From: Kingdonia uniflora
Lineage: Eukaryota; Streptophyta; Magnoliopsida; Ranunculales; Circaeasteraceae
Length of the DNA: 64,000 bases
NCBI GenBank assembly: GCA_014058105.1
Contig: JACGCM010002435.1
Span: 1-64,000, forward strand
Direction of reading: 5' to 3'
How positions within the stretch are numbered: the first letter of the stretch is position 1; each line of letters starts with the position of its first letter. The position numbers and the translations under genes are program-made. Shown piece after piece: positions 1 through 64,000 of the stretch. The notes under the pieces were generated by a model, which saw only the letters and a list, made by a program, of their open reading frames with translations, had not been told where the DNA came from and searched no databases.

Positions 1-2
1 TA

Positions 3-167
3 GAACGAGATACATTGTTCAAGAGTCTGTCAGACCAAGGGATATATTTGTGGAGTGATATTGACCGAGGAAACTATATGGCCTCCATGGAAACAAGTTT
101 AGGCCCTTCCCCTGTAGATCTGATAGAACGGGGCAGGGTTACTGTAACTCGAGAACTGAAATTTTGA
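3..167 (+). pseudogene. C-terminal end of antisense unit b of element A
   Basis: An open frame from base 3 to a TGA at 165-167 encodes 54 residues. It aligns with 14320-14472 in element D, sharing the patterns LF.SLSD and M..ME..LGP. It is the tail of the coiled-coil antisense protein described at D unit b. It runs opposite to A's pol and stops about 75 bp before the tandem repeats. The upstream part is outside the window. The function of the family is unknown. Confidence 0.65.
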
Positions 168-239
168 TTGACCTCCTGTTGTAGGGATAGTACGGCTGAT
201 ATCAAAACACCAAAAGAATCCATTGTAGTAGTTGTGAAT

Positions 240-760
240 GCAACCTGAAAATAAATAGTATATGTCGCAGACATAGCAAATAGATGAAAGCTAGTATTAC
301 ATTTGCCTTATCTATGTCTAGTAGGGTCTTGATATAAAACAAGTTTTTATATTGCTCCAATCGCAGAAATGGGCTGAGTCAGTCAAACCAAGTAAATATT
401 GGTAGACATATTGAAATAATTGAAGGCTAGCATTACCTTTGTCTTATCTTATGTCTGTTCGTTGATAAAAAACAAGTTTCTGTATTTGTTTTAATCATAG
501 AGATTTATAGGTAGAGTTAGCCAAACCAAGTGTTATCCCTGATTAAAACTGGTATAATGTCCCAAACAAGTTGAAGAGATGAGCTAGTATTACCTTTGCC
601 CTATCTTATGTTTGGTAGGTCTTGTTATAAAACAAGTTCTTACATCTGTTTCAATCACAGAGATGGCTGAGTCAGCTTACCCAATGTAAATCCTCTATTT
701 GACTGGTATGGGATCGATTGAAAGCTAGTATTATCTATGCTTTAATCTATATAATGTAGT
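240..760. repeat. Tandem repeats after pol of element A
   Basis: About four diverged units of 136-157 bp are recognisable by the recurring phrase CTAGTATTACCTTTG at about 291, 427, 584 and 725. Each also carries CAAGT(G)TTA and AATC(A/G)CAGAGAT phrases. The same family forms the array at 14600-15080 in D. The array separates the end of pol from the end of the antisense gene. Confidence 0.85.
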
Positions 761-889
761 TGAATCTACGTAATAGAAAGATATTGTAAAAACTTGGAAG
801 TTTCATTGAACATTCAGAATTTACATCAGATGGAAATGAAAATAACTTTTGAAATGAAAAAATAGAAGCGAGAAACGGAAATGGAGTAA

Positions 890-3800
890 TAAGATACTTA
901 ACGATAGTATCGTTTCTACGCCTAGTATTCAAAAGATTTGAAATGTGGGTACCCTCTTCTTTCATGAGGAAATATAATCCTAGCCTGAGAGACCTGTAAT
1001 AATGATAGACCTCCCAATGGTTGGCTAAATTTCTAGTGTGAGGCTCTTTGCGGTGTTGAAGAATTTTTTCAGAGGATGTGATCATCGATTAGGAAGGTAA
1101 CGGCTTCTGACTCAACTATTGTATGAACAGGCTAGCATCTAATGATATCGACCTAGGTTAGCGATGGCACATTCCCTGGTTTCATCGATCATATGAGGTT
1201 GCAAGCCAATTCGAACTCATTTCTTCATCAGTAGTTCGTGATCTCGAACTGGATGATGGTATTCAGAAGGAATGACAGCCTCAGTGCCATAGGCAAGGAG
1301 GAATGGGGTATATTCTGTTGACTATCGGGGAGTGGTATGATATGTCTATAGGACATGAGGCAGTTCTCAAGCACAATTCCTTTTTTTCAGTGAGTGAAGC
1401 CAATTGTTGATCCATTCACGATGGTTTTTTGGTAATTTTAGCTTGTCCATTGCCTTGAGGATAGTAAGGATTGGATGGTGAGTGGATGATATTGTGTTGG
1501 TTGAGGAAGGCAACGATTTTTTCTCCAACAAATTGAGGCCCTTCCGATACGAATTAGGTAGGGGCACCCAATCCGAGTGATGATAGTTCCCAGATAAAAG
1601 AGTTGACATTTTCTACTCTGGTTTAAACAGAGTGCAACTTCTTACCAATTTTGTAAAATAATCGGTTAGTTACGAGTAGGTGACGGCGGTTACCTTGCAA
1701 TTGGGGATTTACCGACGAGATCGGAGTGCCAATCTTTTAAAAGGCCAGAACACCTTGCTTGCATAAAGTTTTGAGCGCAGGGGCGCGTATCATGTATCCA
1801 TGCCTTGGCAGGCCACATTTGCGTGAGTAACTCCTCTGTTTGCTTGCGCATGCCAGACCTGAATACTCCTTGTGTAATAACTCTATTGGCTAGTGATCGA
1901 CCTGCGGCATGGGAGCCCATTGCCCCTTTATGTAATTCGGTGAACATTTAATCTGCTTTGGCTTAGAGAGGCACTTGAACTAAGACCCCGTGATTGAAAG
2001 GTGGCATAGCATACCGTTTTGATTTGTGTAGCGTTTGAGTTATTGATTAGCTGTCGGCGCTCCTTCGGATCTGCTGGAAGTGGTCCGCCGTAACTGTTGT
2101 TGATACCGAGGTAGGCTAAGAAAGGCTTTCGCCATCGTTGCCACCCCCTTTATTGCCCCAGTGTTGATCGTATATAGAGAAATACGATCAATACAGGGGG
2201 TTGAAATGATTTGATCTAGAGATATCGAGTTTTTGTACCAAGACCCCTGTTAAATATGCTATGGAATCGGCGTGTCTATTTTTACCCCTCGTAGAAAGAT
2301 AATCGGAGCGGCTTTCGCGAATTTGCTCATCCTATATACTTAGGGCTGCATATTTGATCTCATTCCATTCTTCCTATATTGCTCAGAGTAATTGTGGATG
2401 ATGAGTAGTGAATCATGTAACTGAGAGTCGGGGACATCAAAATCAACAGCAAGGTTGAGTCCATGAATAAATGCTCATATTCGGTGACATTATATGTGGC
2501 CTCAAAATCCAAGTAGATCAATTTCTCAATTCAATCATTTGAAGGGGTAATTAGTAAGATTCTGACTCCTGGCCCTACAGGTCCTGCGATCCATCCGTAA
2601 GAAGTCTCCGCCCTTTGGTTGTAACCATTCAGCTCGTCGTGAAATGTTTTGGGTGGCGGATCTTCGAAAGTTGTTCTGCCAAGTAAAGGGTCGTGTTCTC
2701 CCCCCAATCGAGATCTTCCACTGGAAAATTCATAGAAAATCGGTAACGGCCCGACCTTTCTCAAATGACGTTGTTCGAACTTGATATCATGTTCTCACAA
2801 ACTGACTCACCACTGTTGCACTCTTCTTGATTTTTCTTTTTGGATAAAATTTCCAAAATGGGTAGTTTATCTTAACTTTGACTGAACGAGCTTGGAAGTA
2901 GTACTTGAGTTTTGTTGAAGTGTAAACAAGAGTGAGAAGAAGTTTCTCAATTTTAGAGTACCTCGTTTGTTGGAGTGAGGATTTTACTGATGAAGTAGAC
3001 TTGGTTTCTCAGGCACATGAAAACTGAGCTGAGTGAAGTATCTATGACTGCTAGGTAGATAATCAGTTCCTCATTATCTACTGGGTGCTCATTATGGGAG
3101 ACCTTCCCAATAGGTTTTGAGATCCTAAAAGGCTGCCTCACATTCTGTTGTCCATTATACCTCATGTATTTGGCCTAAACTTTTCCTCGTTTGGTTCAAC
3201 AGTGGAGTTGTAGGACTAGCCAATGAGCGGTCTGAAGATTAGAAACAAAATGGCTGATAACGGCAATCTTGCAGACAAGTTTCTAACGTCTTTCATCATT
3301 TTTGGAGAAGACCTGTTTTAGGAAAACCTGAATCTGATCTGGATCGGTCTCAATCCTCTTCTACTGATGAGGTGGCCTAGAAATTGGCCAGAATGTACCC
3401 TGAATTAACACTTAAAGGTTGAGATGCATCTTATAATATCAAAGAATATTAATATGTTTGAGACTTAAAATGTAGTTGGCTGCCGGATGCTTTTACACAA
3501 AAGATCGTTGATGTAGACCTCAACGACTTTCCCAATGTGCTTTCAACATCGTTGTCATCAACCGTTGATATTGGCACCCGCATTTCTGAGTTCGCAGGGC
3601 ATGACATTGTAGCAATATCGACCCTTTCTGCAATAAAAGTCACCTTTCCTTGATCTTCTTCGAAAAGTGGAATCTGATTGTATCATGAAACACATCCATC
3701 TTAGCTAGGAGGTCATGGCCGCCTGTGGAATCTAGGATCTAATGAATATTCTAAAGAGGGAAACTATCTTTTAGAGTATGTTTGTTTAGATCGGTGAAAT

Positions 3801-4600
3801 CTACGCAAACCGGACTTTTCCGTTCTTCTTTGGGACAGCGACAATATTGGATATCCAGTCTGGATATTTAGATTCACGAATTATCCCACTTTGATCATTT
3901 CTCGATCTCGGTCTTAACTTCAAGTCGATGGCCAATTTATGACATGATATTGACGTTGATGTTGATGGCCAATTTATGACATGCTTGGCCGGATCACCCC
4001 ATGCAATTTTTTGAAAGACCACATAAAAATGTCTTGATTCAATTGCACGAACTTAATAAACATCTTTTTTGTGCTGAACCAGCTAGTTCCGATGAAAGTG
4101 CCTCTACTAGGTCCATCAATGTTGACATATTCTGTGGCTCCTCCGTGGAAGGTTGATCATTGAGGTGATCAGCTCCCGTAATTGCTATGCAGCAAATCTA
4201 TCATAGGTATCTAGGATAGTAAAGACGTATTTTTACAAGCTCGAGAATGCTTCTTACTACCCCTGATCTCATAGATACCATTGTTGTGTTTGAATTAGAG
4301 TGCTTGATAATAGGTGGAGTGATTGCTTCCAAGTTGCGAATCCAGCAGTGGCCCATAATCCTAAGATAACAGATTTTCGTTGATGACTTCGAAGACGACT
4401 CGATGGTGGCTGTCCTGGTAATAGGTAAGATGATCTTGCCTACTCGTTCTTCTTTAGAACCATTGAACCCACTGATATCGGTATCACTCTGATTAACTTG
4501 GTCGGGCCAATCTCATTTGGTCGATAGTACTCTGAAATAGAATCTCAATACCTCTTCTAGTATCGTCATCATTGTGTGCAAAAAAACTTTTTTATTATGA
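890..4600 (-). pseudogene. pol: pol of element A (protease, RT, RNase H, archaeal RNase H, integrase), degenerate
   Basis: Read on the minus strand from 4600 to 890. The protease region lies at about 4330-4580, with the DTGS active site destroyed. Reverse transcriptase is at about 3200-4050; the stretch near 3800-4020 keeps the pattern YPDWISNIVAVPKKNGKVR. RNase H is at about 2800-3200. The archaeal-type RNase H is at about 2280-2780 (GPG.RILLITPSND). Integrase is at about 960-2200, with the zinc-binding segment LHKGAMGSHAAGR near 1900. The C-terminal LANHWEV...LGLYFLM near 960-1040 matches NWEGPF...YYLMTE of D. Many stops and frameshifts make it non-functional. Order and the double RNase H place it in the Tat lineage. 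Confidence 0.85.
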
Positions 4601-4699
4601 GCATTATTCTAACGCATTATGATGTAGAAATTTGACATGGGCTGTATTGCAATCTTGAAGGAAATACCAAGCCGACAATTGCTCGACTTAGGTAAAAGC

Positions 4700-6440
4700 T
4701 TGCTTCCTTGGCTTATGGTTGAGATCGCAGCTTTTATAGTCTCTGGCATTTGGATTTGTTAGAGTTGGTAATCATGCTGATTTCGATCATGTTGTTGTGG
4801 TGCTATGGTATGATGCTTCTCTCTCAGTTGAACATCGACCTGAACAACCTCAAGTTGTTTCTTATAGCTGTCATCTTTGTATGATTCCAGTCAACAATAT
4901 ATTCGAACATCCATTCCTCTCTAAAAATTTTATTCGAGCACCTCTACAAAGTATAGAAACAATCAGTAGAATGACGGTTACCTATGATGTAGGCAGTATA
5001 TGGTCGGTTGTCGATTTGTTCCAATGGTTGAGAGACGCAGTAGAGCTAATCCTTCAAGAATAGTGGAAAGATTGCAGTGATTTGAACGTTCATCTTTGGG
5101 AGGATGGGTTTGGTTGGAAACCACATTTTTTGTGGGTAGCCAGTGTTGCCCTTGGCACACTTCTGATCACTCTGATCCTCCTTGGATCAGTGTTTCAATC
5201 TGTAGATGGACCTTTCGTGGTGAGGACAGATTTAGTAGATTTTTGTCGACATAACTATGACCTTGGTAATCAATATCCAAAAAGGTTACAGGTTTATTAG
5301 GAAGAGGTGCTCTTTTGGCCTTGTAGTCGAGCAGGAGCGCATGGTCAAAGCAGTAACAACTATTTCTAATGAGGTTATCCACTTTACCGCCGAGCTCTAA
5401 AAACTTATTTGGAAAAGCCTCGAGCTTTTTTCGTGTGACGTTTGAGACTGATTAGATAATACAAATTCACCTCTTTTTCTTTGTTGTGAGCTTATGTCTC
5501 AATGAACGGCATCTACAGCTAGTCGAATGTATATATGGAGTCCTCAGTGGAGAGTGGAACCATCGGAGTGGTTCCTCTTGCAGACTTGTGGCAAACAGAC
5601 GGTAGAGGATGAGGTTGAGATTGGAGTACAACTCCAATGAATCACGGTACTACTGAATGTGCTCCTTCAGGTCGGTACCTTTGTATTTGCAAATTTTTGG
5701 AGTATGGAAACCTTATGGTTACTCATATCGAATAGTTCTTTGGCAATCAGCTTCCTTATAATTTGTGAAGTCATTGGTTGTACCCTTAACTTGGCTTCGA
5801 TCAACTCCGTAAAACGCTGGTCCATATACTCTTTTGTAACGTAATGACGTATTAGTTTTAATCACTGGACGAGTAGGTTGGTGATGTGAGTACCGGTACC
5901 ACACTCAAACGATCTCTTCCTTGAACTCGATGTGAAGGCGTTGTTTGTCACTTGACGAATGAAAATTTGGTGACCTCGGCTGGCTTCAGACTAAATTTTA
6001 CCACCCAATAATGGAAGGCTGAGGTTCGTGCTAAATATTCCAAAAAATCGCTTTACTGGTGACTCTTCGAGGTCCCAATCTTTCCCTTTCAGAAACACGG
6101 GAGGTCTCTGGAACTTGATTGTGACCTCTTATTGGCGGAACCTCTGAGTATTTTTTGCAGAGCCTCTATGGCAGTCTGCATTATTGTTATCTGTCTTCAT
6201 GTCATTTGAGCGCGGCCAAACAAGCTTATCATTCTGTGTCGAGATCTTTCTCGTGAAGTTCTCAATCCCGAGTTATTTAAAGTTTGAGCTCGGTGTATTT
6301 CTCCGTGTTCGCGTTAAGATTCGCCCGTAGTTCTATAAGTTGTTCTAGCTCCACTGAACATCAAATTAGATGCCTGTAGCCGGTCGTCTGGAAGTAACCA
6401 TGATTGAAATTATAGCGAAAGAATGCCTTTGGAAATTAGG
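4700..6440 (-). pseudogene. gag: gag of element A, degenerate
   Basis: This lies between primer site and protease on the minus strand, as gag should. No long frame survives, but frame-by-frame reading aligns with D gag at 22777-24440. The central capsid part is at about 5380-5850 (DSIYTFD) and a following segment is at about 5170-5380 (YVDKNLL). The lower part near 4800-4950 matches D across the site where K inserted (IVDWNHTKM, FRSM), which fixes K's left and right edges. Stops occur every few dozen codons. Confidence 0.75.
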
Positions 6441-6455
6441 AAAATGCAATCTTTT

Positions 6456-6470
6456 CCACAGACGATGCCA
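6456..6470 (-). other. Primer binding site of element A
   Basis: On the minus strand, directly inside the 5' LTR, the sequence reads TGGCATCGTCTGTGG, a mutated form of the TGGCGCCGTCTGTG site seen in D, E and H. It marks where the tRNA primer of reverse transcription would bind. Confidence 0.8.
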
Positions 6471-6472
6471 AA

Positions 6473-7089
6473 TAATGGCTAAATTCCATAGGCTCAAAAT
6501 GGCTTAGAATTTGTTATCACCCCAATGAACCTATGATATATTCTAATGGAAAACAATAAATGAAACAGGTGGTTTTAAGCGTGGAAAAACTTTTGAATAC
6601 GTAAAAAAACCACGACACTCGAGTGGAGGATTTTTATGAAAGTATCTTTTTTGCTTGAGGTGGATATCTTATTACAAGTGATCTCTAGATTTAGAAAGCT
6701 TGAGCCTTGTAATTAATAAGTTTGAATGTTTTGGAGAATCTAGAATATGTAGTTTTCTTGGTAATTTCTCGTATAATTTTCTTATCCTGTCTCTCCGAAA
6801 CTTCATCTCTATATAGGCCTTTCCTGCAGTTCTTCATCGTGCCGGAGCACGTTCTCCGAATAATGTGGTTAAGGCGGTTGACTGAGTAACTGATGAGTTC
6901 GTGATTGACAGGTGTCTTTGACTTGTTCAAGTTTTTTGGTTTGAGTTCGACCAACCTGCTTCACCAGTTTGTGGAGTAGGTTAAACTATTGGCAGGAGAA
7001 ATAATGTGGAAATTGTGTGAGTCTGAGATATCAGTAGTTTGAGCTAGAAGCTGCTCGATTAGGCTCATATTAAGGGGTAGTTCCCTACA
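6473..7089 (-). repeat. 5' LTR of element A
   Basis: A 617-bp LTR aligns over its whole length with 7141-7752 and 24482-25093. It ends CCCTACA on the plus strand, which is TGTAGGG at the LTR start on the minus strand. The other end has lost the terminal CA. A minus-strand TATA-like CTATATAGAG lies near 6810-6820. The partner LTR is outside the window. Confidence 0.88.
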
Positions 7090-7140
7090 ATAATGATTAT
7101 ATTCAAAGCATATTTTAAGAAAATTGTTAAAGTCTACATT
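7090..7140 (+). pseudogene. pol: Element G reverse transcriptase, fragment ending inside YIDD
   Basis: This 51-bp island between two LTRs is coding sequence of an older element on the plus strand. Its frame reads ...KIVKVYI and continues as DD at 25099-25104 and LLC from 35480. It matches ILKVHLRKVVEVYIDN in D's reverse transcriptase. ACATT at 7136-7140 is the left copy of D's target duplication. ATAAT at 7090-7094 would be A's duplication. Confidence 0.88.
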
Positions 7141-7752
7141 TATAATGGCCTAATTCTGTAAGCTCGAAGTGGCCTGGAATTAGCTCTTACACCAATGTAC
7201 CTGGGAAAAAATCTAATAAAAAGTAAGAAATGATACAGGTGTTTAGCGTGGAAAACCTTTGAATAGGTAAAAAATTACGACCTCAGGTTGGGGATTTTTG
7301 TAATTGTAACGTTTATTGCTTTAGGCTGATATCTTATTTCAAGCGATCTCTAAACTTAGAAATGCTTGATCTTGTGAATAAGAAGTTTGAAGTTTTGAGA
7401 ATCAAGAAAATATTGCTTTCCTGGTTATTTCTCGTATGATTTTTTGGTCCTTGTCTCTTCTGGAACTTTCCCTTTATATAGGGCTTTTCCGCAGATCTTC
7501 ATCATGCTGAAGCACATTCTCCAAAAAAGGTGGTTAGTAGCGGTTGACTAGATAACTGTTGAGTTTGTGAGAGACAGATGTTTTAACATTTTCAGGTTTT
7601 TCTGTTTGAGCTTGACCCACTTTTTTATCAGTTCATAGAATATGTAGCAATGCTGACTGGAGAAGCCATGCGAAGGATGTTTGGGCCTGACATGGGGGTA
7701 GTTCGAACTGGAGACAACTTGATTTCGGTAAGATGAGGAGTAAGCCCCTACA
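7141..7752 (-). repeat. 3' LTR of element D
   Basis: 612 bp, pairing with 24482-25093. The plus-strand left end is TATAATGG where the partner has TGTAATGG; the right end is CCCCTACA in both. A minus-strand TATA box (TATATAAA) sits at 7483-7490. Confidence 0.92.
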
Positions 7753-7766
7753 ATTGTCCCCTCGGA
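7753..7766 (-). other. Polypurine tract of element D
   Basis: On the minus strand CCGAGGGGACAAT directly precedes the 3' LTR, the expected place for plus-strand priming. It is short and partly degraded. Confidence 0.55.
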
Positions 7767-8003
7767 ACCGAAGTTACGAGTGGCTTGGGTTGAGAAATAT
7801 TTTTTGGGTATAAGGGTTTGAAATTTGAATGAGGAAGGAAGTAATGATGGTGTTTGACTGCATGAAAGATACGTGTGTCAAGGGAGAAGTACGCGCATTG
7901 AATGTTGATAGGAATATTAATGTATGTGATGGTTAAGGTTTGAAGAGTTTCGTCTGCATTGAATGGTGTTAGGGAAAGCATACCTACACAATAAATATTG
8001 GGT

Positions 8004-8013
8004 TATATAAATA
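8004..8013 (+). promoter_or_regulatory. TATA box of antisense unit a1, element D
   Basis: TATATAAATA lies about 60 bp upstream of the a1 start codon at 8074, on the strand opposite to pol. Elements H (63099-63106) and J (54742-54749) have TATAAATA at the equivalent place, which supports a promoter rather than chance. Confidence 0.6.
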
Positions 8014-8073
8014 ACACCTGTACCAAGGTTGGCGATCAAGTACGTTTGTTTTTCAGATTTGTTCTCTGAAATT

Positions 8074-8301
8074 ATGAAGATGGTGAAAACCCGTAAGATG
8101 GTTCTTGAAGAGGGAATTGCTTCTGAAATGCAGAGGTTGAAGTTGAAGTATTTCAGAGATCAATCCTTGAAGAATCTGACTCTTGCTCGTGTTCCTCTAA
8201 CGTATCAAGGAATGCTAGAAAATAAAGTGGCTAAAGCCGAGGAGGAGTTTTACTCTAAATGGAGGTTTTACCACGTTGTCTTGACAGGCGAGCAATGTTG
8301 A
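8074..8301 (+). pseudogene. Antisense unit a1 of element D (small helical protein)
   Basis: An open frame from ATG 8074 (MKMVKTRKM) to TGA 8299-8301 encodes 75 residues. It aligns with a1 of H: LKLKYF matches LKLKFF, and a K/AEEE...W segment follows. It is shorter than H's 107 residues because the C-terminal acidic tail is missing, so it may be truncated. I prefer the 8074 start over an upstream non-ATG extension because it aligns with the start in H and follows the TATA box at a normal distance. The unit runs opposite to D's pol. Function is unknown; composition suggests a soluble helical protein. Confidence 0.55.
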
Positions 8302-9316
8302 ACTTGTCTCCGCATTCTTGCGGAAGATAAGATTGGGGAGGCTGATACTAGAATAGGCATGACTACGAGGTAGTTGTGCTGAAGTCTTACGCTCGAATGG
8401 ATTCTAAGATCGGGCACTCTTCATCTCTAGCAACTCTAAGGGGTAGTAGTTATAAGATAGGTGGTGGTTGTAGTGGAGGAAGAAGATGAAGAATGAAAGT
8501 CTGCTTCTGTACTTCCATCGCCACTCAGTATTGAGAAGACTTTCAGCTTAAAGAGTTGGTTCAAGCACTGAGTCTTCTACTCCCATAGTTTCCATTTAAA
8601 GTTCGTCTAGATTTCGACTAGACTCATGGGAAGGAGGATACTCATTGTTTCCAATGTTTGCTTTGCATCTGGGTGAAAGATCACCGAAGTAGAACAAACT
8701 GAAGGATTTGACTCTTCGGAGTGCTTGAAAGACTTGTTAGCTGTAAAAATGCTTAAAAAACATGTAACTGTAATGTACTTGATGTTGAGTACTTGAAAGA
8801 CTTGTTAACTGTAAAAGCACCTAATGTTGAGTACATGAAAGACTTATTATCCGTAAAAGCACTTATAATTTGATTCGAGATGAATAAAATTTGTTACCCA
8901 AACTTTGTGTTGATACAGAATAGAATAACTCTAGAAATCGAACTGTGTGATCCGAAGACTTTCGAATAATGCATGAAATGAAATGTATCAGGGCAAAAAG
9001 TAAAAATATTTATAATAATTGAGCTGTTAGAAATTTATTTGTTATAATATGTGTTAAGTGAGAAATATTATTTGTTTTGTGTGCTAGAAATGTGGGGGTG
9101 AAAGAAATTATAAAAGGTTTGGAATAAAGAATCAATCTTATAGAGGTCATTCTAGAATATTAGAGTTGGAAAGAATAAACTCGATCTTGAATAGTATTAA
9201 ATGACTAAGTTTGATAGAAAGAGATATGTTCAAATAATTTATCTCAAGATATTGGGGCTTTTATTACGAGATAAGAGGATAATATCAAGACTTGCGGGTA
9301 CTTGGAAGAAAAAATG
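8302..9316. other. Spacer between antisense units a1 and a2 of element D
   Basis: AT-rich, without a coding frame I can support. It contains two or three diverged copies of a 60-70 bp phrase (GTACTTGAAAGACTTGTTA and variants) at about 8727-8870. The corresponding spacer in H is 62141-62706. Confidence 0.5.
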
Positions 9317-9324
9317 TATAAATA
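9317..9324 (+). promoter_or_regulatory. TATA box of antisense unit a2, element D
   Basis: TATAAATA 40 bp upstream of ATG 9364, followed by a purine-rich leader. J has TATAAATA at the matching place (53795-53802, minus strand); H has the decayed TATTAGTA. Confidence 0.6.
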
Positions 9325-9363
9325 AGGGGGAAAGGAATTCGAATCTTGGGAAAGGAAATAAGA

Positions 9364-9717
9364 ATGGTGTGGACTCGAATTGAGAGTATCCGGTATGCCG
9401 CTGAAAGGCAGTTGGCTATTAAGATCACTGAAGTGCGGGAGTAAATTTTCGGAGTGCTGGATTATGATACTGAGCTCCCTATGAGGGAGGTTTAACTGGA
9501 AGGTTTAGATGGGATATGGAGAGAACGGGAGTATGAACGTCATTTTTTTGAAGTGATGTTTTGAGAGGTTATTGTAGATCTTGCAACTCAAAAATATTTT
9601 GTGAGATGTCTTACTGTAGAGGCGATCAAATTGGAAGATGTGAGGATTACTGGAGGATATTTGAACGGATGTGATTCCTCTGGTCATGAAGGCTACTTTA
9701 GATGTAATTATATGTGA
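9364..9717 (+). pseudogene. Antisense unit a2 of element D, three in-frame stops
   Basis: One frame runs 118 codons from ATG 9364 to TGA 9715-9717, broken by TAA, TAA and TGA. Each stop is one C-to-T change from CAA or CGA. The N-terminal part (RYAAERQLAIKITEVRE) aligns with RVAAKVLRIRVKTLELK of a2 in H. Later parts (LEGLDGIWRERE) align only loosely. It is a decayed copy of the roughly 105-residue a2 protein. Function unknown. Confidence 0.5.
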
Positions 9718-10206
9718 GGTGATGAAGCGAATGTAAATAGGGATGACAAAATGTATGTAACTGCATGAGTTTGAATAATTTGAAAGAAATTGTTGTTGAA
9801 TTGATCCTCAATTTTTGTGAATATTGTTTGTGACTATTATAAAATACAAATTTGAAAATGTTTGAAATTTTAGTATGAGAGCTTTGAAAATAACATCATT
9901 GTTGCTATAAATAGAAGAAGCAAGTATAGAAAAAGTAGGGAGCTTCAGATTTTGTCCCTTGTGTAAAAGCTGCGAAAACCCAATTGCGTGGAAGCGTGAG
10001 TCATCATGAGTGTGGTGAGGTCAGAAGGAGATTTGGAATAGCGAGATAAAAAAATATATATATAAGGCAATGGGAAATGATGGGAAAGCATTTTTACCGA
10101 AAGGGTGTAAGACATCTGATATGGATAGTGGAGGGGATGCCTCAGTTCTAAAACTGAGGACGACTCGTGCGAGGCTCAATAGCCGCTAGCAGTTAGAGAG
10201 CGAAAA
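9718..10206. other. Upstream region of antisense unit b, element D
   Basis: No coding frame supported. It contains a second TATA-like TATAAATA at 9906-9913 that I do not assign, an (AT)n run near 10050, and sequence leading to the b promoter. The equivalent regions are 52672-53398 in J and 61139-61822 in H. Confidence 0.4.
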
Positions 10207-10214
10207 TATAAATA
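10207..10214 (+). promoter_or_regulatory. TATA box of antisense unit b, element D
   Basis: TATAAATA about 415 bp upstream of the b start codon at 10622. H and J show TATATATA about 430 and 440 bp upstream of theirs. The long leader fits the 5' UTR intron seen in H and J. Confidence 0.6.
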
Positions 10215-10621
10215 CTGCTTCATCTTCATTAATGAAACGTTTCTCAACTTCTGAAAACTTGAAAATCAGCGAGAGAAGGAAGAAGAAAAACAAAAATAGG
10301 ACATAAACTTGTAAAGATTTAATAGACAGTGATTATCAGTTAAAGCATGTGAGAGTCGCTGAAAATAAGTCACGAAGGTGGTTGTACAGCAGCGTGGTGA
10401 GGGAAGGATTTTGCGCTGCTTCGGATTCGCATTCAGACAAAGAAGGTTAGTAAAAGATTTGTGATGCGTATATGTATGTTTGACGATCACGTTTTGTTTC
10501 TAGGTAATGTAGCAAATTACTATTTATAGTAATCTATAAAAATATGCCTGATATATGATATACGAAAGAATGTAAAAGATAATGATAGGTACCTAGACCT
10601 GTTTGTGTTTGTAGGTCGATT

Positions 10622-13600
10622 ATGACGAGTATTTGTATAGGAATAAATCATTTTCTGTAGTTGATATGGCAAGCTCCCCTCTAAGTAAGGCGTCGACCTC
10701 TGGCCGGTCAGCTGATTTTGAGATTGAAATGTTTGAAAGGGAGGAAGAAATAGGTGTTGATCAATTTTCAGATTTCCATGGAAGATTGGTATCCTATCCT
10801 CCTCGCTCTGATGTATTCAAAGAGTTTTGTAATGCCAAGGCTTTGATAGGAGGTAGATGGGGTAACTGTATAGAATATGCTGATAGGCAATTTAGGGGTT
10901 GCACTATAGCGACGGGGAATGAATATTTTTATTTTTTGACCGATTTGGCAAAGGAGAAAAATGATAGGGGTATAGACGAATCGATCTCTCTGGAGTATTT
11001 CGATGGGAATGTTCATAGTGAACATTCAAAAAGCTTTTTATGTTACCGGTCTTAGTTGGAGTACTGGCTGAGTCTTCCCCTTAGCAATCTGACGATAGGG
11101 ATTATAAACCTTATCGGGGCATGTCCTGTTCAGATGAACGGGAACATGTGGGAGGTGATAGGTGTTTGTGAATCTCTGAATTCATGGTGTGAAGGAGATG
11201 GGAGAAAGAAGAGGATATCCTCTGAGGACGTTTTGCAGTTTTATGGGGTAAAAAACTATACTGCAAGTAGTGGGGCGTATTTATGTACGGGCATAATTCA
11301 GCCTCGCCTCTTTGATCTGAACTTAGCAGGCCGACCATGGAATGACAATATGATATGGGTGAAGGGTGATCGCCTTCAGAGAGATGATGAAGAATCCATG
11401 GAACTTCTGTTTAGAACTGTAAAACAAAGTAAGAATAATAATGTATAATGTATGAGATTGATAGTTAAAATTGTATGATGCTTTGCTGATGATAATGTTT
11501 TGTACATAACAACTCCTAAATCTCAAGTGGCAAGGAAAGAGTCATTGCGGGATACAATTACTCAGGAAGTGACAGAGGTCGAGGCTCTATTAGAGGATCT
11601 TGGCAATTACAGGAAGAAGCGTATCAACAACCGAGTTAAAAAATTTCAAAAATCTTAGCCGACAAGACTAATGACGAGCACTGACGGTAGTAAGAAGAAG
11701 GAAACTGATGGGGAAAGGCGAGTCAACTCGTTCAGGCCCCCTGGAGTGGACTGCACAGGATTACCTGAGCCCACTACATTGAACAAATTAGCTCAAATGT
11801 TTTCCAAGAAGCAGATGTCGAAGCGCCCTTCGACCTCTGGAACCATAGGAAGTGGTAAGACCGTGAAAAAGAGAAGGGTCGAACTTTCTAAGTGGTCGGG
11901 GATGAAGGGCATAGAGGATCGACCTGTTGTGGAGGATAATTTGAAAGAGGTAGAAGAAAAAGCCAGATTGGTTACTCTCCACGGGGAGGAAGAGATAAGA
12001 AAAATGGTAGGTTCATATGCCCGAATATGTATTGTGATTAATTTTGTATTATGATTTGAGGTAATCAATGAGGTCAATTTGTTTATTTTTTATAGGCTGC
12101 TCGTCTGATGAAGAAAATAAGCCTCGGGGTCAAGGAGGAAAGTGCTGAGCTGAAGAGGAAGAAGGTCGAGCTCGAAAGGAACGCAGCTCGATTGAAAACT
12201 TATCTGCTCAAGGAGGGAAAATTGGTGAAGGCTCTGAAAGCTTTGCAAGTGGTGGAGATAAATAATCTACATGCAGAAGCAAGAGTAAATTTGGAGGAGG
12301 TGGTTGCTGAGCGTGCCAGACTCGGGTTCCACCTTGTGTCAAAAGGATATTTTGAGGATAAGGTGGATACCATTAGGGCAGACACCTATGTGGAGGTGGA
12401 GGGAGATGAAGAGATTGAAGATGTTGTTGTTGGCATTGTTGACGGGTTGGATGGTATGTCACCTCAGACGGTGAGCGACAACCAAGGGATGACAACGAGC
12501 GTCCAGAAGTGGAAAATGAGATGGTACAGTAGTGTGATGGCTTTGTGATTGTATGAATATTTGGAAATGTTTGTAAACTGGTTGGATTTTTTTGTTGGAT
12601 AGAATTCAGTATGCTAAGCTGTTTTTGTAAACCTTTCTATAGGAACTTAAAGACATACACCTCAGAATAAAAGATTTAGAGGCAAAGCTTGGAAAGGAGA
12701 GAGACGCCTTACCGTCCCTATTATCTTCGCAAGCGGAGTTGCAGGTTAGAACAGAGAAATAAATATTTGATTTGTATGCTTTATTAGTATAGATCTACAA
12801 AATAATAAATTGAGTATAGAGAGGGGCCAAAAACCTATTATCGGCTTAGTGGCAATGGCACTGAAATGGCACACAAAAAATATCAAAGTATTAATAACTT
12901 TTAAAAAATAAAGAATGTGTACCTTAGACTTGGGACTATATGTTATGGAGCATCCGTCTGAGATTGTACTTCGGCCATAAATTTAGAAGTAGTCTTACAC
13001 AATAGATGTCTAAAAATAGATATCTTTTTAGAAATGAGTTATATATGGTGACTGAGTGTGCTGAATCAACTTGATATAATATATTTGCAATGTGCAGGTC
13101 AAATTGGAGTCAACTCGCTTGCACAAAGAAGATGCTCGCCAATGTAACCAAAAATTTATAGAGGAGTTTGATAGGATAAGGGAAGCGAATAAAGACAGAT
13201 AAAACAACATGAAAAAGTACACTTCAAGTTTGTTGAGGCAGTGCAGACTACTGTCGACCTAGCACAGAAGATCGAGGAGAAGGATGCCAAAATTGAGAAA
13301 GGGCAAAAAGAGCTTGCTGAGTTAAAAAAACATGCAGCGAAACTCAAAAGTCAAAATGATGCGTTGATGGTAAAGAGTAGGGAGGCTGACATAGCCCGTT
13401 ACCATATACAGGCACTAGAAAGATCGGTGGAAGGTTTAAATTTGTTTATGGCCAGTTTCAAAAATGATCTAATATAGACAAATAATAATCAGGAGCAAAC
13501 TCGAGCTGATCTTGCGAATAGCAGGTGCGAGATAGAGCGATTGAAGAATAATTTGTTGATAAATATAATGAGCTGAAGAGAGCTCATGACGATCTATATG

Positions 13601-14472
13601 TGTCTGAAGTTGTAGTTGATCAACTAACTATAGCTTTACCTGCCACAGATTTTGAAATTTGGATAGTGCAGCGTAAGTGTCATGAGTTGAACGAGAGAAC
13701 GACACAATTGAAGATGGAATTGGTACTGGCCAATTCACGCGTTAGACATGCCGAGGCCGGAGAGCGCTAGAGGAAGAATAAGAATGATGCCAAGGTCTCC
13801 CTTGTGCAAGGAGATGTTTCCAATCTATCAGGCCGAATAAGAGAGCTGGAGGGGGATGTCGCTCGTATTTAAGGCCTTGTGCAAAAAGGAAACGAGAAGT
13901 TAAGGGAGTTTCAACGGAAGTTGGATGGTTCTCTTTCTAGGGAACATGGGTTAGAGTGGACTATGAGAGGTAAGGATATTTCGATGCAGCAGAAGATGAA
14001 ATGTTATAGAAGATTCTGGATGTGAAAGAACTGAAGAGGAAGATTAAAATACTTTGTGCTCAGGTGGCCGATTTAAAAACGATTAATCGAGCTGAATGAG
14101 TAAAATCTGACAAAAATCAGAGAAGAACATTGTTTTTATAGATTGGGTTGGTAGAGAAATAATTGGGCTAAAAGAGCGGTATGCGAGTTTGGAAGAACTC
14201 CTTCAGATGGCTAGAGTAAATTCCTCTGGGTCGGTTGTAACTGAGGCCTCGGACTCGGAATTGTTAAAGGCAGTTATTGCTTATTTTGTAGAGGAAGTAA
14301 AGAGGATTGAGGCAGAAAGAGATATCTTGTTCCACAGTTTGTCAGACAGGGATTTATTTGCAGAGCTGATGTAGATCGAGGAAATTGTATGCAGTCCATG
14401 GAAATGGATCTAGGCCCTCAACCAGCTAAATTAATAGAGCATGGCAGGAGTATTGTGACCGCTCGAGCTTGA
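10622..14472 (+). pseudogene. Antisense unit b of element D: PF04195-like protein with long coiled coil, multi-exon
   Basis: The start ATG follows GTTTGTAGG, matching the CTTCTGTAG splice acceptor before the b start in J and E. The N-terminal 110 residues are Ser-rich and acidic. A globular part at 11070-11420 has the pattern ACPVQMNGN, DVLQFYGVKNY and QPRLFDLN, matching H at 59808-60180. The pattern recalls the plant 'putative gypsy type transposon' family (PF04195). A single TAG at 11053 interrupts it. A basic linker with KKRRVELSKW (about 11870) and then heptad-rich coiled coil (12108-12545, 13241-13477, 14189-14374) follow. Introns are visible at 12007-12095 and probably 12546-12641 and 12746-13098. 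Frameshifts lie near 13200 and 14365; the end at TGA 14470-14472 is set by alignment with A. Function unknown. Confidence 0.65.
12007..12095 (+). other. Spliceosomal intron in antisense unit b of element D
   Basis: GTAGGTT at the left edge and TTTTTTATAG at the right edge bound 89 bp. Removing it joins frame ...EEIRKM to AARLMKKI without a shift. The interior is T-rich and contains stops. Confidence 0.7.
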
Positions 14473-14599
14473 GAATTTATGGCAGACCGACCTTCTATTT
14501 CTGGGGAAGGCGTAGCTGACATCCCAAAAGCAAAAAGTGATGCATTGTAGAGGTTGTATTTATGACCTAAAATAAAAAGAAGTTGTTGCAAAAAAGTTG

Positions 14600-15080
14600 A
14601 AAGATAAATGCTAGTATTACCTTTGCTTTATCTTATGTCTGTTAGAGTCTTTGATGTAGAACAAGTGTTACCTTTGTTTTAATCACAAAGATTTAGTAGA
14701 GTCAGCCCAACCAAGTGTTATCCCTGATCGAAATGGTATGATATCGTAGCCATATTGAGGTAGATGAAAGCATATTTTACCCTTGCTTTAACTTATGACT
14801 GGTAGAGTCTTTGATGTAAAACAAATATTACCTTAGTTTTAATCACAAAGATTTAGTCGAGTCAACCCAACCAAGTGTTATCCTTGATCAAACTGGCATG
14901 ATGTCATAACCATATTTAGGGAGATGAAAGCTAGTTTTACCTTTGCTTTATCTTATTTTTGGTAGAGTCTTTGATGTAAAATAGGTATTACCTTAGTTTT
15001 AATCGCAGAGATTAAGTAGAGTCAGCCTAACCAAGTGTTATCCTTGGCCAAACTAGTATGATCTATGCTTTAATCTATGT
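14600..15080. repeat. Tandem repeats after pol of element D
   Basis: Three units with a 160-bp period, marked by the phrase (C)TAG(T)TTTACC at 14611, 14771 and 14931, plus a partial fourth. Units share AACCAAGTGTTATCC. They are homologous to 240-760. The array lies between the 3' ends of pol (minus) and antisense b (plus). Confidence 0.88.
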
Positions 15081-15189
15081 GATGTCAATAAAATAGAGAT
15101 GTATGGGAGAAAAACTTGTAAGTTTTATTGATTAGAAAAGGATGTAAATTGGATGAAGGTAAAAATTTCACTTTTGGAATGGAAAAAGC

Positions 15190-18100
15190 AAAAAAGTGAA
15201 ATGGAGTAGCGAAGGACTTAACGATAGAACTGTTTTAGTCGCATATTACTCCAAGGACTTGAAATGTGGATTCCCTATTCTGTCATGAGATAATAAGATC
15301 CCAGGCCTGAGAGACCTGTGATAAGGAATGGACCCTCCCAATTGTCTGCTACTTTCCCAGCATGAGATTTTTTGCGGTGTTGAGGTATTTCTCTGAGGAC
15401 GATATCATCGATTTGGAAGGTATGGCTTCTGACTCGTTTGTTGTACGAACTGGCCATCATATGGTGATATCGACCTAGGTTAGCGATGGCGCGTTTCCTA
15501 GTTTTATCGATCCAATTGAGGTTACAAGCCAATTCAACCTCATTTTCCACGTCACTTAGCTCGTGATCTTTGACTGGATGATGGTATTCAGACGGAATGA
15601 CAGCCTCAGTGCTATAGGCATGGAAGAATGGAGTATAGCCTGTCGATTGTTGTGGAGTGGTACAATTGGCCCATAAGATACGAGGAAGTTCCCAAACACA
15701 ATTTCCTTTTTTCTAAGAGTATAACCTTTTCATTAGTACATCCACGATGGTGTTTGTTGGTGATTTCGGCTTGGCCATTGACTTGAGGATAGTAGGGATT
15801 GGATGGTGAGTGGATGATGTTGTGTTGATTGGGGAAAGCTACGACTTTTTCTCCAACAATTGGGGCCAATTATAAATACGAATTAGGTGGGGGCACCCAA
15901 ATTGAGTGATAATGTGTTCTCAGATAAAAGAAATGACTTTTTCTTCTCTGGTTTGACAGAGTAGAAATGCATATACCCATTTCATAAAATAATTGGAAGC
16001 TACGAGTTGGTGGCGGCGGTTACCTGGAGAAATATGAAATTTGCCGACAAGATCTTGTGGCCGTCGTTTGAATGGGCAAAGCACCTTGTTTGCATGGAGT
16101 TCGAGCGCAGGGGCGTGGATCATTTGTCAAAGTCCCTGACGCGCGTCACATTTGTGTGAGTACTCTTCTGCTTGTTTATGCATGCCAGGTCAGAATACTC
16201 CTTATGTAATGGCTCTATTTGCCAGTAATCGACCTACGGCATGGGAGCCACAAGTCCCTTCATGTAGATCGTAGAGCATCTCGTCTGCTTTATGTTTAGC
16301 GAGGCATTTGAGGTAAGGCCCCATGATTTAACGGCGGTATAAAGTACCGTTTTGATTAGTGTCGCGCTTTGAGTTGTCGGTGCTCTTTCAAATCTGTTGG
16401 CTGTTGACCTTCGCATTTGTTATCGATGGCGAGATAAACTAAGAAAGGCTTTCGCCAATCGCTGTCTCCCCTATTATCACCCCCAGTGTTGATCGTGCAA
16501 ACAAAATGCAATCAATGCTGAGGATTGAAATCACTTTGATCAGGAGATATCGTGCTTTTGTGCCTAAGACCCCGGCTAGATATGCCAAAGAATCGGCATG
16601 TCTATTTTTACCTCGAGGAAGATAATTAAGAGTTGCTTGCGTGAACTTGCTCATCCTATCTACGACGAGGGCTGCGTATTCTATCATCTTGGCATTCTTC
16701 TTGTATTGCTTAGAGTAATGGGGGAAGAAGAATAGTAAATCTATGTAAACTGAGAGTTCTGGGACGCCGAGCTCAAGATCGCGATCGAGTCCATGAATGA
16801 GAGCTTCGTACTCGGTGACATTATTTGAGGCCTTAAAATCCAAGCGGATTGATTTCTCAATTCTATTGTAGGAAGGGGTATTCAATACGATTCCAATTCC
16901 TGAGCCTGCGGGTCCTGCTGATCTATCTGTACGAAGTCTCCACCCTTTCCATATAATCCATTCAACTCGTTCATCGAATGCTTTGGGGGGTAGATCTTCC
17001 GTAACTTCCTCTATAAGGTCAGGATCGTGCTCCTCCCACATGAGATCCTCCACTGGAAAATTTGCGAGAAAATCGACAATGGTCTGATCCTTTTCGAAAT
17101 AACATTATTCAAACTTGATATCATGTTCTCCCAAACTGACTGACCACTGTTGCACTCATCTTGATTTTTATTTTTTGAACAGAACCTCTTGAAGTGGGTA
17201 GTTCGTCATGACTTTGACAGAATGAGATTGAAAGTAGTGCTTGAGTTTCTGTGAAGTATAAACAAGAGTGAGAAGATGTTTTATGATTTTAGAATACCTC
17301 ATTTTCGCTAGAGTGAGGGTTTTGCTGATAAAGTAGACTGGTTTTTGATTTGCACTTCAAGTCAAATGAAAACTATGCTGAGTGAAGTATCTATAACTGC
17401 TTGGTAGATAATTCATTCCTCATTGTCCATTGGGGTGTTCATGATGGGAGATATCCCCAAATTGGTTTTGAGATCCTGAAAAGCTATTTCCTATTCTGAT
17501 GTCCATTAAACCTCTATATTTGGTTGATATTTTCCTTGTTTGGTACAACCGCGGACTAATAAGAATAGCCAACGACCGCGGTTTGAAGATTTCAAAATAA
17601 AACGGTTAATAGCGACAATCTTACAGGAAAGCTTATGAATGTCTTTAATTTTTTTTGGAGATGGCATGTTGAGGAGAGCCCAAATCTGATTTGGATCAGC
17701 CTCAATCCCCTTCTTGCTGATGAGGTGGCCTAGACATTAACCTGAATGTACTCTGAATTGATACATATCAGGATTAAGACTCATTCTACACTATCAAAGA
17801 ATGTTGAATATTGTGTTAAGATCTGAGATGTGGTTGATGGACTGCATGTTTTTTTACAAGAGATTGTCAATATAGACTTCCACGACTTTCCTAAGATGTA
17901 CTTTGAGTATTGTAGTCATCAACCATTGATAAGTTGTACTTGTATTTTTGAGTCCGAAGGGCATGACTTTGTAACAGTAAAGTCCCATTTCAGTGATGAA
18001 AGTGGTCTTTTCTTGATCTTCATCCAAGAGTAAAACATAATTGTATCCAGAAGCAGCATCCATCATAGATAAGAGTTCGTGACTTGCTATGGAATCAATG

Positions 18101-19215
18101 ATTTGATGAATATTGGGAAGAGGGAAACTATCCTTGGGATTATGTTTGTTTAAATTGGCAAAATATGCACAAACTTGGACTTTTCTATTCTTCTTTGGGA
18201 CAGCGACGATGTCAGATATCCAATCTGGATATTTGGCTTCTCGAATGAATCCCACTTTGATCAATTTCTTGATCTCCAAGTTAACTTCATCTCGAACCCG
18301 TGGTGATAGCCGTCGCTATTTTTGTTTGACCTTAGTAGCGTTGATATTGATAGCCAATTGTTGACATGCCTTAGCCAGATCGACCCCAGGCATTTCTTTG
18401 AAAGACCACACAAAAACGTCTCGATTTAGTCATAAGAACTAAATAAGAGCATTTTTTACGTGTTAAACCAGCTTAGTACCGATGAAAGTACCTCTACTAG
18501 GTCCATCAATGTTGATATATTAGGTGGGTTCTTACATGGAAGGCTGATAAACGGGGTGATCAGCTTTCTGTAATTCCTATGTAGCATATCTGTCAAAAGT
18601 ATCAAGGATCAAAAAGATGGCATTTTTGCAAGCTCGAGAAAGCATTTGACTACCTCTGATCTTATAGATACCATCGTTGTGTTTGAAGTAGAGTGCTTGA
18701 TGATAGGTGGAAGCGATTGTTTTCATGTTATGAATCCAGCAACGGCCCATAATCTCGTGATAACGTAATTTGGCGTTGATCACATAGAAGATGACGTAGA
18801 TTATAGCTAGACATACGGTAATAGGTTAGATGATGTTCCTCACTCGCTCTTCATTAGAACTATTGAATCTATTGATATTGGTGTCTCTTTGAATAACTTG
18901 ATCAGCCAAACCCATTTGGTCGATAGTGCACTGAAAGAGAATCTCAATACCGCTACCAGTATCGATCGTCATTGTGTGCATGACAAATTTCATCATCTTG
19001 AGCATTATGACTAATGCTTCATGATGTGGAAACTTGACATGGCTAGTATCGTAATCTTCGAATGATATCCTGAGCTGACAATGACTTAGCTCAGCCTGAA
19101 GTTCGGCATCATTGTCTTGCGGTGTGAGATCGCAGCATTCTGATAGTCTCCTAAGTTTGAATCTGTTGGAGTTGGTGATCTAATTTATCTCAATCATGTT
19201 GTTGTGGCGCATATG
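15190..19215 (-). pseudogene. pol: pol of element D (protease, RT, RNase H, archaeal RNase H, integrase)
   Basis: Minus strand. Protease is at about 18490-19000, active site IDTGS intact, followed by NMKTIASTYHQALYF. Reverse transcriptase at 17640-18400 has a 141-codon open stretch (17854-18279) with PDWISDIVAVPKKN, KDSFPLP and SMMDAASGYN, but the catalytic motif is YIDN, not YIDD. RNase H is at about 17100-17600. The archaeal-type RNase H lies in the 204-codon open stretch 16439-17053, with GIGIVL, NNVTEYEALIHGL and PRGKNRHADS. Integrase is at 15250-16435. Its second catalytic aspartate is lost (IYNWPQ where relatives have DN.PQF). The C-terminus ends NWEGPF...YYLMTE. Stops and frameshifts separate these parts. 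Confidence 0.9.
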
Positions 19216-19220
19216 GTAGA

Positions 19221-20464
19221 TGATGAACGTGTAATTATGACATTTTTTATATAACCGAACATGTATTTTAGCCGCCGATTATAATTAATTTAAGATACTT
19301 ATGTGCATTTGTTTGATTGTAGCTATTGGAGATGGATAATTGGAACCAAGCTCATAAAGACAAGTAAAAGTGTCTCCAGCAGTTCATAGGACAAAAAGTC
19401 AAATACACAATATATTTGGTCTCAAGATTGAATAAATATATACACAAATATTCTTGGATAATATGATCAAAGAATATATTGCATGCAAAATCCATGAAGA
19501 TATTTTATATTCAAGATATATGCAAGAGTTCCCATGAAGAAAGATCTTTGCAACACTTAAGGAAATTATATGCAAGAATCTTAGGATATTGGTTGTTAAA
19601 TTTGAAGATATAATTGTGAAAATATTCTTTTCAATTTAATGTATAGTTTCTAAATTTGGATTCTTTCTCCTATAAAAGGAACCCTCCCCCCATTTTAATG
19701 GAGCATCTGATATTGGAGCAAGTTTTGAAGAAATAAAGTCTTAGATTTATTTGATTATCTTTTCTTTCTTTTATTTTCTTTTGTAAATAATTAGTTGTTA
19801 ATGCGATGAAGTTCGAGATGAGCTGCTAATCTTCTAACTAAGGCTAGGATGAGGCCTCTTCTTGGATGAGCAATAGTTGATATTAATTAGGTTACAATTT
19901 GTTTTCTCTTAGTACTTTATGATTGATAAGCTAGTGCATCATATTGAAGGCTTGACCATAGCTTCGGTTTGGTGTACGATAACTTCGGATACAAACAAGT
20001 GTTACTACTGTAGACATGATTTGGTGATCTAGAAAGAGGAAACACAGGAGAATTCACTCAAGCCTAGTCATTGTTGAGTTTTTAATTCTCTAAGATACTC
20101 TTCACCATCACTTAAAAGCATAACCATCAAATGCTTGACCAAATATTTAGTGGTTTATTTTACAATATCTTATGTGTGTTAATACGAACATATGGTGGGT
20201 GAAGATATTAGAATCAAGTTGTATATCAATTAGTGCTTTGAATGGTAGAGACCAAGTTCGAACCTTAGCTCTCTCTCTCATTAAGTTTTAAATTTAGTTT
20301 TTATTTCTTTATTTTAGATTTATCTCTAATAAAATCTAATTGGGCCTAGAAAGTATTTATTTTCCCAAACCATCCAGTGGATTCGATCTCACTCATCCGT
20401 GGTACAATCAGACAATCATACTTTGAGCGAGTATTTTTCTAGAGGCCCTAAAAACCTATTATCA
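19221..20464 (+). repeat. 5' LTR of element K
   Basis: 1244 bp, beginning TGATGAAC and ending TTATCA. It contains a TATA box at 19671-19678, AATAAA near 19733 and a CT-repeat near 20270. The part from about 19533 aligns with 21780-22771. Confidence 0.88.
19671..19678 (+). promoter_or_regulatory. TATA box in K 5' LTR
   Basis: TATAAAAG in the phrase CTCCTATAAAAGGAACCCTC. The same phrase is preserved in the second LTR at 21914-21921. Confidence 0.7.
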
Positions 20465-20466
20465 AA

Positions 20467-20484
20467 TGGCGCCGCTGCCGGGAA
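20467..20484 (+). other. Primer binding site of element K, tRNA-Asp type
   Basis: TGGCGCCGCTGCCGGGAA starts 2 bp after the 5' LTR. It matches the known plant tRNA-Asp primer complement TGGCGCCGTTGCCGGGGA at 16 of 18 positions. This is unlike the site of the surrounding Tat elements. Confidence 0.85.
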
Positions 20485-21779
20485 GGCAATGGTGAAAATA
20501 ATTCTTTTTAATACCAATTATTTTTTCTTTAAATTGTTTTCTTCTATTTAGCTTGTGGGTGTGCTATCAACGATAGTTGTTAGTTTTCCAATTAGTTTAA
20601 TGATTAGATCTACGAGATTTCTTTCCGAATAAATTAGTTTTTACAATTTCTGATAGGCGGTTTTGGAGATATGAATTTTGGAAGGAACATACTTAGTTTT
20701 CAATGTGAAGTCTATTCCTGAATGTTTCATAGTTTTTGATTATCTATATTTCACATTTTGAAAATATGTTTGCTACAAAAGTTTCAGATAATTTAAAACC
20801 CTTTCCTAATTACTATAGATCATGTTTTTCTATTAAGTCATTTGAGAGTTACATCCTTTTGAAACAACAGTAAAAGCAGTCTCAGTAAAGAACGCCGTTG
20901 TTCATTAATTATTTTCTTTGAGGAGAAGGGAGGCTAAATTCTAGAAAAATTCATTCTTGAATATTATTCCTTTCTGAATTATCTTTCCAAATTGATATTA
21001 TTTAATATTATCTCTCAATCGAGTTGAAAGATATACGCATTTGAAAATCAGGACACCATAGGCTATAATAAATTTGGAAATTTGATTAATATTGTTGTCG
21101 CAAGTTCACTAATTTTTTTTCTTGATTTACAGGCTGTCACAAATTTGGTACTCGAATATCGTGAGGAATTTACAAAGTATATTGGCAAGCTTCAATCTAA
21201 TCCTTCTTGTGCCCCTAAGTGAAGGGGCAATTTTTTTTTTCGCCCCATAAGTGAATGGGCGGCCACAGCATAACCTGGAAACACTTTCCGCAGGTTGGTA
21301 CCTCTATAAACTTGACATCTAGAAGGTGTTCATATCCGTTCTGCCCCGGCATTAGGAACATAAAGTCATGTGGACTGTGCAAATACACGTTGCTCTAATA
21401 TTAATTTTGCTGTGTTTAAATTTACCTATTGCTGTGTTTTAATTTTTTTTTCATTCCAACATTAGTAAAGGTAAAAACTGTTAGAGACTTGCAGGATTTC
21501 AATACCCAAAAAGGTCTCTAACAAGTGGGACCACCTATTAGGGATTCGAAGAAATTCGTATCACACGAAAATTGAACGTCCCGAACTTGAAAATAACTGA
21601 TAATAAATCAGAGTAGGAAGATTCCTCTAGGATTTCATCACCCAACTGATAGGTGTACCGGACCGGGGTATAAACACAAGTTCGTAAGATACGTCCCCAG
21701 CCTAGCGCTGTGAAATACTGGTTGTAGGTTTGCGACATCACCGTTCTGAGTAGCACAGTGACTAAACATCTACTCTAAG
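20485..21779 (+). other. Internal region of element K, non-coding
   Basis: AT-rich to about 21180. Two adjacent small palindromes follow (21211-21228 and 21241-21261, both of the form GCCCC...AAGTGAA...GGGC) around a T-run. A 9-bp inverted repeat GTTAGAGAC/GTCTCTAAC lies at 21480-21522. A 72-codon minus-strand frame at 21538-21756 resembles nothing I know. No gag or pol motif is present. The 3' part lacks a polypurine tract before the truncated LTR. Confidence 0.6.
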
Positions 21780-22771
21780 ATGAAAGATCTTTTCATCACT
21801 TAAGGGAATTATATGCAAGAATCTTAAGATATTGGTTGTGAAATTAGAAGATATTATTGGGAAAATATTCTTTACAATTTAATGTATAGTTTCTAAATTT
21901 GGGTTCCTTCTCCTATAAAAGGAACCCTCCCCCCATTGTAATGGAGCACCTAATATTAGAGCAAGTTTAGAAGAAATAAAGTCTTAGTTTTATTTAATTA
22001 TCTTCTCTCTCATTTATTTTCTTTTGTAAATAATTAGCTGTTAATACAATAAAGTCCGAGATGAGCGGCTAATCTTCTAGCTAAGGCTTGGATGAGGCCT
22101 CTTCATGGATGAGCACTAGTTGATATTAATTAGGTTCTAATTAGTTTTCTCTTAGTACTTTATGATTGATAAGTTAGTGCATCATATCAAAGGCTTTACC
22201 ATAGCTTCGGATTGGTGTACGATAACTTCGGATACAAACAAGTGTTACTAACCATAGACATGATTTGGAGATCTAGAAAGAGGAAACACTGAAAAATTCA
22301 CTCAAGCCTGGTGATGGTTAAGTTGATAATTCTCTAAGACACTCTTCACCATCACTTAAAAGCATAACCACTAAATGCTTGACCACTAAATGCTCTAAGA
22401 GACTCTTCACCATCACTTAAAATCAAAACCACTAAAGGCTTGACCATAAATTTAGTAGTTTATTTTGAAACATCGTATGTGTCTTTATGCGAACATATGG
22501 TGGGTGAAGATATTAGAATCTTGTTGTATATCGATTAGTACTTTGAATGGTATATGCCAAGTTCAAACCTTAACTCTCTCTCTCTCATTAAGTTTTAAAT
22601 TTAGTTTTTATTTCTTTCTTTTAGATTTATCTCTTATAAAACCTAATTCGGCCTAGAAAGTATATATTTTACCAAACCTCCCTGTGGATTTGATCCCACT
22701 CATCCGTGCTGCAATCCGACATCCGTACTTTGAGCGGGTATTTTGTTAGAGGTCCTAAAAATCTCTTATCC
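21780..22771 (+). repeat. 3' LTR of element K, 5'-truncated, with a 61-bp duplication
   Basis: Aligns with 19533-20464 of the 5' LTR and lacks about the first 310 bp. A segment with CTCTAAGA.ACTCTTCACC is doubled with period 61 (22332 and 22393). The terminal CA has become CC at 22770-22771. Confidence 0.82.
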
Positions 22772-22776
22772 GTAGA

Positions 22777-24440
22777 GATGCTTCTCCTTTGCTTGATCAT
22801 CGACCTGGAAAACTTACAGCTATTTCTAATAACTGCCATCCTTGTATGATTCCAGGTCGACAATATATTCGAACATCCATCCCTCCTTAAAAGGTTATTC
22901 GACTAACCTCTGTAAAGTATAACAATTATCAGTAGAATGATGGTTTACCTTATAATGCATGCAAATATGGTTAGTTCTTGATTGGTTCTAATGGTTGGGA
23001 GAGATGGTAGAGTTTATCCTTTAAGAGGATTGGAAAAATTATAGAGGTTTGAACATTTATCTTTGGGAGGATTGGCTTAACTTGTGACCCGCCTTTTCGA
23101 GGGTTGCTAGTATATTCTTTGGCACGCTTTTGGTCACCCTGATCCTCCTTCGGTTTAGTGTTTCGATCTATAGATTGACCATTCGTGGGAAGGAAAAATT
23201 TAGTAGATATATGCCATTCAGACATCATCCTTTCCAGGTCGACATAACTATTGACCTTGGTGATCATATCATCCAAGGTCATTGGTTTGTTGAGATAGAG
23301 GTTTTCTTTGGCTTTGCAATCGAGCTGGAGTGCATTGGTAAAAGAAGTAGCAACTAGTTTCTAATCTAGATTATATACATTGCGCGCGAGCTCCAAAAAA
23401 TTCTTCATAAAACCCTCGAGCTTATCTTCGTGTGACTGTTTGAGACTGTTATGTGAATATAAATTCTCTTCATTATCTCTGTTGTGAGCATATATCTTGA
23501 TGAACTTTTTCTACAGCTGGTCGAATGTGTATATGGAGTCTTCAGGTAGCGAGTGGAACCATCAGAGCAGTTCCTCCTGCAGACTTATGGCGAACAGACG
23601 GCAGATAATGTGGTTGAGATTAGAGTACTAACCCAATGAATCATGATATTGTCGAATGTGCTCCTTTGGATTGTTACCCTTGTACTTATGAATTTTCGGA
23701 GTATGGAAAATTTTTGGTATCCCGATATCAAATAGTTCTTTGGCAATCAGACTCCCTTGTAACATGGCAAGGTCGTCGGCAGTACCCTAAACTTGCTTTG
23801 ATCAACTCCTTAATACGTTGGTCTATATGCTATTGTGATACATAATGACTTGTCAGTTGAGTGAATTGACAAGGAGGTTGCGGATTGTGAGTACCTGTAC
23901 CTTCACTCAAACGATCTCGTGGTAAAAGTCGAGGTTGAGGCCGTCGTTCCTCCTCTTGACGTATGGACCAGCGGTGACCTCGGCTGGCTTTAGACTTAAC
24001 TTCACCACCCATATAAATGGAAGGTTGAGGTATTCCGAATATTTATGGAAACGGCTTTGCTTTTGGCTTCTTAAGGTCCCAATCATTCCCGCACCGTAAC
24101 CAGGGAGGCTTTTGGCACCTAATCCTGATCTCGTCTTGGAGTAGCCTATTGAGTATTCTGCAGAGCTTATAAGGCACTCTGTATTGTTGTCATTTGATCT
24201 TCGTGGCGCTTGAGCACTGTTAAATGAGCTTGTCATTCGGCATCGAGCTCCATCTCGCAGAGCTCTCAGTTTAAAGTTAATTGTCATTCGAGCTAGTTTC
24301 ATATTTCCTTCTCAGTGTTGAGATTTGCCTGTAGCTCTGTTAGTTTTTCTGGCTTAACAGAAAGATCAAGCTGAACTGGTATCTGGTTGCCTGGATATGA
24401 CCATGATGAGAATTTGCAGTAAAGTGAAGGAATACCTTAG
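22777..24440 (-). pseudogene. gag: gag of element D, degenerate
   Basis: Minus strand between primer site and pol. The capsid-type core (Retrotrans_gag) is readable across frames at about 23270-23790: NPKEHIRQYHDSL, SNLNHIICRLF, DSIYTFDQL, KLEGFMKNFLELARNVYNLD. It is followed by MTLDDMITKVNSYVDLE near 23260. The N-terminal half is poorly readable. Stops and frameshifts are numerous. The part nearest 22777 continues A's gag-pol linker once K is removed. Confidence 0.8.
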
Positions 24441-24455
24441 GATATCGTAGAAATG

Positions 24456-24479
24456 ATTTCTTTCTCACGGACGGCGCCA
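24456..24479 (-). other. Primer binding site of element D
   Basis: Minus strand reads TGGCGCCGTCCGTGAGAAAG beginning 2 bp inside the 5' LTR. It shares TGGCGCCGTC.GTG with the other Tat elements here. Confidence 0.85.
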
Positions 24480-24481
24480 AA

Positions 24482-25093
24482 TGTAATGGTCTAATTCTGT
24501 AAGCTCGAAGTGGCCTATAATTAGTTCTTATACCAATGTACCTATGATAAAATCTAATGAAAAATAAGAAATGATGCAGGTGTTTAGCGTGGAAAACCGA
24601 TGAATAGGTAAAAAACCACGACCTCGGGTTGAGGATTTTTGCAATAGTAATATTTATTGCTTGAGGCTGATATCTTATTACAAGTGATCCATAAACTTAA
24701 AAATGTTTGATCTTGTGAATAAGAAGTTTGAAGATTTGAGAATCTAGAAAATATAGTTTCCCTGATGATTTCTCGTATAATTTTTTGTCCTCGCCTCTTC
24801 TGGAACATTATCTTTATATAGGCTTTTTCCATAGTTATTCATCGTGTTGAAGCACATTCTCCAAACAATGTAGTTAGTGACGGTTGACTGGATAACAACT
24901 AAGTTCATGAAAGACAGGTGTTTTGACATGTTCAAGTTTTTCTGTTTGAGCTCGACCCACATTTTTTATCAGTTCGTAGAGTAGGTGGCAACACTGACTA
25001 GATAAGCCATACGGAGGATGCAGGGCCTGACATGGAGGTAGTTTGAACTAGAGAAAACTCGATTTAGGTAAGATCGAGGGGTAGGCCCCTACA
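24482..25093 (-). repeat. 5' LTR of element D
   Basis: 612 bp with intact ends (TGTAATGG...CCCCTACA on plus). Pairs with 7141-7752; ACATT target duplication follows at 25094-25098. A TATA-like TTTATATAGG lies near 24814-24823. Confidence 0.93.
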
Positions 25094-25104
25094 ACATTGA
25101 TGAT
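25094..25104 (+). pseudogene. pol: Element G reverse transcriptase micro-fragment between two LTRs
   Basis: Eleven bases, ACATTGATGAT, separate the LTRs of D and E. They are the right copy of D's duplication (ACATT) overlapping G's codons for the two catalytic aspartates (GAT GAT). ATGAT at 25100-25104 is the left copy of E's duplication. Confidence 0.9.
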
Positions 25105-25759
25105 TGTAGGAGCTTGATTTCGCAGTGCTCTACTAAACGAGAAGATGGTATAAATATCTTCGACTAGGGGTTTTATAAATATATAAGGCAATAATAATAA
25201 AAATTACTACACTAACATAATTGCGTAGAGTCCATGAATAGGGGTTCTCCACGACCTCTAGCAAGGATTTGAATAGAAGATGGTACAAATATTGATTAAG
25301 GTGATAGATCGAACTGAAAGAGGGTCACAAGGTACTCGAAGGTGATAATGGGAGGGTTTTCGGTAGGGCTTTTCTAATCCCTCCACCGTGTTCCCTATTT
25401 TCTACTTATAGGCGATAAAAAAGGGTGAGTCACCATGTGAGGTCAGATGACATATATATCCCTTGCGGTAGCTGTCTTACACGAGAAGTTGATTTTGACA
25501 CTGTAACTGTCTGGCGCCTTATTTCCACAGTTCTGTCTTGTGAGTTGTCTGTCAGGTGTGTCTACCTTTGACCACGCATTACTGTGGTTGAAGTCATTCT
25601 GGAGTTAATGTTGATCGACTGTGTTTGGCTCTTGCTTCGACTAACTTTGATGACACTTTCGATTGCCCGAGTATTTAATTAATCTTGGAAGAGTTCATAG
25701 AATTGATGTTGCCTTTGAGTATTCGACTAGTCTTGGAAGGCCACGAGTAGGCTACTATA
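25105..25759 (-). repeat. 3' LTR of element E
   Basis: 655 bp, plus-strand ends TGTAGGAGC...GGCTACTATA; pairs with 34782-35474. It is shorter than the partner mainly by a segment of about 40 bp near the right end. Confidence 0.88.
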
Positions 25760-25775
25760 TTCGCCTTTTCTCAGC
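25760..25775 (-). other. Polypurine tract of element E
   Basis: Minus strand GCTGAGAAAAGGCGAA precedes the 3' LTR. J and H have GCTGAGAGGGGGCGAA and GCTGAGAGGGGGCAAA at the same place, so the tract is shared by the subfamily. Confidence 0.75.
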
Positions 25776-25998
25776 TAGTGCCTCGAAAATGTTTGTAGAT
25801 GGTGCGTGCTGAGAAAAATTATTTAGTGTGGGAAGTTGGAAAGTTGATGGTGTGAATGTGGGTAGTTCCAAGATCATTAATGATGATGATGGGGATTAAA
25901 GAGGTAATTAATTTACCTTAAACATGATCAAAATAGGGACTATTTTAGGGGAAAATTTGTTCAAGTACTATTCATCTTCTTCCATTTTGAGTAAAGTA

Positions 25999-26330
25999 AT
26001 GGAACCAACCCTGAACACTCGCTAACTGCAGACAATGGAGGCTAGGAGAAGGAAACTCGAGTGGATGCCAAGGCTGTAGAAATGAGGTAAAATTTATTTG
26101 AGGACCGAGACCTGGGGGTGCCGATGCCAGACTTGGTAGAGCTCGAGCAAAGAGAAATGATTTACAGGGAGTCGTTCACTCACTGGTGGGGACTAATGCA
26201 ATGGTGCTTATCGAGCGTGACCATGCATTCCTATGTGCTGAGGATGCCGGTAGAGCAGCTGAAGAACACTAAGGACGCTGCCAGGACATGTCTATGGTAC
26301 TGTAAGAAGTGCCTAACGTGTAGATAGGGG
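25999..26330 (+). pseudogene. Antisense unit a1 of element E, degenerate
   Basis: Starts MEPTLNTR at ATG 25999, aligning with MDTTPNNRY of H. Frame changes are needed to follow it. MEARRRKLEW, then DLVELEQRE, then WWGLMQW correspond to the H patterns RRMGF, DMVELEPGE and LWGMMQW. Stops and at least two frameshifts break it. It runs opposite to E's pol. The TATA box expected upstream is not clear here. Confidence 0.6.
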
Positions 26331-27557
26331 AGGTTCTTTCAAGAATGTGGTTGGGGCTTGTAAATTGGCGAATTTGTATTTTGTTTTGCTATATTCCCGC
26401 CTATGTTTTTGGAATGAAATTAGTGTTATTCATCGAAGTGTGCCAATGTAGGGTAGTGATAGTAGATATCTTAGGTCGATAATAATTATAGGCGCGGTTA
26501 TACTTTGATATAAAAATTAAATGGCAACACTAATAAAAAATTTGGACTTCCTTTGAAGGGAAGATCATTGATCGAGTGTCGAAAGGTTAAAATTTGGTCG
26601 AGGGCGCGAATATGGTTGAGATTAGAAGATAACTTAGAGAACGTGGGTATGTAATACTTTGACTTCAAAGACTGACAGCCGTAATGGCAGAGTTTGATAG
26701 AGGGGATACTGTTCATAGGGCAATGTGTCGGTGCAGGCCATAATTATGAGTCCTCATATCTGTTAATGAGGGGGAGGCCACGTGTGGGTTATTTGAGGCT
26801 GATGTAGCAGGCTCGGGTAGGGTGTTAGAGGTCTATTTCTGAAGGAAAAAGGCTGTCGAAAGGTATGACCATGTACAGTCGTTGCTTTTAGATGGGATCA
26901 AGGTATCGAGAGAACTAGGAAAAAATTTCGAACCAGAGGAAGTGTGGCATGCACACATGTGAATAAGTAGGGGCAGTCTGGTAAAAGCACATAGTGCCTG
27001 AAAATGGGGGGGGAGTGGGAGTAGAAGTGGGGTAGTGGTATTTATGATGGCTGGGGAAACTGCGAGGCAATTTTGGGAATTATATTCATAGAGGGAAGAG
27101 AAAGAAAGACCAACACTATTGCCAATCAAATAGAGAGAGGCATAGGTAATAGAGAAAACCATCTTGTTATTGTAGAGAAATAAATAAGAGACGCCATTGA
27201 TGCTGATGGATTTCATCTTGGACACATTCAACTACATCAAATAATATATCTTCTGTTCCTTTGTAAGATATAACTGCTCTTTTCTTTCTTGGATATTGGG
27301 TGGGAGAGGGGATGAGTATTTTTTGTCATGCCAGTAATGGTGTAACAGGGGTGGGGCCTAGGAGACAAGGCTGGGAAGTCCGGCATAGAGTAATTGTGGA
27401 GTGGCATAAATTTGGGGAGTAGAGGAGATAGTATTTGAATCGTCGATCATAGAATGGTCGACGAGTAAGGGTGGGTAGGTAATAATATAATATGGACCGG
27501 AAACTTGATACTCTAATATATTGAGCTAATGTCAATCCTCTTCTTCTGTAGGGTATA
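26331..27557. other. Antisense promoter region of element E, unit a2 absent
   Basis: Parts align with J's spacer (GGCGCGGTTA near 26490) and with the b promoter of J (GGGGTAGTGG near 27030, GACGCCATTG near 27190). The TATA box is degraded to TTATATTCATAG near 27080. No a2 reading frame is found, so it seems deleted. CTTCTTCTGTAGG at 27541-27552 matches the b splice acceptor. Confidence 0.5.
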
Positions 27558-29607
27558 ATGCGTACCCGTTGAGCTTCGAGGATGAGGCTGGATGATGAGG
27601 GTAATGATGAAGTGAACGAGCCCAGTACAACAGACGTGCCTCTAGCTGTAGTAGAGCCCAATGTCAGTGCAATGAGGAGGAGTTGGCGTAGGGCTCAGAT
27701 AGTCGGAGAGAGTGACGAGGAAGATGAAGAAGATGAAGAGGGGGAAAGGGGTGGTGGGGCTGGAATCAAGAAGTCGGGGTATGATTGGGATGAAGGAGAA
27801 GGGGAAGAGGAAGAGAGTAAAAGTAGTGAAGATACAGATTAGGAGCAGACATATATGGGACAGGTCTCACCTTAGGAAAAGGCGAGGTTGGAGCGGTTTA
27901 TGGTAAATCATGGGCTGGGAGGGAAGGAGATTATTCTGGCGCCGTTAGAGGTTGAATATTCATTTATGGGTTTGCCTCATAAGGGAATCATGGTGTTCAG
28001 GGGGCAGATTTGATTAGGGACGCGGCTGCCCCTTCGAAGTCTGGTAAAGTAGGTGCTGAATTTATGGGACATGGCTCTGTGCCAAATGAGCAGCAATTTT
28101 TATGAGATGATGAGGGTGATCGAGGATATGAATGTTGAACTGAGGCAGGAAGGGTGGCTTTTAATTGAGTGGTTCGGTGTAGTATCATTTTACTCAAAGA
28201 AGGCGAATAAGAAGGTAGGGATGTATCACATCCAGTGCCACTCGGACAAACCGTGGTTATTTGACTTGTGTTCGACGGGGTGTGAGTGGGATAAAGACTT
28301 GCATGTTGTGAAGCGGCATTATTTGAATGCCCATGGGGAGGTAAAATTTTTGCTAAAGAATAGGTTGTTCAAACTAAGTAAGTTGATAGTCAAATTATGT
28401 TGTTGTGTTGGTCTAAATTTAATGTAACTATCAATTCACTATTTTGCATATCCCACCAATAATAGACAAAAGCACCCGATGACCTATATCGACGACCTTA
28501 TCAACGAGAGTGAGGATTGGATGAATAATGTATTTTAGAAGTTGGGTATTTTAAGAAAAGGACAAAAAAAGACGGACACGTTGTTGAGAGACGTACCAGT
28601 TGCTCTTGGTCTACCGAGGAGGAGAAAAAAGACAGGTAGGTGATATGGATTACAACAATCTAACGTGAAAATCTAGTTTCTTACCAAGAGCTCGTCAAGG
28701 GGTACCCATATTGATTCGGTCGAGCGTACCTGAGGTTGTTATAGAAGTAGCGCAGCAGGCCCAAAAAGGGATGGAAAAGCCACGGCCGAAGGGTCGACCA
28801 CTCAGTTTATGGAGTCAACTAGACGAAAGAGGAGTCATGAGCAGATGGAAGAAAGAGATGACCTAGCTGAAGCTAGGCAGCTCACATCCGAACAGGAGGA
28901 GGATGTTCAAGTAACGGTAGAGTCGATGATAAATCTGTGTACAACAAACCCAGAGGAAGCAAGATGTCATGCTGAGAAGGTTTGGCGTCAGGTAAGTTTG
29001 TTTTAATTTTGAAATTAAATTTATATTTTAAGAACTGCTGAATAGTCGAGGTATTTAGGATTTGTGCAGATGCATGCTTGGATGATTTCATTTACCAGGG
29101 CGCAGAAGGTATCAAGTGAGAGGCTATAGGAAGCGAGGGACTATGAGCTCACGAAGGGGACCATTCTGTCTCTGGAGACCCAAATCAGAGAGTCAGAGTA
29201 AAAGCAGTTGCACATTTATTCTTATGCGGCAAGAGAGAACCAGGAGGTCGTCACAAGTTGTGACGTGAAGGTGGCAGTGCTGGAAGTGAAGGTAGCAGGC
29301 CCAGAGGAGCAACATCTAAATAATCATGCGTGCTTCCAGGAAATGTTTGATCCCTAATGTGAAGTGACTTCAACATTGAAGAAGTTTGTGGATAGACTTG
29401 GATATGACCCCGTAACTTTTGAAATCTGCCCCCCCTACCCCTGAGGAGGTGCCCGTCGTCGAGGACGTTACAAGCATGGAGGGGATAAAAGTTGACCTTG
29501 CGATCGAAGGTGTTTGCGCCAAAAATACGGAGGCCGCGTCTATAGTAGAAAACCCTGGTGGTAAAAAAGTTACTACACCTGTGGAAGATGCGGGGAACTC
29601 TATTTGA
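27558..29607 (+). pseudogene. Antisense unit b of element E: PF04195-like, multi-exon, degenerate
   Basis: Starts ATG 27558 with MRTR then TGA (CGA in J). Residues after that are acidic (DEEDEEDEEGE). The globular domain at 28053-28375 reads MALCQMSSNFYEMMRV, EWFGVVSFYSKKANKK and DKPWLFDLCSTG, closely matching H. A donor GTAAGT at 28378 is followed by exon sequence DWMNN...KLGI. A coiled-coil start lies at 28809-28991, an intron at 28992-29069, and the tail has LKKFVDRLGYDPVTFE near 29370-29420. The end at 29607 is chosen from the open C-terminal frame. Function unknown. Confidence 0.65.
28992..29069 (+). other. Spliceosomal intron in antisense unit b of element E
   Basis: GTAAGTTTG at the left and TTTGTGCAG at the right, 78 bp, T-rich. 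It sits at the same place in the protein as the introns at 50667-50753 (J) and about 59132-59213 (H). Confidence 0.75.
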
Positions 29608-29779
29608 ATTGAATGTGTTAAGAAAAGGAAAAACATGGTTTACTCTATTTAAATATAATAAACTTTTTGGTTGGTATGTAGGCTGAAACAATTCCAGAAA
29701 TTTTGGTTTAAACAAATTAATATATACTGGTATTTTGTGTGATTGAAAGTTGAATGAATACTGGAGAATGTTGAAAACT

Positions 29780-30440
29780 GCAGGTTGGGCTCGAAATAAA
29801 GCAAGATGTGGTCGGCCCCAATACATTCCTGAGTGTTCGGTCTGTCGACCATTCATGTTACGTGGGAGTGCTCAAATTGAAACCTTAAAAAACTTTGAGG
29901 TTACCCCTAAGTATCAGTCAGGTCGAAGGGTTGACTTGGTACTTAGGTTTGACAAAATCAAGAAGTTCACACGACTTCTAGGTTGCCCCCAAGTATTTTT
30001 ATCCGCGGGTTTGAGCCTATACGAAGTAAAATGTGGTCGTCCCCAATGCACCCCCGAGTGTCCGGTCTGTCTACCATTTATGCCACTCGAGAGTGCTCAA
30101 ATTGAAATCTTGAAAACCTCTGAGGTTGATCCCAAGTATCAGTTAGATCGAAAGGTTGACTGGATACTTAGTTTTCACCAAATCAAGAAGTTCACAGGAC
30201 TTTGAGGTCTCTCCTAGGTATTTTTATCCACAGGTTTGAGCCTACATGAAGTAGAATGTGGTTGGCCCCAATGCACTCCCAAGTCTCCGGTCTGTTGACC
30301 ATTCATGCCACTAGGGAGTGCTCAAATTGGAACCTTGAAAAACTTTGAGGTTACCCACAAGTATCAGTCAGGTCGAAGAGTTGACTGGATACTTAAGTTT
30401 GAGAAAATCAAGAAGTTTACAGGATTTATGAGATGATCCA
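29780..30440. repeat. Tandem repeats after pol of element E
   Basis: Three units of about 225 bp starting near 29780, 30005 and 30230. The shared phrases are GGTTTGAGCCTA, CCCCAATGCA and AAGTATCAGTCAGGTCGAA. They are the reverse complement of the arrays in J and H, with an extra segment of about 30 bp per unit. Confidence 0.85.
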
Positions 30441-30465
30441 CAAGGGAGAAAAATATGGCTATTGA

Positions 30466-33400
30466 TTATACTATAGTTACATCTGTTGTGAGAGAGGGTG
30501 AACGCGGTCTGTTGAATGAAATGAGTTGCATCTTTTTCAAAGGTTTGGGTAGGGGTTCCTTGGCTTTTGTCATCAAGTAATACAATCCTTTATCAGTTTT
30601 GTAGTTCGTGACATAAGGTCCTTCCCAAGATTCGACTAACTTGTCGGCATTGCGAGGTTTCCAGGAGGGTGTAACTCTTCGAAGTACCAAATCACCTATA
30701 TTGAAGCACCATGGTCAAATCCTTTTATTGTAGGAGTTTTGGAAAGAGATCTGATATCATCCGAAGTAAGTTATGGCTCGGTTTCTTGTTTTGTAAATCC
30801 ATAACATATTACATCCGTGTTCAAACACATTATCTTCATCGAGAAAATCAGGGTTGCGTGTGGGTACCTCGAATTGGGTGGGAAAAATAGCATAGGTACC
30901 GTAGGCCAAAAGGAAAGGAGTACAGCCGGTCGCCTTGCGGGGGTGTGGTATGGTAATCATAGAGTACATATTGTAATACTTGAACCCAAAGCCCTTTCAT
31001 CTCGTCGATGTGTTTTTGAAGACTATCGACTATAGTTTTGTTGATTATTTCTACCTGACCATTCTCTTGTGGGTAATAAGGGTGTAGAAGGGGAGATGAC
31101 GATATTAAATTTTTTGAGGAACGCGCGAACCTTGTTTCCTACGAACTGTGGATCATTGTCGTGTCGAATCATATGTGGGCAGCCAAAGCGCGTAATAATT
31201 TTTTCCACAGGAGCTTGGTGACCTCTTTATCCCTTGTTTGATATAAAGGTACGGCCTAGACCCATTTAGTAAAATAGTCGATGGTGACTAATATGTGTTC
31301 TCTGCTACCCGAAGCTTTGGGAAAAGGGCGCACTAGATCAATGGCCTATCTTTAAAATGGCCAAACAACTTCACTCCAGTAGAGTTCTTGGGAGGGGTTT
31401 CGAATGTCGTGAGCGTGACATTAGGATTTGTCACAGTGCTTCCCATACTCTTCGGCCCGTTTCCTCATATACGGCAAGAATATACCTTGTGTGATTGCAT
31501 AGAGAGCCATGGATCGAACAGCGGTATGGGACACACAATTGCCTTCATGGAGTTCAGTAAGGATATACAACAGAGGTGCCCACCATTTGGGGATTTGCGG
31601 TGCAGACCGCCATTGAGGATGGAGTACCGTCGGCAGTTTTCCAGTAATGAACATTTGGCTTTTGGGTCCTTCGATAAAGTAGAATTATTGAAGTATACAA
31701 GGAAGGGTGTGCGCCAGCCTTCGGGATCGAGACTCTCGCCCCCAGTATTTATGGTATTGACTTCATTTTGGTTGAGTAAATTGATATTGAGGGTTCAAGA
31801 TTCGGACTGGCCTAACATGGTTGCGATGTTAGAAATGGCGTCGGCATGTCCATTTTTTCCACGAGGGTAATGTGTAATCGATGATTTTTTAGGGAAACGA
31901 TCCATGCACTGGCAGACGAGTACTGCGTACTCAGCCATGCGTCCGCTTACCTGGTTTTCACTTGTGTACTGTTGCTGAACGAGTTGGGAATCAGTAAATA
32001 CAGCTAGTTTGGGGATACTAATATCGAGGGCGAGATCAAGACCATGTAGCAAAGCTTCGTATTCGGCGTCATTGTTGGTACATTCGAAGTTTAACATGAT
32101 GGACTTTTCGATTCTGTCATTTGAAGGTGTGACGAGGACGATACCTATCCTAGAACCATTTGACCTAGCAAATCTATCTATAAAGAGATGCCAGCCCGTG
32201 CTAGGGTTTCAAGGGTTATTCTGTTCGGGCTGATCTTCGAGTAAATTTTCTTCGTGATCTTTCTACTCGATGTCTTCGATTGGGAAGTCAGCACGAAAAA
32301 TGGTAACTGCCTGGCCCTTTTGAGATACCAGTTTTTCAAAGGTTATATCATGTTTATCGAGATAGAAAGACCATTGCTGCACACGTCTGGATTTATTTTT
32401 CTTACAGAGAATTTCTCGAAACGGATAGCTGGTGATAACACGTATGTGGTGTGCTTGGAAGTGCGGTTTCAGCTTTCAATAAATGTACACAAGAGTAAGG
32501 AGTTGTCGTTTGAGTTTGGTATATTGTGTTTCAGCCAGGGACAGAGTCTTACTGATGAAGTAGATGGCTTTTTTGATACCGGCTTTGAATCGGATAAGGA
32601 TCGAGCTAATAGAAGTCTCGGTGACCGCAAGATATAGGGTTAACACTTTTCCCTCGACCGGGGTATTCATGACAGGTGGTTGGCCAAGGTAAGTTTTGAG
32701 GTAACCCAAAATTTTTCCTGTGGATATGCCGAATTGGCACTTGTCTGGGTTTAATTTTATGCAGTATGATCGATATATCAAAAAGATGCCAGTCAAGTCT
32801 TGTGTATGGGTATGTTTGTGGAGACTTTTACATAGTATGACATCGACATAGACTTCGACCAACTTGCCTAGCAGATGTTTGAACATAGTGGTAATAAGGC
32901 GCTAGTAAGTGGCACACACATTTTTGAGGCCGAAGGGAATTACATTAAAGTAGCAAAATCCTTGTTTTATGATAAACAAGGTATTAAGTTGATCTTCTGG
33001 GAGGAGAGGTACCTGGTAGTTACCCGAAGCCACGTCCATCATAGATAGGCGTTCATGGCCGGCAGTCGCGACCAGAAGTACTAAAATAATCGAGAGAGGA
33101 AAACTATCCTTCGGCGTGTGCTTATTGAGATCGATAAAGTCGATACAGATTCAGATCTTACCAATCTTCTTGGGGACAACGACATTATTCGGGATCTAAT
33201 CGGCGTACTTGACTTCTCTTATAAACCTAGTGGCTAGGAGTTTTTTGACCTCAAGGTTCAATGCTTCCCGAATCCTCAGGGCCAAAGTATGCATCTTTTA
33301 TTTTATAGCTATTGATTTGAGGATGAGGTCAAGTTGATGACAGGCCAGGGTGGGGTCAACGCCGGACATCTCATGAAACGACCAAGCGAAGACGTCTTTA

Positions 33401-34270
33401 TTTGCTCGAAGGAGCATGGTTAGTTTGCAGCTTTCAGCGGTATCCAAAAAACTACCAATGAATGTACCTTGACCAGGGCCGTCAAGTTCGATGTAAACTG
33501 TAGGTTCGACAGATATGGTAGAAGGGGTCGAGGTGGTGGGGAGAGAGAGATGTTGTGATTATTATGGCTCCACCAGTTTCTTGGTAAGGTCAATTTTGGG
33601 ATGCTCGCATGAGCGAGCTAAGTGCTGGGAGCCTTTCATGTTCCACGTACCACACGGGCTAGTGAAATACAATATCTGGTGGTAGGTAGAAGGTATGGCT
33701 TTCATCGCATGGAGCCAATCTCACCCAAAAATGCCTTGATATTTAAATTTCTTGTTGATGACAAGATAACCGGACCGGTGGTGACAGGGAGGCTAAGGAA
33801 ACCGATGATGACCTCGATGGGTGCCATTAAAACCTTTGATTTCGATGATGACTGGTGTAATGAGATCTATTTGTTGCATACGCGGACGGTTTGGAGAAGA
33901 GGACGTCTCCTGCGCTACCTGTATTGATGAGCATCCTTTGGAGGATGAGGTGCTCGACCTTAATCACAATGACTAAGGGGTCTGAATAGGAGAGGCGGAC
34001 ATGAGAAGTGTTACAATCGATGAAGGATATACCTTTGGGTCGGGGGCGATGGCTTGATTTGGGTAGAAAGACAGAGAGTTTTGGATGATAGGTAAGCCTA
34101 CAACACTCTTCGACCAATTTGTGCTTGCTTTGGGTGTGTCTACTGTCGATGTTATTAACTTCTTTGAGGTGGAGTTTGAAGATATGTACCTCGGCTGGGC
34201 TGGTATTTGGAGTAAGTTGGGGCTTGAGGTATGATCCATTGAGGTAGGCAGGAAGGTCGGCAACATATTG
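30466..34270 (-). pseudogene. pol: pol of element E (protease, RT, RNase H, archaeal RNase H, integrase), degenerate
   Basis: Minus strand. Protease is near 33940-33990; DTGS is changed to NTGSAGDVLF. Reverse transcriptase at 32700-33480 has LSMMDVASG and YVDV in place of YVDD. The RT thumb (CQFGISTGKILGY) is joined in frame to LKTYLGQPPV near 32690-32710, missing about 75-80 codons present in J. RNase H lies near 32480-32690 (ISSILIRF). Archaeal RNase H at 31795-32160 has FECTNNDAEYEALLHGLD and PRGKNGHADA. Integrase at 30466-31700 has HEGNCVSH, AIDLVRP and RHDNDPQF; the glutamate region is frameshifted. Its end matches the WEGPY...YYLMT pattern of J. Confidence 0.88.
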
Positions 34271-34740
34271 GTGTAGATGTCCGGCTTTAAGAATCATTTC
34301 AAGTAAAAATTACAAAGCGTAAAACTTTTTAAGAATCATTTCAAGTAAAAATTACAAAGCGTAAAACTTGTTTGTAAAGGGCAATTACATTTGTGATTTT
34401 GGTAGTAAGGTTCGTCCTTTTTGACCTCGATGGGGAAGGGAGTGTGCCAGATAGGATCAGCATGGATTATTATGAGAAGGGTATTGATGGGAGGAGTGAT
34501 TTTGTGCAGAAGGGCATGGGAAATTTTTTACGGGGTTCAGAAGATTGAGCATCGAAGTGGGGGAGCTTGTGGTTGTCAGTCTCCTGAGAAACGGGAGCGA
34601 CCATGGGTGTACTCGATGGTCGAGGTTTGTTGTGGGTGGTTGGTCGAGGCTTGTCCCCGGTGATTAGATTCGCAAAGACATTCGAGGTCTATGTGTCCGT
34701 TGACCATAGATAGGATCTTCTTGAGCGTTCGTGATTTTTA
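34271..34740 (-). pseudogene. gag: C-terminal remnant of gag, element E
   Basis: Minus strand from 34740: TLKKILSMVNGHIDLE aligns with LLEMLSKVNGYIDLE of J. APVSQET follows near 34600, then a spacer and MILKAGHLHQYVADLP near 34270. The capsid core and N-terminus are missing, so about 1.3 kb is deleted between primer site and this remnant. A 42-bp direct duplication lies at 34289-34372. Confidence 0.75.
34289..34372. repeat. 42-bp direct duplication in element E
   Basis: Two nearly identical 42-bp copies begin AAGAATCATTTCAAG at 34289 and 34331. H and J have no such repeat at this position, so it is private to E. Confidence 0.9.
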
Positions 34741-34779
34741 GCCACGTGGTCATGGGTTCGATTCCCACAAACGGCGCCA
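34727..34779 (+). other. tRNA 3'-half-like sequence containing the primer site of element E
   Basis: On the plus strand this ends ACGGCGCCA and carries a T arm (ATGGG, loop TTCGATT, CCCAC), a 5-base variable loop TGGTC, and an anticodon-arm-like CGTGA, TTTTTAG, CCACG with four of five pairs. The anticodon position would be TTT, hence possibly Lys. The minus strand is therefore a primer site extended from about 14 bases in the other elements to about 50. No matching 5' half (acceptor and D arm) is present, so it is not a tRNA gene. Gag sequence follows directly. Confidence 0.65.
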
Positions 34780-34781
34780 AA

Positions 34782-35474
34782 TATAGGAGCTTGATTTCAT
34801 AGTGGGGAAACTTTGCTCTTATGCCTTGAGAAATATCTTCGACTAGGGGTCTTACAAATATATAAGGCAATAATATAAGAGATTACAACACTAACATACT
34901 TTCTTGGAGTCCATGAATAGGTATTCTCCACGACCTCTAATGAGGATTTGAATAGAAGATGGTATAAATATTGATTAAGGTAATAGTTCTAACTGAGAGA
35001 GGGTTACAAGGTACTCGAAGGTGATGTTGGGATGGTTTTAGGCAGTATTTTTATATCCTCTCCACCGTGTTCCCTTTTTTTATTTATAGGAGATAGAAAA
35101 TGATGAGTCACCATATGAGGTCAGATTTCATATATATCCCTTGGGGCAACTATCCTATACGAGAAGTCGGTTCAAGCACTGTAGCTGTCTGGCGGATTGT
35201 TTCAGCAGTTTTGTTTAGTGAGCTGGCTGTCTGGTGTATCTGCCTTTGACCACGCATTACTATGGTCGAAGTTATTATGGAGTTAATGTTGATCGACTGG
35301 ATTTGGCTTTGGCTTCGACTAACTTCGATATTACTTTTGAGTGCTCGAGTGTTCGATTAATCCCGAAGGCTTCGTGGAATTTGATGTCGCCTTGTTGGGT
35401 TTTAAGGCTCTAAGTAGGCTTTAATGCAGCCTACTATGATCAAAGTCTTGGAAAACTGCAAGTAGGCTACTATA
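34782..35474 (-). repeat. 5' LTR of element E
   Basis: 693 bp, plus-strand ends TATAGGAGC...GGCTACTATA, pairing with 25105-25759. A minus-strand TATA box CCTATAAATA is near 35081-35090. ATGAT at 35475-35479 completes the target duplication. Confidence 0.9.
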
Positions 35475-37842
35475 ATGATCTTTTGTGCAGTAGCATATAG
35501 TCAAATAATCACATCCCAGATCTAGCTACAATATTTAGCATTCTTCGATTTTAAAGAATGCAAGTCAATCCTTATAATTGTCAATTCAGAGTACATTCAG
35601 GCCGATTCCTTGGCCATCTCATCAGGAAGAAGGGGATTGAGGCCGACCACGAAGGACGTACAAAAACACGAAGGACGTACAAAAACACCTGTCGGCAAGA
35701 TTGTCGCTATCAACCGATTCATTTCTAAATCTTCAGATCGTTGTCGTCGGTTGTTCCTACTACTCTAAGGATGTACCAAAGGAGGAAAAGTTCAGCCCAA
35801 CAAAGAGATCAAGTAGACGTTAGAATGTGAGGTAGCTTTTTAGGAGCACAAATCCTATCTAAGGAAGTCTTCCATCATGAGTACCCCAAAAGATAATAAG
35901 GAACTAATCATCTACCTGGTAGTTGCAGATACTTATATCAGCTTGGTTCTCATTCGACTTGAGGGGAAGGTTGAAAAGCTAGTCAATTTCATCAGCAAAA
36001 TCCTCACTCCCCCAGAAATGAAGTATTCAAAAATTGAGAGACTCATTCTAACTCTTGTTTATACTTCACAAAAACATAAGCACTACTTCCAAGCTCATTC
36101 AATCAAAGTCATGACAAACTACTTACTCCGAGAAGTTTTACCCAAAAGAAGAAAAATACACGAGAGTACAACAATGGCTAGTAAGTTTGGAAGAACATGA
36201 TATCAAGTTCAAACAACGACATTCCGAAAAGGGCCAGAACGTTGCCAATTTTCTCGTGGATTATCCAGTGAAAGATCTCGATTGGGAGGATCACAATCCT
36301 AACCTTATAGGGGAAATTACAGAAGATCCACCCACCAAAGGATTTGACGAACGAGTTGAATTGGTTGCAAGGAAAGGGGGGAGACTTCTTACAGAAGGTT
36401 CAGTAGGCCTCACATGGTCAAGAATTAGAATCGTATTGATTACTACTTCCAACGACAAAATTAAGAAATCAATTCGCTTAGATTTTGAAGCCTCTAACAA
36501 TGTCACAAAATACAAAGCTTTAATTCATGGACTCGACCTCGTTCTCAAACTTGGCATTCTAGAGCTTTCAATTTGTACAGATTCTCTACTCATCATCTAC
36601 CATTAATCTAAGCAATACAAGAAAAAATGTAAGATGATCGAGTATGCAGCCCTCGTTGCTGACAGGATGGGCATATTTGTGAAAGCAACTCTCGACTATC
36701 TGCCTTGAGGTAAAAACAAACATGTTGATTCCTTGGTTTATTTAAGCAGGGTCTTGGGTACAGAAGCCAGATATCTACAGATCAAAGTGATATCAACCCG
36801 CAATATTAATCGACATTCTGTTTGCACGATCAATACTAGAGGCAATGAAGAAGAGAACGATGATTGGCGAAGCCCTTCATTACCAACCTTGGCACCGACC
36901 ACAAATGCATAGGGTCCCTAACGAAAAATATAAAGGAGCGCCGACAGTTGATCAAGATTTTGAAGTGTTATACAGTTCAAAACGGTTATTTATATCGCCG
37001 TTCAGTCACGGCCTTATCTCAAGTGCCTTTCCGAGAAGAAAGCAGGTGGAATGATATGAGATTTACGTAAAGGGACTTGTGGCTCCCATGCCCGAGTATT
37101 CTGGCCAGGCATGCTCAACCAAGAAAAAGAGTACTCACGCAAATGTGATTCATGTCAGCGACATGATCACATGATCTGTGCCCATGCGCTTGAGCTACAT
37201 GCAAGCAAGATGTTCTAGCCATTTAAGCGGTGGGCGCTCGACCTCATCGGAGAAATTCTAAATACTCTAGGTTACCGACGATACCTACTCGTAGCAATAA
37301 ATTATTTTACAAAATGGGTAGAAGCAGTTCCACTCTGTCGAACTATAGAAGAAGAGGTCATCTATTTTATTTGGGAACACATTATTTCACGGTTTGGATG
37401 CCCCCACCTGATTCAGATCAATAATTGGCCCTAGTTCATTGGTAAAAAGGTCATAGCCTTCCATAACAAACACAACATCATCCACTCACCATCAAATCCC
37501 TACTACCCTCAAGGAAATGGCCAAGTCAAAATCACCAATAAAATAATCATAGATGCACTCAAGAAAAGGCTATAATCACAGGAAAAAAGGTAATTGGATA
37601 TAATAGGTTCTTCCTGTCTTATGGGCATACCGTACCACTCCACATCAATCAATCGGCTATACCCTATTCCTCCTTGCCTATGGCACAAAAGCCGTCATTC
37701 CAACAAAATTCAACCATCCAGTCAAAGATCACAAACTTGCCGATGAAGAGAATGAGTTCGAATTGGCTTGTAATATGAATTGGATTAGTGAAACTGGGGA
37801 ACACACTATTGCCAACCTAAGTTGTTATCACCATATGCTGGC
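35475..37842 (+). pseudogene. pol: pol of element G (RT end, RNase H, archaeal RNase H, integrase), degenerate
   Basis: Plus strand. It starts at LLC after the YIDD motif (see 7090-7140, 25094-25104). The RT thumb is at 35570-35640 (NCQFRVHSGRFLGHLI). RNase H is in an open stretch 35877-36200 with ADTYISLVLIRLEGKVEKLV and YSKIERLILTLVYTSQ. Archaeal RNase H is in 36187-36606 with RIRIVLITTSNDKI and SNNVTKYKALIHGLDL. Integrase runs from 36840 to the H insertion at 37842, including a C-terminal part NMNWIS...IANLSCYHHML. A 19-bp tandem duplication lies at about 35655-35692. Sequence is closest to the A and D subfamily. The rest of G is interrupted by H. Confidence 0.85.
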
Positions 37843-38585
37843 TGAAGTAGCCTACATGCAGCCTTCTAGCTCTAGTCGAACACTCAAAGGCTACATCGAA
37901 GCCTACATAAATACCTTGAAGCCCATTCAATCCGTAAACAAGCCTTCCAAGACTACACGAAGATGAGCCTCGACTATGAACAAGACTTAAAGATAAAGAT
38001 AGATCCGTCAGCACACGAACTCCACATCAGCATCAGAAATACTTCAACCATATTTATACGTGGTTGAAGGCAAACTTTTTAGATAGCCAGCTCACTAGAC
38101 AAGAACGGTGGCGTTGTTGGTCCTAACAGCTATAGTGACAGAACCAATAACGGTTAGTGTGTCAGAGTACAGTGCCAGACTCGACATTTACGGTGTCAAC
38201 ACCAACTCTGGGATACCCGCCTATTACCCGGAGGGTACACATGTAATTTGACCTCCTATGGTGACTCAGCCCTTCCTGTGTTCTATAAATAGGAGGGAGG
38301 GGGAACCATAGAGAGTTTATGAAATCTCTCCCCAGGAACCTTGCATTTTACCTTCGATCTCCCTGTAAAGTACCCAGTATTCAAACCTTCGACTACTCAA
38401 CAGTAATATCAAATCTCTTAAACATCTTCATCAGAGATCGTGGAGTGTCCCTTTCTAAGCCTCCACGCAAGTATATTATCAGTAGGATTTTAGTATTATT
38501 GATTATATGCTTGAATCCTTTGGTAGAAGATAAACCACATGGTATAAGAGCCAACTTCCCCTCCTTGTGAAGTTAGGCCCCTACA
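37843..38585 (+). repeat. 5' LTR of element H
   Basis: 743 bp from TGAAGTAGCCTAC to GGCCCCTACA. It pairs with 63286-64000. The left edge is where G's integrase frame (CYHHMLA) breaks. Confidence 0.92.
38284..38291 (+). promoter_or_regulatory. TATA box in H 5' LTR
   Basis: TATAAATA in GTTCTATAAATAGGAGG. The same phrase occurs in the LTRs of J (42840-42847, 55368-55375) and the H 3' LTR (63727-63734). Confidence 0.75.
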
Positions 38586-38587
38586 TT

Positions 38588-38602
38588 TGGCGCCGTCTAT
38601 GC
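38588..38602 (+). other. Primer binding site of element H
   Basis: TGGCGCCGTCTATGC starts 2 bp after the 5' LTR, the best-preserved Tat-type site in the window. Confidence 0.88.
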
Positions 38603-38668
38603 TTTTCCACCCTACAAGCTTCCCCTTGCCTTATTCTTTCCTTTGTTAATTCTTACAAATTATTTCTA

Positions 38669-40500
38669 ATGGCCCCCACCCTCTGCTCCACTTCCAACCA
38701 TGCCGGCAACTTCGCTGATGGAGTGGCTACCTAGCTAGCCCTTCTTACTCAGCAGTTCGCACAGGCTGAAGAGCATCACCGAACACAATTGCGCGAGGAA
38801 CGCGAATAGCACCAGTAAGAGTTTAAAGATAAACGGCAGCGCCATTTAAATGATGCTGACAAATAATACCGTGCTAACGATGACCTACACAACACAGTTC
38901 GTGAGTTGCAATGGTTACTACCTCTAGACACCCCTTTGCCATCTCGAACACCCGCCCCGTCACTCGGGTCTGCCCGCGCTCGACTGGGGCCCCTACCACA
39001 TTTGAAGTACCCCCAGCCCATCTTGGTATCGAGGATGCTCCCCCTATTGTTCCCCCTACTAGCTCCATACATCATGGCATCCACCCCACGGAAGACTCAT
39101 AAGACTCCACCTTTCGCTCAATCAGATACCCCAAACGTCGCCCTGCTTAGGAATGCCTCGGGGAGCGCAGCGCCGAACACACGGCGAACAATTGGCCTCA
39201 TCACCCGCGAACCTACCGATCCCCCCCCTTATCCTATCTATCATGCACAGCAGGACCTCGACTACAAAATCTACCCTACCATTCACATCAGTGCGAGCCC
39301 AGCACCAAATTTATGGAGTCGGTTGCATAATCCTCTCTGCCCCAAACTCCTCGCTATCGAGGTACGTTCAAATTTTAGAGCCCCCAAAATCAGTAAATAT
39401 CACAATACCGACCCTCAATTCCGCATTCTAGAATTCCAAAATGCTCTGAGCCTTTACTCCACGACTGACCACCTGATCTGTTGACTTTCCCCACCAGCCT
39501 CACGGATAGCCCCCTTTGTTGGTATCATAGCCTTCCCAATGGCTCAATTCGAAGCTTTGAGCATTTATATGGCCTCTTCATAAGATAATTTTCCTTTAAC
39601 AAGGACCGTGAAGTCAGAGTCGATACCCTCTTCAGTTTCATAAAATTACCCAGTAGAACCCTTGAAGCCTTGACCAAGAGGTTCCTCAACGGGTCGTGCA
39701 AAGTCCGAAACCTCGATTGTGCGAATGTCGTACTTACGTATTCGAATGCCTTATCGGATAATAGCCATGTCAAAGAGTACCTGGTCCTCCACAAACTAGG
39801 AGCACTCGAGGAGATGGTCTCAAAAGTCAATTGGTATATCGACCTTAAGCACCTCCATGAATAAAATAAACAGGGGCATCCTTTGACCACCAACCCAAAT
39901 AAACTTTGGCAAGGCCTACCCTCCACTCCTACACCCTTGATCGCTTCTGTCTCATAGGAGATCGAAAACCGCAAACATCCCCTCATTGACAACACTGCTG
40001 AAGCTCAAAAATATCAACCGAAGCCGGTCCTTCCCAAACTTACTTCCCCCATCAACACCTTTTACTGCAGATCCTGGTAGATCGCATATGGCGTATCCCT
40101 TTCCCCATAGAGGTCAAACTAGGTGAACCTTACTTTGCCAGCCATACGTGCATTTGTCATCGCACCAACAAATACTTCTCTCTCGAACGCTCTCTCGAAA
40201 TAATCCTCAAGGCAGGTCGTCTACATCAGTTTGTTGCCGACCTCCCTAGTTACCTCAACGGGTCGTACCTCAAACCTCAACACTCTCTTGCTGCCGACCC
40301 TGGCAAAGTTCACATCTACCACGATCATTTCATCGATGTAAATATCATTGATAGTGGCCTTTCCAAAAGAAAGCGCAAGCTGTCGAAGAATACTACAATC
40401 TCACTTACCAGAAGAAGCTTCATGCCCTCTTACCAGAATCAAGCCAATGCCCTTGACCTGAGAGTATCTTATTTATCGACTGTGATATATCGTATGTTCA
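38669..40500 (+). pseudogene. gag: gag of element H, degenerate
   Basis: Start ATG 38669 (MAPTLCSTSNHAGN) aligns with J's gag start. A coiled N-terminal segment follows (LLTQQFAQAEEHHRTQL), then a Pro-rich stretch. The capsid core at about 39280-39600 reads NPLCPKLLAIEV.SNFRAPKI and FQNALSLYSTTDHLI. A frameshift near 39480 moves the remainder, including VKEYLVLHKLGALEEMVSKV at 39766-39830. The tail reads ILKAGRLHQFVADLPSYLNG near 40200-40260. Several TAG and TAA codons sit where J has sense codons. It would be the structural capsid protein. Confidence 0.85.
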
Positions 40501-42417
40501 TTTTCCCAATTCCGACCTATTAGTCATAATGATTAAGGTAGAAGACCTCATCCTCCACACCATTCTTATCGATACTGGAAGTGCAGCCAATGTACTTTTC
40601 CTTCAAACCGTCCAAACCATGAATGAAATAGACCTCATCACTACCGCCAATGTCAAACTGAAAGGTTTTAATGGGGGTACCAAAGTTGCTGTTGGTCCAA
40701 TCAGCTTTCCTGCTACTACTGGCCCAGTTATACTGCACACCAGTTTTCTTGTCATTGATAAGAAATCTGAGTACCTCAGAATCCTTGGGCGCGACTTGTT
40801 CCATGCCATGCGCACAATACATTCGACTTATTATTAGACCCTTCATTTCATCACCCCCTGTAGAACGTGGAACTTGAAAGGTTCTCAAAGTCTTACCCGT
40901 TCATGTGAGCATCCGGAGATTGATTAGACCCGCAAACTCATCAAACTACCAAAGCAATCACTGTCTCCTACTATTCCCATACCTTCAACATCTACCATCG
41001 AACCCATCGATCCCACTGTCTTCATTGAACTCGACAATCCTGGTCGAGGTACATTCATCAGAACCTTTCTGGATGAGGTCGAGTGCCTCGAACTCACAAA
41101 CTTCCTTTGAACAAACAAAGATGTTTCCGAAGGGACATTTCAGGAGAAGCCCGGTGTCGATCCCAGTTTAGCCTGTCATCACCTCGACCTCATCCCTCAT
41201 TCCGCAGTAGTAAAATAGAAGAAGCGTACCTTGGCACCACGACTTCGAGAGGCTGTAAACCTTGAGGTCGACAAGCTTATAGCTGCGGGTTTCATCATAG
41301 AAGTCAAGTATGTTGACTTGATATCTAATATTCTTGCAGTTCCTAAAATGAACGACAATATCAGGATCAGTGTCGACTTCACAGATCTCATCAAACACAC
41401 ACCGAAGGATAGCTTTCCCCTTTCGATCATTTTAGTACTCCTAGATGCCACTACTGAACATGAGCGCCTATCGATGATGGACGCGGCTTCGGGTTACAAT
41501 CAGGTACCCCTCCTCCTCGAGGATTAACTTAAAACTTTTTTTTATCACTGAACAAGGCCTTTATTATTTTAATGTCATGCCCTTCGGCTTTAAAAATGTC
41601 GGAGCCACCTACCAACACCATGTTACAACCATATTTAAACTCTTTCTTGGCAAGACGGTCGAAGTTTACATCGACGACATGTTATGCAAGAGCCTCCAAA
41701 AATAGACCCACATCCAGGACCTAACTGATGTCTTCGAACATACAACATGAAACTTAACCAAGATAAATGCCAATTTGGTGTTTTGTCTGGTAAATTTAAA
41801 GGCGAGCTTATCAGCAAACAGGGCATCGAGATCAACCCTACCCATATTCAAGCCCTTATCGACATGCCTTCGCCTAGAACCAAAAAAGATGCCCAAAAAG
41901 TGGTTGGTAGAATAGCATCCCAAAACCGTTTCATCTCTGAATCCTCCGACCGCTGTGCTTGGCGGCTCTTATATCTCTTACGCGACCAGGGCGTCTACAA
42001 GGCTAAAATGAAAAACAACCCCAAGATCAATTGGACACCCGACTGTGAACAGGCCTTCCTCAAACTTAAAACATTCCTTGGTCGACCACCCATCACCCGC
42101 AACCCGGTCGAAGACAAAACGCTTTCTTTATACCTCGCGGTCATAGAAACTTTTATCAGCTCAGTCCTCATTCGACTTGAATCCAACATTAAGAAACCTT
42201 TTTATTTTATAAGAAAAACTATGAGACCTACAAAAACTCGATACACAAAACTTAAGCGTTTGCTCCTTACCTTCGTCTATACTTCCCGAAAACTCAAACC
42301 ATATTTTTAAGCTCACCTTATCTGTGTTATAATAAGTAATCCCCTTCGAGAAGTTTTTAGCAAGAAAGAAAAATCAAGACGAGTACAATAGTGGTTCGTT
42401 TGTCTGGGGGAACACGA
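40501..42417 (+). pseudogene. pol: pol of element H, 5' part (protease, RT, RNase H) up to the J insertion
   Basis: Protease at 40529-40837 with ILIDTGSAANVLFLQ (catalytic aspartate kept) and ILGRDLFHAM. Reverse transcriptase at 41231-41720 has AVPKMNDNIRISVDFTDL, KDSFPLS, LSMMDAASGYNQV and, after a frameshift, VEVYIDDMLCKS with both aspartates. The RT thumb and RNase H lie in the long open stretch 41747-42310 (MKLNQDKCQFG, INWTPDCEQAFLKLKTFL, YLAVIETFISSVLIRLES). Stops lie near 41525 and 42310. Coding sequence stops at GAACACGA, where J begins, and resumes at 55665. Confidence 0.88.
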
Positions 42418-43141
42418 TGCAGTAGCCTACTCGCAGCCTTCTACCCCTGTCAAACACTCGAAGGCCACCTCGACGCCTACTCGAACATCTCAAAGCCTTC
42501 CAAAGATTATCCGATGACGAAGCATTGACTCTGAACAAAGCCTGGGAGTCAAACTCTACATCAACATAAGAAATACTTTGACCATATCAGTATATGGCCG
42601 AAGTGTGACAAGACAGACAGCCAGCTCACTAAACAAGATGGCGGCGTTGATGGTCCTTGCAGCTACAGTGACGGACCCAACAACAGCTGCAGTATCAAAC
42701 CACATAGACATATCCAACAACTGCTACAATGACAAACCCGACATTTTCGGCATCAACACCAATCTGGGATACCCGCTCGATATCCGGATGGAACACTTAC
42801 AATGTGACCTAACCTTGGGGCTCAACCCTTCTTATGTTCTATAAATAGGAGAGATGGGGATCCAAGGAGGGGTTATAGTTCTCTCCCTTAAGCCCTTACT
42901 GTTTACCTTTGACCACCCTGCAAAACACACAATACTCGAACCTTTGACTACTCAGTAGTAATATAAACTCTCTTAAAAATCCTCATCAGAGGTCGTGGAG
43001 CGTCACATTCTAGGCCTCCACACAAGTATATTGTCAATGGATCCCTTATGCTATAAATTATATACTTGAACCTATTTGATTCAAGACAAAACCCCGTGGT
43101 GTAAGAGACAACTTCCCTCCATACAAAGTTAGGCCCCTACA
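42418..43141 (+). repeat. 5' LTR of element J
   Basis: 724 bp from TGCAGTAGCC to GGCCCCTACA, pairing with 54944-55664. A TATA box is at 42840-42847. Confidence 0.92.
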
Positions 43142-43143
43142 TT

Positions 43144-43158
43144 TAGCGTTATCTGTGC
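43144..43158 (+). other. Primer binding site of element J, mutated
   Basis: TAGCGTTATCTGTGC where H has TGGCGCCGTCTATGC. Most changes are G-to-A or C-to-T, as expected from decay of methylated cytosines. Confidence 0.8.
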
Positions 43159-43222
43159 TTCCCACCCTACCAATCTCCCTTGTTCATTGTCTCCCTTATC
43201 AAGATGCCACAGATTATTCTCA

Positions 43223-45060
43223 ATGGCCCCTACCCTCCGTTTCAGTTCCACTCATGCCAGCAACTCTATCGACGGAGTGGCTGCCTAACTCGCCCTACTG
43301 TCCCAACAGTTCGCTCAAGCTGATGAGCGACACCATACACAACTGCACCAGGAACGTTAAAAGCACCGACAAGAATTTGAAGCTGAACACCGCCGCCGTC
43401 TAGATGATGCCGATTGACAGAACTGCGCGATTGATGAGCTGCGCAGCACAGTCCGAGAACTACCACATTTACAGCCACTGGAAGCTCCTCTACCGTCCCA
43501 TGCACCCACCCCGTCTCGCATCTCTGCTATAGACCGATTGGGATCCTTACCGCATATCCCATCACCTCCGGCTCACCGTGGAGCCGAAGGTGCTGCCCTT
43601 ACTATTCCCCCCACTGCCACAATGGACCTTGGCATCTACCCCACAAAAGACTCCTCTGATACCACACTTCGCTCCTTCAGACAACCCAAATGCCACCTTG
43701 TCCGAGAACATCTCGGGGAGCGCAGCGCTGAAAACATACCACACACTCGGCCTTATCATCCTCGAAACCCTCGATCCCCCCCTCATCCTTCCAATTATGC
43801 TCAGAAACATTTCGACTACAAAATCCAACATGTTATCCGTGTCAGTGCAAGCCCAACACCCAACTCATGGAGTCGACTGAATAATCCCCTCTGCCCCAAG
43901 CTCCTCACTATTGAGTTGCCTCTAAATTTTCGTGCTCCCAAACTCACCAAATACCGTAACAATGACCCTCAAACCCATATTCTCAAATTTCAAAATACTC
44001 TAAGCCTCTACTCTACAGCTGACCACCTGATGTATCGCTTTTTCCCTATAAGCCTTACAGATAGCCCTCTTCGATGGTACCATAACACTCCTAGTGGTAC
44101 TATTCAAAGCTTCGATCAACTATCCCATCTTTTTATCGCCTAATTTGCCTTCAATAAAGACAGAGAGGTCAGAGTTCATGCCCTCTTCAATTTCTGGAAA
44201 TCCAACAATAAAACCCTTGAAGCCTTTACCAGGAGGTTTCTCGACGAGTCTCGAAAATTCAAGAACCTTGACTGCGCGAATGTTGTCCTCGCATAATCAA
44301 ATGCCTTACCAGATCACAGCCATGTCAAAGAGTACCTAGTCCTCCACAAACCTCAAACCCTTTTGGAGATGCTTTCAAAAGTTAATGGCTATATCGACCT
44401 TGAACGCCTCCACGAATCGCGTAAATAAGGGAAACCTTCGGCCACTACCATCAATAAACCTCGACAAGGTCCACCTTCTACTCCTTCACCCCTGATCGCT
44501 CCTGTCTCACAGGAGACTGAGAGTCGTAAACACTCTTATAATGACAATAGTGCCGAATCTCACAGGAAGCGACCAAAGCCGATTCTACCCATACTCACTG
44601 CCTCTCTCAGCACCCTTCTACTACAGATACAGGCATATCCCATATAGCGTATCCCTTTTCCCATCATGGTAAAACCAGGGAAACATTACTGTGCCAACCA
44701 CAAGTGTAACTGCCACCACACCAACAAGTACTTCGCCCTGTAGTGCTTTCTCGAAATCATCCTCAAAGTAGGTCGTCTACATCAGTATGTTGCCAACCTT
44801 CACAGTTATCTTGACGAATAGTACCTTAAACCTCAACCTACTTCTGCTGTCGACCCGGCCGAGGTCCACATTTGCCAAATAAATTTAATTAAAGTCAATA
44901 ATATCGATAGCGGCCGTTCGAAGAGTAAATGCAAGCGTGTCGAAGAATTCTGCAAACTTACTTACCAAGAGAAGCTATCTGCCCTCTTACCAAAATCAAG
45001 TCTTTGTCCTCGACCCGAAGGCATCTCTTTTATCGACTATGATACATCGCATGTTCGTTG
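43223..45060 (+). pseudogene. gag: gag of element J, nearly full-length with point stops
   Basis: From ATG 43223 one frame runs with few frameshifts to about 44650: N-terminal helical part (LSQQFAQADERHH), Pro-rich linker, capsid core at about 43860-44330 with NPLCPKLLTIELPLNFRAP, FQNTLSLYSTADHLMYRFFP, DSPLRWYHNTPSGT and QSFDQLSHLFIA. VKEYLVLHKPQTLLEMLSKV and IDLERLHESRK follow. Stops are single-base TAA or TAG, for example where CAA or CAG would encode Q. The stretch to 45060 (CNCHHTNKYFAL, LHQYVANL) links to protease. No classic CCHC knuckle is evident. Confidence 0.87.
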
Positions 45061-48000
45061 TCCCCATTCTGACCCATTAGTCATCATGATTAAGATCAAA
45101 CACCTCGTCCTCCGCACCATGCTCATCGTTACAGGAAGTGCAGCCGATGTTCTTTTCCTCCAAACTGTCCAAGCCATGAAGAAAACAGACCTCATCACTG
45201 CCGCCAATGTCGAACTGAAAGGCTTTAATGGGGCTACCAAATTTTCCGTTGGCCGAATCAACCTCCCAGTTACCATCGGTCCTATCACACTTCAAACTAG
45301 CTTTCTTGTCATCGATAAGAAGTCTGAATACCTTGGTATCCTTTTGTGCAAAAGGGTCCATGCCATGCGTTCCATACCGTCGACTTATCACCAGAGCCTT
45401 TATTTTATTACCCCCTTGGGTACTTAGAATTTGAAAGGCTTTCGAAGCCTCGCCTGTTCATGAGAGCATCCAAAGATTGATCAGTCCTAGAGGTTCGTCA
45501 GACTCCCATAGCAATCACTCTCTCTCTCTATCCCTACACCTTCGACAACCGCCACCCAACCTATCAAACCCACTGTCTATATCGAACTCGACGGTCCTGG
45601 TCGAGGTACATTTATTGGAACTTTTCTTGGCGAGGTAGTGCGCCTCGAACTCACAGACTTCCTTCGAGTAAATAAAGACATCTCTTTATGGACATTCCAG
45701 GAGATGACCGGTGTCGACCCCAGATTGGCATGCCACCACCTCGATCTCATCCCCCATTCCACAGCAGTAAAATAGATAAAGCGTACTTTGGCCCCGCGAC
45801 ATCGAGAAGCTGCAAACCTGGAAGTCGATAAGCTTACAGCCGCAAGTTTCATCAGAGAAGTCTATAATGCTGACTCGATATCAAACATTGTTACAGTTCC
45901 CAAAAGGAATGGCAAGATCAGAATATGCGTCGCCTTCACAGACCTCAGCAAGTACACACCAAAGGACAGCTTCCCCATTTCGATCATTTTAGTACTCCTC
46001 GATGCTACTGCTGGATATGAGCACCTATCAATGATAGACGCGGCCTAGATTTACAATCAGGTACCGCTCCACCCCTAAAATCAACTTAAAACTTCCTTTA
46101 TCACAGAACAAGGCCTTAACTATTTTAATGTCATGCCCTTCGCCCTTAAAAATGCAGGTGCCACCTATCAACATCTTGATGCAACCATGTTTTAGCCCTT
46201 GCCTGACAAGTCGGTCAAAGTTTACATCGACGACATATTGTGTAAGAGCCTTCAAAAATGGACCCACATCAAGGACCTAACTGAAGTCTTTTCGATACTT
46301 TGAACATACAACATGAAACTCAACGTAGAAAAATGCCAATTTGGTGTTTCATCTGGCAAATTTTTAGGCCATCTTATCAGTAAATGAGGTATCGAGATTG
46401 ACCCTACCCATATTCAAGCTCTCATCGTCATGCCTTCACCCCAAACTGAAAAAGATGTCAAAAAAGTGGCTAGACAGATAGTGGCCCTCAACTGTTTCAT
46501 TTCCAAATCCTCAAACTGCTGTCCTTGGCTCTTTTATCTATTTACGCGACCAAGGTGTCCACAAAGCAATAAAGAAAAGCAATACCGTGATTAACTGTAC
46601 ACCTGAATGTAAACAGGCCTTCCTCAAACTCAAAACTTACTTGGTCGACCACCCATTATCAGCACCCCTATTGATGGCGAGATACTCTCTTTATATCTCG
46701 CTGTTAAAGATACCTCCATTAGTTTATATCAAGAAACCTATATATTTCATTTGCAAAACTCTAGCAGCTGCAGAAACTCGATATACAAAACTTGAACGCT
46801 TGCTCCTCACCCTCGTCTATACGGCCCGCAAACTTAAACCCTATTTTCAAGCCCACCTTATCCGTATTATAACAAGCTATCCCCTTCGAGAAGTACTCAG
46901 CCAAAAAGAGAAATCCAGAAGAGTACAACAGCGGCTTTTTTATCTTGGTGAACACGACATCACATTCAAGAAGCAGATATCCCAAAAAGGCCATGCAGTA
47001 GCAGACTTCCTTGCCGACTTCCCGGTAGAAGATGTCGACTGGGAAGAACATGAAGATGACCTAACAAAAGACCAACCCGAAGCAACAGATCCATGTAACC
47101 TACCACAGGATGGCATTTATTTACAGATGGATCCGCTGGGCCTAACGGTTCAGGGATTGGCACAGTTCTGGTTACACCTACGAATGATCGAATAGATAAG
47201 GCAGTTAAGTTAAACTTTAAATGTTCCAATAATAAAGCTGAGTATGAAGCCTTGATTCATGGCCCCGACCTTTCCCTTGAACTTGGTATTCCTAAATTTG
47301 TAGTTTTCACAGATTCCCAAGTTGTTCAGAGGCATTACACCAGTGAAAATTAAGCTAACAGTTGTATGGCAGAATATGTTGTTCTCGTTCGATAGCGTAT
47401 GGACCATTTTCCCAAAAAATCTTCTATCACCCATTACGCCTGAGGAGAAAATTGACATGCAGATGCCCTCGCCTACATAGCAGCTATGTTAGGCCAATTA
47501 AAATCACAAAATCTAAATTGAAGTACTCGAACGCTCATGTATCGACCAGATGGAAGTTAATACCATCAATACAGGAGGCGAGAGTCTCAATCCAGATGAC
47601 TGGCGAACACCATTCCCCCATTACTTCAACAATGCTACCCTCCCAGATGAGCAAAAGCAAAACGATCATTATTAGAAAATTGTCGAGGATACACCATCCA
47701 CAAATACAAGTTACATCACAAATCCCCAAATGGCGTCCTCTTTCGATGCATCTCTCAAACCGAAGCCTATGAAATTCTAGCCAAACTCCATGAAGGTACC
47801 TGCAGTGCTCATATTGCTGGTGGATCTATGAGCCTTTAAGCCGTCTCTCAAGGTTTATTCTGGCCCAACATGAAAAAATAAGCCAAAGAGTATAAGAAAC
47901 ATTGTGACAAATGCCAACGTAACACCCATGACATCCACAGCCCTTCACAAGCCCTCCATTTCAATCAAGTCTCCTGGCCATTCAAAAGATGGGCCATCAT

Positions 48001-48871
48001 TCTCATTAGCCCTTTTCCCAAAGCGTCGGGCAGCCAAGAGAATATTCTTGTTGCAACATAATATTTAACCAAATGGGTGGATGCCACACCTTTGTGCCGA
48101 ACTGGAGAAGAAGAAGTCATCAGATTCTTATGAGAAAGCATTATTAAATGTTTCGGATGCCCTCATATGATTCAATGTGACAACGGTCAACAGTTTGTTG
48201 GGAGAAAAGTTAAAAACTTTCTTAAAAAATACAATATCATCCTCTCACCCTCAATACCTTACTACCCCCAACTCAGCAGTCAAGTCGAAGCAATCAACAA
48301 AACCATATTCGACGGTCTAAAAAAATGTGTAGATGCAAAGAAAGGTCGATGGGTAAAAGAATTACAGCATGTCCTCTAGGCCAATCGAATAACACTAAGA
48401 AAATCTATAGGCTACCCACCTTTCTTTCTAGCCTATGGTACTGAAGCAGTGCTCCCTACTCAATTTGAAGTGCCCACACAAGATCCTAACCTCCCAGACG
48501 AAGATAATGAGTTTGAACTCAGGTGCAATATGCTTTGGATCGACAAAACCAGAGGCCGAGCCATCGCCAATCTTGATCGCTACCATTTGTCCCTCCAGAA
48601 GTTATATAACAGATGAGTTCGACCACGAAGTTTCAACATCGAAGACCTTGTACTTCAACGTGTAAATCAATCTTCAAAGCCTCAAAATGCGGGCAAGCTA
48701 GCCGTGTCCTGGGAAGGACCTTATGTCCTTTGGGATAAAACTGACAAGGGTTCATATTACCTAATGACAGAAGATGAAGAGCCTCTGCCAAATCTGTGGA
48801 ACACAATGCAGCTAGTCTCATACAATTGGTCACGGCCTCTACCTTGTACACATGATGTAAACACCGAGTAA
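45061..48871 (+). pseudogene. pol: pol of element J (protease, RT, RNase H, archaeal RNase H, integrase), degenerate
   Basis: Protease at 45086-45427 has IVTGSAADVLF, so the catalytic aspartate is replaced by valine. Reverse transcriptase at 45720-46470 has VPKRNGKIRICV, KDSFPIS and an intact VKVYIDDILCKS near 46220, but a stop just after MIDAA. RNase H is at 46590-46900. Archaeal RNase H at 46990-47520 has FKCSNNKAEYEALIHG. Integrase at 47570-48871 has LHEGTCSAHIAG, HCDKCQ, a lost first aspartate (WAIILIS), QCDNGQQFVG, QVEAINKT, and a C-terminal NIEDLVLQR...GKLAVSWEGPY and YYLMTEDEEPLP. Stops and frameshifts prevent function. Confidence 0.9.
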
Positions 48872-48923
48872 TCAATAAATAGTTTTTTTTTCTCCATCCA
48901 AACTTCGTCTTCTGCTTTCTAGT

Positions 48924-49760
48924 AAATTTCTTGGTTAAGCCAGAGTATCATGTCAACCCTTCGACCCGACTAATATTTGGGGGCAACCTTAAAAAATTTC
49001 AAACCTCCAATTTAGAGCAAACTCGTGGGGCAAGGATGGTCGAAAGACCGGACCCCCGGGAATGCATTGGGGGCAAACACGTTTTACTTTGATCAGACCC
49101 CAAATTGCTGAAGTTCAGCAAATTTCTTGGTTAAGCCTGAGTATCCTGTCAACCCTTTGACCCGACTGATACTTGGGGGCAACCTTGAAATTTTTTAAGC
49201 TTCCAATATTCGAGCAAACTCGAGTGAGCACGAATGGTCGAATGACAAGACCCTCGGGAATGCGTTGGTAGTGAACACATTCTAATTTGATCAGGCCCAA
49301 GCCATCGAAGTCCAATTAATTTCTTGGTTAAGCCTGAGTATCATGTCAACCATTCGACTCGACTAATACATGGGGGCGACCTTGAAAATTTTCAAGCTTC
49401 TAACATTCAATAAAAATTGAGGGGCACGAATGATCGAAAGACCGAACCCTCAGGAATGCGTTGGCAGTGAACATGTCTTAGTTCCCTGTGGCTCAGGCCT
49501 TCGAAGTCCTATAAATTTCCTAGTTTCCTCTAAGTATCATGTTACCCTCGGCCCGACTGATACTTGGGGGCGACCTCAAAAATTTTCAAACTCCCAGTAT
49601 TCGAGCAAACTCGTGGGGAACGAATGGCCGAGAGACCGAACCCTCGAGAATGCATTGGGGGCGACCACGTCTTACTTCGTTGTGGTTTAGGCCTTCAAAG
49701 TCCAGTAAATCTCTTGGTTCTACCCAAGCGTCATAACCATCTCGAAGCTCTTCAAAGTTC
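48924..49760. repeat. Tandem repeats after pol of element J
   Basis: Four units with a period of about 196 bp plus a partial fifth. The phrase AATTTCTTGGTT starts near 48924, 49120, 49317, 49514 and 49707. Other unit marks are CGACTGATACTTGGGGGC and GAATGCATTGGGGGC. It is homologous to the H array and, inverted, to the E array. Confidence 0.92.
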
Positions 49761-50120
49761 GATCACTCTGCAGTCATTCTATACTTGCAACATATACAGA
49801 AACAAGTATCCAAGAATATTAACAATTTTACTACATGAAAGACACTTCAACACATCATATATCAAAGACTCAAGTTTAGCCCAAAACATATATGAAGCAT
49901 CTAGTACAGCAATTCAATACAATTCAAGTTGACGCAAATCTGTTTCAGTACAGTACAGCAATTCAAATCAACCACAAGCTCAAAGATCAAATACAAAGAA
50001 AGCCCAACATTGTTCAAATATTACAACCCAACAGAAAAATAAGAAAAATCTGCATGGCACCCCAGTACAATACCTCATATTAGAGAGGTTGTTGCTTCTC
50101 CCCCAGTAGGTTCTTCAGTG
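49761..50120. other. Spacer between repeats and antisense b of element J
   Basis: AT-rich, A-heavy on the plus strand. No gene seen. It would hold the 3' end of the antisense b transcript. Confidence 0.45.
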
Positions 50121-50666
50121 CTAACACCCCCCAGCACCTCTAGTAAAAGATTTCGACCCTGCACCATCGACGCCCACATCAGTTGCAAATCCAGCAGCAG
50201 TACCTTCGATCACAGGAACCTCCACGCCACCTCTGATACTTCCATTTGCAATATCTACCTCTCTGCACTCTATCTGCACAGCATCTTCAACAATAGGATC
50301 TTGGGTAATAGGGAAGCGTTGCAGAGTTTCAGGATCAATCCCCATATCCTCCATGAACTGCTTCATCCTAACATTATCCAAAACTTCATAATCAAATTAC
50401 CCTTAAAAACGCTCCGTCAGTGCTTTCTTTTCTTTCTCCTTCTCAGCAAGCTTCAACCTCAATACCTGCTCATGGTTAAAACGTTGACCCTTCAATCTCT
50501 TCTTGAATGCATCATAAATAGCTGTAAGATCTCACTTCAAAGTTATATTCTCTGACACCATCGACGCTTTAGTCCCTCGAGCAAGTTCCAGACTGTCAGC
50601 CGCCTCCTGCAACTTCCTCTTTAACACTTTTACCGCCTTACTAAAAGACTGCACCCAAGCATCCGT

Positions 50667-50753
50667 CTGCTAGAATATTCGAGCCGTCAATACCTCTCGA
50701 AGAATCAAGCACTTACGAAAATGTCAGAATCTTACAAACAAATAGATACTTAC
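50667..50753 (-). other. Intron 3 of antisense b, element J
   Basis: Minus strand donor GAG|GTAAGTATCT and acceptor ATATTCTAGCAG|A, 87 bp. Same protein position as in E (28992-29069) and H (about 59132-59213). Confidence 0.78.
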
Positions 50754-51298
50754 CTCGTACATACTCCCCTTTATCTGTTTCAACGTCTCGTCTGGGTCAT
50801 CGGTACAGAGTTCTATCATCGAAGCAGTCACAGCTAGAGCCTAATCCTCTCGCTTTGCATCATCATCCCCCAGCGCCATGTGCCTTTTGCGTTGAGTAAT
50901 CTTCGCCAGTTGTACCCTGGGAGAATCAAGAATAATTGTGCCCTTCGCTTTCTTAGCCTGGGTGGATGCCTACTTCGGCCTTTATCTCGAAGCACCACTA
51001 GCTACTTCGGGTATTGTCGCTCCCTGCTTCGACGCCCGTTGCACCTTCGGAATATACTTTACCTTCCTTGCCAAATAATCCTCCTCCATTCCTTCGACTA
51101 CCATTGAAAAATATTTTCCTCCCTTCTTCTTTGATGGCTTCGACGTAATGGGCACGCTTCGAAGCAGGGAATCAGACTTCTTCAGCCTCTTCCTCTTGAT
51201 ACCAAGACTCTTGAAAACAAAACTTTCTCACTCCTCATCTGGGTCAATTAGGGCGTTAATATAATCCCTAGGATTCGCCCAAGTCCAGTTTTGAGGAC

Positions 51299-51371
51299 CT
51301 GCAAAAAAAATAGAAATACAATCACCAGTTTATTTGAACAATAGATCAAAACTCTACGATAAGAAGCTTAC
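51299..51371 (-). other. Intron 2 of antisense b, element J
   Basis: Minus strand donor CCAA|GTAAGCTTC and acceptor TTTTTTTTTGCAG|GTCC, 73 bp. H has TACTGCAG|GTCC at the same place (near 59770), and E has a donor GTAAGTTG at 28378. Confidence 0.82.
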
Positions 51372-52232
51372 TTGGATTATAGACTTTATGCTGTAACCTA
51401 TAAGGGTCCTCCCCTTTGACATTCTCATAATTCCCTTGTACTATAACAAAATCTCTATTCCACCCTCGACCCGTCGAATACAGATCAAACAACCAGGACT
51501 TGTCTGCATGGCACTGGGTTTATTAGGTGCCCACATTCTGATGCGCCTTCCTCAAATAGAATAATACCACATCATACCACTCAATTAAACACCTTCCTTC
51601 ACTCATCAATTTTGCATTCATACCCTCGATTACAATCATCATCTCATAAAAGTTCCCATTCCTCTGAAAAGGGGCAACTTCCTAGAAGTTTAACACCTCC
51701 TTCACCAGCCTTCGAAGGGGCAGTCGCATTCCCAGTCAAATTTGGCCTTTATACGCCATGATACCTTCTCGAGGCTTCAATTTCAAACTGTACTCTGACC
51801 CCGCAGAATAAAATATTACCCCTACCTTCAACATCCCATGTTTTGCTACAAATCGATCTAGCCTCTACTTCTCTCTCTCCGGAACTAAACCAGTAGCCTC
51901 ATCTAACTCAGTCGAATCCTCATCATGATCACTTTGCACCCCCTTGCCCCTTTCACCACCCGAAGGCTCAGCCTGACCTTTACCTCTCTTTCTCTGTCCT
52001 CCCCCCATCTCCTCCTCACAACTACCCTCATTCACTACAGTCTTACGATGCTTACTACTTGAACCCCAGTCTCAGGAACTACCACTGCCAGTGGGATATC
52101 CTTTGCTATGACTAGATCTTCTATATCGCTGCCCTTATCCATCGGACCACGAAGAGACACACTAGCCTCATTTTCTTTGACCTCCTCGTCTATCAACCTT
52201 TGTCACGAAGCTCGACGGGTACGCATCTTAGC

Positions 52233-52513
52233 CTACAGAAGAAGAGGCACGTAATTAGATTGATACATTCGACTATTACGTGTTAATAACCCATTTTCAT
52301 CTACCCTCTCCAACAGATACAAATACAATCAAAAAATTAACCCTAATCCCAGTCTTACCATCAATACCCTAAGAATCCTAAATGAGCTAAACCCCTGACA
52401 TATGATTTCCCCCTGTACTCGAACATATCCACAACACTACAAACCTAGAAGACTCTACATACAAATATAGAAGGAAAATCTAAACAAAAATAGACAGAGA
52501 TCAATTGATATAC
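52233..52513 (-). other. 5' UTR intron of antisense b, element J
   Basis: Minus strand donor ACACAG|GTATATC and acceptor CTTCTTCTGTAG|GC, ending 6 bp before the start codon. H has GCAG|GTATGCC (60975) and CTTCTTCTGTAAG. E and D keep the acceptor. Confidence 0.65.
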
Positions 52514-52663
52514 CTGTGTTAGTAGAAATTCAATCGAAACAGCAAGCCAATCGGTCCTTAGCAACAACCCGGTAACCTCTCTCAAGCTTCACGAAACAAT
52601 GGCGTACGTTCCCTTCCACTCTCTCTCTATTTTTTCTGTGAATAGTACGTTTGTTATCTCTCC

Positions 52664-52671
52664 TATATATA
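52664..52671 (-). promoter_or_regulatory. TATA box of antisense unit b, element J
   Basis: TATATATA within GAGGAGGTATATATAG, an exact phrase also found in H at 61131-61138. It lies about 440 bp upstream of the start codon, leaving room for the 5' UTR intron. Confidence 0.72.
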
Positions 52672-53398
52672 CCTCCTCGGAATGCCAAAAACTGCCTTGA
52701 TTTCCAAACAACTATTATTTGCCACTGCCCCACTACCCCTGCTTTTCAGTTGACATGTGTTTTAACAATTTTGCCCATCATTAACCTCACGTGTGAATCG
52801 CACGCTTACTTTCACTTCGCTTTAAACTCAAAATAACTCGAAGCTTCTGATCCTCACTTGAAGCTGTACAATCAAATCTCCACATCAAATTAACCTTTTC
52901 CATAAAATGAGGAAACATCATGATAACCTGCACGACACACTACCCCAGGAACCAGTACCGATTTGACAAACTAGCTGTCTGGGCTGTCAGTTTGTCCAGT
53001 CAAATCCAATAGACCTTCGATACACCCACTTCTCGAACACGTGTAATCGACTATATCGTGTCTCAAACATTCGTCTGCAGACAACCTCACATTCGATTTC
53101 AAAATATATTGTGTCTGGTGCAAACTGCTTAGAATTTTACTTTGACAGTTCAGAATATTACTTCGGCAGTTCAGAATTTTACTTTGACAGCTCAAAATTT
53201 TACTTCTATTGTTCAGAGTTCTACTTCAACAGTTTAGAATTTTACTTACACAGAGTGCAGAAATATACTTCGACAGTTATCTTATCATCTCCCAATTTCA
53301 GTCAATAGATATCAAAACGGTATAAATTAACCGAAAAAACCAAATATCCTTCCATACCATACCATCCTATACAAATACCCCAACAGTCAAAGAAGCCC
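52672..53398. other. Spacer between antisense b promoter and a2, element J
   Basis: No gene supported. It holds the 21-bp minisatellite (53131-53256). Part aligns with H 61139-61700 (CTGCCT.GATTTC, CACGTGTG.G). Confidence 0.5.
53131..53256. repeat. 21-bp minisatellite in element J
   Basis: Six copies of a 21-bp unit like AGAATTTTACTTTGACAGTT. Because 21 is a multiple of three, the array opens artificial frames on both strands (EFYFDSS repeats on plus). H shows only a single related unit near 61620-61690. Confidence 0.88.
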
Positions 53399-53744
53399 TT
53401 ATTTCTCGTCGGGACATTTCTTCTCGCCCCCGGCCTCAGCAGCAGCATCTTCCTGGTCCATCATCTCCTCAGCAAACGGCTCCAGCAGGGACAACTGGTG
53501 ACCGAGAAATGGTCACACTATCTGCAATACCCCCCACCAATACGCGATGGGCATTCCAGCAATGGGATTCCTGGGCTCCGCAACAAACAAGTCCAGCATC
53601 TCCGAGTCCATGTCTTGATCTCCGACAAACCTCCGTCTCAATTCCAACATCTTCTCTCGTACACGATGAGCTTTTGCTCCCACTTGGTCCTGATTCTTTG
53701 GATTGGAAGCATTATTTTTTGCTTTGGGAAGAAGAGGCAGACAC
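53399..53744 (-). pseudogene. Antisense unit a2 of element J, start codon lost
   Basis: The start ATG of H is GTG here (codon at 53742-53744, VSASSS versus MSASSS). Following frames, MLELRRRFVGDQ and GMPIAYWWGY match TLELKQWYFGD and GMPYEYCWRV of H. A frameshift early on and stops later break it. The end TAA at 53399-53401 follows MMDQEDAAAE. A TATA box lies upstream at 53795-53802. Confidence 0.65.
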
Positions 53745-53794
53745 TATACTCAGAGACGAAGGAACAAACGTATGCAATTCTCTCAGAAACAACC

Positions 53795-53802
53795 TATTTA
53801 TA
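53795..53802 (-). promoter_or_regulatory. TATA box of antisense unit a2, element J
   Basis: TATAAATA on the minus strand in AGTATAAATAGG, about 50 bp upstream of the a2 start. D has TATAAATA at the same place. Confidence 0.62.
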
Positions 53803-54319
53803 CTAAAAATTAGATACATTTAACCCTCCCTAATCAAAAGTCATATTTAGTACAGTCTTCAGTTCTTCTCCTTGAAAACTCAACAGTCCAACCTCTACAT
53901 CTTCCCAGACATAACCGTTTCATTGGAACGCGTATTCAACCTTCTTTCCCGAGGACTTACAGTCGAACCATCACTAGCCTCAAAACATCGGCCCCTTTAA
54001 TCGAATACCGACCCTTTTCCTCAACAAACACATTTATAATTCGAAGTCAATTTCAACTAGAAGGTAACCGTTTCTGCATGTTAACATTTGAAGATATATG
54101 TTCGATACCGCGCCAACAATCTAATCGCATACATGGTTTACCATATACAAACATAAACTTTTAGTAAAGTTTTTTCTTATTGCATCACTTCAAAGTACAA
54201 AAATAGAGGAGACCTCCTAGTACAATCATACCAAAATCAACAGATATCAACAAAACAAAATCATAAACCTTTTAATGATAGACCTACAAAAAACCCATCA
54301 CCACCACCTTGCCAGCACT
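53803..54319. other. Spacer between antisense a2 and a1, element J
   Basis: No reading frame supported. It aligns in parts with H 62199-62706 (for example the phrase near 54110-54180 on TTTAGTAAAGTTTT.TTCTTAT). Confidence 0.5.
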
Positions 54320-54660
54320 TTAAGAAGAACCCTCCCTATTTTCAGATGGGCCAGCTCCACTCATCGAGCCTTGCTCCTCCAACTGCTCTTCTGCCTGAAC
54401 GAGACATTCAGCCAAAGCCGTCATGTAGAGATAGCATCCTTCAGCAGTAGCAAAATGAAATCCTCATCTGCTCCCAAAAGTAAGCATAAGACTCCCTATT
54501 GATGGGCTCTCCAAGCTCAAACTCCCCCAGGTCCGGTAGGTCCAAATCAAGCTCATGGTGACCGATGAACTTTAACTTCAATTCAGCAGTCTTCTGCCCT
54601 AATTGAGATCTCGGCCAAACCCATCCTTTTCAGATAGCGGGTATTGGGCGTGGTGTCCAT
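54320..54660 (-). pseudogene. Antisense unit a1 of element J, frameshifted
   Basis: Start ATG 54660 (MDTTPNTRYLKRMG) aligns residue by residue with a1 of H. A stop and frameshifts follow after about 25 codons. The C-terminal part LAECLVQAEEQLEEQG and GPSENREGSS returns to frame and ends at TAA 54320-54322. The length of 113 codons equals that in H within a few codons. Confidence 0.72.
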
Positions 54661-54741
54661 TACGTTTTTTTAAGAAATTCAAAGAAAGGAGAGGACAGTG
54701 CAGCAGAAGAAAACTCTACTGCCTTGCCACCTTCAAACCCA

Positions 54742-54749
54742 TATTTATA
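54742..54749 (-). promoter_or_regulatory. TATA box of antisense unit a1, element J
   Basis: TATAAATA in GCTTATAAATATGGG, about 85 bp upstream of the a1 start. H has GATATAAATATGGC at the same position. Confidence 0.68.
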
Positions 54750-54927
54750 AGCCTCATCCAACCCATTTATTATTTCATAACAAACAACACAACATAATTA
54801 CCCTCTTTTATTACCCCTCCTAGAATTCCAATATGCAACAGTCAACTTTCCAACAATCAACTTTTTAACTCCTAATAACCAACAATCTTTCTCAGCAAAT
54901 GTATCTACACCTATTTTCGTGACCCAT

Positions 54928-54943
54928 GCTGAGAGGGGGCGAA
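54928..54943 (+). other. Polypurine tract of element J
   Basis: GCTGAGAGGGGGCGAA directly before the 3' LTR. Confidence 0.85.
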
Positions 54944-55664
54944 TATAGTAGCCTACTCACAGCCTTCTACCCCAGTTAAACACTCGAAGGCCACCTCGAC
55001 ACCTACTCAAACATCTCGAAGCCATCCAAACATTATGCGAAGACGAAGCTTCGACTCTGAAGAAAGCCTTGAAGTCGAACACCACATCAACACAAGAAAT
55101 ATTTTGACAATATCCAAACCTGGTCGAAGTGTAACAAGACAGACAGCCAGCTCAATAGACAGGACGGTAGAACTTTTGGTCCTTGAAGCTACAGTGACAG
55201 ACTCAACAACTGTTATAGTGTCAGACCACAGAGACAGACCTAACAACTGCTACAGTGACAGACCCAACATTTCTAGCGTAAATACCATCTTCGAGATACC
55301 CACTCGATATCCGGGTGGTACACTTGTAATGTGACCTAACCTTGGTTACTCAGCCCATCCTATGCTCTATAAATAAGAGAGATAGGGAACCAAGGAGGGG
55401 TTACAGATCTCTCCCTTATGCCCTTACTGTTTATCATCGACCACCCTGTAAAATACTTAGTAGTCGAACCTTCGACTACTCGACAATAATATAAATTCTC
55501 TTAAAAATCCTTATCAGAGGTCGTGGAGCATCACATTCTAGGCCTCCACGCAAGTATATTGTCAATAGACCCCTTATGATATAGATTATATAGTTAAACC
55601 CATTTGATTAAAGATAAAAAACTGTGGTGTAAGAGCTGACTTCCCTCTGTACGAAGTTCCTACA
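54944..55664 (+). repeat. 3' LTR of element J
   Basis: 721 bp from TATAGTAGCC to TTCCTACA, pairing with 42418-43141. A few bases of the usual GGCCCCTACA end are missing. A TATA box is at 55368-55375. Confidence 0.92.
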
Positions 55665-57573
55665 AATGATATCCCATTTGAGAAGCAAATATCCCAAAAA
55701 GGCCAAGCAGTAGCCCATTTCCTTGCTGACTTCCCGGTCGAAGATGTCGAATGGATGGAGCACGAAGATGAACTACCAGAAGACCAGCCCGAATCCCTAG
55801 ACCCATAGAACCGTACCACAGGCTGGTGTCTCTTCCCAGATGGATCTGCTAAACCAAACGGTTCGGGGATCGGTATCGTCCTGGTCACACCAACCAATGA
55901 TCGGATTGAAAAGGCAGTTAAATTAAACTTTTAATGCCCCAACAACGAGGCTGAGTATGAAGCCTTGATCCATGCCCTCGACCTTCTACTCGATCCCGGT
56001 GTCCCTAAACTTATAATTTTCAAAGATTCCCAACTCATCTAGAGATAATACTCAGGCAAAAATCAAGCCAACGGTTGCATGGCCGAATATGCTGCTCTCG
56101 TTCGCAGCGTATAGACCGTTTCTCTGAAAAAATTTCTATTACTCACTATCCCAAAGGCAAAAATAGACACGCGGATTCCCTCGTATACATAGCAACTATG
56201 TTAGGCCAATCCGAATCCTAAACTCTTCATATCGAACTACTCGAATGCCCAAGTATCGACCAAATGGAAGTCAATGCCATCAATACTGGGGGTGAGAGTC
56301 TCAATCCAGACAATTGGCGAACACCATTCATCGATTACTTCAACAATGCTATCCTCCCAGGCGATCCTAAAGCTAGATGATCATTATTAGAAAACTGCCG
56401 CAGATACACCAACCTCAAATGAGAGTTACCTCGCAAATCCCAAAACGGCATCCTCCTTTGATATATTTCTCAAAATGAGCCTCTTAAATTCTTGCCGAAC
56501 TCCACAAAGGTACCTGCAGTGCTCATACTGCTGGTCAATCCATGGACCTTCGAGTTACCTCTCAAGGTTTATTCTTGCCTAATATGAAGAAGCAAATCGA
56601 AGAGTATGCCAAACACTGTGAAAAATGCCAGCGCCATGCCCGCGACATCCTTTGCCCCTCACAAAAACTCCACTTTAGCCAAGTTTCTGGGCCATTCAAA
56701 CGATGGGCCATCGATCTTGTGGGTCCCGTTCCCAAAGCTTCGGGTAGTCGAGAAAACATCCTTATTGCAGCAGATTATTTTACCAAATTGGTCGTAGCCG
56801 TACCATTGTGTCGAACCAAAGAAGAAGAATTCATCATGTTTTTATGGGAATATAACATTACACGTTTCGGCTATCCTCATATGATTCGATGTGATAATAG
56901 TCCATAGTTCACTGGGAACAATGTCAGAAATTTCCTTAAGAATTACAACATCATCCACTCACCCTCAACACCTTACTAAGGGAATGGACAGGTCGAAGCA
57001 ATCAATAAAACCATGGTCGACGGTTTCAAGAAGCGCATCAATGTAAAGAAAGGATGATGGGTTCAGGAATTACAGCATGTCTTCTAGGCCTATCGAATAA
57101 CACCATGAAAAGCAACAGGATGCACTCCTTTCCTTCTAGCCTAAAATACTTAAATACTACCTACTAAATTTGAAGTACCCACACGAGATCATAATCTCCC
57201 AGACGAAGATAATATGCTAGAACTCGACTGTAATATGCTATGGATCGACGAAACCAGAGACCGGCCCATCGCCAACCTCAGTCGTTACCATCTATCCCTA
57301 TAAAAGTCATATAACAAACGAGTTCGACCATGAAGTTTCAACATTAGAGATCTTGTACTTTGACTTGTCATACAGTTTTTGAGGCATCGAAATGTCGGCA
57401 AGCTAGTCAAATCCAGGGAAGGACCTTATGTTGTTTACAATAAAACTGATGAGTGTTGATATTACCTGATGACAGAAGATAAAAAGCCTCTGCCAAATCT
57501 ATGGGATACAATGCAGTTAGTATCATGCAACAGGTCATGGTCTTCACCTTATTCCACTGATGTAAATACAGCA
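55665..57573 (+). pseudogene. pol: pol of element H, 3' part (RNase H end, archaeal RNase H, integrase)
   Basis: Continues H's pol after J. QISQKGQAVAHFLADFP leads into archaeal RNase H at 55690-56220 with DGSAKPNGSGIGIVLVT and NNEAEYEALIHALDL. Integrase at 56240-57573 has the zinc-binding LHKGTCSAHTAG and HCEKCQ, and the three acidic residues in AIDLVGP, RCDNSP and QVEAINKT, so the catalytic triad is still present. The 121-codon open stretch 56542-56907 covers the first two. The C-terminus reads GKLVKSREGPYVV and YYLMTEDKKPLP. Stops near 56905, 56980 and 57055 kill it. Confidence 0.88.
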
Positions 57574-57621
57574 TAATCAATTAACATATTTGCTTATGAA
57601 CTTTGTCTCCTATTTTCCAGC

Positions 57622-58470
57622 AAATTTCTTGGTCCAACCTAAGTATCCTGTCAACCCTTCGACCCGACTGACACTTGGGGGTGGCCCTAAAATTTTTCAA
57701 GTCTCTAATTTCGAGTAAACTCGAGGGGCACGAACGGTTGACAGACTGGACCCTCAAAAATGCATTGGGGCGAACACGTTCTACTCCGATCAGGCTCAGA
57801 TTGAACTCCAATGAATTTCTTGGTTTACCCAAAGTATCATGTCAGCCCTTCGACCTGACTGATACTTGGGGGCGATCTTGAAAATTTTCAAGTTTCCAAT
57901 TTTGAGCAAAACTCGAGGGGAATGAATGGCCGACAGACCGGACCCTCGAGAATGTATTGGTGGCGACCACGTTCTACTTTGATCAGACTCAGGCCTTCGA
58001 AGTTCAGTGAATTTCTTGGTTTACCCTAAGTATCATGTCGACCCTTCGACGCGACTGATACATGGGGGCGACCTTAAAATTTTTCAAGTCTCCAATTTCG
58101 AGCAAACTCGTGGGGCACGAATGGTCGACAGACCGGACCCTCGAAAATGCATTAGGGGCAACCACGCTCTACTTCCATCAAGCTCAGGCTTTCGAAGTCC
58201 AGAAAATTTCTTGGTTTACCCTAAGTATCATATCAACCCTTCGACCCGACTGATAGTTCGGGGTGACCTTGAAAATTTTCAAGTCTCCAATATTTGAGCA
58301 AACTCGAGGGGCACGAATGGTCGAGAAACCGGACCCTCAAGAATGCATTGAGGGCGACCGCGTACTACTTTGACCAATCTCAGGCCTTTGAAGTACAATA
58401 AAATCTTTGGTCCCACCCAAGTGTCACGATCATCTCTTGACTGATACTCGAGGAACCATCTCGAAGCTTT
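57622..58470. repeat. Tandem repeats after pol of element H
   Basis: Four units of about 192-197 bp plus a partial fifth, marked by AATTTCTTGGT near 57622, 57813, 58009, 58203 and 58401. Homologous to the J array. Confidence 0.92.
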
Positions 58471-58739
58471 TCAAGGTTTGATAATTCTAGAAGCATTCTA
58501 CAGTTACAGCATACGCAGATACAGGTAGACAAGAATATCAACAATTCTGCCGCATTCAAGAAATTTCAGCACAACATATATTAGATAATCAAGTTTGACA
58601 CAAATACATTCAAATCAAGTTTAGAGCATATATCAGGATTCTAGCATAGCAAATTAGTAGAAAGCAAGCTCAACATTATTCAAATATTACAACTCAATAG
58701 AAAGATTAGATAAATTGTTTGGCACACCCAGTATAATAC

Positions 58740-60701
58740 CTCATATCGGAGTGGCTACAGGATCATTGGTTCTGGGCAAGCGTGTAAAGTAATAGGATCA
58801 TACCCCAAATCTTTGATAAACTCCTTGAGCCTTACATTAGTCTCGCATTCATCATCAAACTGCCCTTGGATGGTCTCCTTCTATTCTGCAATAGCCCTAT
58901 CTTACTCAACTAGTTTCACCTTCAGAACTTGCGTATGAGTGCACCGTTGAGCTTCGAGCCTCCCCTCATTTTTATCTCTGATAGTCCCTTGATCTCACTT
59001 TAAAACTCTAATTTCATAAACCAGCGATGCTTCGGTACCTTGAGCAAGCTCCAGATTGTCAATCGCCTGCTTTAACTGCTGTACTGCTACCTTTTGAGCC
59101 TTATTAAAAGCATGTACCCAAGCATCTGTCTGCTAGAATATTCGAGCCATTAGTATCTCTCGAAGCATGTTGCACTTAAAAAATTTTAGAATTTCACAGA
59201 AATTAAGCAATTACCAGATACATACTTTGCTTCATCTGCCTTGTAGCTTTGTCTTGATCAGTGCCACCGAGTGTCGCCATCGAAGCAGTCGTAGCTCGAG
59301 CATGCTCCTCCAGTTCGGACGCGGTTAGGTCTTCATCCATATCTTCTGCATCATCCTCCCCTAGTACTCTACGCCTCTATCGCTGAGGTCCCTTGGGCTG
59401 CTGTACCCTTGTAGATTTAGGAAAGACCCTTCCTATCCCTTTATCTGCCTGCATTAACGTCTGCTTCGACACCTGCCTTAAAACTTCATGAGCTACTTCA
59501 TGTACCGGCCCTTCCTGCTTCGGCACCTGCTTCCCCTTGGGAACATAATTCACCTTCCTCGCTAACTTCACCATCACCAATCTTTCGCCTCCCCTCTTTT
59601 ATTATGGCTTTGGCATAACGGGTATGTTTCAAAGCAGAGAATCTGTCCTTTTCTGCCTCTTCCATTTAATACCCAGTTTCCTAAATATAAAGTTTACCCA
59701 CTCCTCGTCTGGGTTGTTCAACGCGTAGAAATAATCCCTCGGATTTGTCCAAGTCAGGTTACTAGGACCTGCAGTAAAAATAGAAACATATTTATCAGTC
59801 TATTCAATCAATACGTCAGAAAACCTTTGACAGACAAGTTACATTGATTATAGACGTTATGCTGTAACTTATAAGGATCCTCTCCTTCGACTTTCTCATA
59901 GTTACCCAGTATTACAGCCAAATCTTTATTCCACACTCGACCCACCGAGCAAAGATCAAACAGCCAGGGCTTATCTGTGTGAAACTGGATGTGACAAGTA
60001 CTCGCCTTCTGAATGGCTTTCTTGGAGTAGAACGAGATTAAATCGTACCACTCAATTATGTTTTTCCCCTCACCTCGCAGCTTTACATTCATGCCCTTAA
60101 TTACCTTCATCATTTTATAAAAATTCTCATTCATCTAGCACGGGGCCACTTCCCAAAAGTTCAGCACCTCCTTCACCAGCCTTCGCAAGGGTAGCTACTT
60201 TCCTAGACAAATTTGGCCTCTATATGCCATAATGCCATCTCGAGATTTTGATGTGAAGGCATACCCTGACCCCGCAATATATATTATCACCCCTACCTTC
60301 GGCAGCTCAAATTTGGCCACAAATAGATCTGGCCTCAGCTTCTCTCTAGCCGAGACAGAACCATCGACCACCTCTGGATCAGTAAATTCCTTGTTATGAT
60401 CACTTTGCTCCCTCTCTCTCTTTTCGATACCTAAAGGCTCAGCGCTACCTACGCGTCCATCTCTCTATCACCTCCCTCCATCTCTTCCTCATCCCTCTCC
60501 TTGGTTACTCGTATCTTGCGATATTTACTACTTGAAGCACCCAATTTCAGGAACTACCATCCCTAATGTGATATCTTTTGCAATATCTAATTCTTCTACG
60601 TTACTACTCTTACCAATCGATGCACGACTAGATATGCTAGCCTCATTTTCTTCGATCTCCTCGCCTATTAGCCTCAGTCTCAAAGATCTATGGGTATGCA
60701 T
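58740..60701 (-). pseudogene. Antisense unit b of element H: PF04195-like multi-exon protein
   Basis: Start ATG 60701 (MHTHRSLRLRLIGEEIEENE). After acidic sequence the globular domain covers about 60330-59830: VKEVLNFWEVAPC.MNENF, KGMNVKLRGEGKNIIEWYDL, FYSKKA and DKPWLFDLCSVGRVW, a 108-codon open stretch at 59808-60134. An intron ends TACTGCAG|GTCC near 59770; the next exon reads NLTWTNPRDYFYALNNP and KLGIKWKRQKR. A basic segment with KQVPKQ and coiled coil follow; another intron is at about 59132-59213. The tail FDDECETNVRLKEFIKDLGYDP is near 58800-58860. Some stops are present (for example near 60130 and 60190). Function unknown. Confidence 0.7.
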
Positions 60702-60706
60702 CTTAT

Positions 60707-60975
60707 CTTACAGAAGAAGAGGCACGCAAATCAGATTGATATATTTAACTATTAGGTGTCAATAACTTATTTTAACCTACCCTCTCCAACTAAGACTATC
60801 ATTGCAGAATGTTCGATCATAATCCCTGTTATACCGTCAATACCCTCAGATACATGTTTTCCCTCCATCCTCGGTCAAATATCACAACTACAAACCCTTG
60901 CAGCCTCTGCCCTAATATATGCTCCAAATACAGAAACAGAAGACGAAGAAACAAGACAGAAGTAAGACGGCATAC
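60707..60975 (-). other. Probable 5' UTR intron of antisense b, element H
   Basis: Minus strand donor AAGCAG|GTATGCC and acceptor CTTCTTCTGTAAG close to the start codon, the same arrangement and size as in J (52233-52513). Confidence 0.6.
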
Positions 60976-61130
60976 CTGCTTGAGCAGAGTATCTTTCCTT
61001 CCTTTCAGTAATTCAGACAATCCCAGAGCAATTTCTGAGCTCTCTTGAACAATGGCGTACATTCTCTTTCTCACACTCCCTGGTTTTTCTATAAGTGAGT
61101 AACCGGGAATAGTAACTATGCTCTTGCCAC

Positions 61131-61138
61131 TATATATA
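61131..61138 (-). promoter_or_regulatory. TATA box of antisense unit b, element H
   Basis: TATATATA in GAGGAGGTATATATAG, identical to the J phrase, about 430 bp upstream of the start codon. Confidence 0.72.
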
Positions 61139-61822
61139 CCTCCTCAGAATACCAAAAAACTGCCTCAATTTCAAAAATTGCTATCATTAGCACTACCCCA
61201 CTACCCCTACTATTCGGTTAAGATTTGCTTTGTCGAATTTACCCTCCATTACCCCACGTGTGCGCCTCACGCGCACATTCACACAATTTTATATACATAA
61301 AGCAACTCGAACCTTCTGATCCCCACTCGAAGCTGTCAAATCATATCCTTGCATCAAATCAGCCTTTCTCCGTAATCTAAGGAAATATCATGATGCCTGT
61401 AGGACACTCTGTCCTAGGCTCCGTACAGTTTCTGACATGCCAGCTGTTTGGAATGTCAGCTTTACCAATCGACCTTCAAAATACTTTCCTCTCATCCTCG
61501 AATAATTGTTTACATCACCTCTCAAGCATTCGCCCTGAGATAGCTTGATATTCGAATTCAAAACATGCCAATAATGCGTGTCTCGAGCAAACTGTTTTCG
61601 AGCCTAAATTTCCTTCGAGTATTATATTTCTCGTACTTACACAAATACAGTTCAGTATCTCATAGTTTGACAGTCATCTCATAAATTGTGAAGTTCATTC
61701 GGGCTGACGCCTGTACACCGAAATACAAAAGAAAATAATCAGGAATAAAAAATAAACAACAAACACTCCTGCCATCCTATTTTACCACAATAAAGTTGCC
61801 CCTATTTACAGACGGGACAGTT
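61139..61822. other. Spacer between antisense b promoter and a2, element H
   Basis: No gene supported. Homologous in parts to J 52672-53398 without the minisatellite expansion. Confidence 0.5.
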
Positions 61823-62140
61823 CTATGAAGACTCAACCTCGCCATCTTCCTTGTCCACCACCTCCTCAGTCAAAGACTCCAGCAAGGCCAACCGGTCGTC
61901 GGGAAGCAGGCCCATCATTTGAAACACCCTCCAACAGTACTCATAGGGCATCCCACTAATGGGTTCCCCTGACTTCACTTTAAATAAATCTTGCAAAACA
62001 CAATCCAAGCCTCGATCACCAAAATACCACTGCTTCAGTTCGAGTGTTTTCACCCGAATACGAAGGACCTTTGCCGCCACCCGATTCTGGTACTTGGTGT
62101 TAGAACCGCTTCCATTTCTATGGGACGAAGACGCAGACAT
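61823..62140 (-). CDS. Antisense unit a2 of element H, intact 105-residue protein
   Basis: Open from ATG 62140 (MSASSSHRNGSGS) to TGA 61823-61825. A Ser-rich start is followed by a basic helix (RVAAKVLRIRVKTLELKQWY), a central SGEPISGMPYEYCWRVFQMM and an acidic end (EEVVDKEDGEVE). It is clearly related to a1 (62707-63030), sharing ELK..+FG, GEPI.G, Y.W and a final acidic run. No signal peptide or membrane segment is visible. It is on the strand opposite to pol. D (9364) and J (53744) carry broken copies. I recognise no family; expression is not shown. Confidence 0.6.
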   Translation of the reverse strand: MSASSSHRNGSGSNTKYQNRVAAKVLRIRVKTLELKQWYFGDRGLDCVLQDLFKVKSGEPISGMPYEYCWRVFQMMGLLPDDRLALLESLTEEVVDKEDGEVESS

Positions 62141-62190
62141 TTTGCTCGGACAAGATGGAACAGATGTGCGAAGTTCTCATAAAAATACCC

Positions 62191-62198
62191 TACTAATA
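62191..62198 (-). promoter_or_regulatory. Degraded TATA box of antisense unit a2, element H
   Basis: TATTAGTA on the minus strand at the place of TATAAATA in J (53795-53802). It is two changes from that box, so activity is doubtful. Confidence 0.35.
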
Positions 62199-62706
62199 CT
62201 TTAAAGTAGGCACATTTAAACCCTCCTTAATCAGAATAACATTTATCACAGTCTTCAAGCGTTTCCCTCGGAATCTTAACAGTCAAACAAATTCAACATC
62301 CCAGACTCAACCGTTTCATCAGCATGCACCTTACACCTATTCCCGAGGTTTTTTGCAGTCGCCACATCTGCAGTTTCAAATATTAACCAATTTCTTCGAT
62401 ACTTGCTTGTCATGTCGAAGAACTTTTACCATCGAAAATAGTCATTTCTACTATTTACCCTTCGAAGTTGAATGCCCGATTCCGCGCCTACAATCTATAA
62501 GGCTACCATATTTACCAGATACAAAAACACATAATTTTAGTAAAGTATTGTTCTTATTCCATTACGTCGATTACAAAAAAGGGGACAGTAAGGAAGAAGA
62601 GAAAAATTTATAGATATCAGCTAAAACAATAACATAAACAAAAATCTTCAAATACAACATTATAAAAAATAACAAAACCTATCACCACCACCGCCCTTCC
62701 ACCACC
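62199..62706. other. Spacer between antisense a2 and a1, element H
   Basis: No reading frame I can support. Homologous to J 53803-54319. Confidence 0.5.
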
Positions 62707-63030
62707 TTATGAAGAACCCACCCTATTTTTAGATGGGCCAGATCCTCCTGTCGTGCCTTGCCCCACCACCAACTGATCTTCTTCCTGAACAAGATGCTCG
62801 GCTAAAGCCGACCAGAAGAGATAGCGTTCTTCAGCGGCTGTGAAGTTCCACTGCATCATTCCCCACAAGTACGCATTGGATTGGCCATTGATCGGCTCTC
62901 CAGGTTCTAACTCCACCATGTCCTTGTACCCGAAGAACTTCAGTTTCAGTTCAACCGTTTTTCGCTCTATGCGACAGTCTCTGACGAAACCCATCCTTCT
63001 CTGATAACGATTGTTGGGAGTGGTGTCCAT
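62707..63030 (-). CDS. Antisense unit a1 of element H, intact 107-residue protein
   Basis: Open from ATG 63030 (MDTTPNNRYQRRMGF) to the stop at 62707-62709. The order is a basic N-terminus, a helical ELKLKFFGYKDMVELE segment, GEPINGQSNAYLWGMMQW, an acidic AEHLVQEED and a Gly/Ser-rich end. It aligns with a1 in J (54320-54660), E (25999) and D (8074), and with a2 as a paralogue. The start is fixed by the conserved MDTTPN and by the TATA box 70-75 bp upstream. No known domain. Role unknown. Confidence 0.62.
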   Translation of the reverse strand: MDTTPNNRYQRRMGFVRDCRIERKTVELKLKFFGYKDMVELEPGEPINGQSNAYLWGMMQWNFTAAEERYLFWSALAEHLVQEEDQLVVGQGTTGGSGPSKNRVGSS

Positions 63031-63098
63031 TATGTTTCCATGGAATGTAGAGGAAGAGATTGAAGATGGGGATTACAGTGTTACCCGCACATAAGCCA

Positions 63099-63106
63099 TA
63101 TTTATA
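63099..63106 (-). promoter_or_regulatory. TATA box of antisense unit a1, element H
   Basis: TATAAATA in GATATAAATATGGC on the minus strand, at the same distance from the start codon as in J. Confidence 0.68.
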
Positions 63107-63269
63107 TCTTCATTAGCAGCATTTATTACTCTGTAATCACCACAACTTCGTAATTACCCACCTTTATTACCATTCCTCGGATATCTAATATGCCTAAGTC
63201 AACCGTTCGACTTCCAACAACCAACAGTTTTTCTCAGCAAATGCCTTTACACCTATTTTCGAGACTCTT

Positions 63270-63285
63270 GCTGAGAGGGGGCAAA
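63270..63285 (+). other. Polypurine tract of element H
   Basis: GCTGAGAGGGGGCAAA directly before the 3' LTR, one base different from J. Confidence 0.87.
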
Positions 63286-64000
63286 TGTAGTAGCCTACTC
63301 ATAGCCTTTTAGCTCCATTCGAACACTCGAGGGCTACATCAAAGCCTACATGAAAACCTCGAAGCCCATACAATCCGTAAACAAGCCTTCCAAGACTACA
63401 CGAAGACGAAGCCTCAAATATGAACAAACCTCAAGGATGAAGACAGATCCGTCAGTACACGAACTCCACATCAGCATCAGAAACACTTCGACCATATTCA
63501 TACGTGGTCGAAGGGAGACATGATAGATAGTCAGCTCACCAAACGAGAACGGCGGCGTTATTGGTTCTGATAGCTACAGTGACAGAACTAACAACGGCTA
63601 CATTGCCAGAGCACACTGCCAAACTGACATTTACGGCGTCTACACCAGCTCTGGGATACCCGCCTAATTCTTTAAGGTTACACATATAATTTGACCTCCT
63701 ATGGTGACTCAGCCCTTTCTGTGTTCTATAAATAGGAGGGAGAGGGAACCATAGAGAGGTTGCAAAATCTCTCCCCAGGACCCTTGCATTTTACCTTCGA
63801 TCTCCCTGTAAATTACCCAGTACTCGAACCTTCGGCTTCTCGACTGTAATATCAAATCTCTTAAAAATCCTCATCAGAGGTCGTAGAGTGTCCCATTCTA
63901 GGCCTCAACGCAAGAATATTGTCAGTAGGCTTTTAGTATTATTGATTATATGCTTGAACAGTTTGGTAGAAGATAAACCCCGTGGTATAAGAGCTGACTT
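63286..64000 (+). repeat. 3' LTR of element H, cut by the window edge
   Basis: Begins TGTAGTAGCC with intact terminus, aligns with 37843-38560, TATA box at 63727-63734. About 28 bp including the CA end lie outside. Confidence 0.92.

Follow-up and report, generated by a model that had tools for sequence, protein, structure and literature searches.

Antisense genes between pol and the 3' LTR

The window analysed here, a stretch of 64,000 nucleotides of Kingdonia uniflora contig JACGCM010002435.1, contains LTR retrotransposons that carry genes on the strand opposite to pol. In one element, H, these are two small ORFs, a1 (63030-62707, 107 aa) and a2 (62140-61823, 105 aa), both open, and a split gene, b. 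All were located antisense between the post-pol repeats and the 3' LTR, as an earlier note on this DNA had proposed. The window holds three further copies of the module, J, E and D, of which E was missing from that note. The predicted features are as follows.

57618..58426, no strand: tandem repeats with a unit of about 195 bases, lying between pol and the antisense module
58757..59129, minus: last exon of b (end approximate), charged, coiled-coil-like by eye
59130..59214, minus: third intron of b, from the alignment of copies
59215..59768, minus: exon 3 of b, from H/J dN/dS
59769..59842, minus: second intron of b, from the alignment of copies
59843..60701, minus: coding exon of b from the ATG, with an acidic N-terminal part and a TRP28-like core
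60708..60975, minus: leader intron of b, from the alignment of copies
61131..61138, minus: TATA-like box of b, TATATATA, inside a 16-base run identical in J
61823..62140, minus: a2, small antisense protein gene and paralogue of a1, from the ORF list, similarity and H/J dN/dS
62191..62198, minus: decayed TATA-like box of a2, TATTAGTA; J has TATAAATA at the same place
62331..62345, minus: further copy, ahead of a2, of the element upstream of a1, from a pattern search of the window
62553..62558, minus: AATAAG, a possible poly(A) signal of a1, from a consensus reading of the H/J alignment
62707..63030, minus: a1, small antisense protein gene, from the ORF list and H/J dN/dS
63099..63106, minus: TATA-like box of a1, TATAAATA, 8 of 8 bases identical in J (flanks 63 of 107)
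63230..63285, minus: conserved block at the edge of the 3' LTR, forming the upstream part of the promoter region of a1
49700..54946, minus: module copy J with a1, a2 and b, broken
25730..29790, plus: module copy E with an a1 remnant and b, without a2 and without matching boxes
7754..14300, plus: module copy D with two a-like units (8074 and 9364) and b from about 10669

The order a1, a2, b is identical in H and J; the same order and spacing had been claimed for D as well, but its spacing differs, with box-to-box distances of 1313 and 890 against 908 and 1060 in H and 947 and 1131 in J. H and J are kin, and their agreement therefore does not count as independent. In copy E, a1 and b are present and a2 was not found. 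Against a model built from H, E and J, the b piece of D reached 47.0 bits, a value matched by none of 3000 random segments and none of 2000 shuffles, which marks D's b as a clear relative. The two a-like units of D match the a family weakly, yet above chance; in a whole-window scan with an H/J a-family profile they came out at E 4.6 and 11, behind two unrelated places. Assigning them to a1 or a2 proved impossible, the score of D2 against the a1 model hanging on the E row (14.0 bits with it, -0.3 without).

As described in PMC6317226, a second RNase H between RNase H and integrase is a criterion for the Tat group, the Ogre/Retand branch of Ty3/gypsy. J carries RT_RNaseH within 46482-47192 and RVT_3/RNase_H within 47099-47350, followed by integrase, whose rve match within 48134-48376 reached 28.7 bits, below the cut-off of 32.6. 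Ogre elements have an extra ORF before gag, which Retand elements are not known to have. In J, a gag-like frame with a weak Pfam gag match (E 0.006, below cut-off) starts near 43418, close behind the 5' LTR. Antisense ORFs between pol and the 3' LTR, a Retand trait, are present in all four modules of the window (H, J, E and D). The host elements most likely belong to the Retand lineage of the Tat group. They are old copies by LTR distance (0.15 to 0.21 in H, J, E and D); with LTR pairs 82 to 87% identical, they fall outside the potentially recently active Retand elements (PRARE), which are defined by identical LTRs. Breaks affect b of H and the modules of the other three copies.

Selection and relatives of the encoded proteins

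The antisense frames encode proteins, and purifying selection acted on them during the active life of the elements. The dN/dS comparison that the earlier note called for, run on H versus J, gave 0.36 for a1 and 0.31 for a2 in their ORF frames and 0.21 for the b core, none of them near 1; six gag-pol pieces of the same copies gave 0.16 to 0.41, and shifted frames of the antisense genes 0.66 to 1.03. Only 1 of 2000 permutations reached the observed difference for a1, and 1 of 2000 for a2. Over three copy pairs, dN/dS was 0.11 to 0.21 for the b core and 0.29 to 0.47 for the last exon of b, the latter with z of 3.0 to 4.0. The N-terminal part of b gave 0.43 in H/J (shifted frames 0.55 and 0.58) and 0.28 in H/E. 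Exon 3 gave 0.39 in H/J (shifted frames 0.70 and 0.76); against E it has no dN/dS value because dS is saturated, and the shifted frames are low too (0.40 to 0.91). In a six-frame scan, z rises to about 2.5 in non-coding windows as well, and a2's own frame gets no higher than 0.9 when J is the reference. Codon counts for a2 against E, a copy without a2, were set aside; they covered 25 to 31 codons.

By sequence similarity a1 and a2 are paralogues (E 4e-10); J has GTG in place of the ATG of a2 in H. No Pfam family was found for either, a2 giving one sub-threshold chance row (E 0.28). For a2, a protein collection returned one candidate and none scored at E up to 10, phages yielded three records with short matches at E 9, and viral contigs gave no match. 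An alignment of b drew 124 candidates from the protein collection, none of which scored. The collections searched for a2 and b seem poor in plants, so these results are no evidence of absence there. The structure model of a2 is helical with a mean pLDDT of 62, and that of a b piece has a mean pLDDT of 35; both are poor and lend no support to a specific fold.

A Pfam search with single antisense ORFs of H, D and E showed no TRP28 family (PF04195) at E up to 1, and b-core readings of E, D, J and H that carried X at stops gave none at E up to 10 in a search whose filters drop most weak matches. Counted by eye, the TRP28 residues G21, P25, L34, P46, N47 and F55 (Vicient 2025) recur at the same spacing in b at four of six positions in H, J and E (G, P, L and N) and at two of six in D. 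The H b-core reading matched a poxvirus RNA polymerase subunit (E 3e-5, 24.4 bits, below the cut-off of 25); the match was absent from the other three b readings, and we took it as chance. Rfam gave no match on 58400-64000. In kind, b is similar to genes known from such elements before, and the paired small genes look new.

Boxes, upstream elements and introns

Every TATA-like box that the earlier note had placed in H, J and D was found on the antisense strand. Those of J, in the order a1, a2, b, are TATAAATA (54742), TATAAATA (53795) and TATATATA (52664), and those of D are TATATAAATA at 8004, TATAAATA at 9317 and TATAAATA at 10207. Compared between H and J, the boxes of a1 and b are identical at 8 of 8 bases but that of a2 at only 6 of 8, against a background of 95 fully identical eight-base windows among 1582. 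The run of identity around the b box is the longest H/J stretch in the non-coding parts. A TATAWAW motif lies within 160 bases upstream of five of the seven a-type units, 47 to 88 bases before the start, the starts used for J a1, J a2 and E a1 being off by about one base. On the antisense strand of D, the motif has 12 matches (overlaps counted) against 4.1 expected, and the presence of a box by every unit of D therefore carries little weight; in H there are 7 against 2.4 expected, two of the 7 being the boxes. E has no TATAWAW within 160 bases before a1 or within 600 bases before the b start. A conserved three-promoter module is thus not a general rule here: boxes stand in H, J and D, but E lacks both a2 and boxes, H has lost its a2 box and D is spaced differently.

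The conserved block at the 3' LTR edge comprises a polypurine tract (read on the plus strand) and an inverted repeat (CTCAGCA...TGCTGAG) around CGAAAATAGGTGTA, and contains three of the four longest H/J identity runs of the non-coding zones (14 bases each). Its CGAAAATAGGTGTAA is similar to a stretch preceding a2. With up to 2 mismatches allowed, the pattern of this a1 upstream element occurs three times in the window, against 0.39 expected, a count that is partly circular because the pattern was written from the two H sites. The a1 and a2 upstream regions of H have a similarity score of 22 against a maximum of 17 in 60 shuffles, but of the six comparisons of a1 and a2 upstream regions among H, J and E only two scored above every shuffle. 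One promoter type for all units was rejected, the b upstream region being unlike those of a1 and a2 in H and unlike that of a1 in J; J a2 and J b upstream scored 17 against a shuffle maximum of 15. A G-box-like CACACGTG before b, a motif with three occurrences in the window, was given no weight because it is located elsewhere in E. AATAAG after a1 is common to H and J and was not seen in E.

The leader intron of b has the donor CAG/GTAT in H and J, not seen in E. Its acceptor is CTTCTTCTGTAG in J and E, whereas H has a decayed GTAA there. In H, the coding exon that follows is broken by stops and a frame change. The second intron, across which the reading frame shifts, has the donor GTAAG in J and E (GTAAC in H) and the acceptor TGCAG in H and J (TGCAT in E); the third has the donor GGTAAGT in J and E (GGTAATT in H) and the acceptor GCAG in all three copies. 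Segments that keep GT-AG ends separate stretches of b with different favoured frames, which we count in favour of the reading preferred below. Three putative introns on the antisense strand point to spliced antisense transcripts. Together with the boxes, the shared upstream element and AATAAG, they indirectly support separate transcription of the units, and the antisense genes probably had their own promoters. Of the earlier proposal of separately transcribed accessory genes, the part concerning protein genes under selection stands (dN/dS, paralogy), separate transcription is indirectly supported, and the conserved three-promoter module falls as a general rule here.

A variant of known antisense genes

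That antisense ORFs are known in plant Tat elements, as the earlier note remarked, is true but understates prior knowledge: antisense TRP28 genes are reported in 97% of recent Retand clusters, and gene23 is known from maize Grande (PMC7264820, PMC11963269). The Retand TRP28 (PF04195) ORFs described by Vicient 2025 (PMC11963269) are likewise antisense between pol and the 3' LTR, in elements with tandem repeats after pol and a long pol-to-3' LTR region. Some of those clusters carry Smc-like antisense ORFs, which we count as a further likeness; unlike the antisense ORFs there, b has no Pfam TRP28 match. That survey counted ORFs of at least 600 bases, and shorter ones only with TRP28, and would thus overlook genes as small as a1 and a2; we found no description there of introns or promoters of the antisense genes. 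Grande gene23 (Gomez-Orte 2013; PMC7264820, PMC11963269) is antisense in a long 3' internal region, has its own promoter and encodes a nuclear product; likened by description, it is presented as one gene where we find three units. Silene Retand ORF4 and the rice RIRE2 antisense ORFs share the position between pol and the 3' LTR, weak ubiquitous expression being reported for Retand, and we found no mention in PMC7264820 of small paralogous genes that stand apart and have boxes of their own. HBZ of HTLV-1 and APH-2 of HTLV-2 are also antisense accessory proteins independent of the main LTR transcript (PMC11963269, PMC7264820), likened here by description; the HTLV antisense promoter lies inside the 3' LTR, whereas here it would be internal. 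As an own-promoter antisense gene (Grande) and antisense TRP28 (Retand) are both known, the module described here is a variant.

We consider it likely that the module is an accessory gene set of Tat elements, antisense to gag-pol, selected and separately transcribed. There are good grounds to think that every unit had a TATA promoter of its own inside the element, read by RNA polymerase II to give short unspliced mRNAs for a1 and a2 and a spliced mRNA for b. The genomic RNA is the other strand, so the introns of b would not be removed and would survive each transposition cycle. More tentatively, the products may be trans-acting nuclear regulators, b a TRP28-like, coiled-coil, probably DNA-binding protein and a1 and a2 its small helical partners. 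Integrated copies would supply these proteins without help from the LTR promoter, so that they could act ahead of genomic transcription or in its absence, in the manner of retroviral accessory genes.

A simpler arrangement, in which one promoter (the LTR-proximal a1 box or the b box) drives one antisense transcript, a2 is on the shared transcript or a dying duplicate and the boxes are partly chance, would account for an open a2 ORF behind a decayed box in H, for the lack of both box and a2 in E and for the 12 TATAWAW sites of D in AT-rich DNA. We regard it as rather improbable given that the same element precedes both a1 and a2 in H, that the a2 box is intact in J and that the b box sits inside the longest conserved non-coding run. 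The antisense RNA might itself be the product, controlling the element through double-stranded or small RNA with coding secondary, a possibility raised for antisense transcripts of plant elements in PMC7264820; an RNA-only role predicts no selection on amino acid sequence, whereas dN/dS here falls within the gag-pol range, making this very unlikely. Chance ORFs, or relics of an unrelated insertion without function in the element, would fit the broken state of most module ORFs and the lack of a relative for a2 in collections that seem plant-poor and of a Pfam family for a1 and a2. That reading is already disfavoured, and we give it hardly any credence: selection is seen in the same frame for the b core in three copy pairs and for a1 and a2 in H/J, and the genes are present in both subfamilies.

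An accessory gene set is the reading we prefer. A bolder form of it, in which two promoter-plus-gene cassettes (a1 and a2) and the spliced b form a three-promoter antisense set with an LTR-independent joint regulatory programme, is possible though on balance doubtful; if true, some plant Tat elements would be complex retroelements, and a1 and a2 a previously undescribed family of small helical proteins. With a pair of small paralogues and one spliced gene, selected about as strongly as gag-pol, the set provides concrete proteins, start sites and splice junctions to test, and suggests that small antisense genes and those with introns escape surveys that rely on long ORFs. Introns persist in antisense genes because splicing of one strand leaves a genomic RNA of the other untouched, and they are thus evidence of, and a useful marker for, separate antisense transcripts.

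Elements and their antisense modules

Old plant LTR retrotransposons form a nest in the window, and four of the copies carry antisense genes between pol and the 3' LTR, from a set made up of the small genes a1 and a2 and a split gene, b. Distances between paired LTRs (H, 0.15; J, 0.19; E, 0.21; D, 0.16) indicate that all four copies are old.

37843 to the window end: H, interrupted by the inserted J
42421-55658: J, inserted in H
about 25100-35400: E, in the orientation opposite to H and J
7143-25094: D, in the orientation opposite to H and J
62707..63030 (-): a1 of H
61823..62140 (-): a2 of H

LTR identity is slightly lower in J (83%) than in its host element H (87%), though J sits inside H (37843-64000). 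The gene order of J is protease (Pfam matches weak, below the cut-off), RNase H, a second RNase H (47099-47350) and integrase; an RT piece ahead of RNase H, recognised by eye, had no Pfam match. In the survey PMC6317226, the Ogre/Retand branch of Tat elements is marked by a second RNase H that lies between RNase H and integrase. Tandem repeats of ~195 bases follow pol. In H, E and D, the 5' LTR is followed directly by TTTGGCGCCGT (38560-38620, 34800-34850 and 24440-24480), a putative shared primer binding site. Within D, two direct-repeat blocks at 19536-22770 (91% and 87% identical) suggest a further short nested element, and positions 1-7100 hold a D-like element (about 74%) that is truncated at the left end of the window and whose antisense region would fall outside the window. 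The module of E (25730-29790, + strand), a fourth one absent from the earlier note's list, consists of an a1 remnant and b, without a2.

Selection on a1, a2 and b

Codon counts on the open reading frames show that a1, a2 and b are genes: dN/dS between H and J is 0.36 for a1, 0.31 for a2 and 0.21 for the b core, with the observed difference reached in 1/2000, 1/2000 and 0/2000 permutations, respectively. The gag-pol pieces of the same two copies give 0.26 (gag), 0.38 (protease), 0.25 (RT), 0.41 (RNase H), 0.16 (second RNase H) and 0.19 (integrase), as against 0.58 to 2.21 in shifted frames. Across three copy pairs, dN/dS is 0.11 to 0.18 in the b core exon and 0.29 to 0.47 in the last exon. Exon 3 gives 0.39 for H/J; with E, shifted frames are low too (0.40 to 0.91). 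For the N-terminal part of b the value is 0.28 in H/E, and 0.43 in H/J as against 0.55 and 0.58 in shifted frames. Saturated dS precluded values for exon 3 with E (two pairs), the N-terminal part for J/E and a1 with E (two pairs). Because H and J have both decayed since insertion, by about 0.17 of distance (half of each LTR distance, summed), we infer that these values understate the selection that acted before insertion.

A permutation scan of H, J and E for an excess of synonymous changes found its strongest antisense-strand signal in b, with frames switching between exons (z up to 4.9). When H is the reference, the gene's own frame reaches 2.3 for a1 and 2.6 for a2, each time in a single window; when J is, a1 (which is frameshifted in that copy) does not exceed 2.0 and a2 does not exceed 0.9. 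As the best of six frames in non-coding stretches also reaches about 2.5, the scan alone is weak for a1 and a2, for which the codon counts are clearer.

Relationships of the genes and the splicing of b

H a1 finds H a2 at an E-value of 5e-10 in a search of the window, in which each also matches its own J counterpart; by this similarity the two are paralogues. A profile of H and J members recovered a1 in E (E-value 1e-12) but no a2 there. The two a-like units of D (D 1 at 8074 and D 2 at 9364, + strand) match the family weakly: a whole-window scan gave E-values of 4.6 and 11, ranked under two unrelated places. Tested singly against a profile that included the E row, each unit was equalled by 0/4000 random window segments and 1/2000 shuffles; with that row out, each was equalled by 4/4000 segments, and the two by 6/2000 and 4/2000 shuffles, respectively. 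Neither unit can be assigned to a1 or a2.

The donor of the b leader intron is CAG|GTAT in H and J. Its acceptor is CTTCTTCTGTAG in J and E, six bases upstream of the ATG, and differs from this by one change in H. In the alignment, the second intron has a GTAAG donor (J and E) and a TGCAG acceptor (H and J), and the third a GGTAAGT donor (J and E) and a GCAG acceptor (H, J and E); a leader donor and second acceptor of consensus form were not seen in E. By eye, D has a similar acceptor and a GTAAG donor. All have the form of splice sites when read on the antisense strand, so genomic RNA would retain the introns, and the fact that they are conserved speaks for an antisense transcript that is separate and spliced. 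The b of D is a relative: against a model built from H, E and J, its 130-aa piece reaches 47.0 bits, a score attained by 0/3000 random segments and 0/2000 shuffles.

Since Pfam gave no match in b to TRP28 (PF04195), the domain of published Retand antisense ORFs, b was not filed in that family. Vicient 2025 names six conserved TRP28 residues; by eye, four of them recur with matching spacing in H, J and E, and two in D. The position of b in the element, its antisense strand and its charged, coiled-coil-like tail also fit, and our reading is that b may be a diverged TRP28-like protein.

Upstream regions and a likely mechanism

All nine TATA-like boxes proposed in the earlier note are in place, that of H a2 decayed; the spacing it extended to D, however, is unlike that in H and J. 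Of the seven a-type units, five have TATAWAW at most 160 bases before the start (H a1, J a1, J a2, D 1 and D 2) and two do not (H a2 and E a1). Between H and J, the a1 and b boxes are identical at 8/8 positions each (flanks, 63/107 and 66/98) and the a2 box at 6/8 (flanks, 82/120); 95/1582 eight-base windows in non-coding zones are fully identical, and the longest identical run there (16 bases) contains the b box. The differing D spacing and a general antisense-strand excess of TATAWAW (observed versus expected: H, 7 versus 2.4; J, 4 versus 1.7; D, 12 versus 4.1; E, 1 versus 1.9, the single E site being far from any gene start) count against the significance of the boxes.

Upstream similarity exceeds the maximum of 60 shuffles for H a1 and H a2 (22 versus 17) and the shuffle maximum for E a1 and H a2 (18 versus 15), and does not exceed shuffles in the other four a1/a2 pairings of H, J and E or between D 1 and D 2. 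CGRRAATAGGTGTAA, a pattern derived from the two H sites themselves, occurs at up to two mismatches at three sites in the window (before H a1, H a2 and J a1; 0.39 expected). This similarity and recurrence suggest a possible joint duplication of promoter and gene. CACACGTG, with a G-box core inside, precedes the b box by about 117 bases in H (61255-61262) and J (52788-52795). An inverted repeat like CTCAGCA...TGCTGAG adjoins the polypurine tract and is kept in H, J and E (63230-63285, 54895-54946 and 25760-25820); because part of its loop is similar to a stretch before H a2, it hints at a promoter role rather than a priming role only.

Most likely, internal promoters would drive antisense transcription of integrated copies, for which support is indirect, yielding short mRNAs from a1 and a2 and a spliced mRNA from b. 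The open-access papers and passages covered, a limited basis, describe neither pairs of small antisense genes that have boxes of their own nor introns within the antisense gene. Antisense accessory genes after pol are already established for Retand, Grande and RIRE2, a feature that the a1/a2/b set shares. Selection on a1, a2 and b is the basis for the protein step. The proteins would work in trans, most likely inside the nucleus, and would influence expression or integration of the element itself, a function suggested by Grande gene23, with its own promoter and nuclear protein (PMC7264820), and by the predicted DNA binding of TRP28 (PMC11963269).
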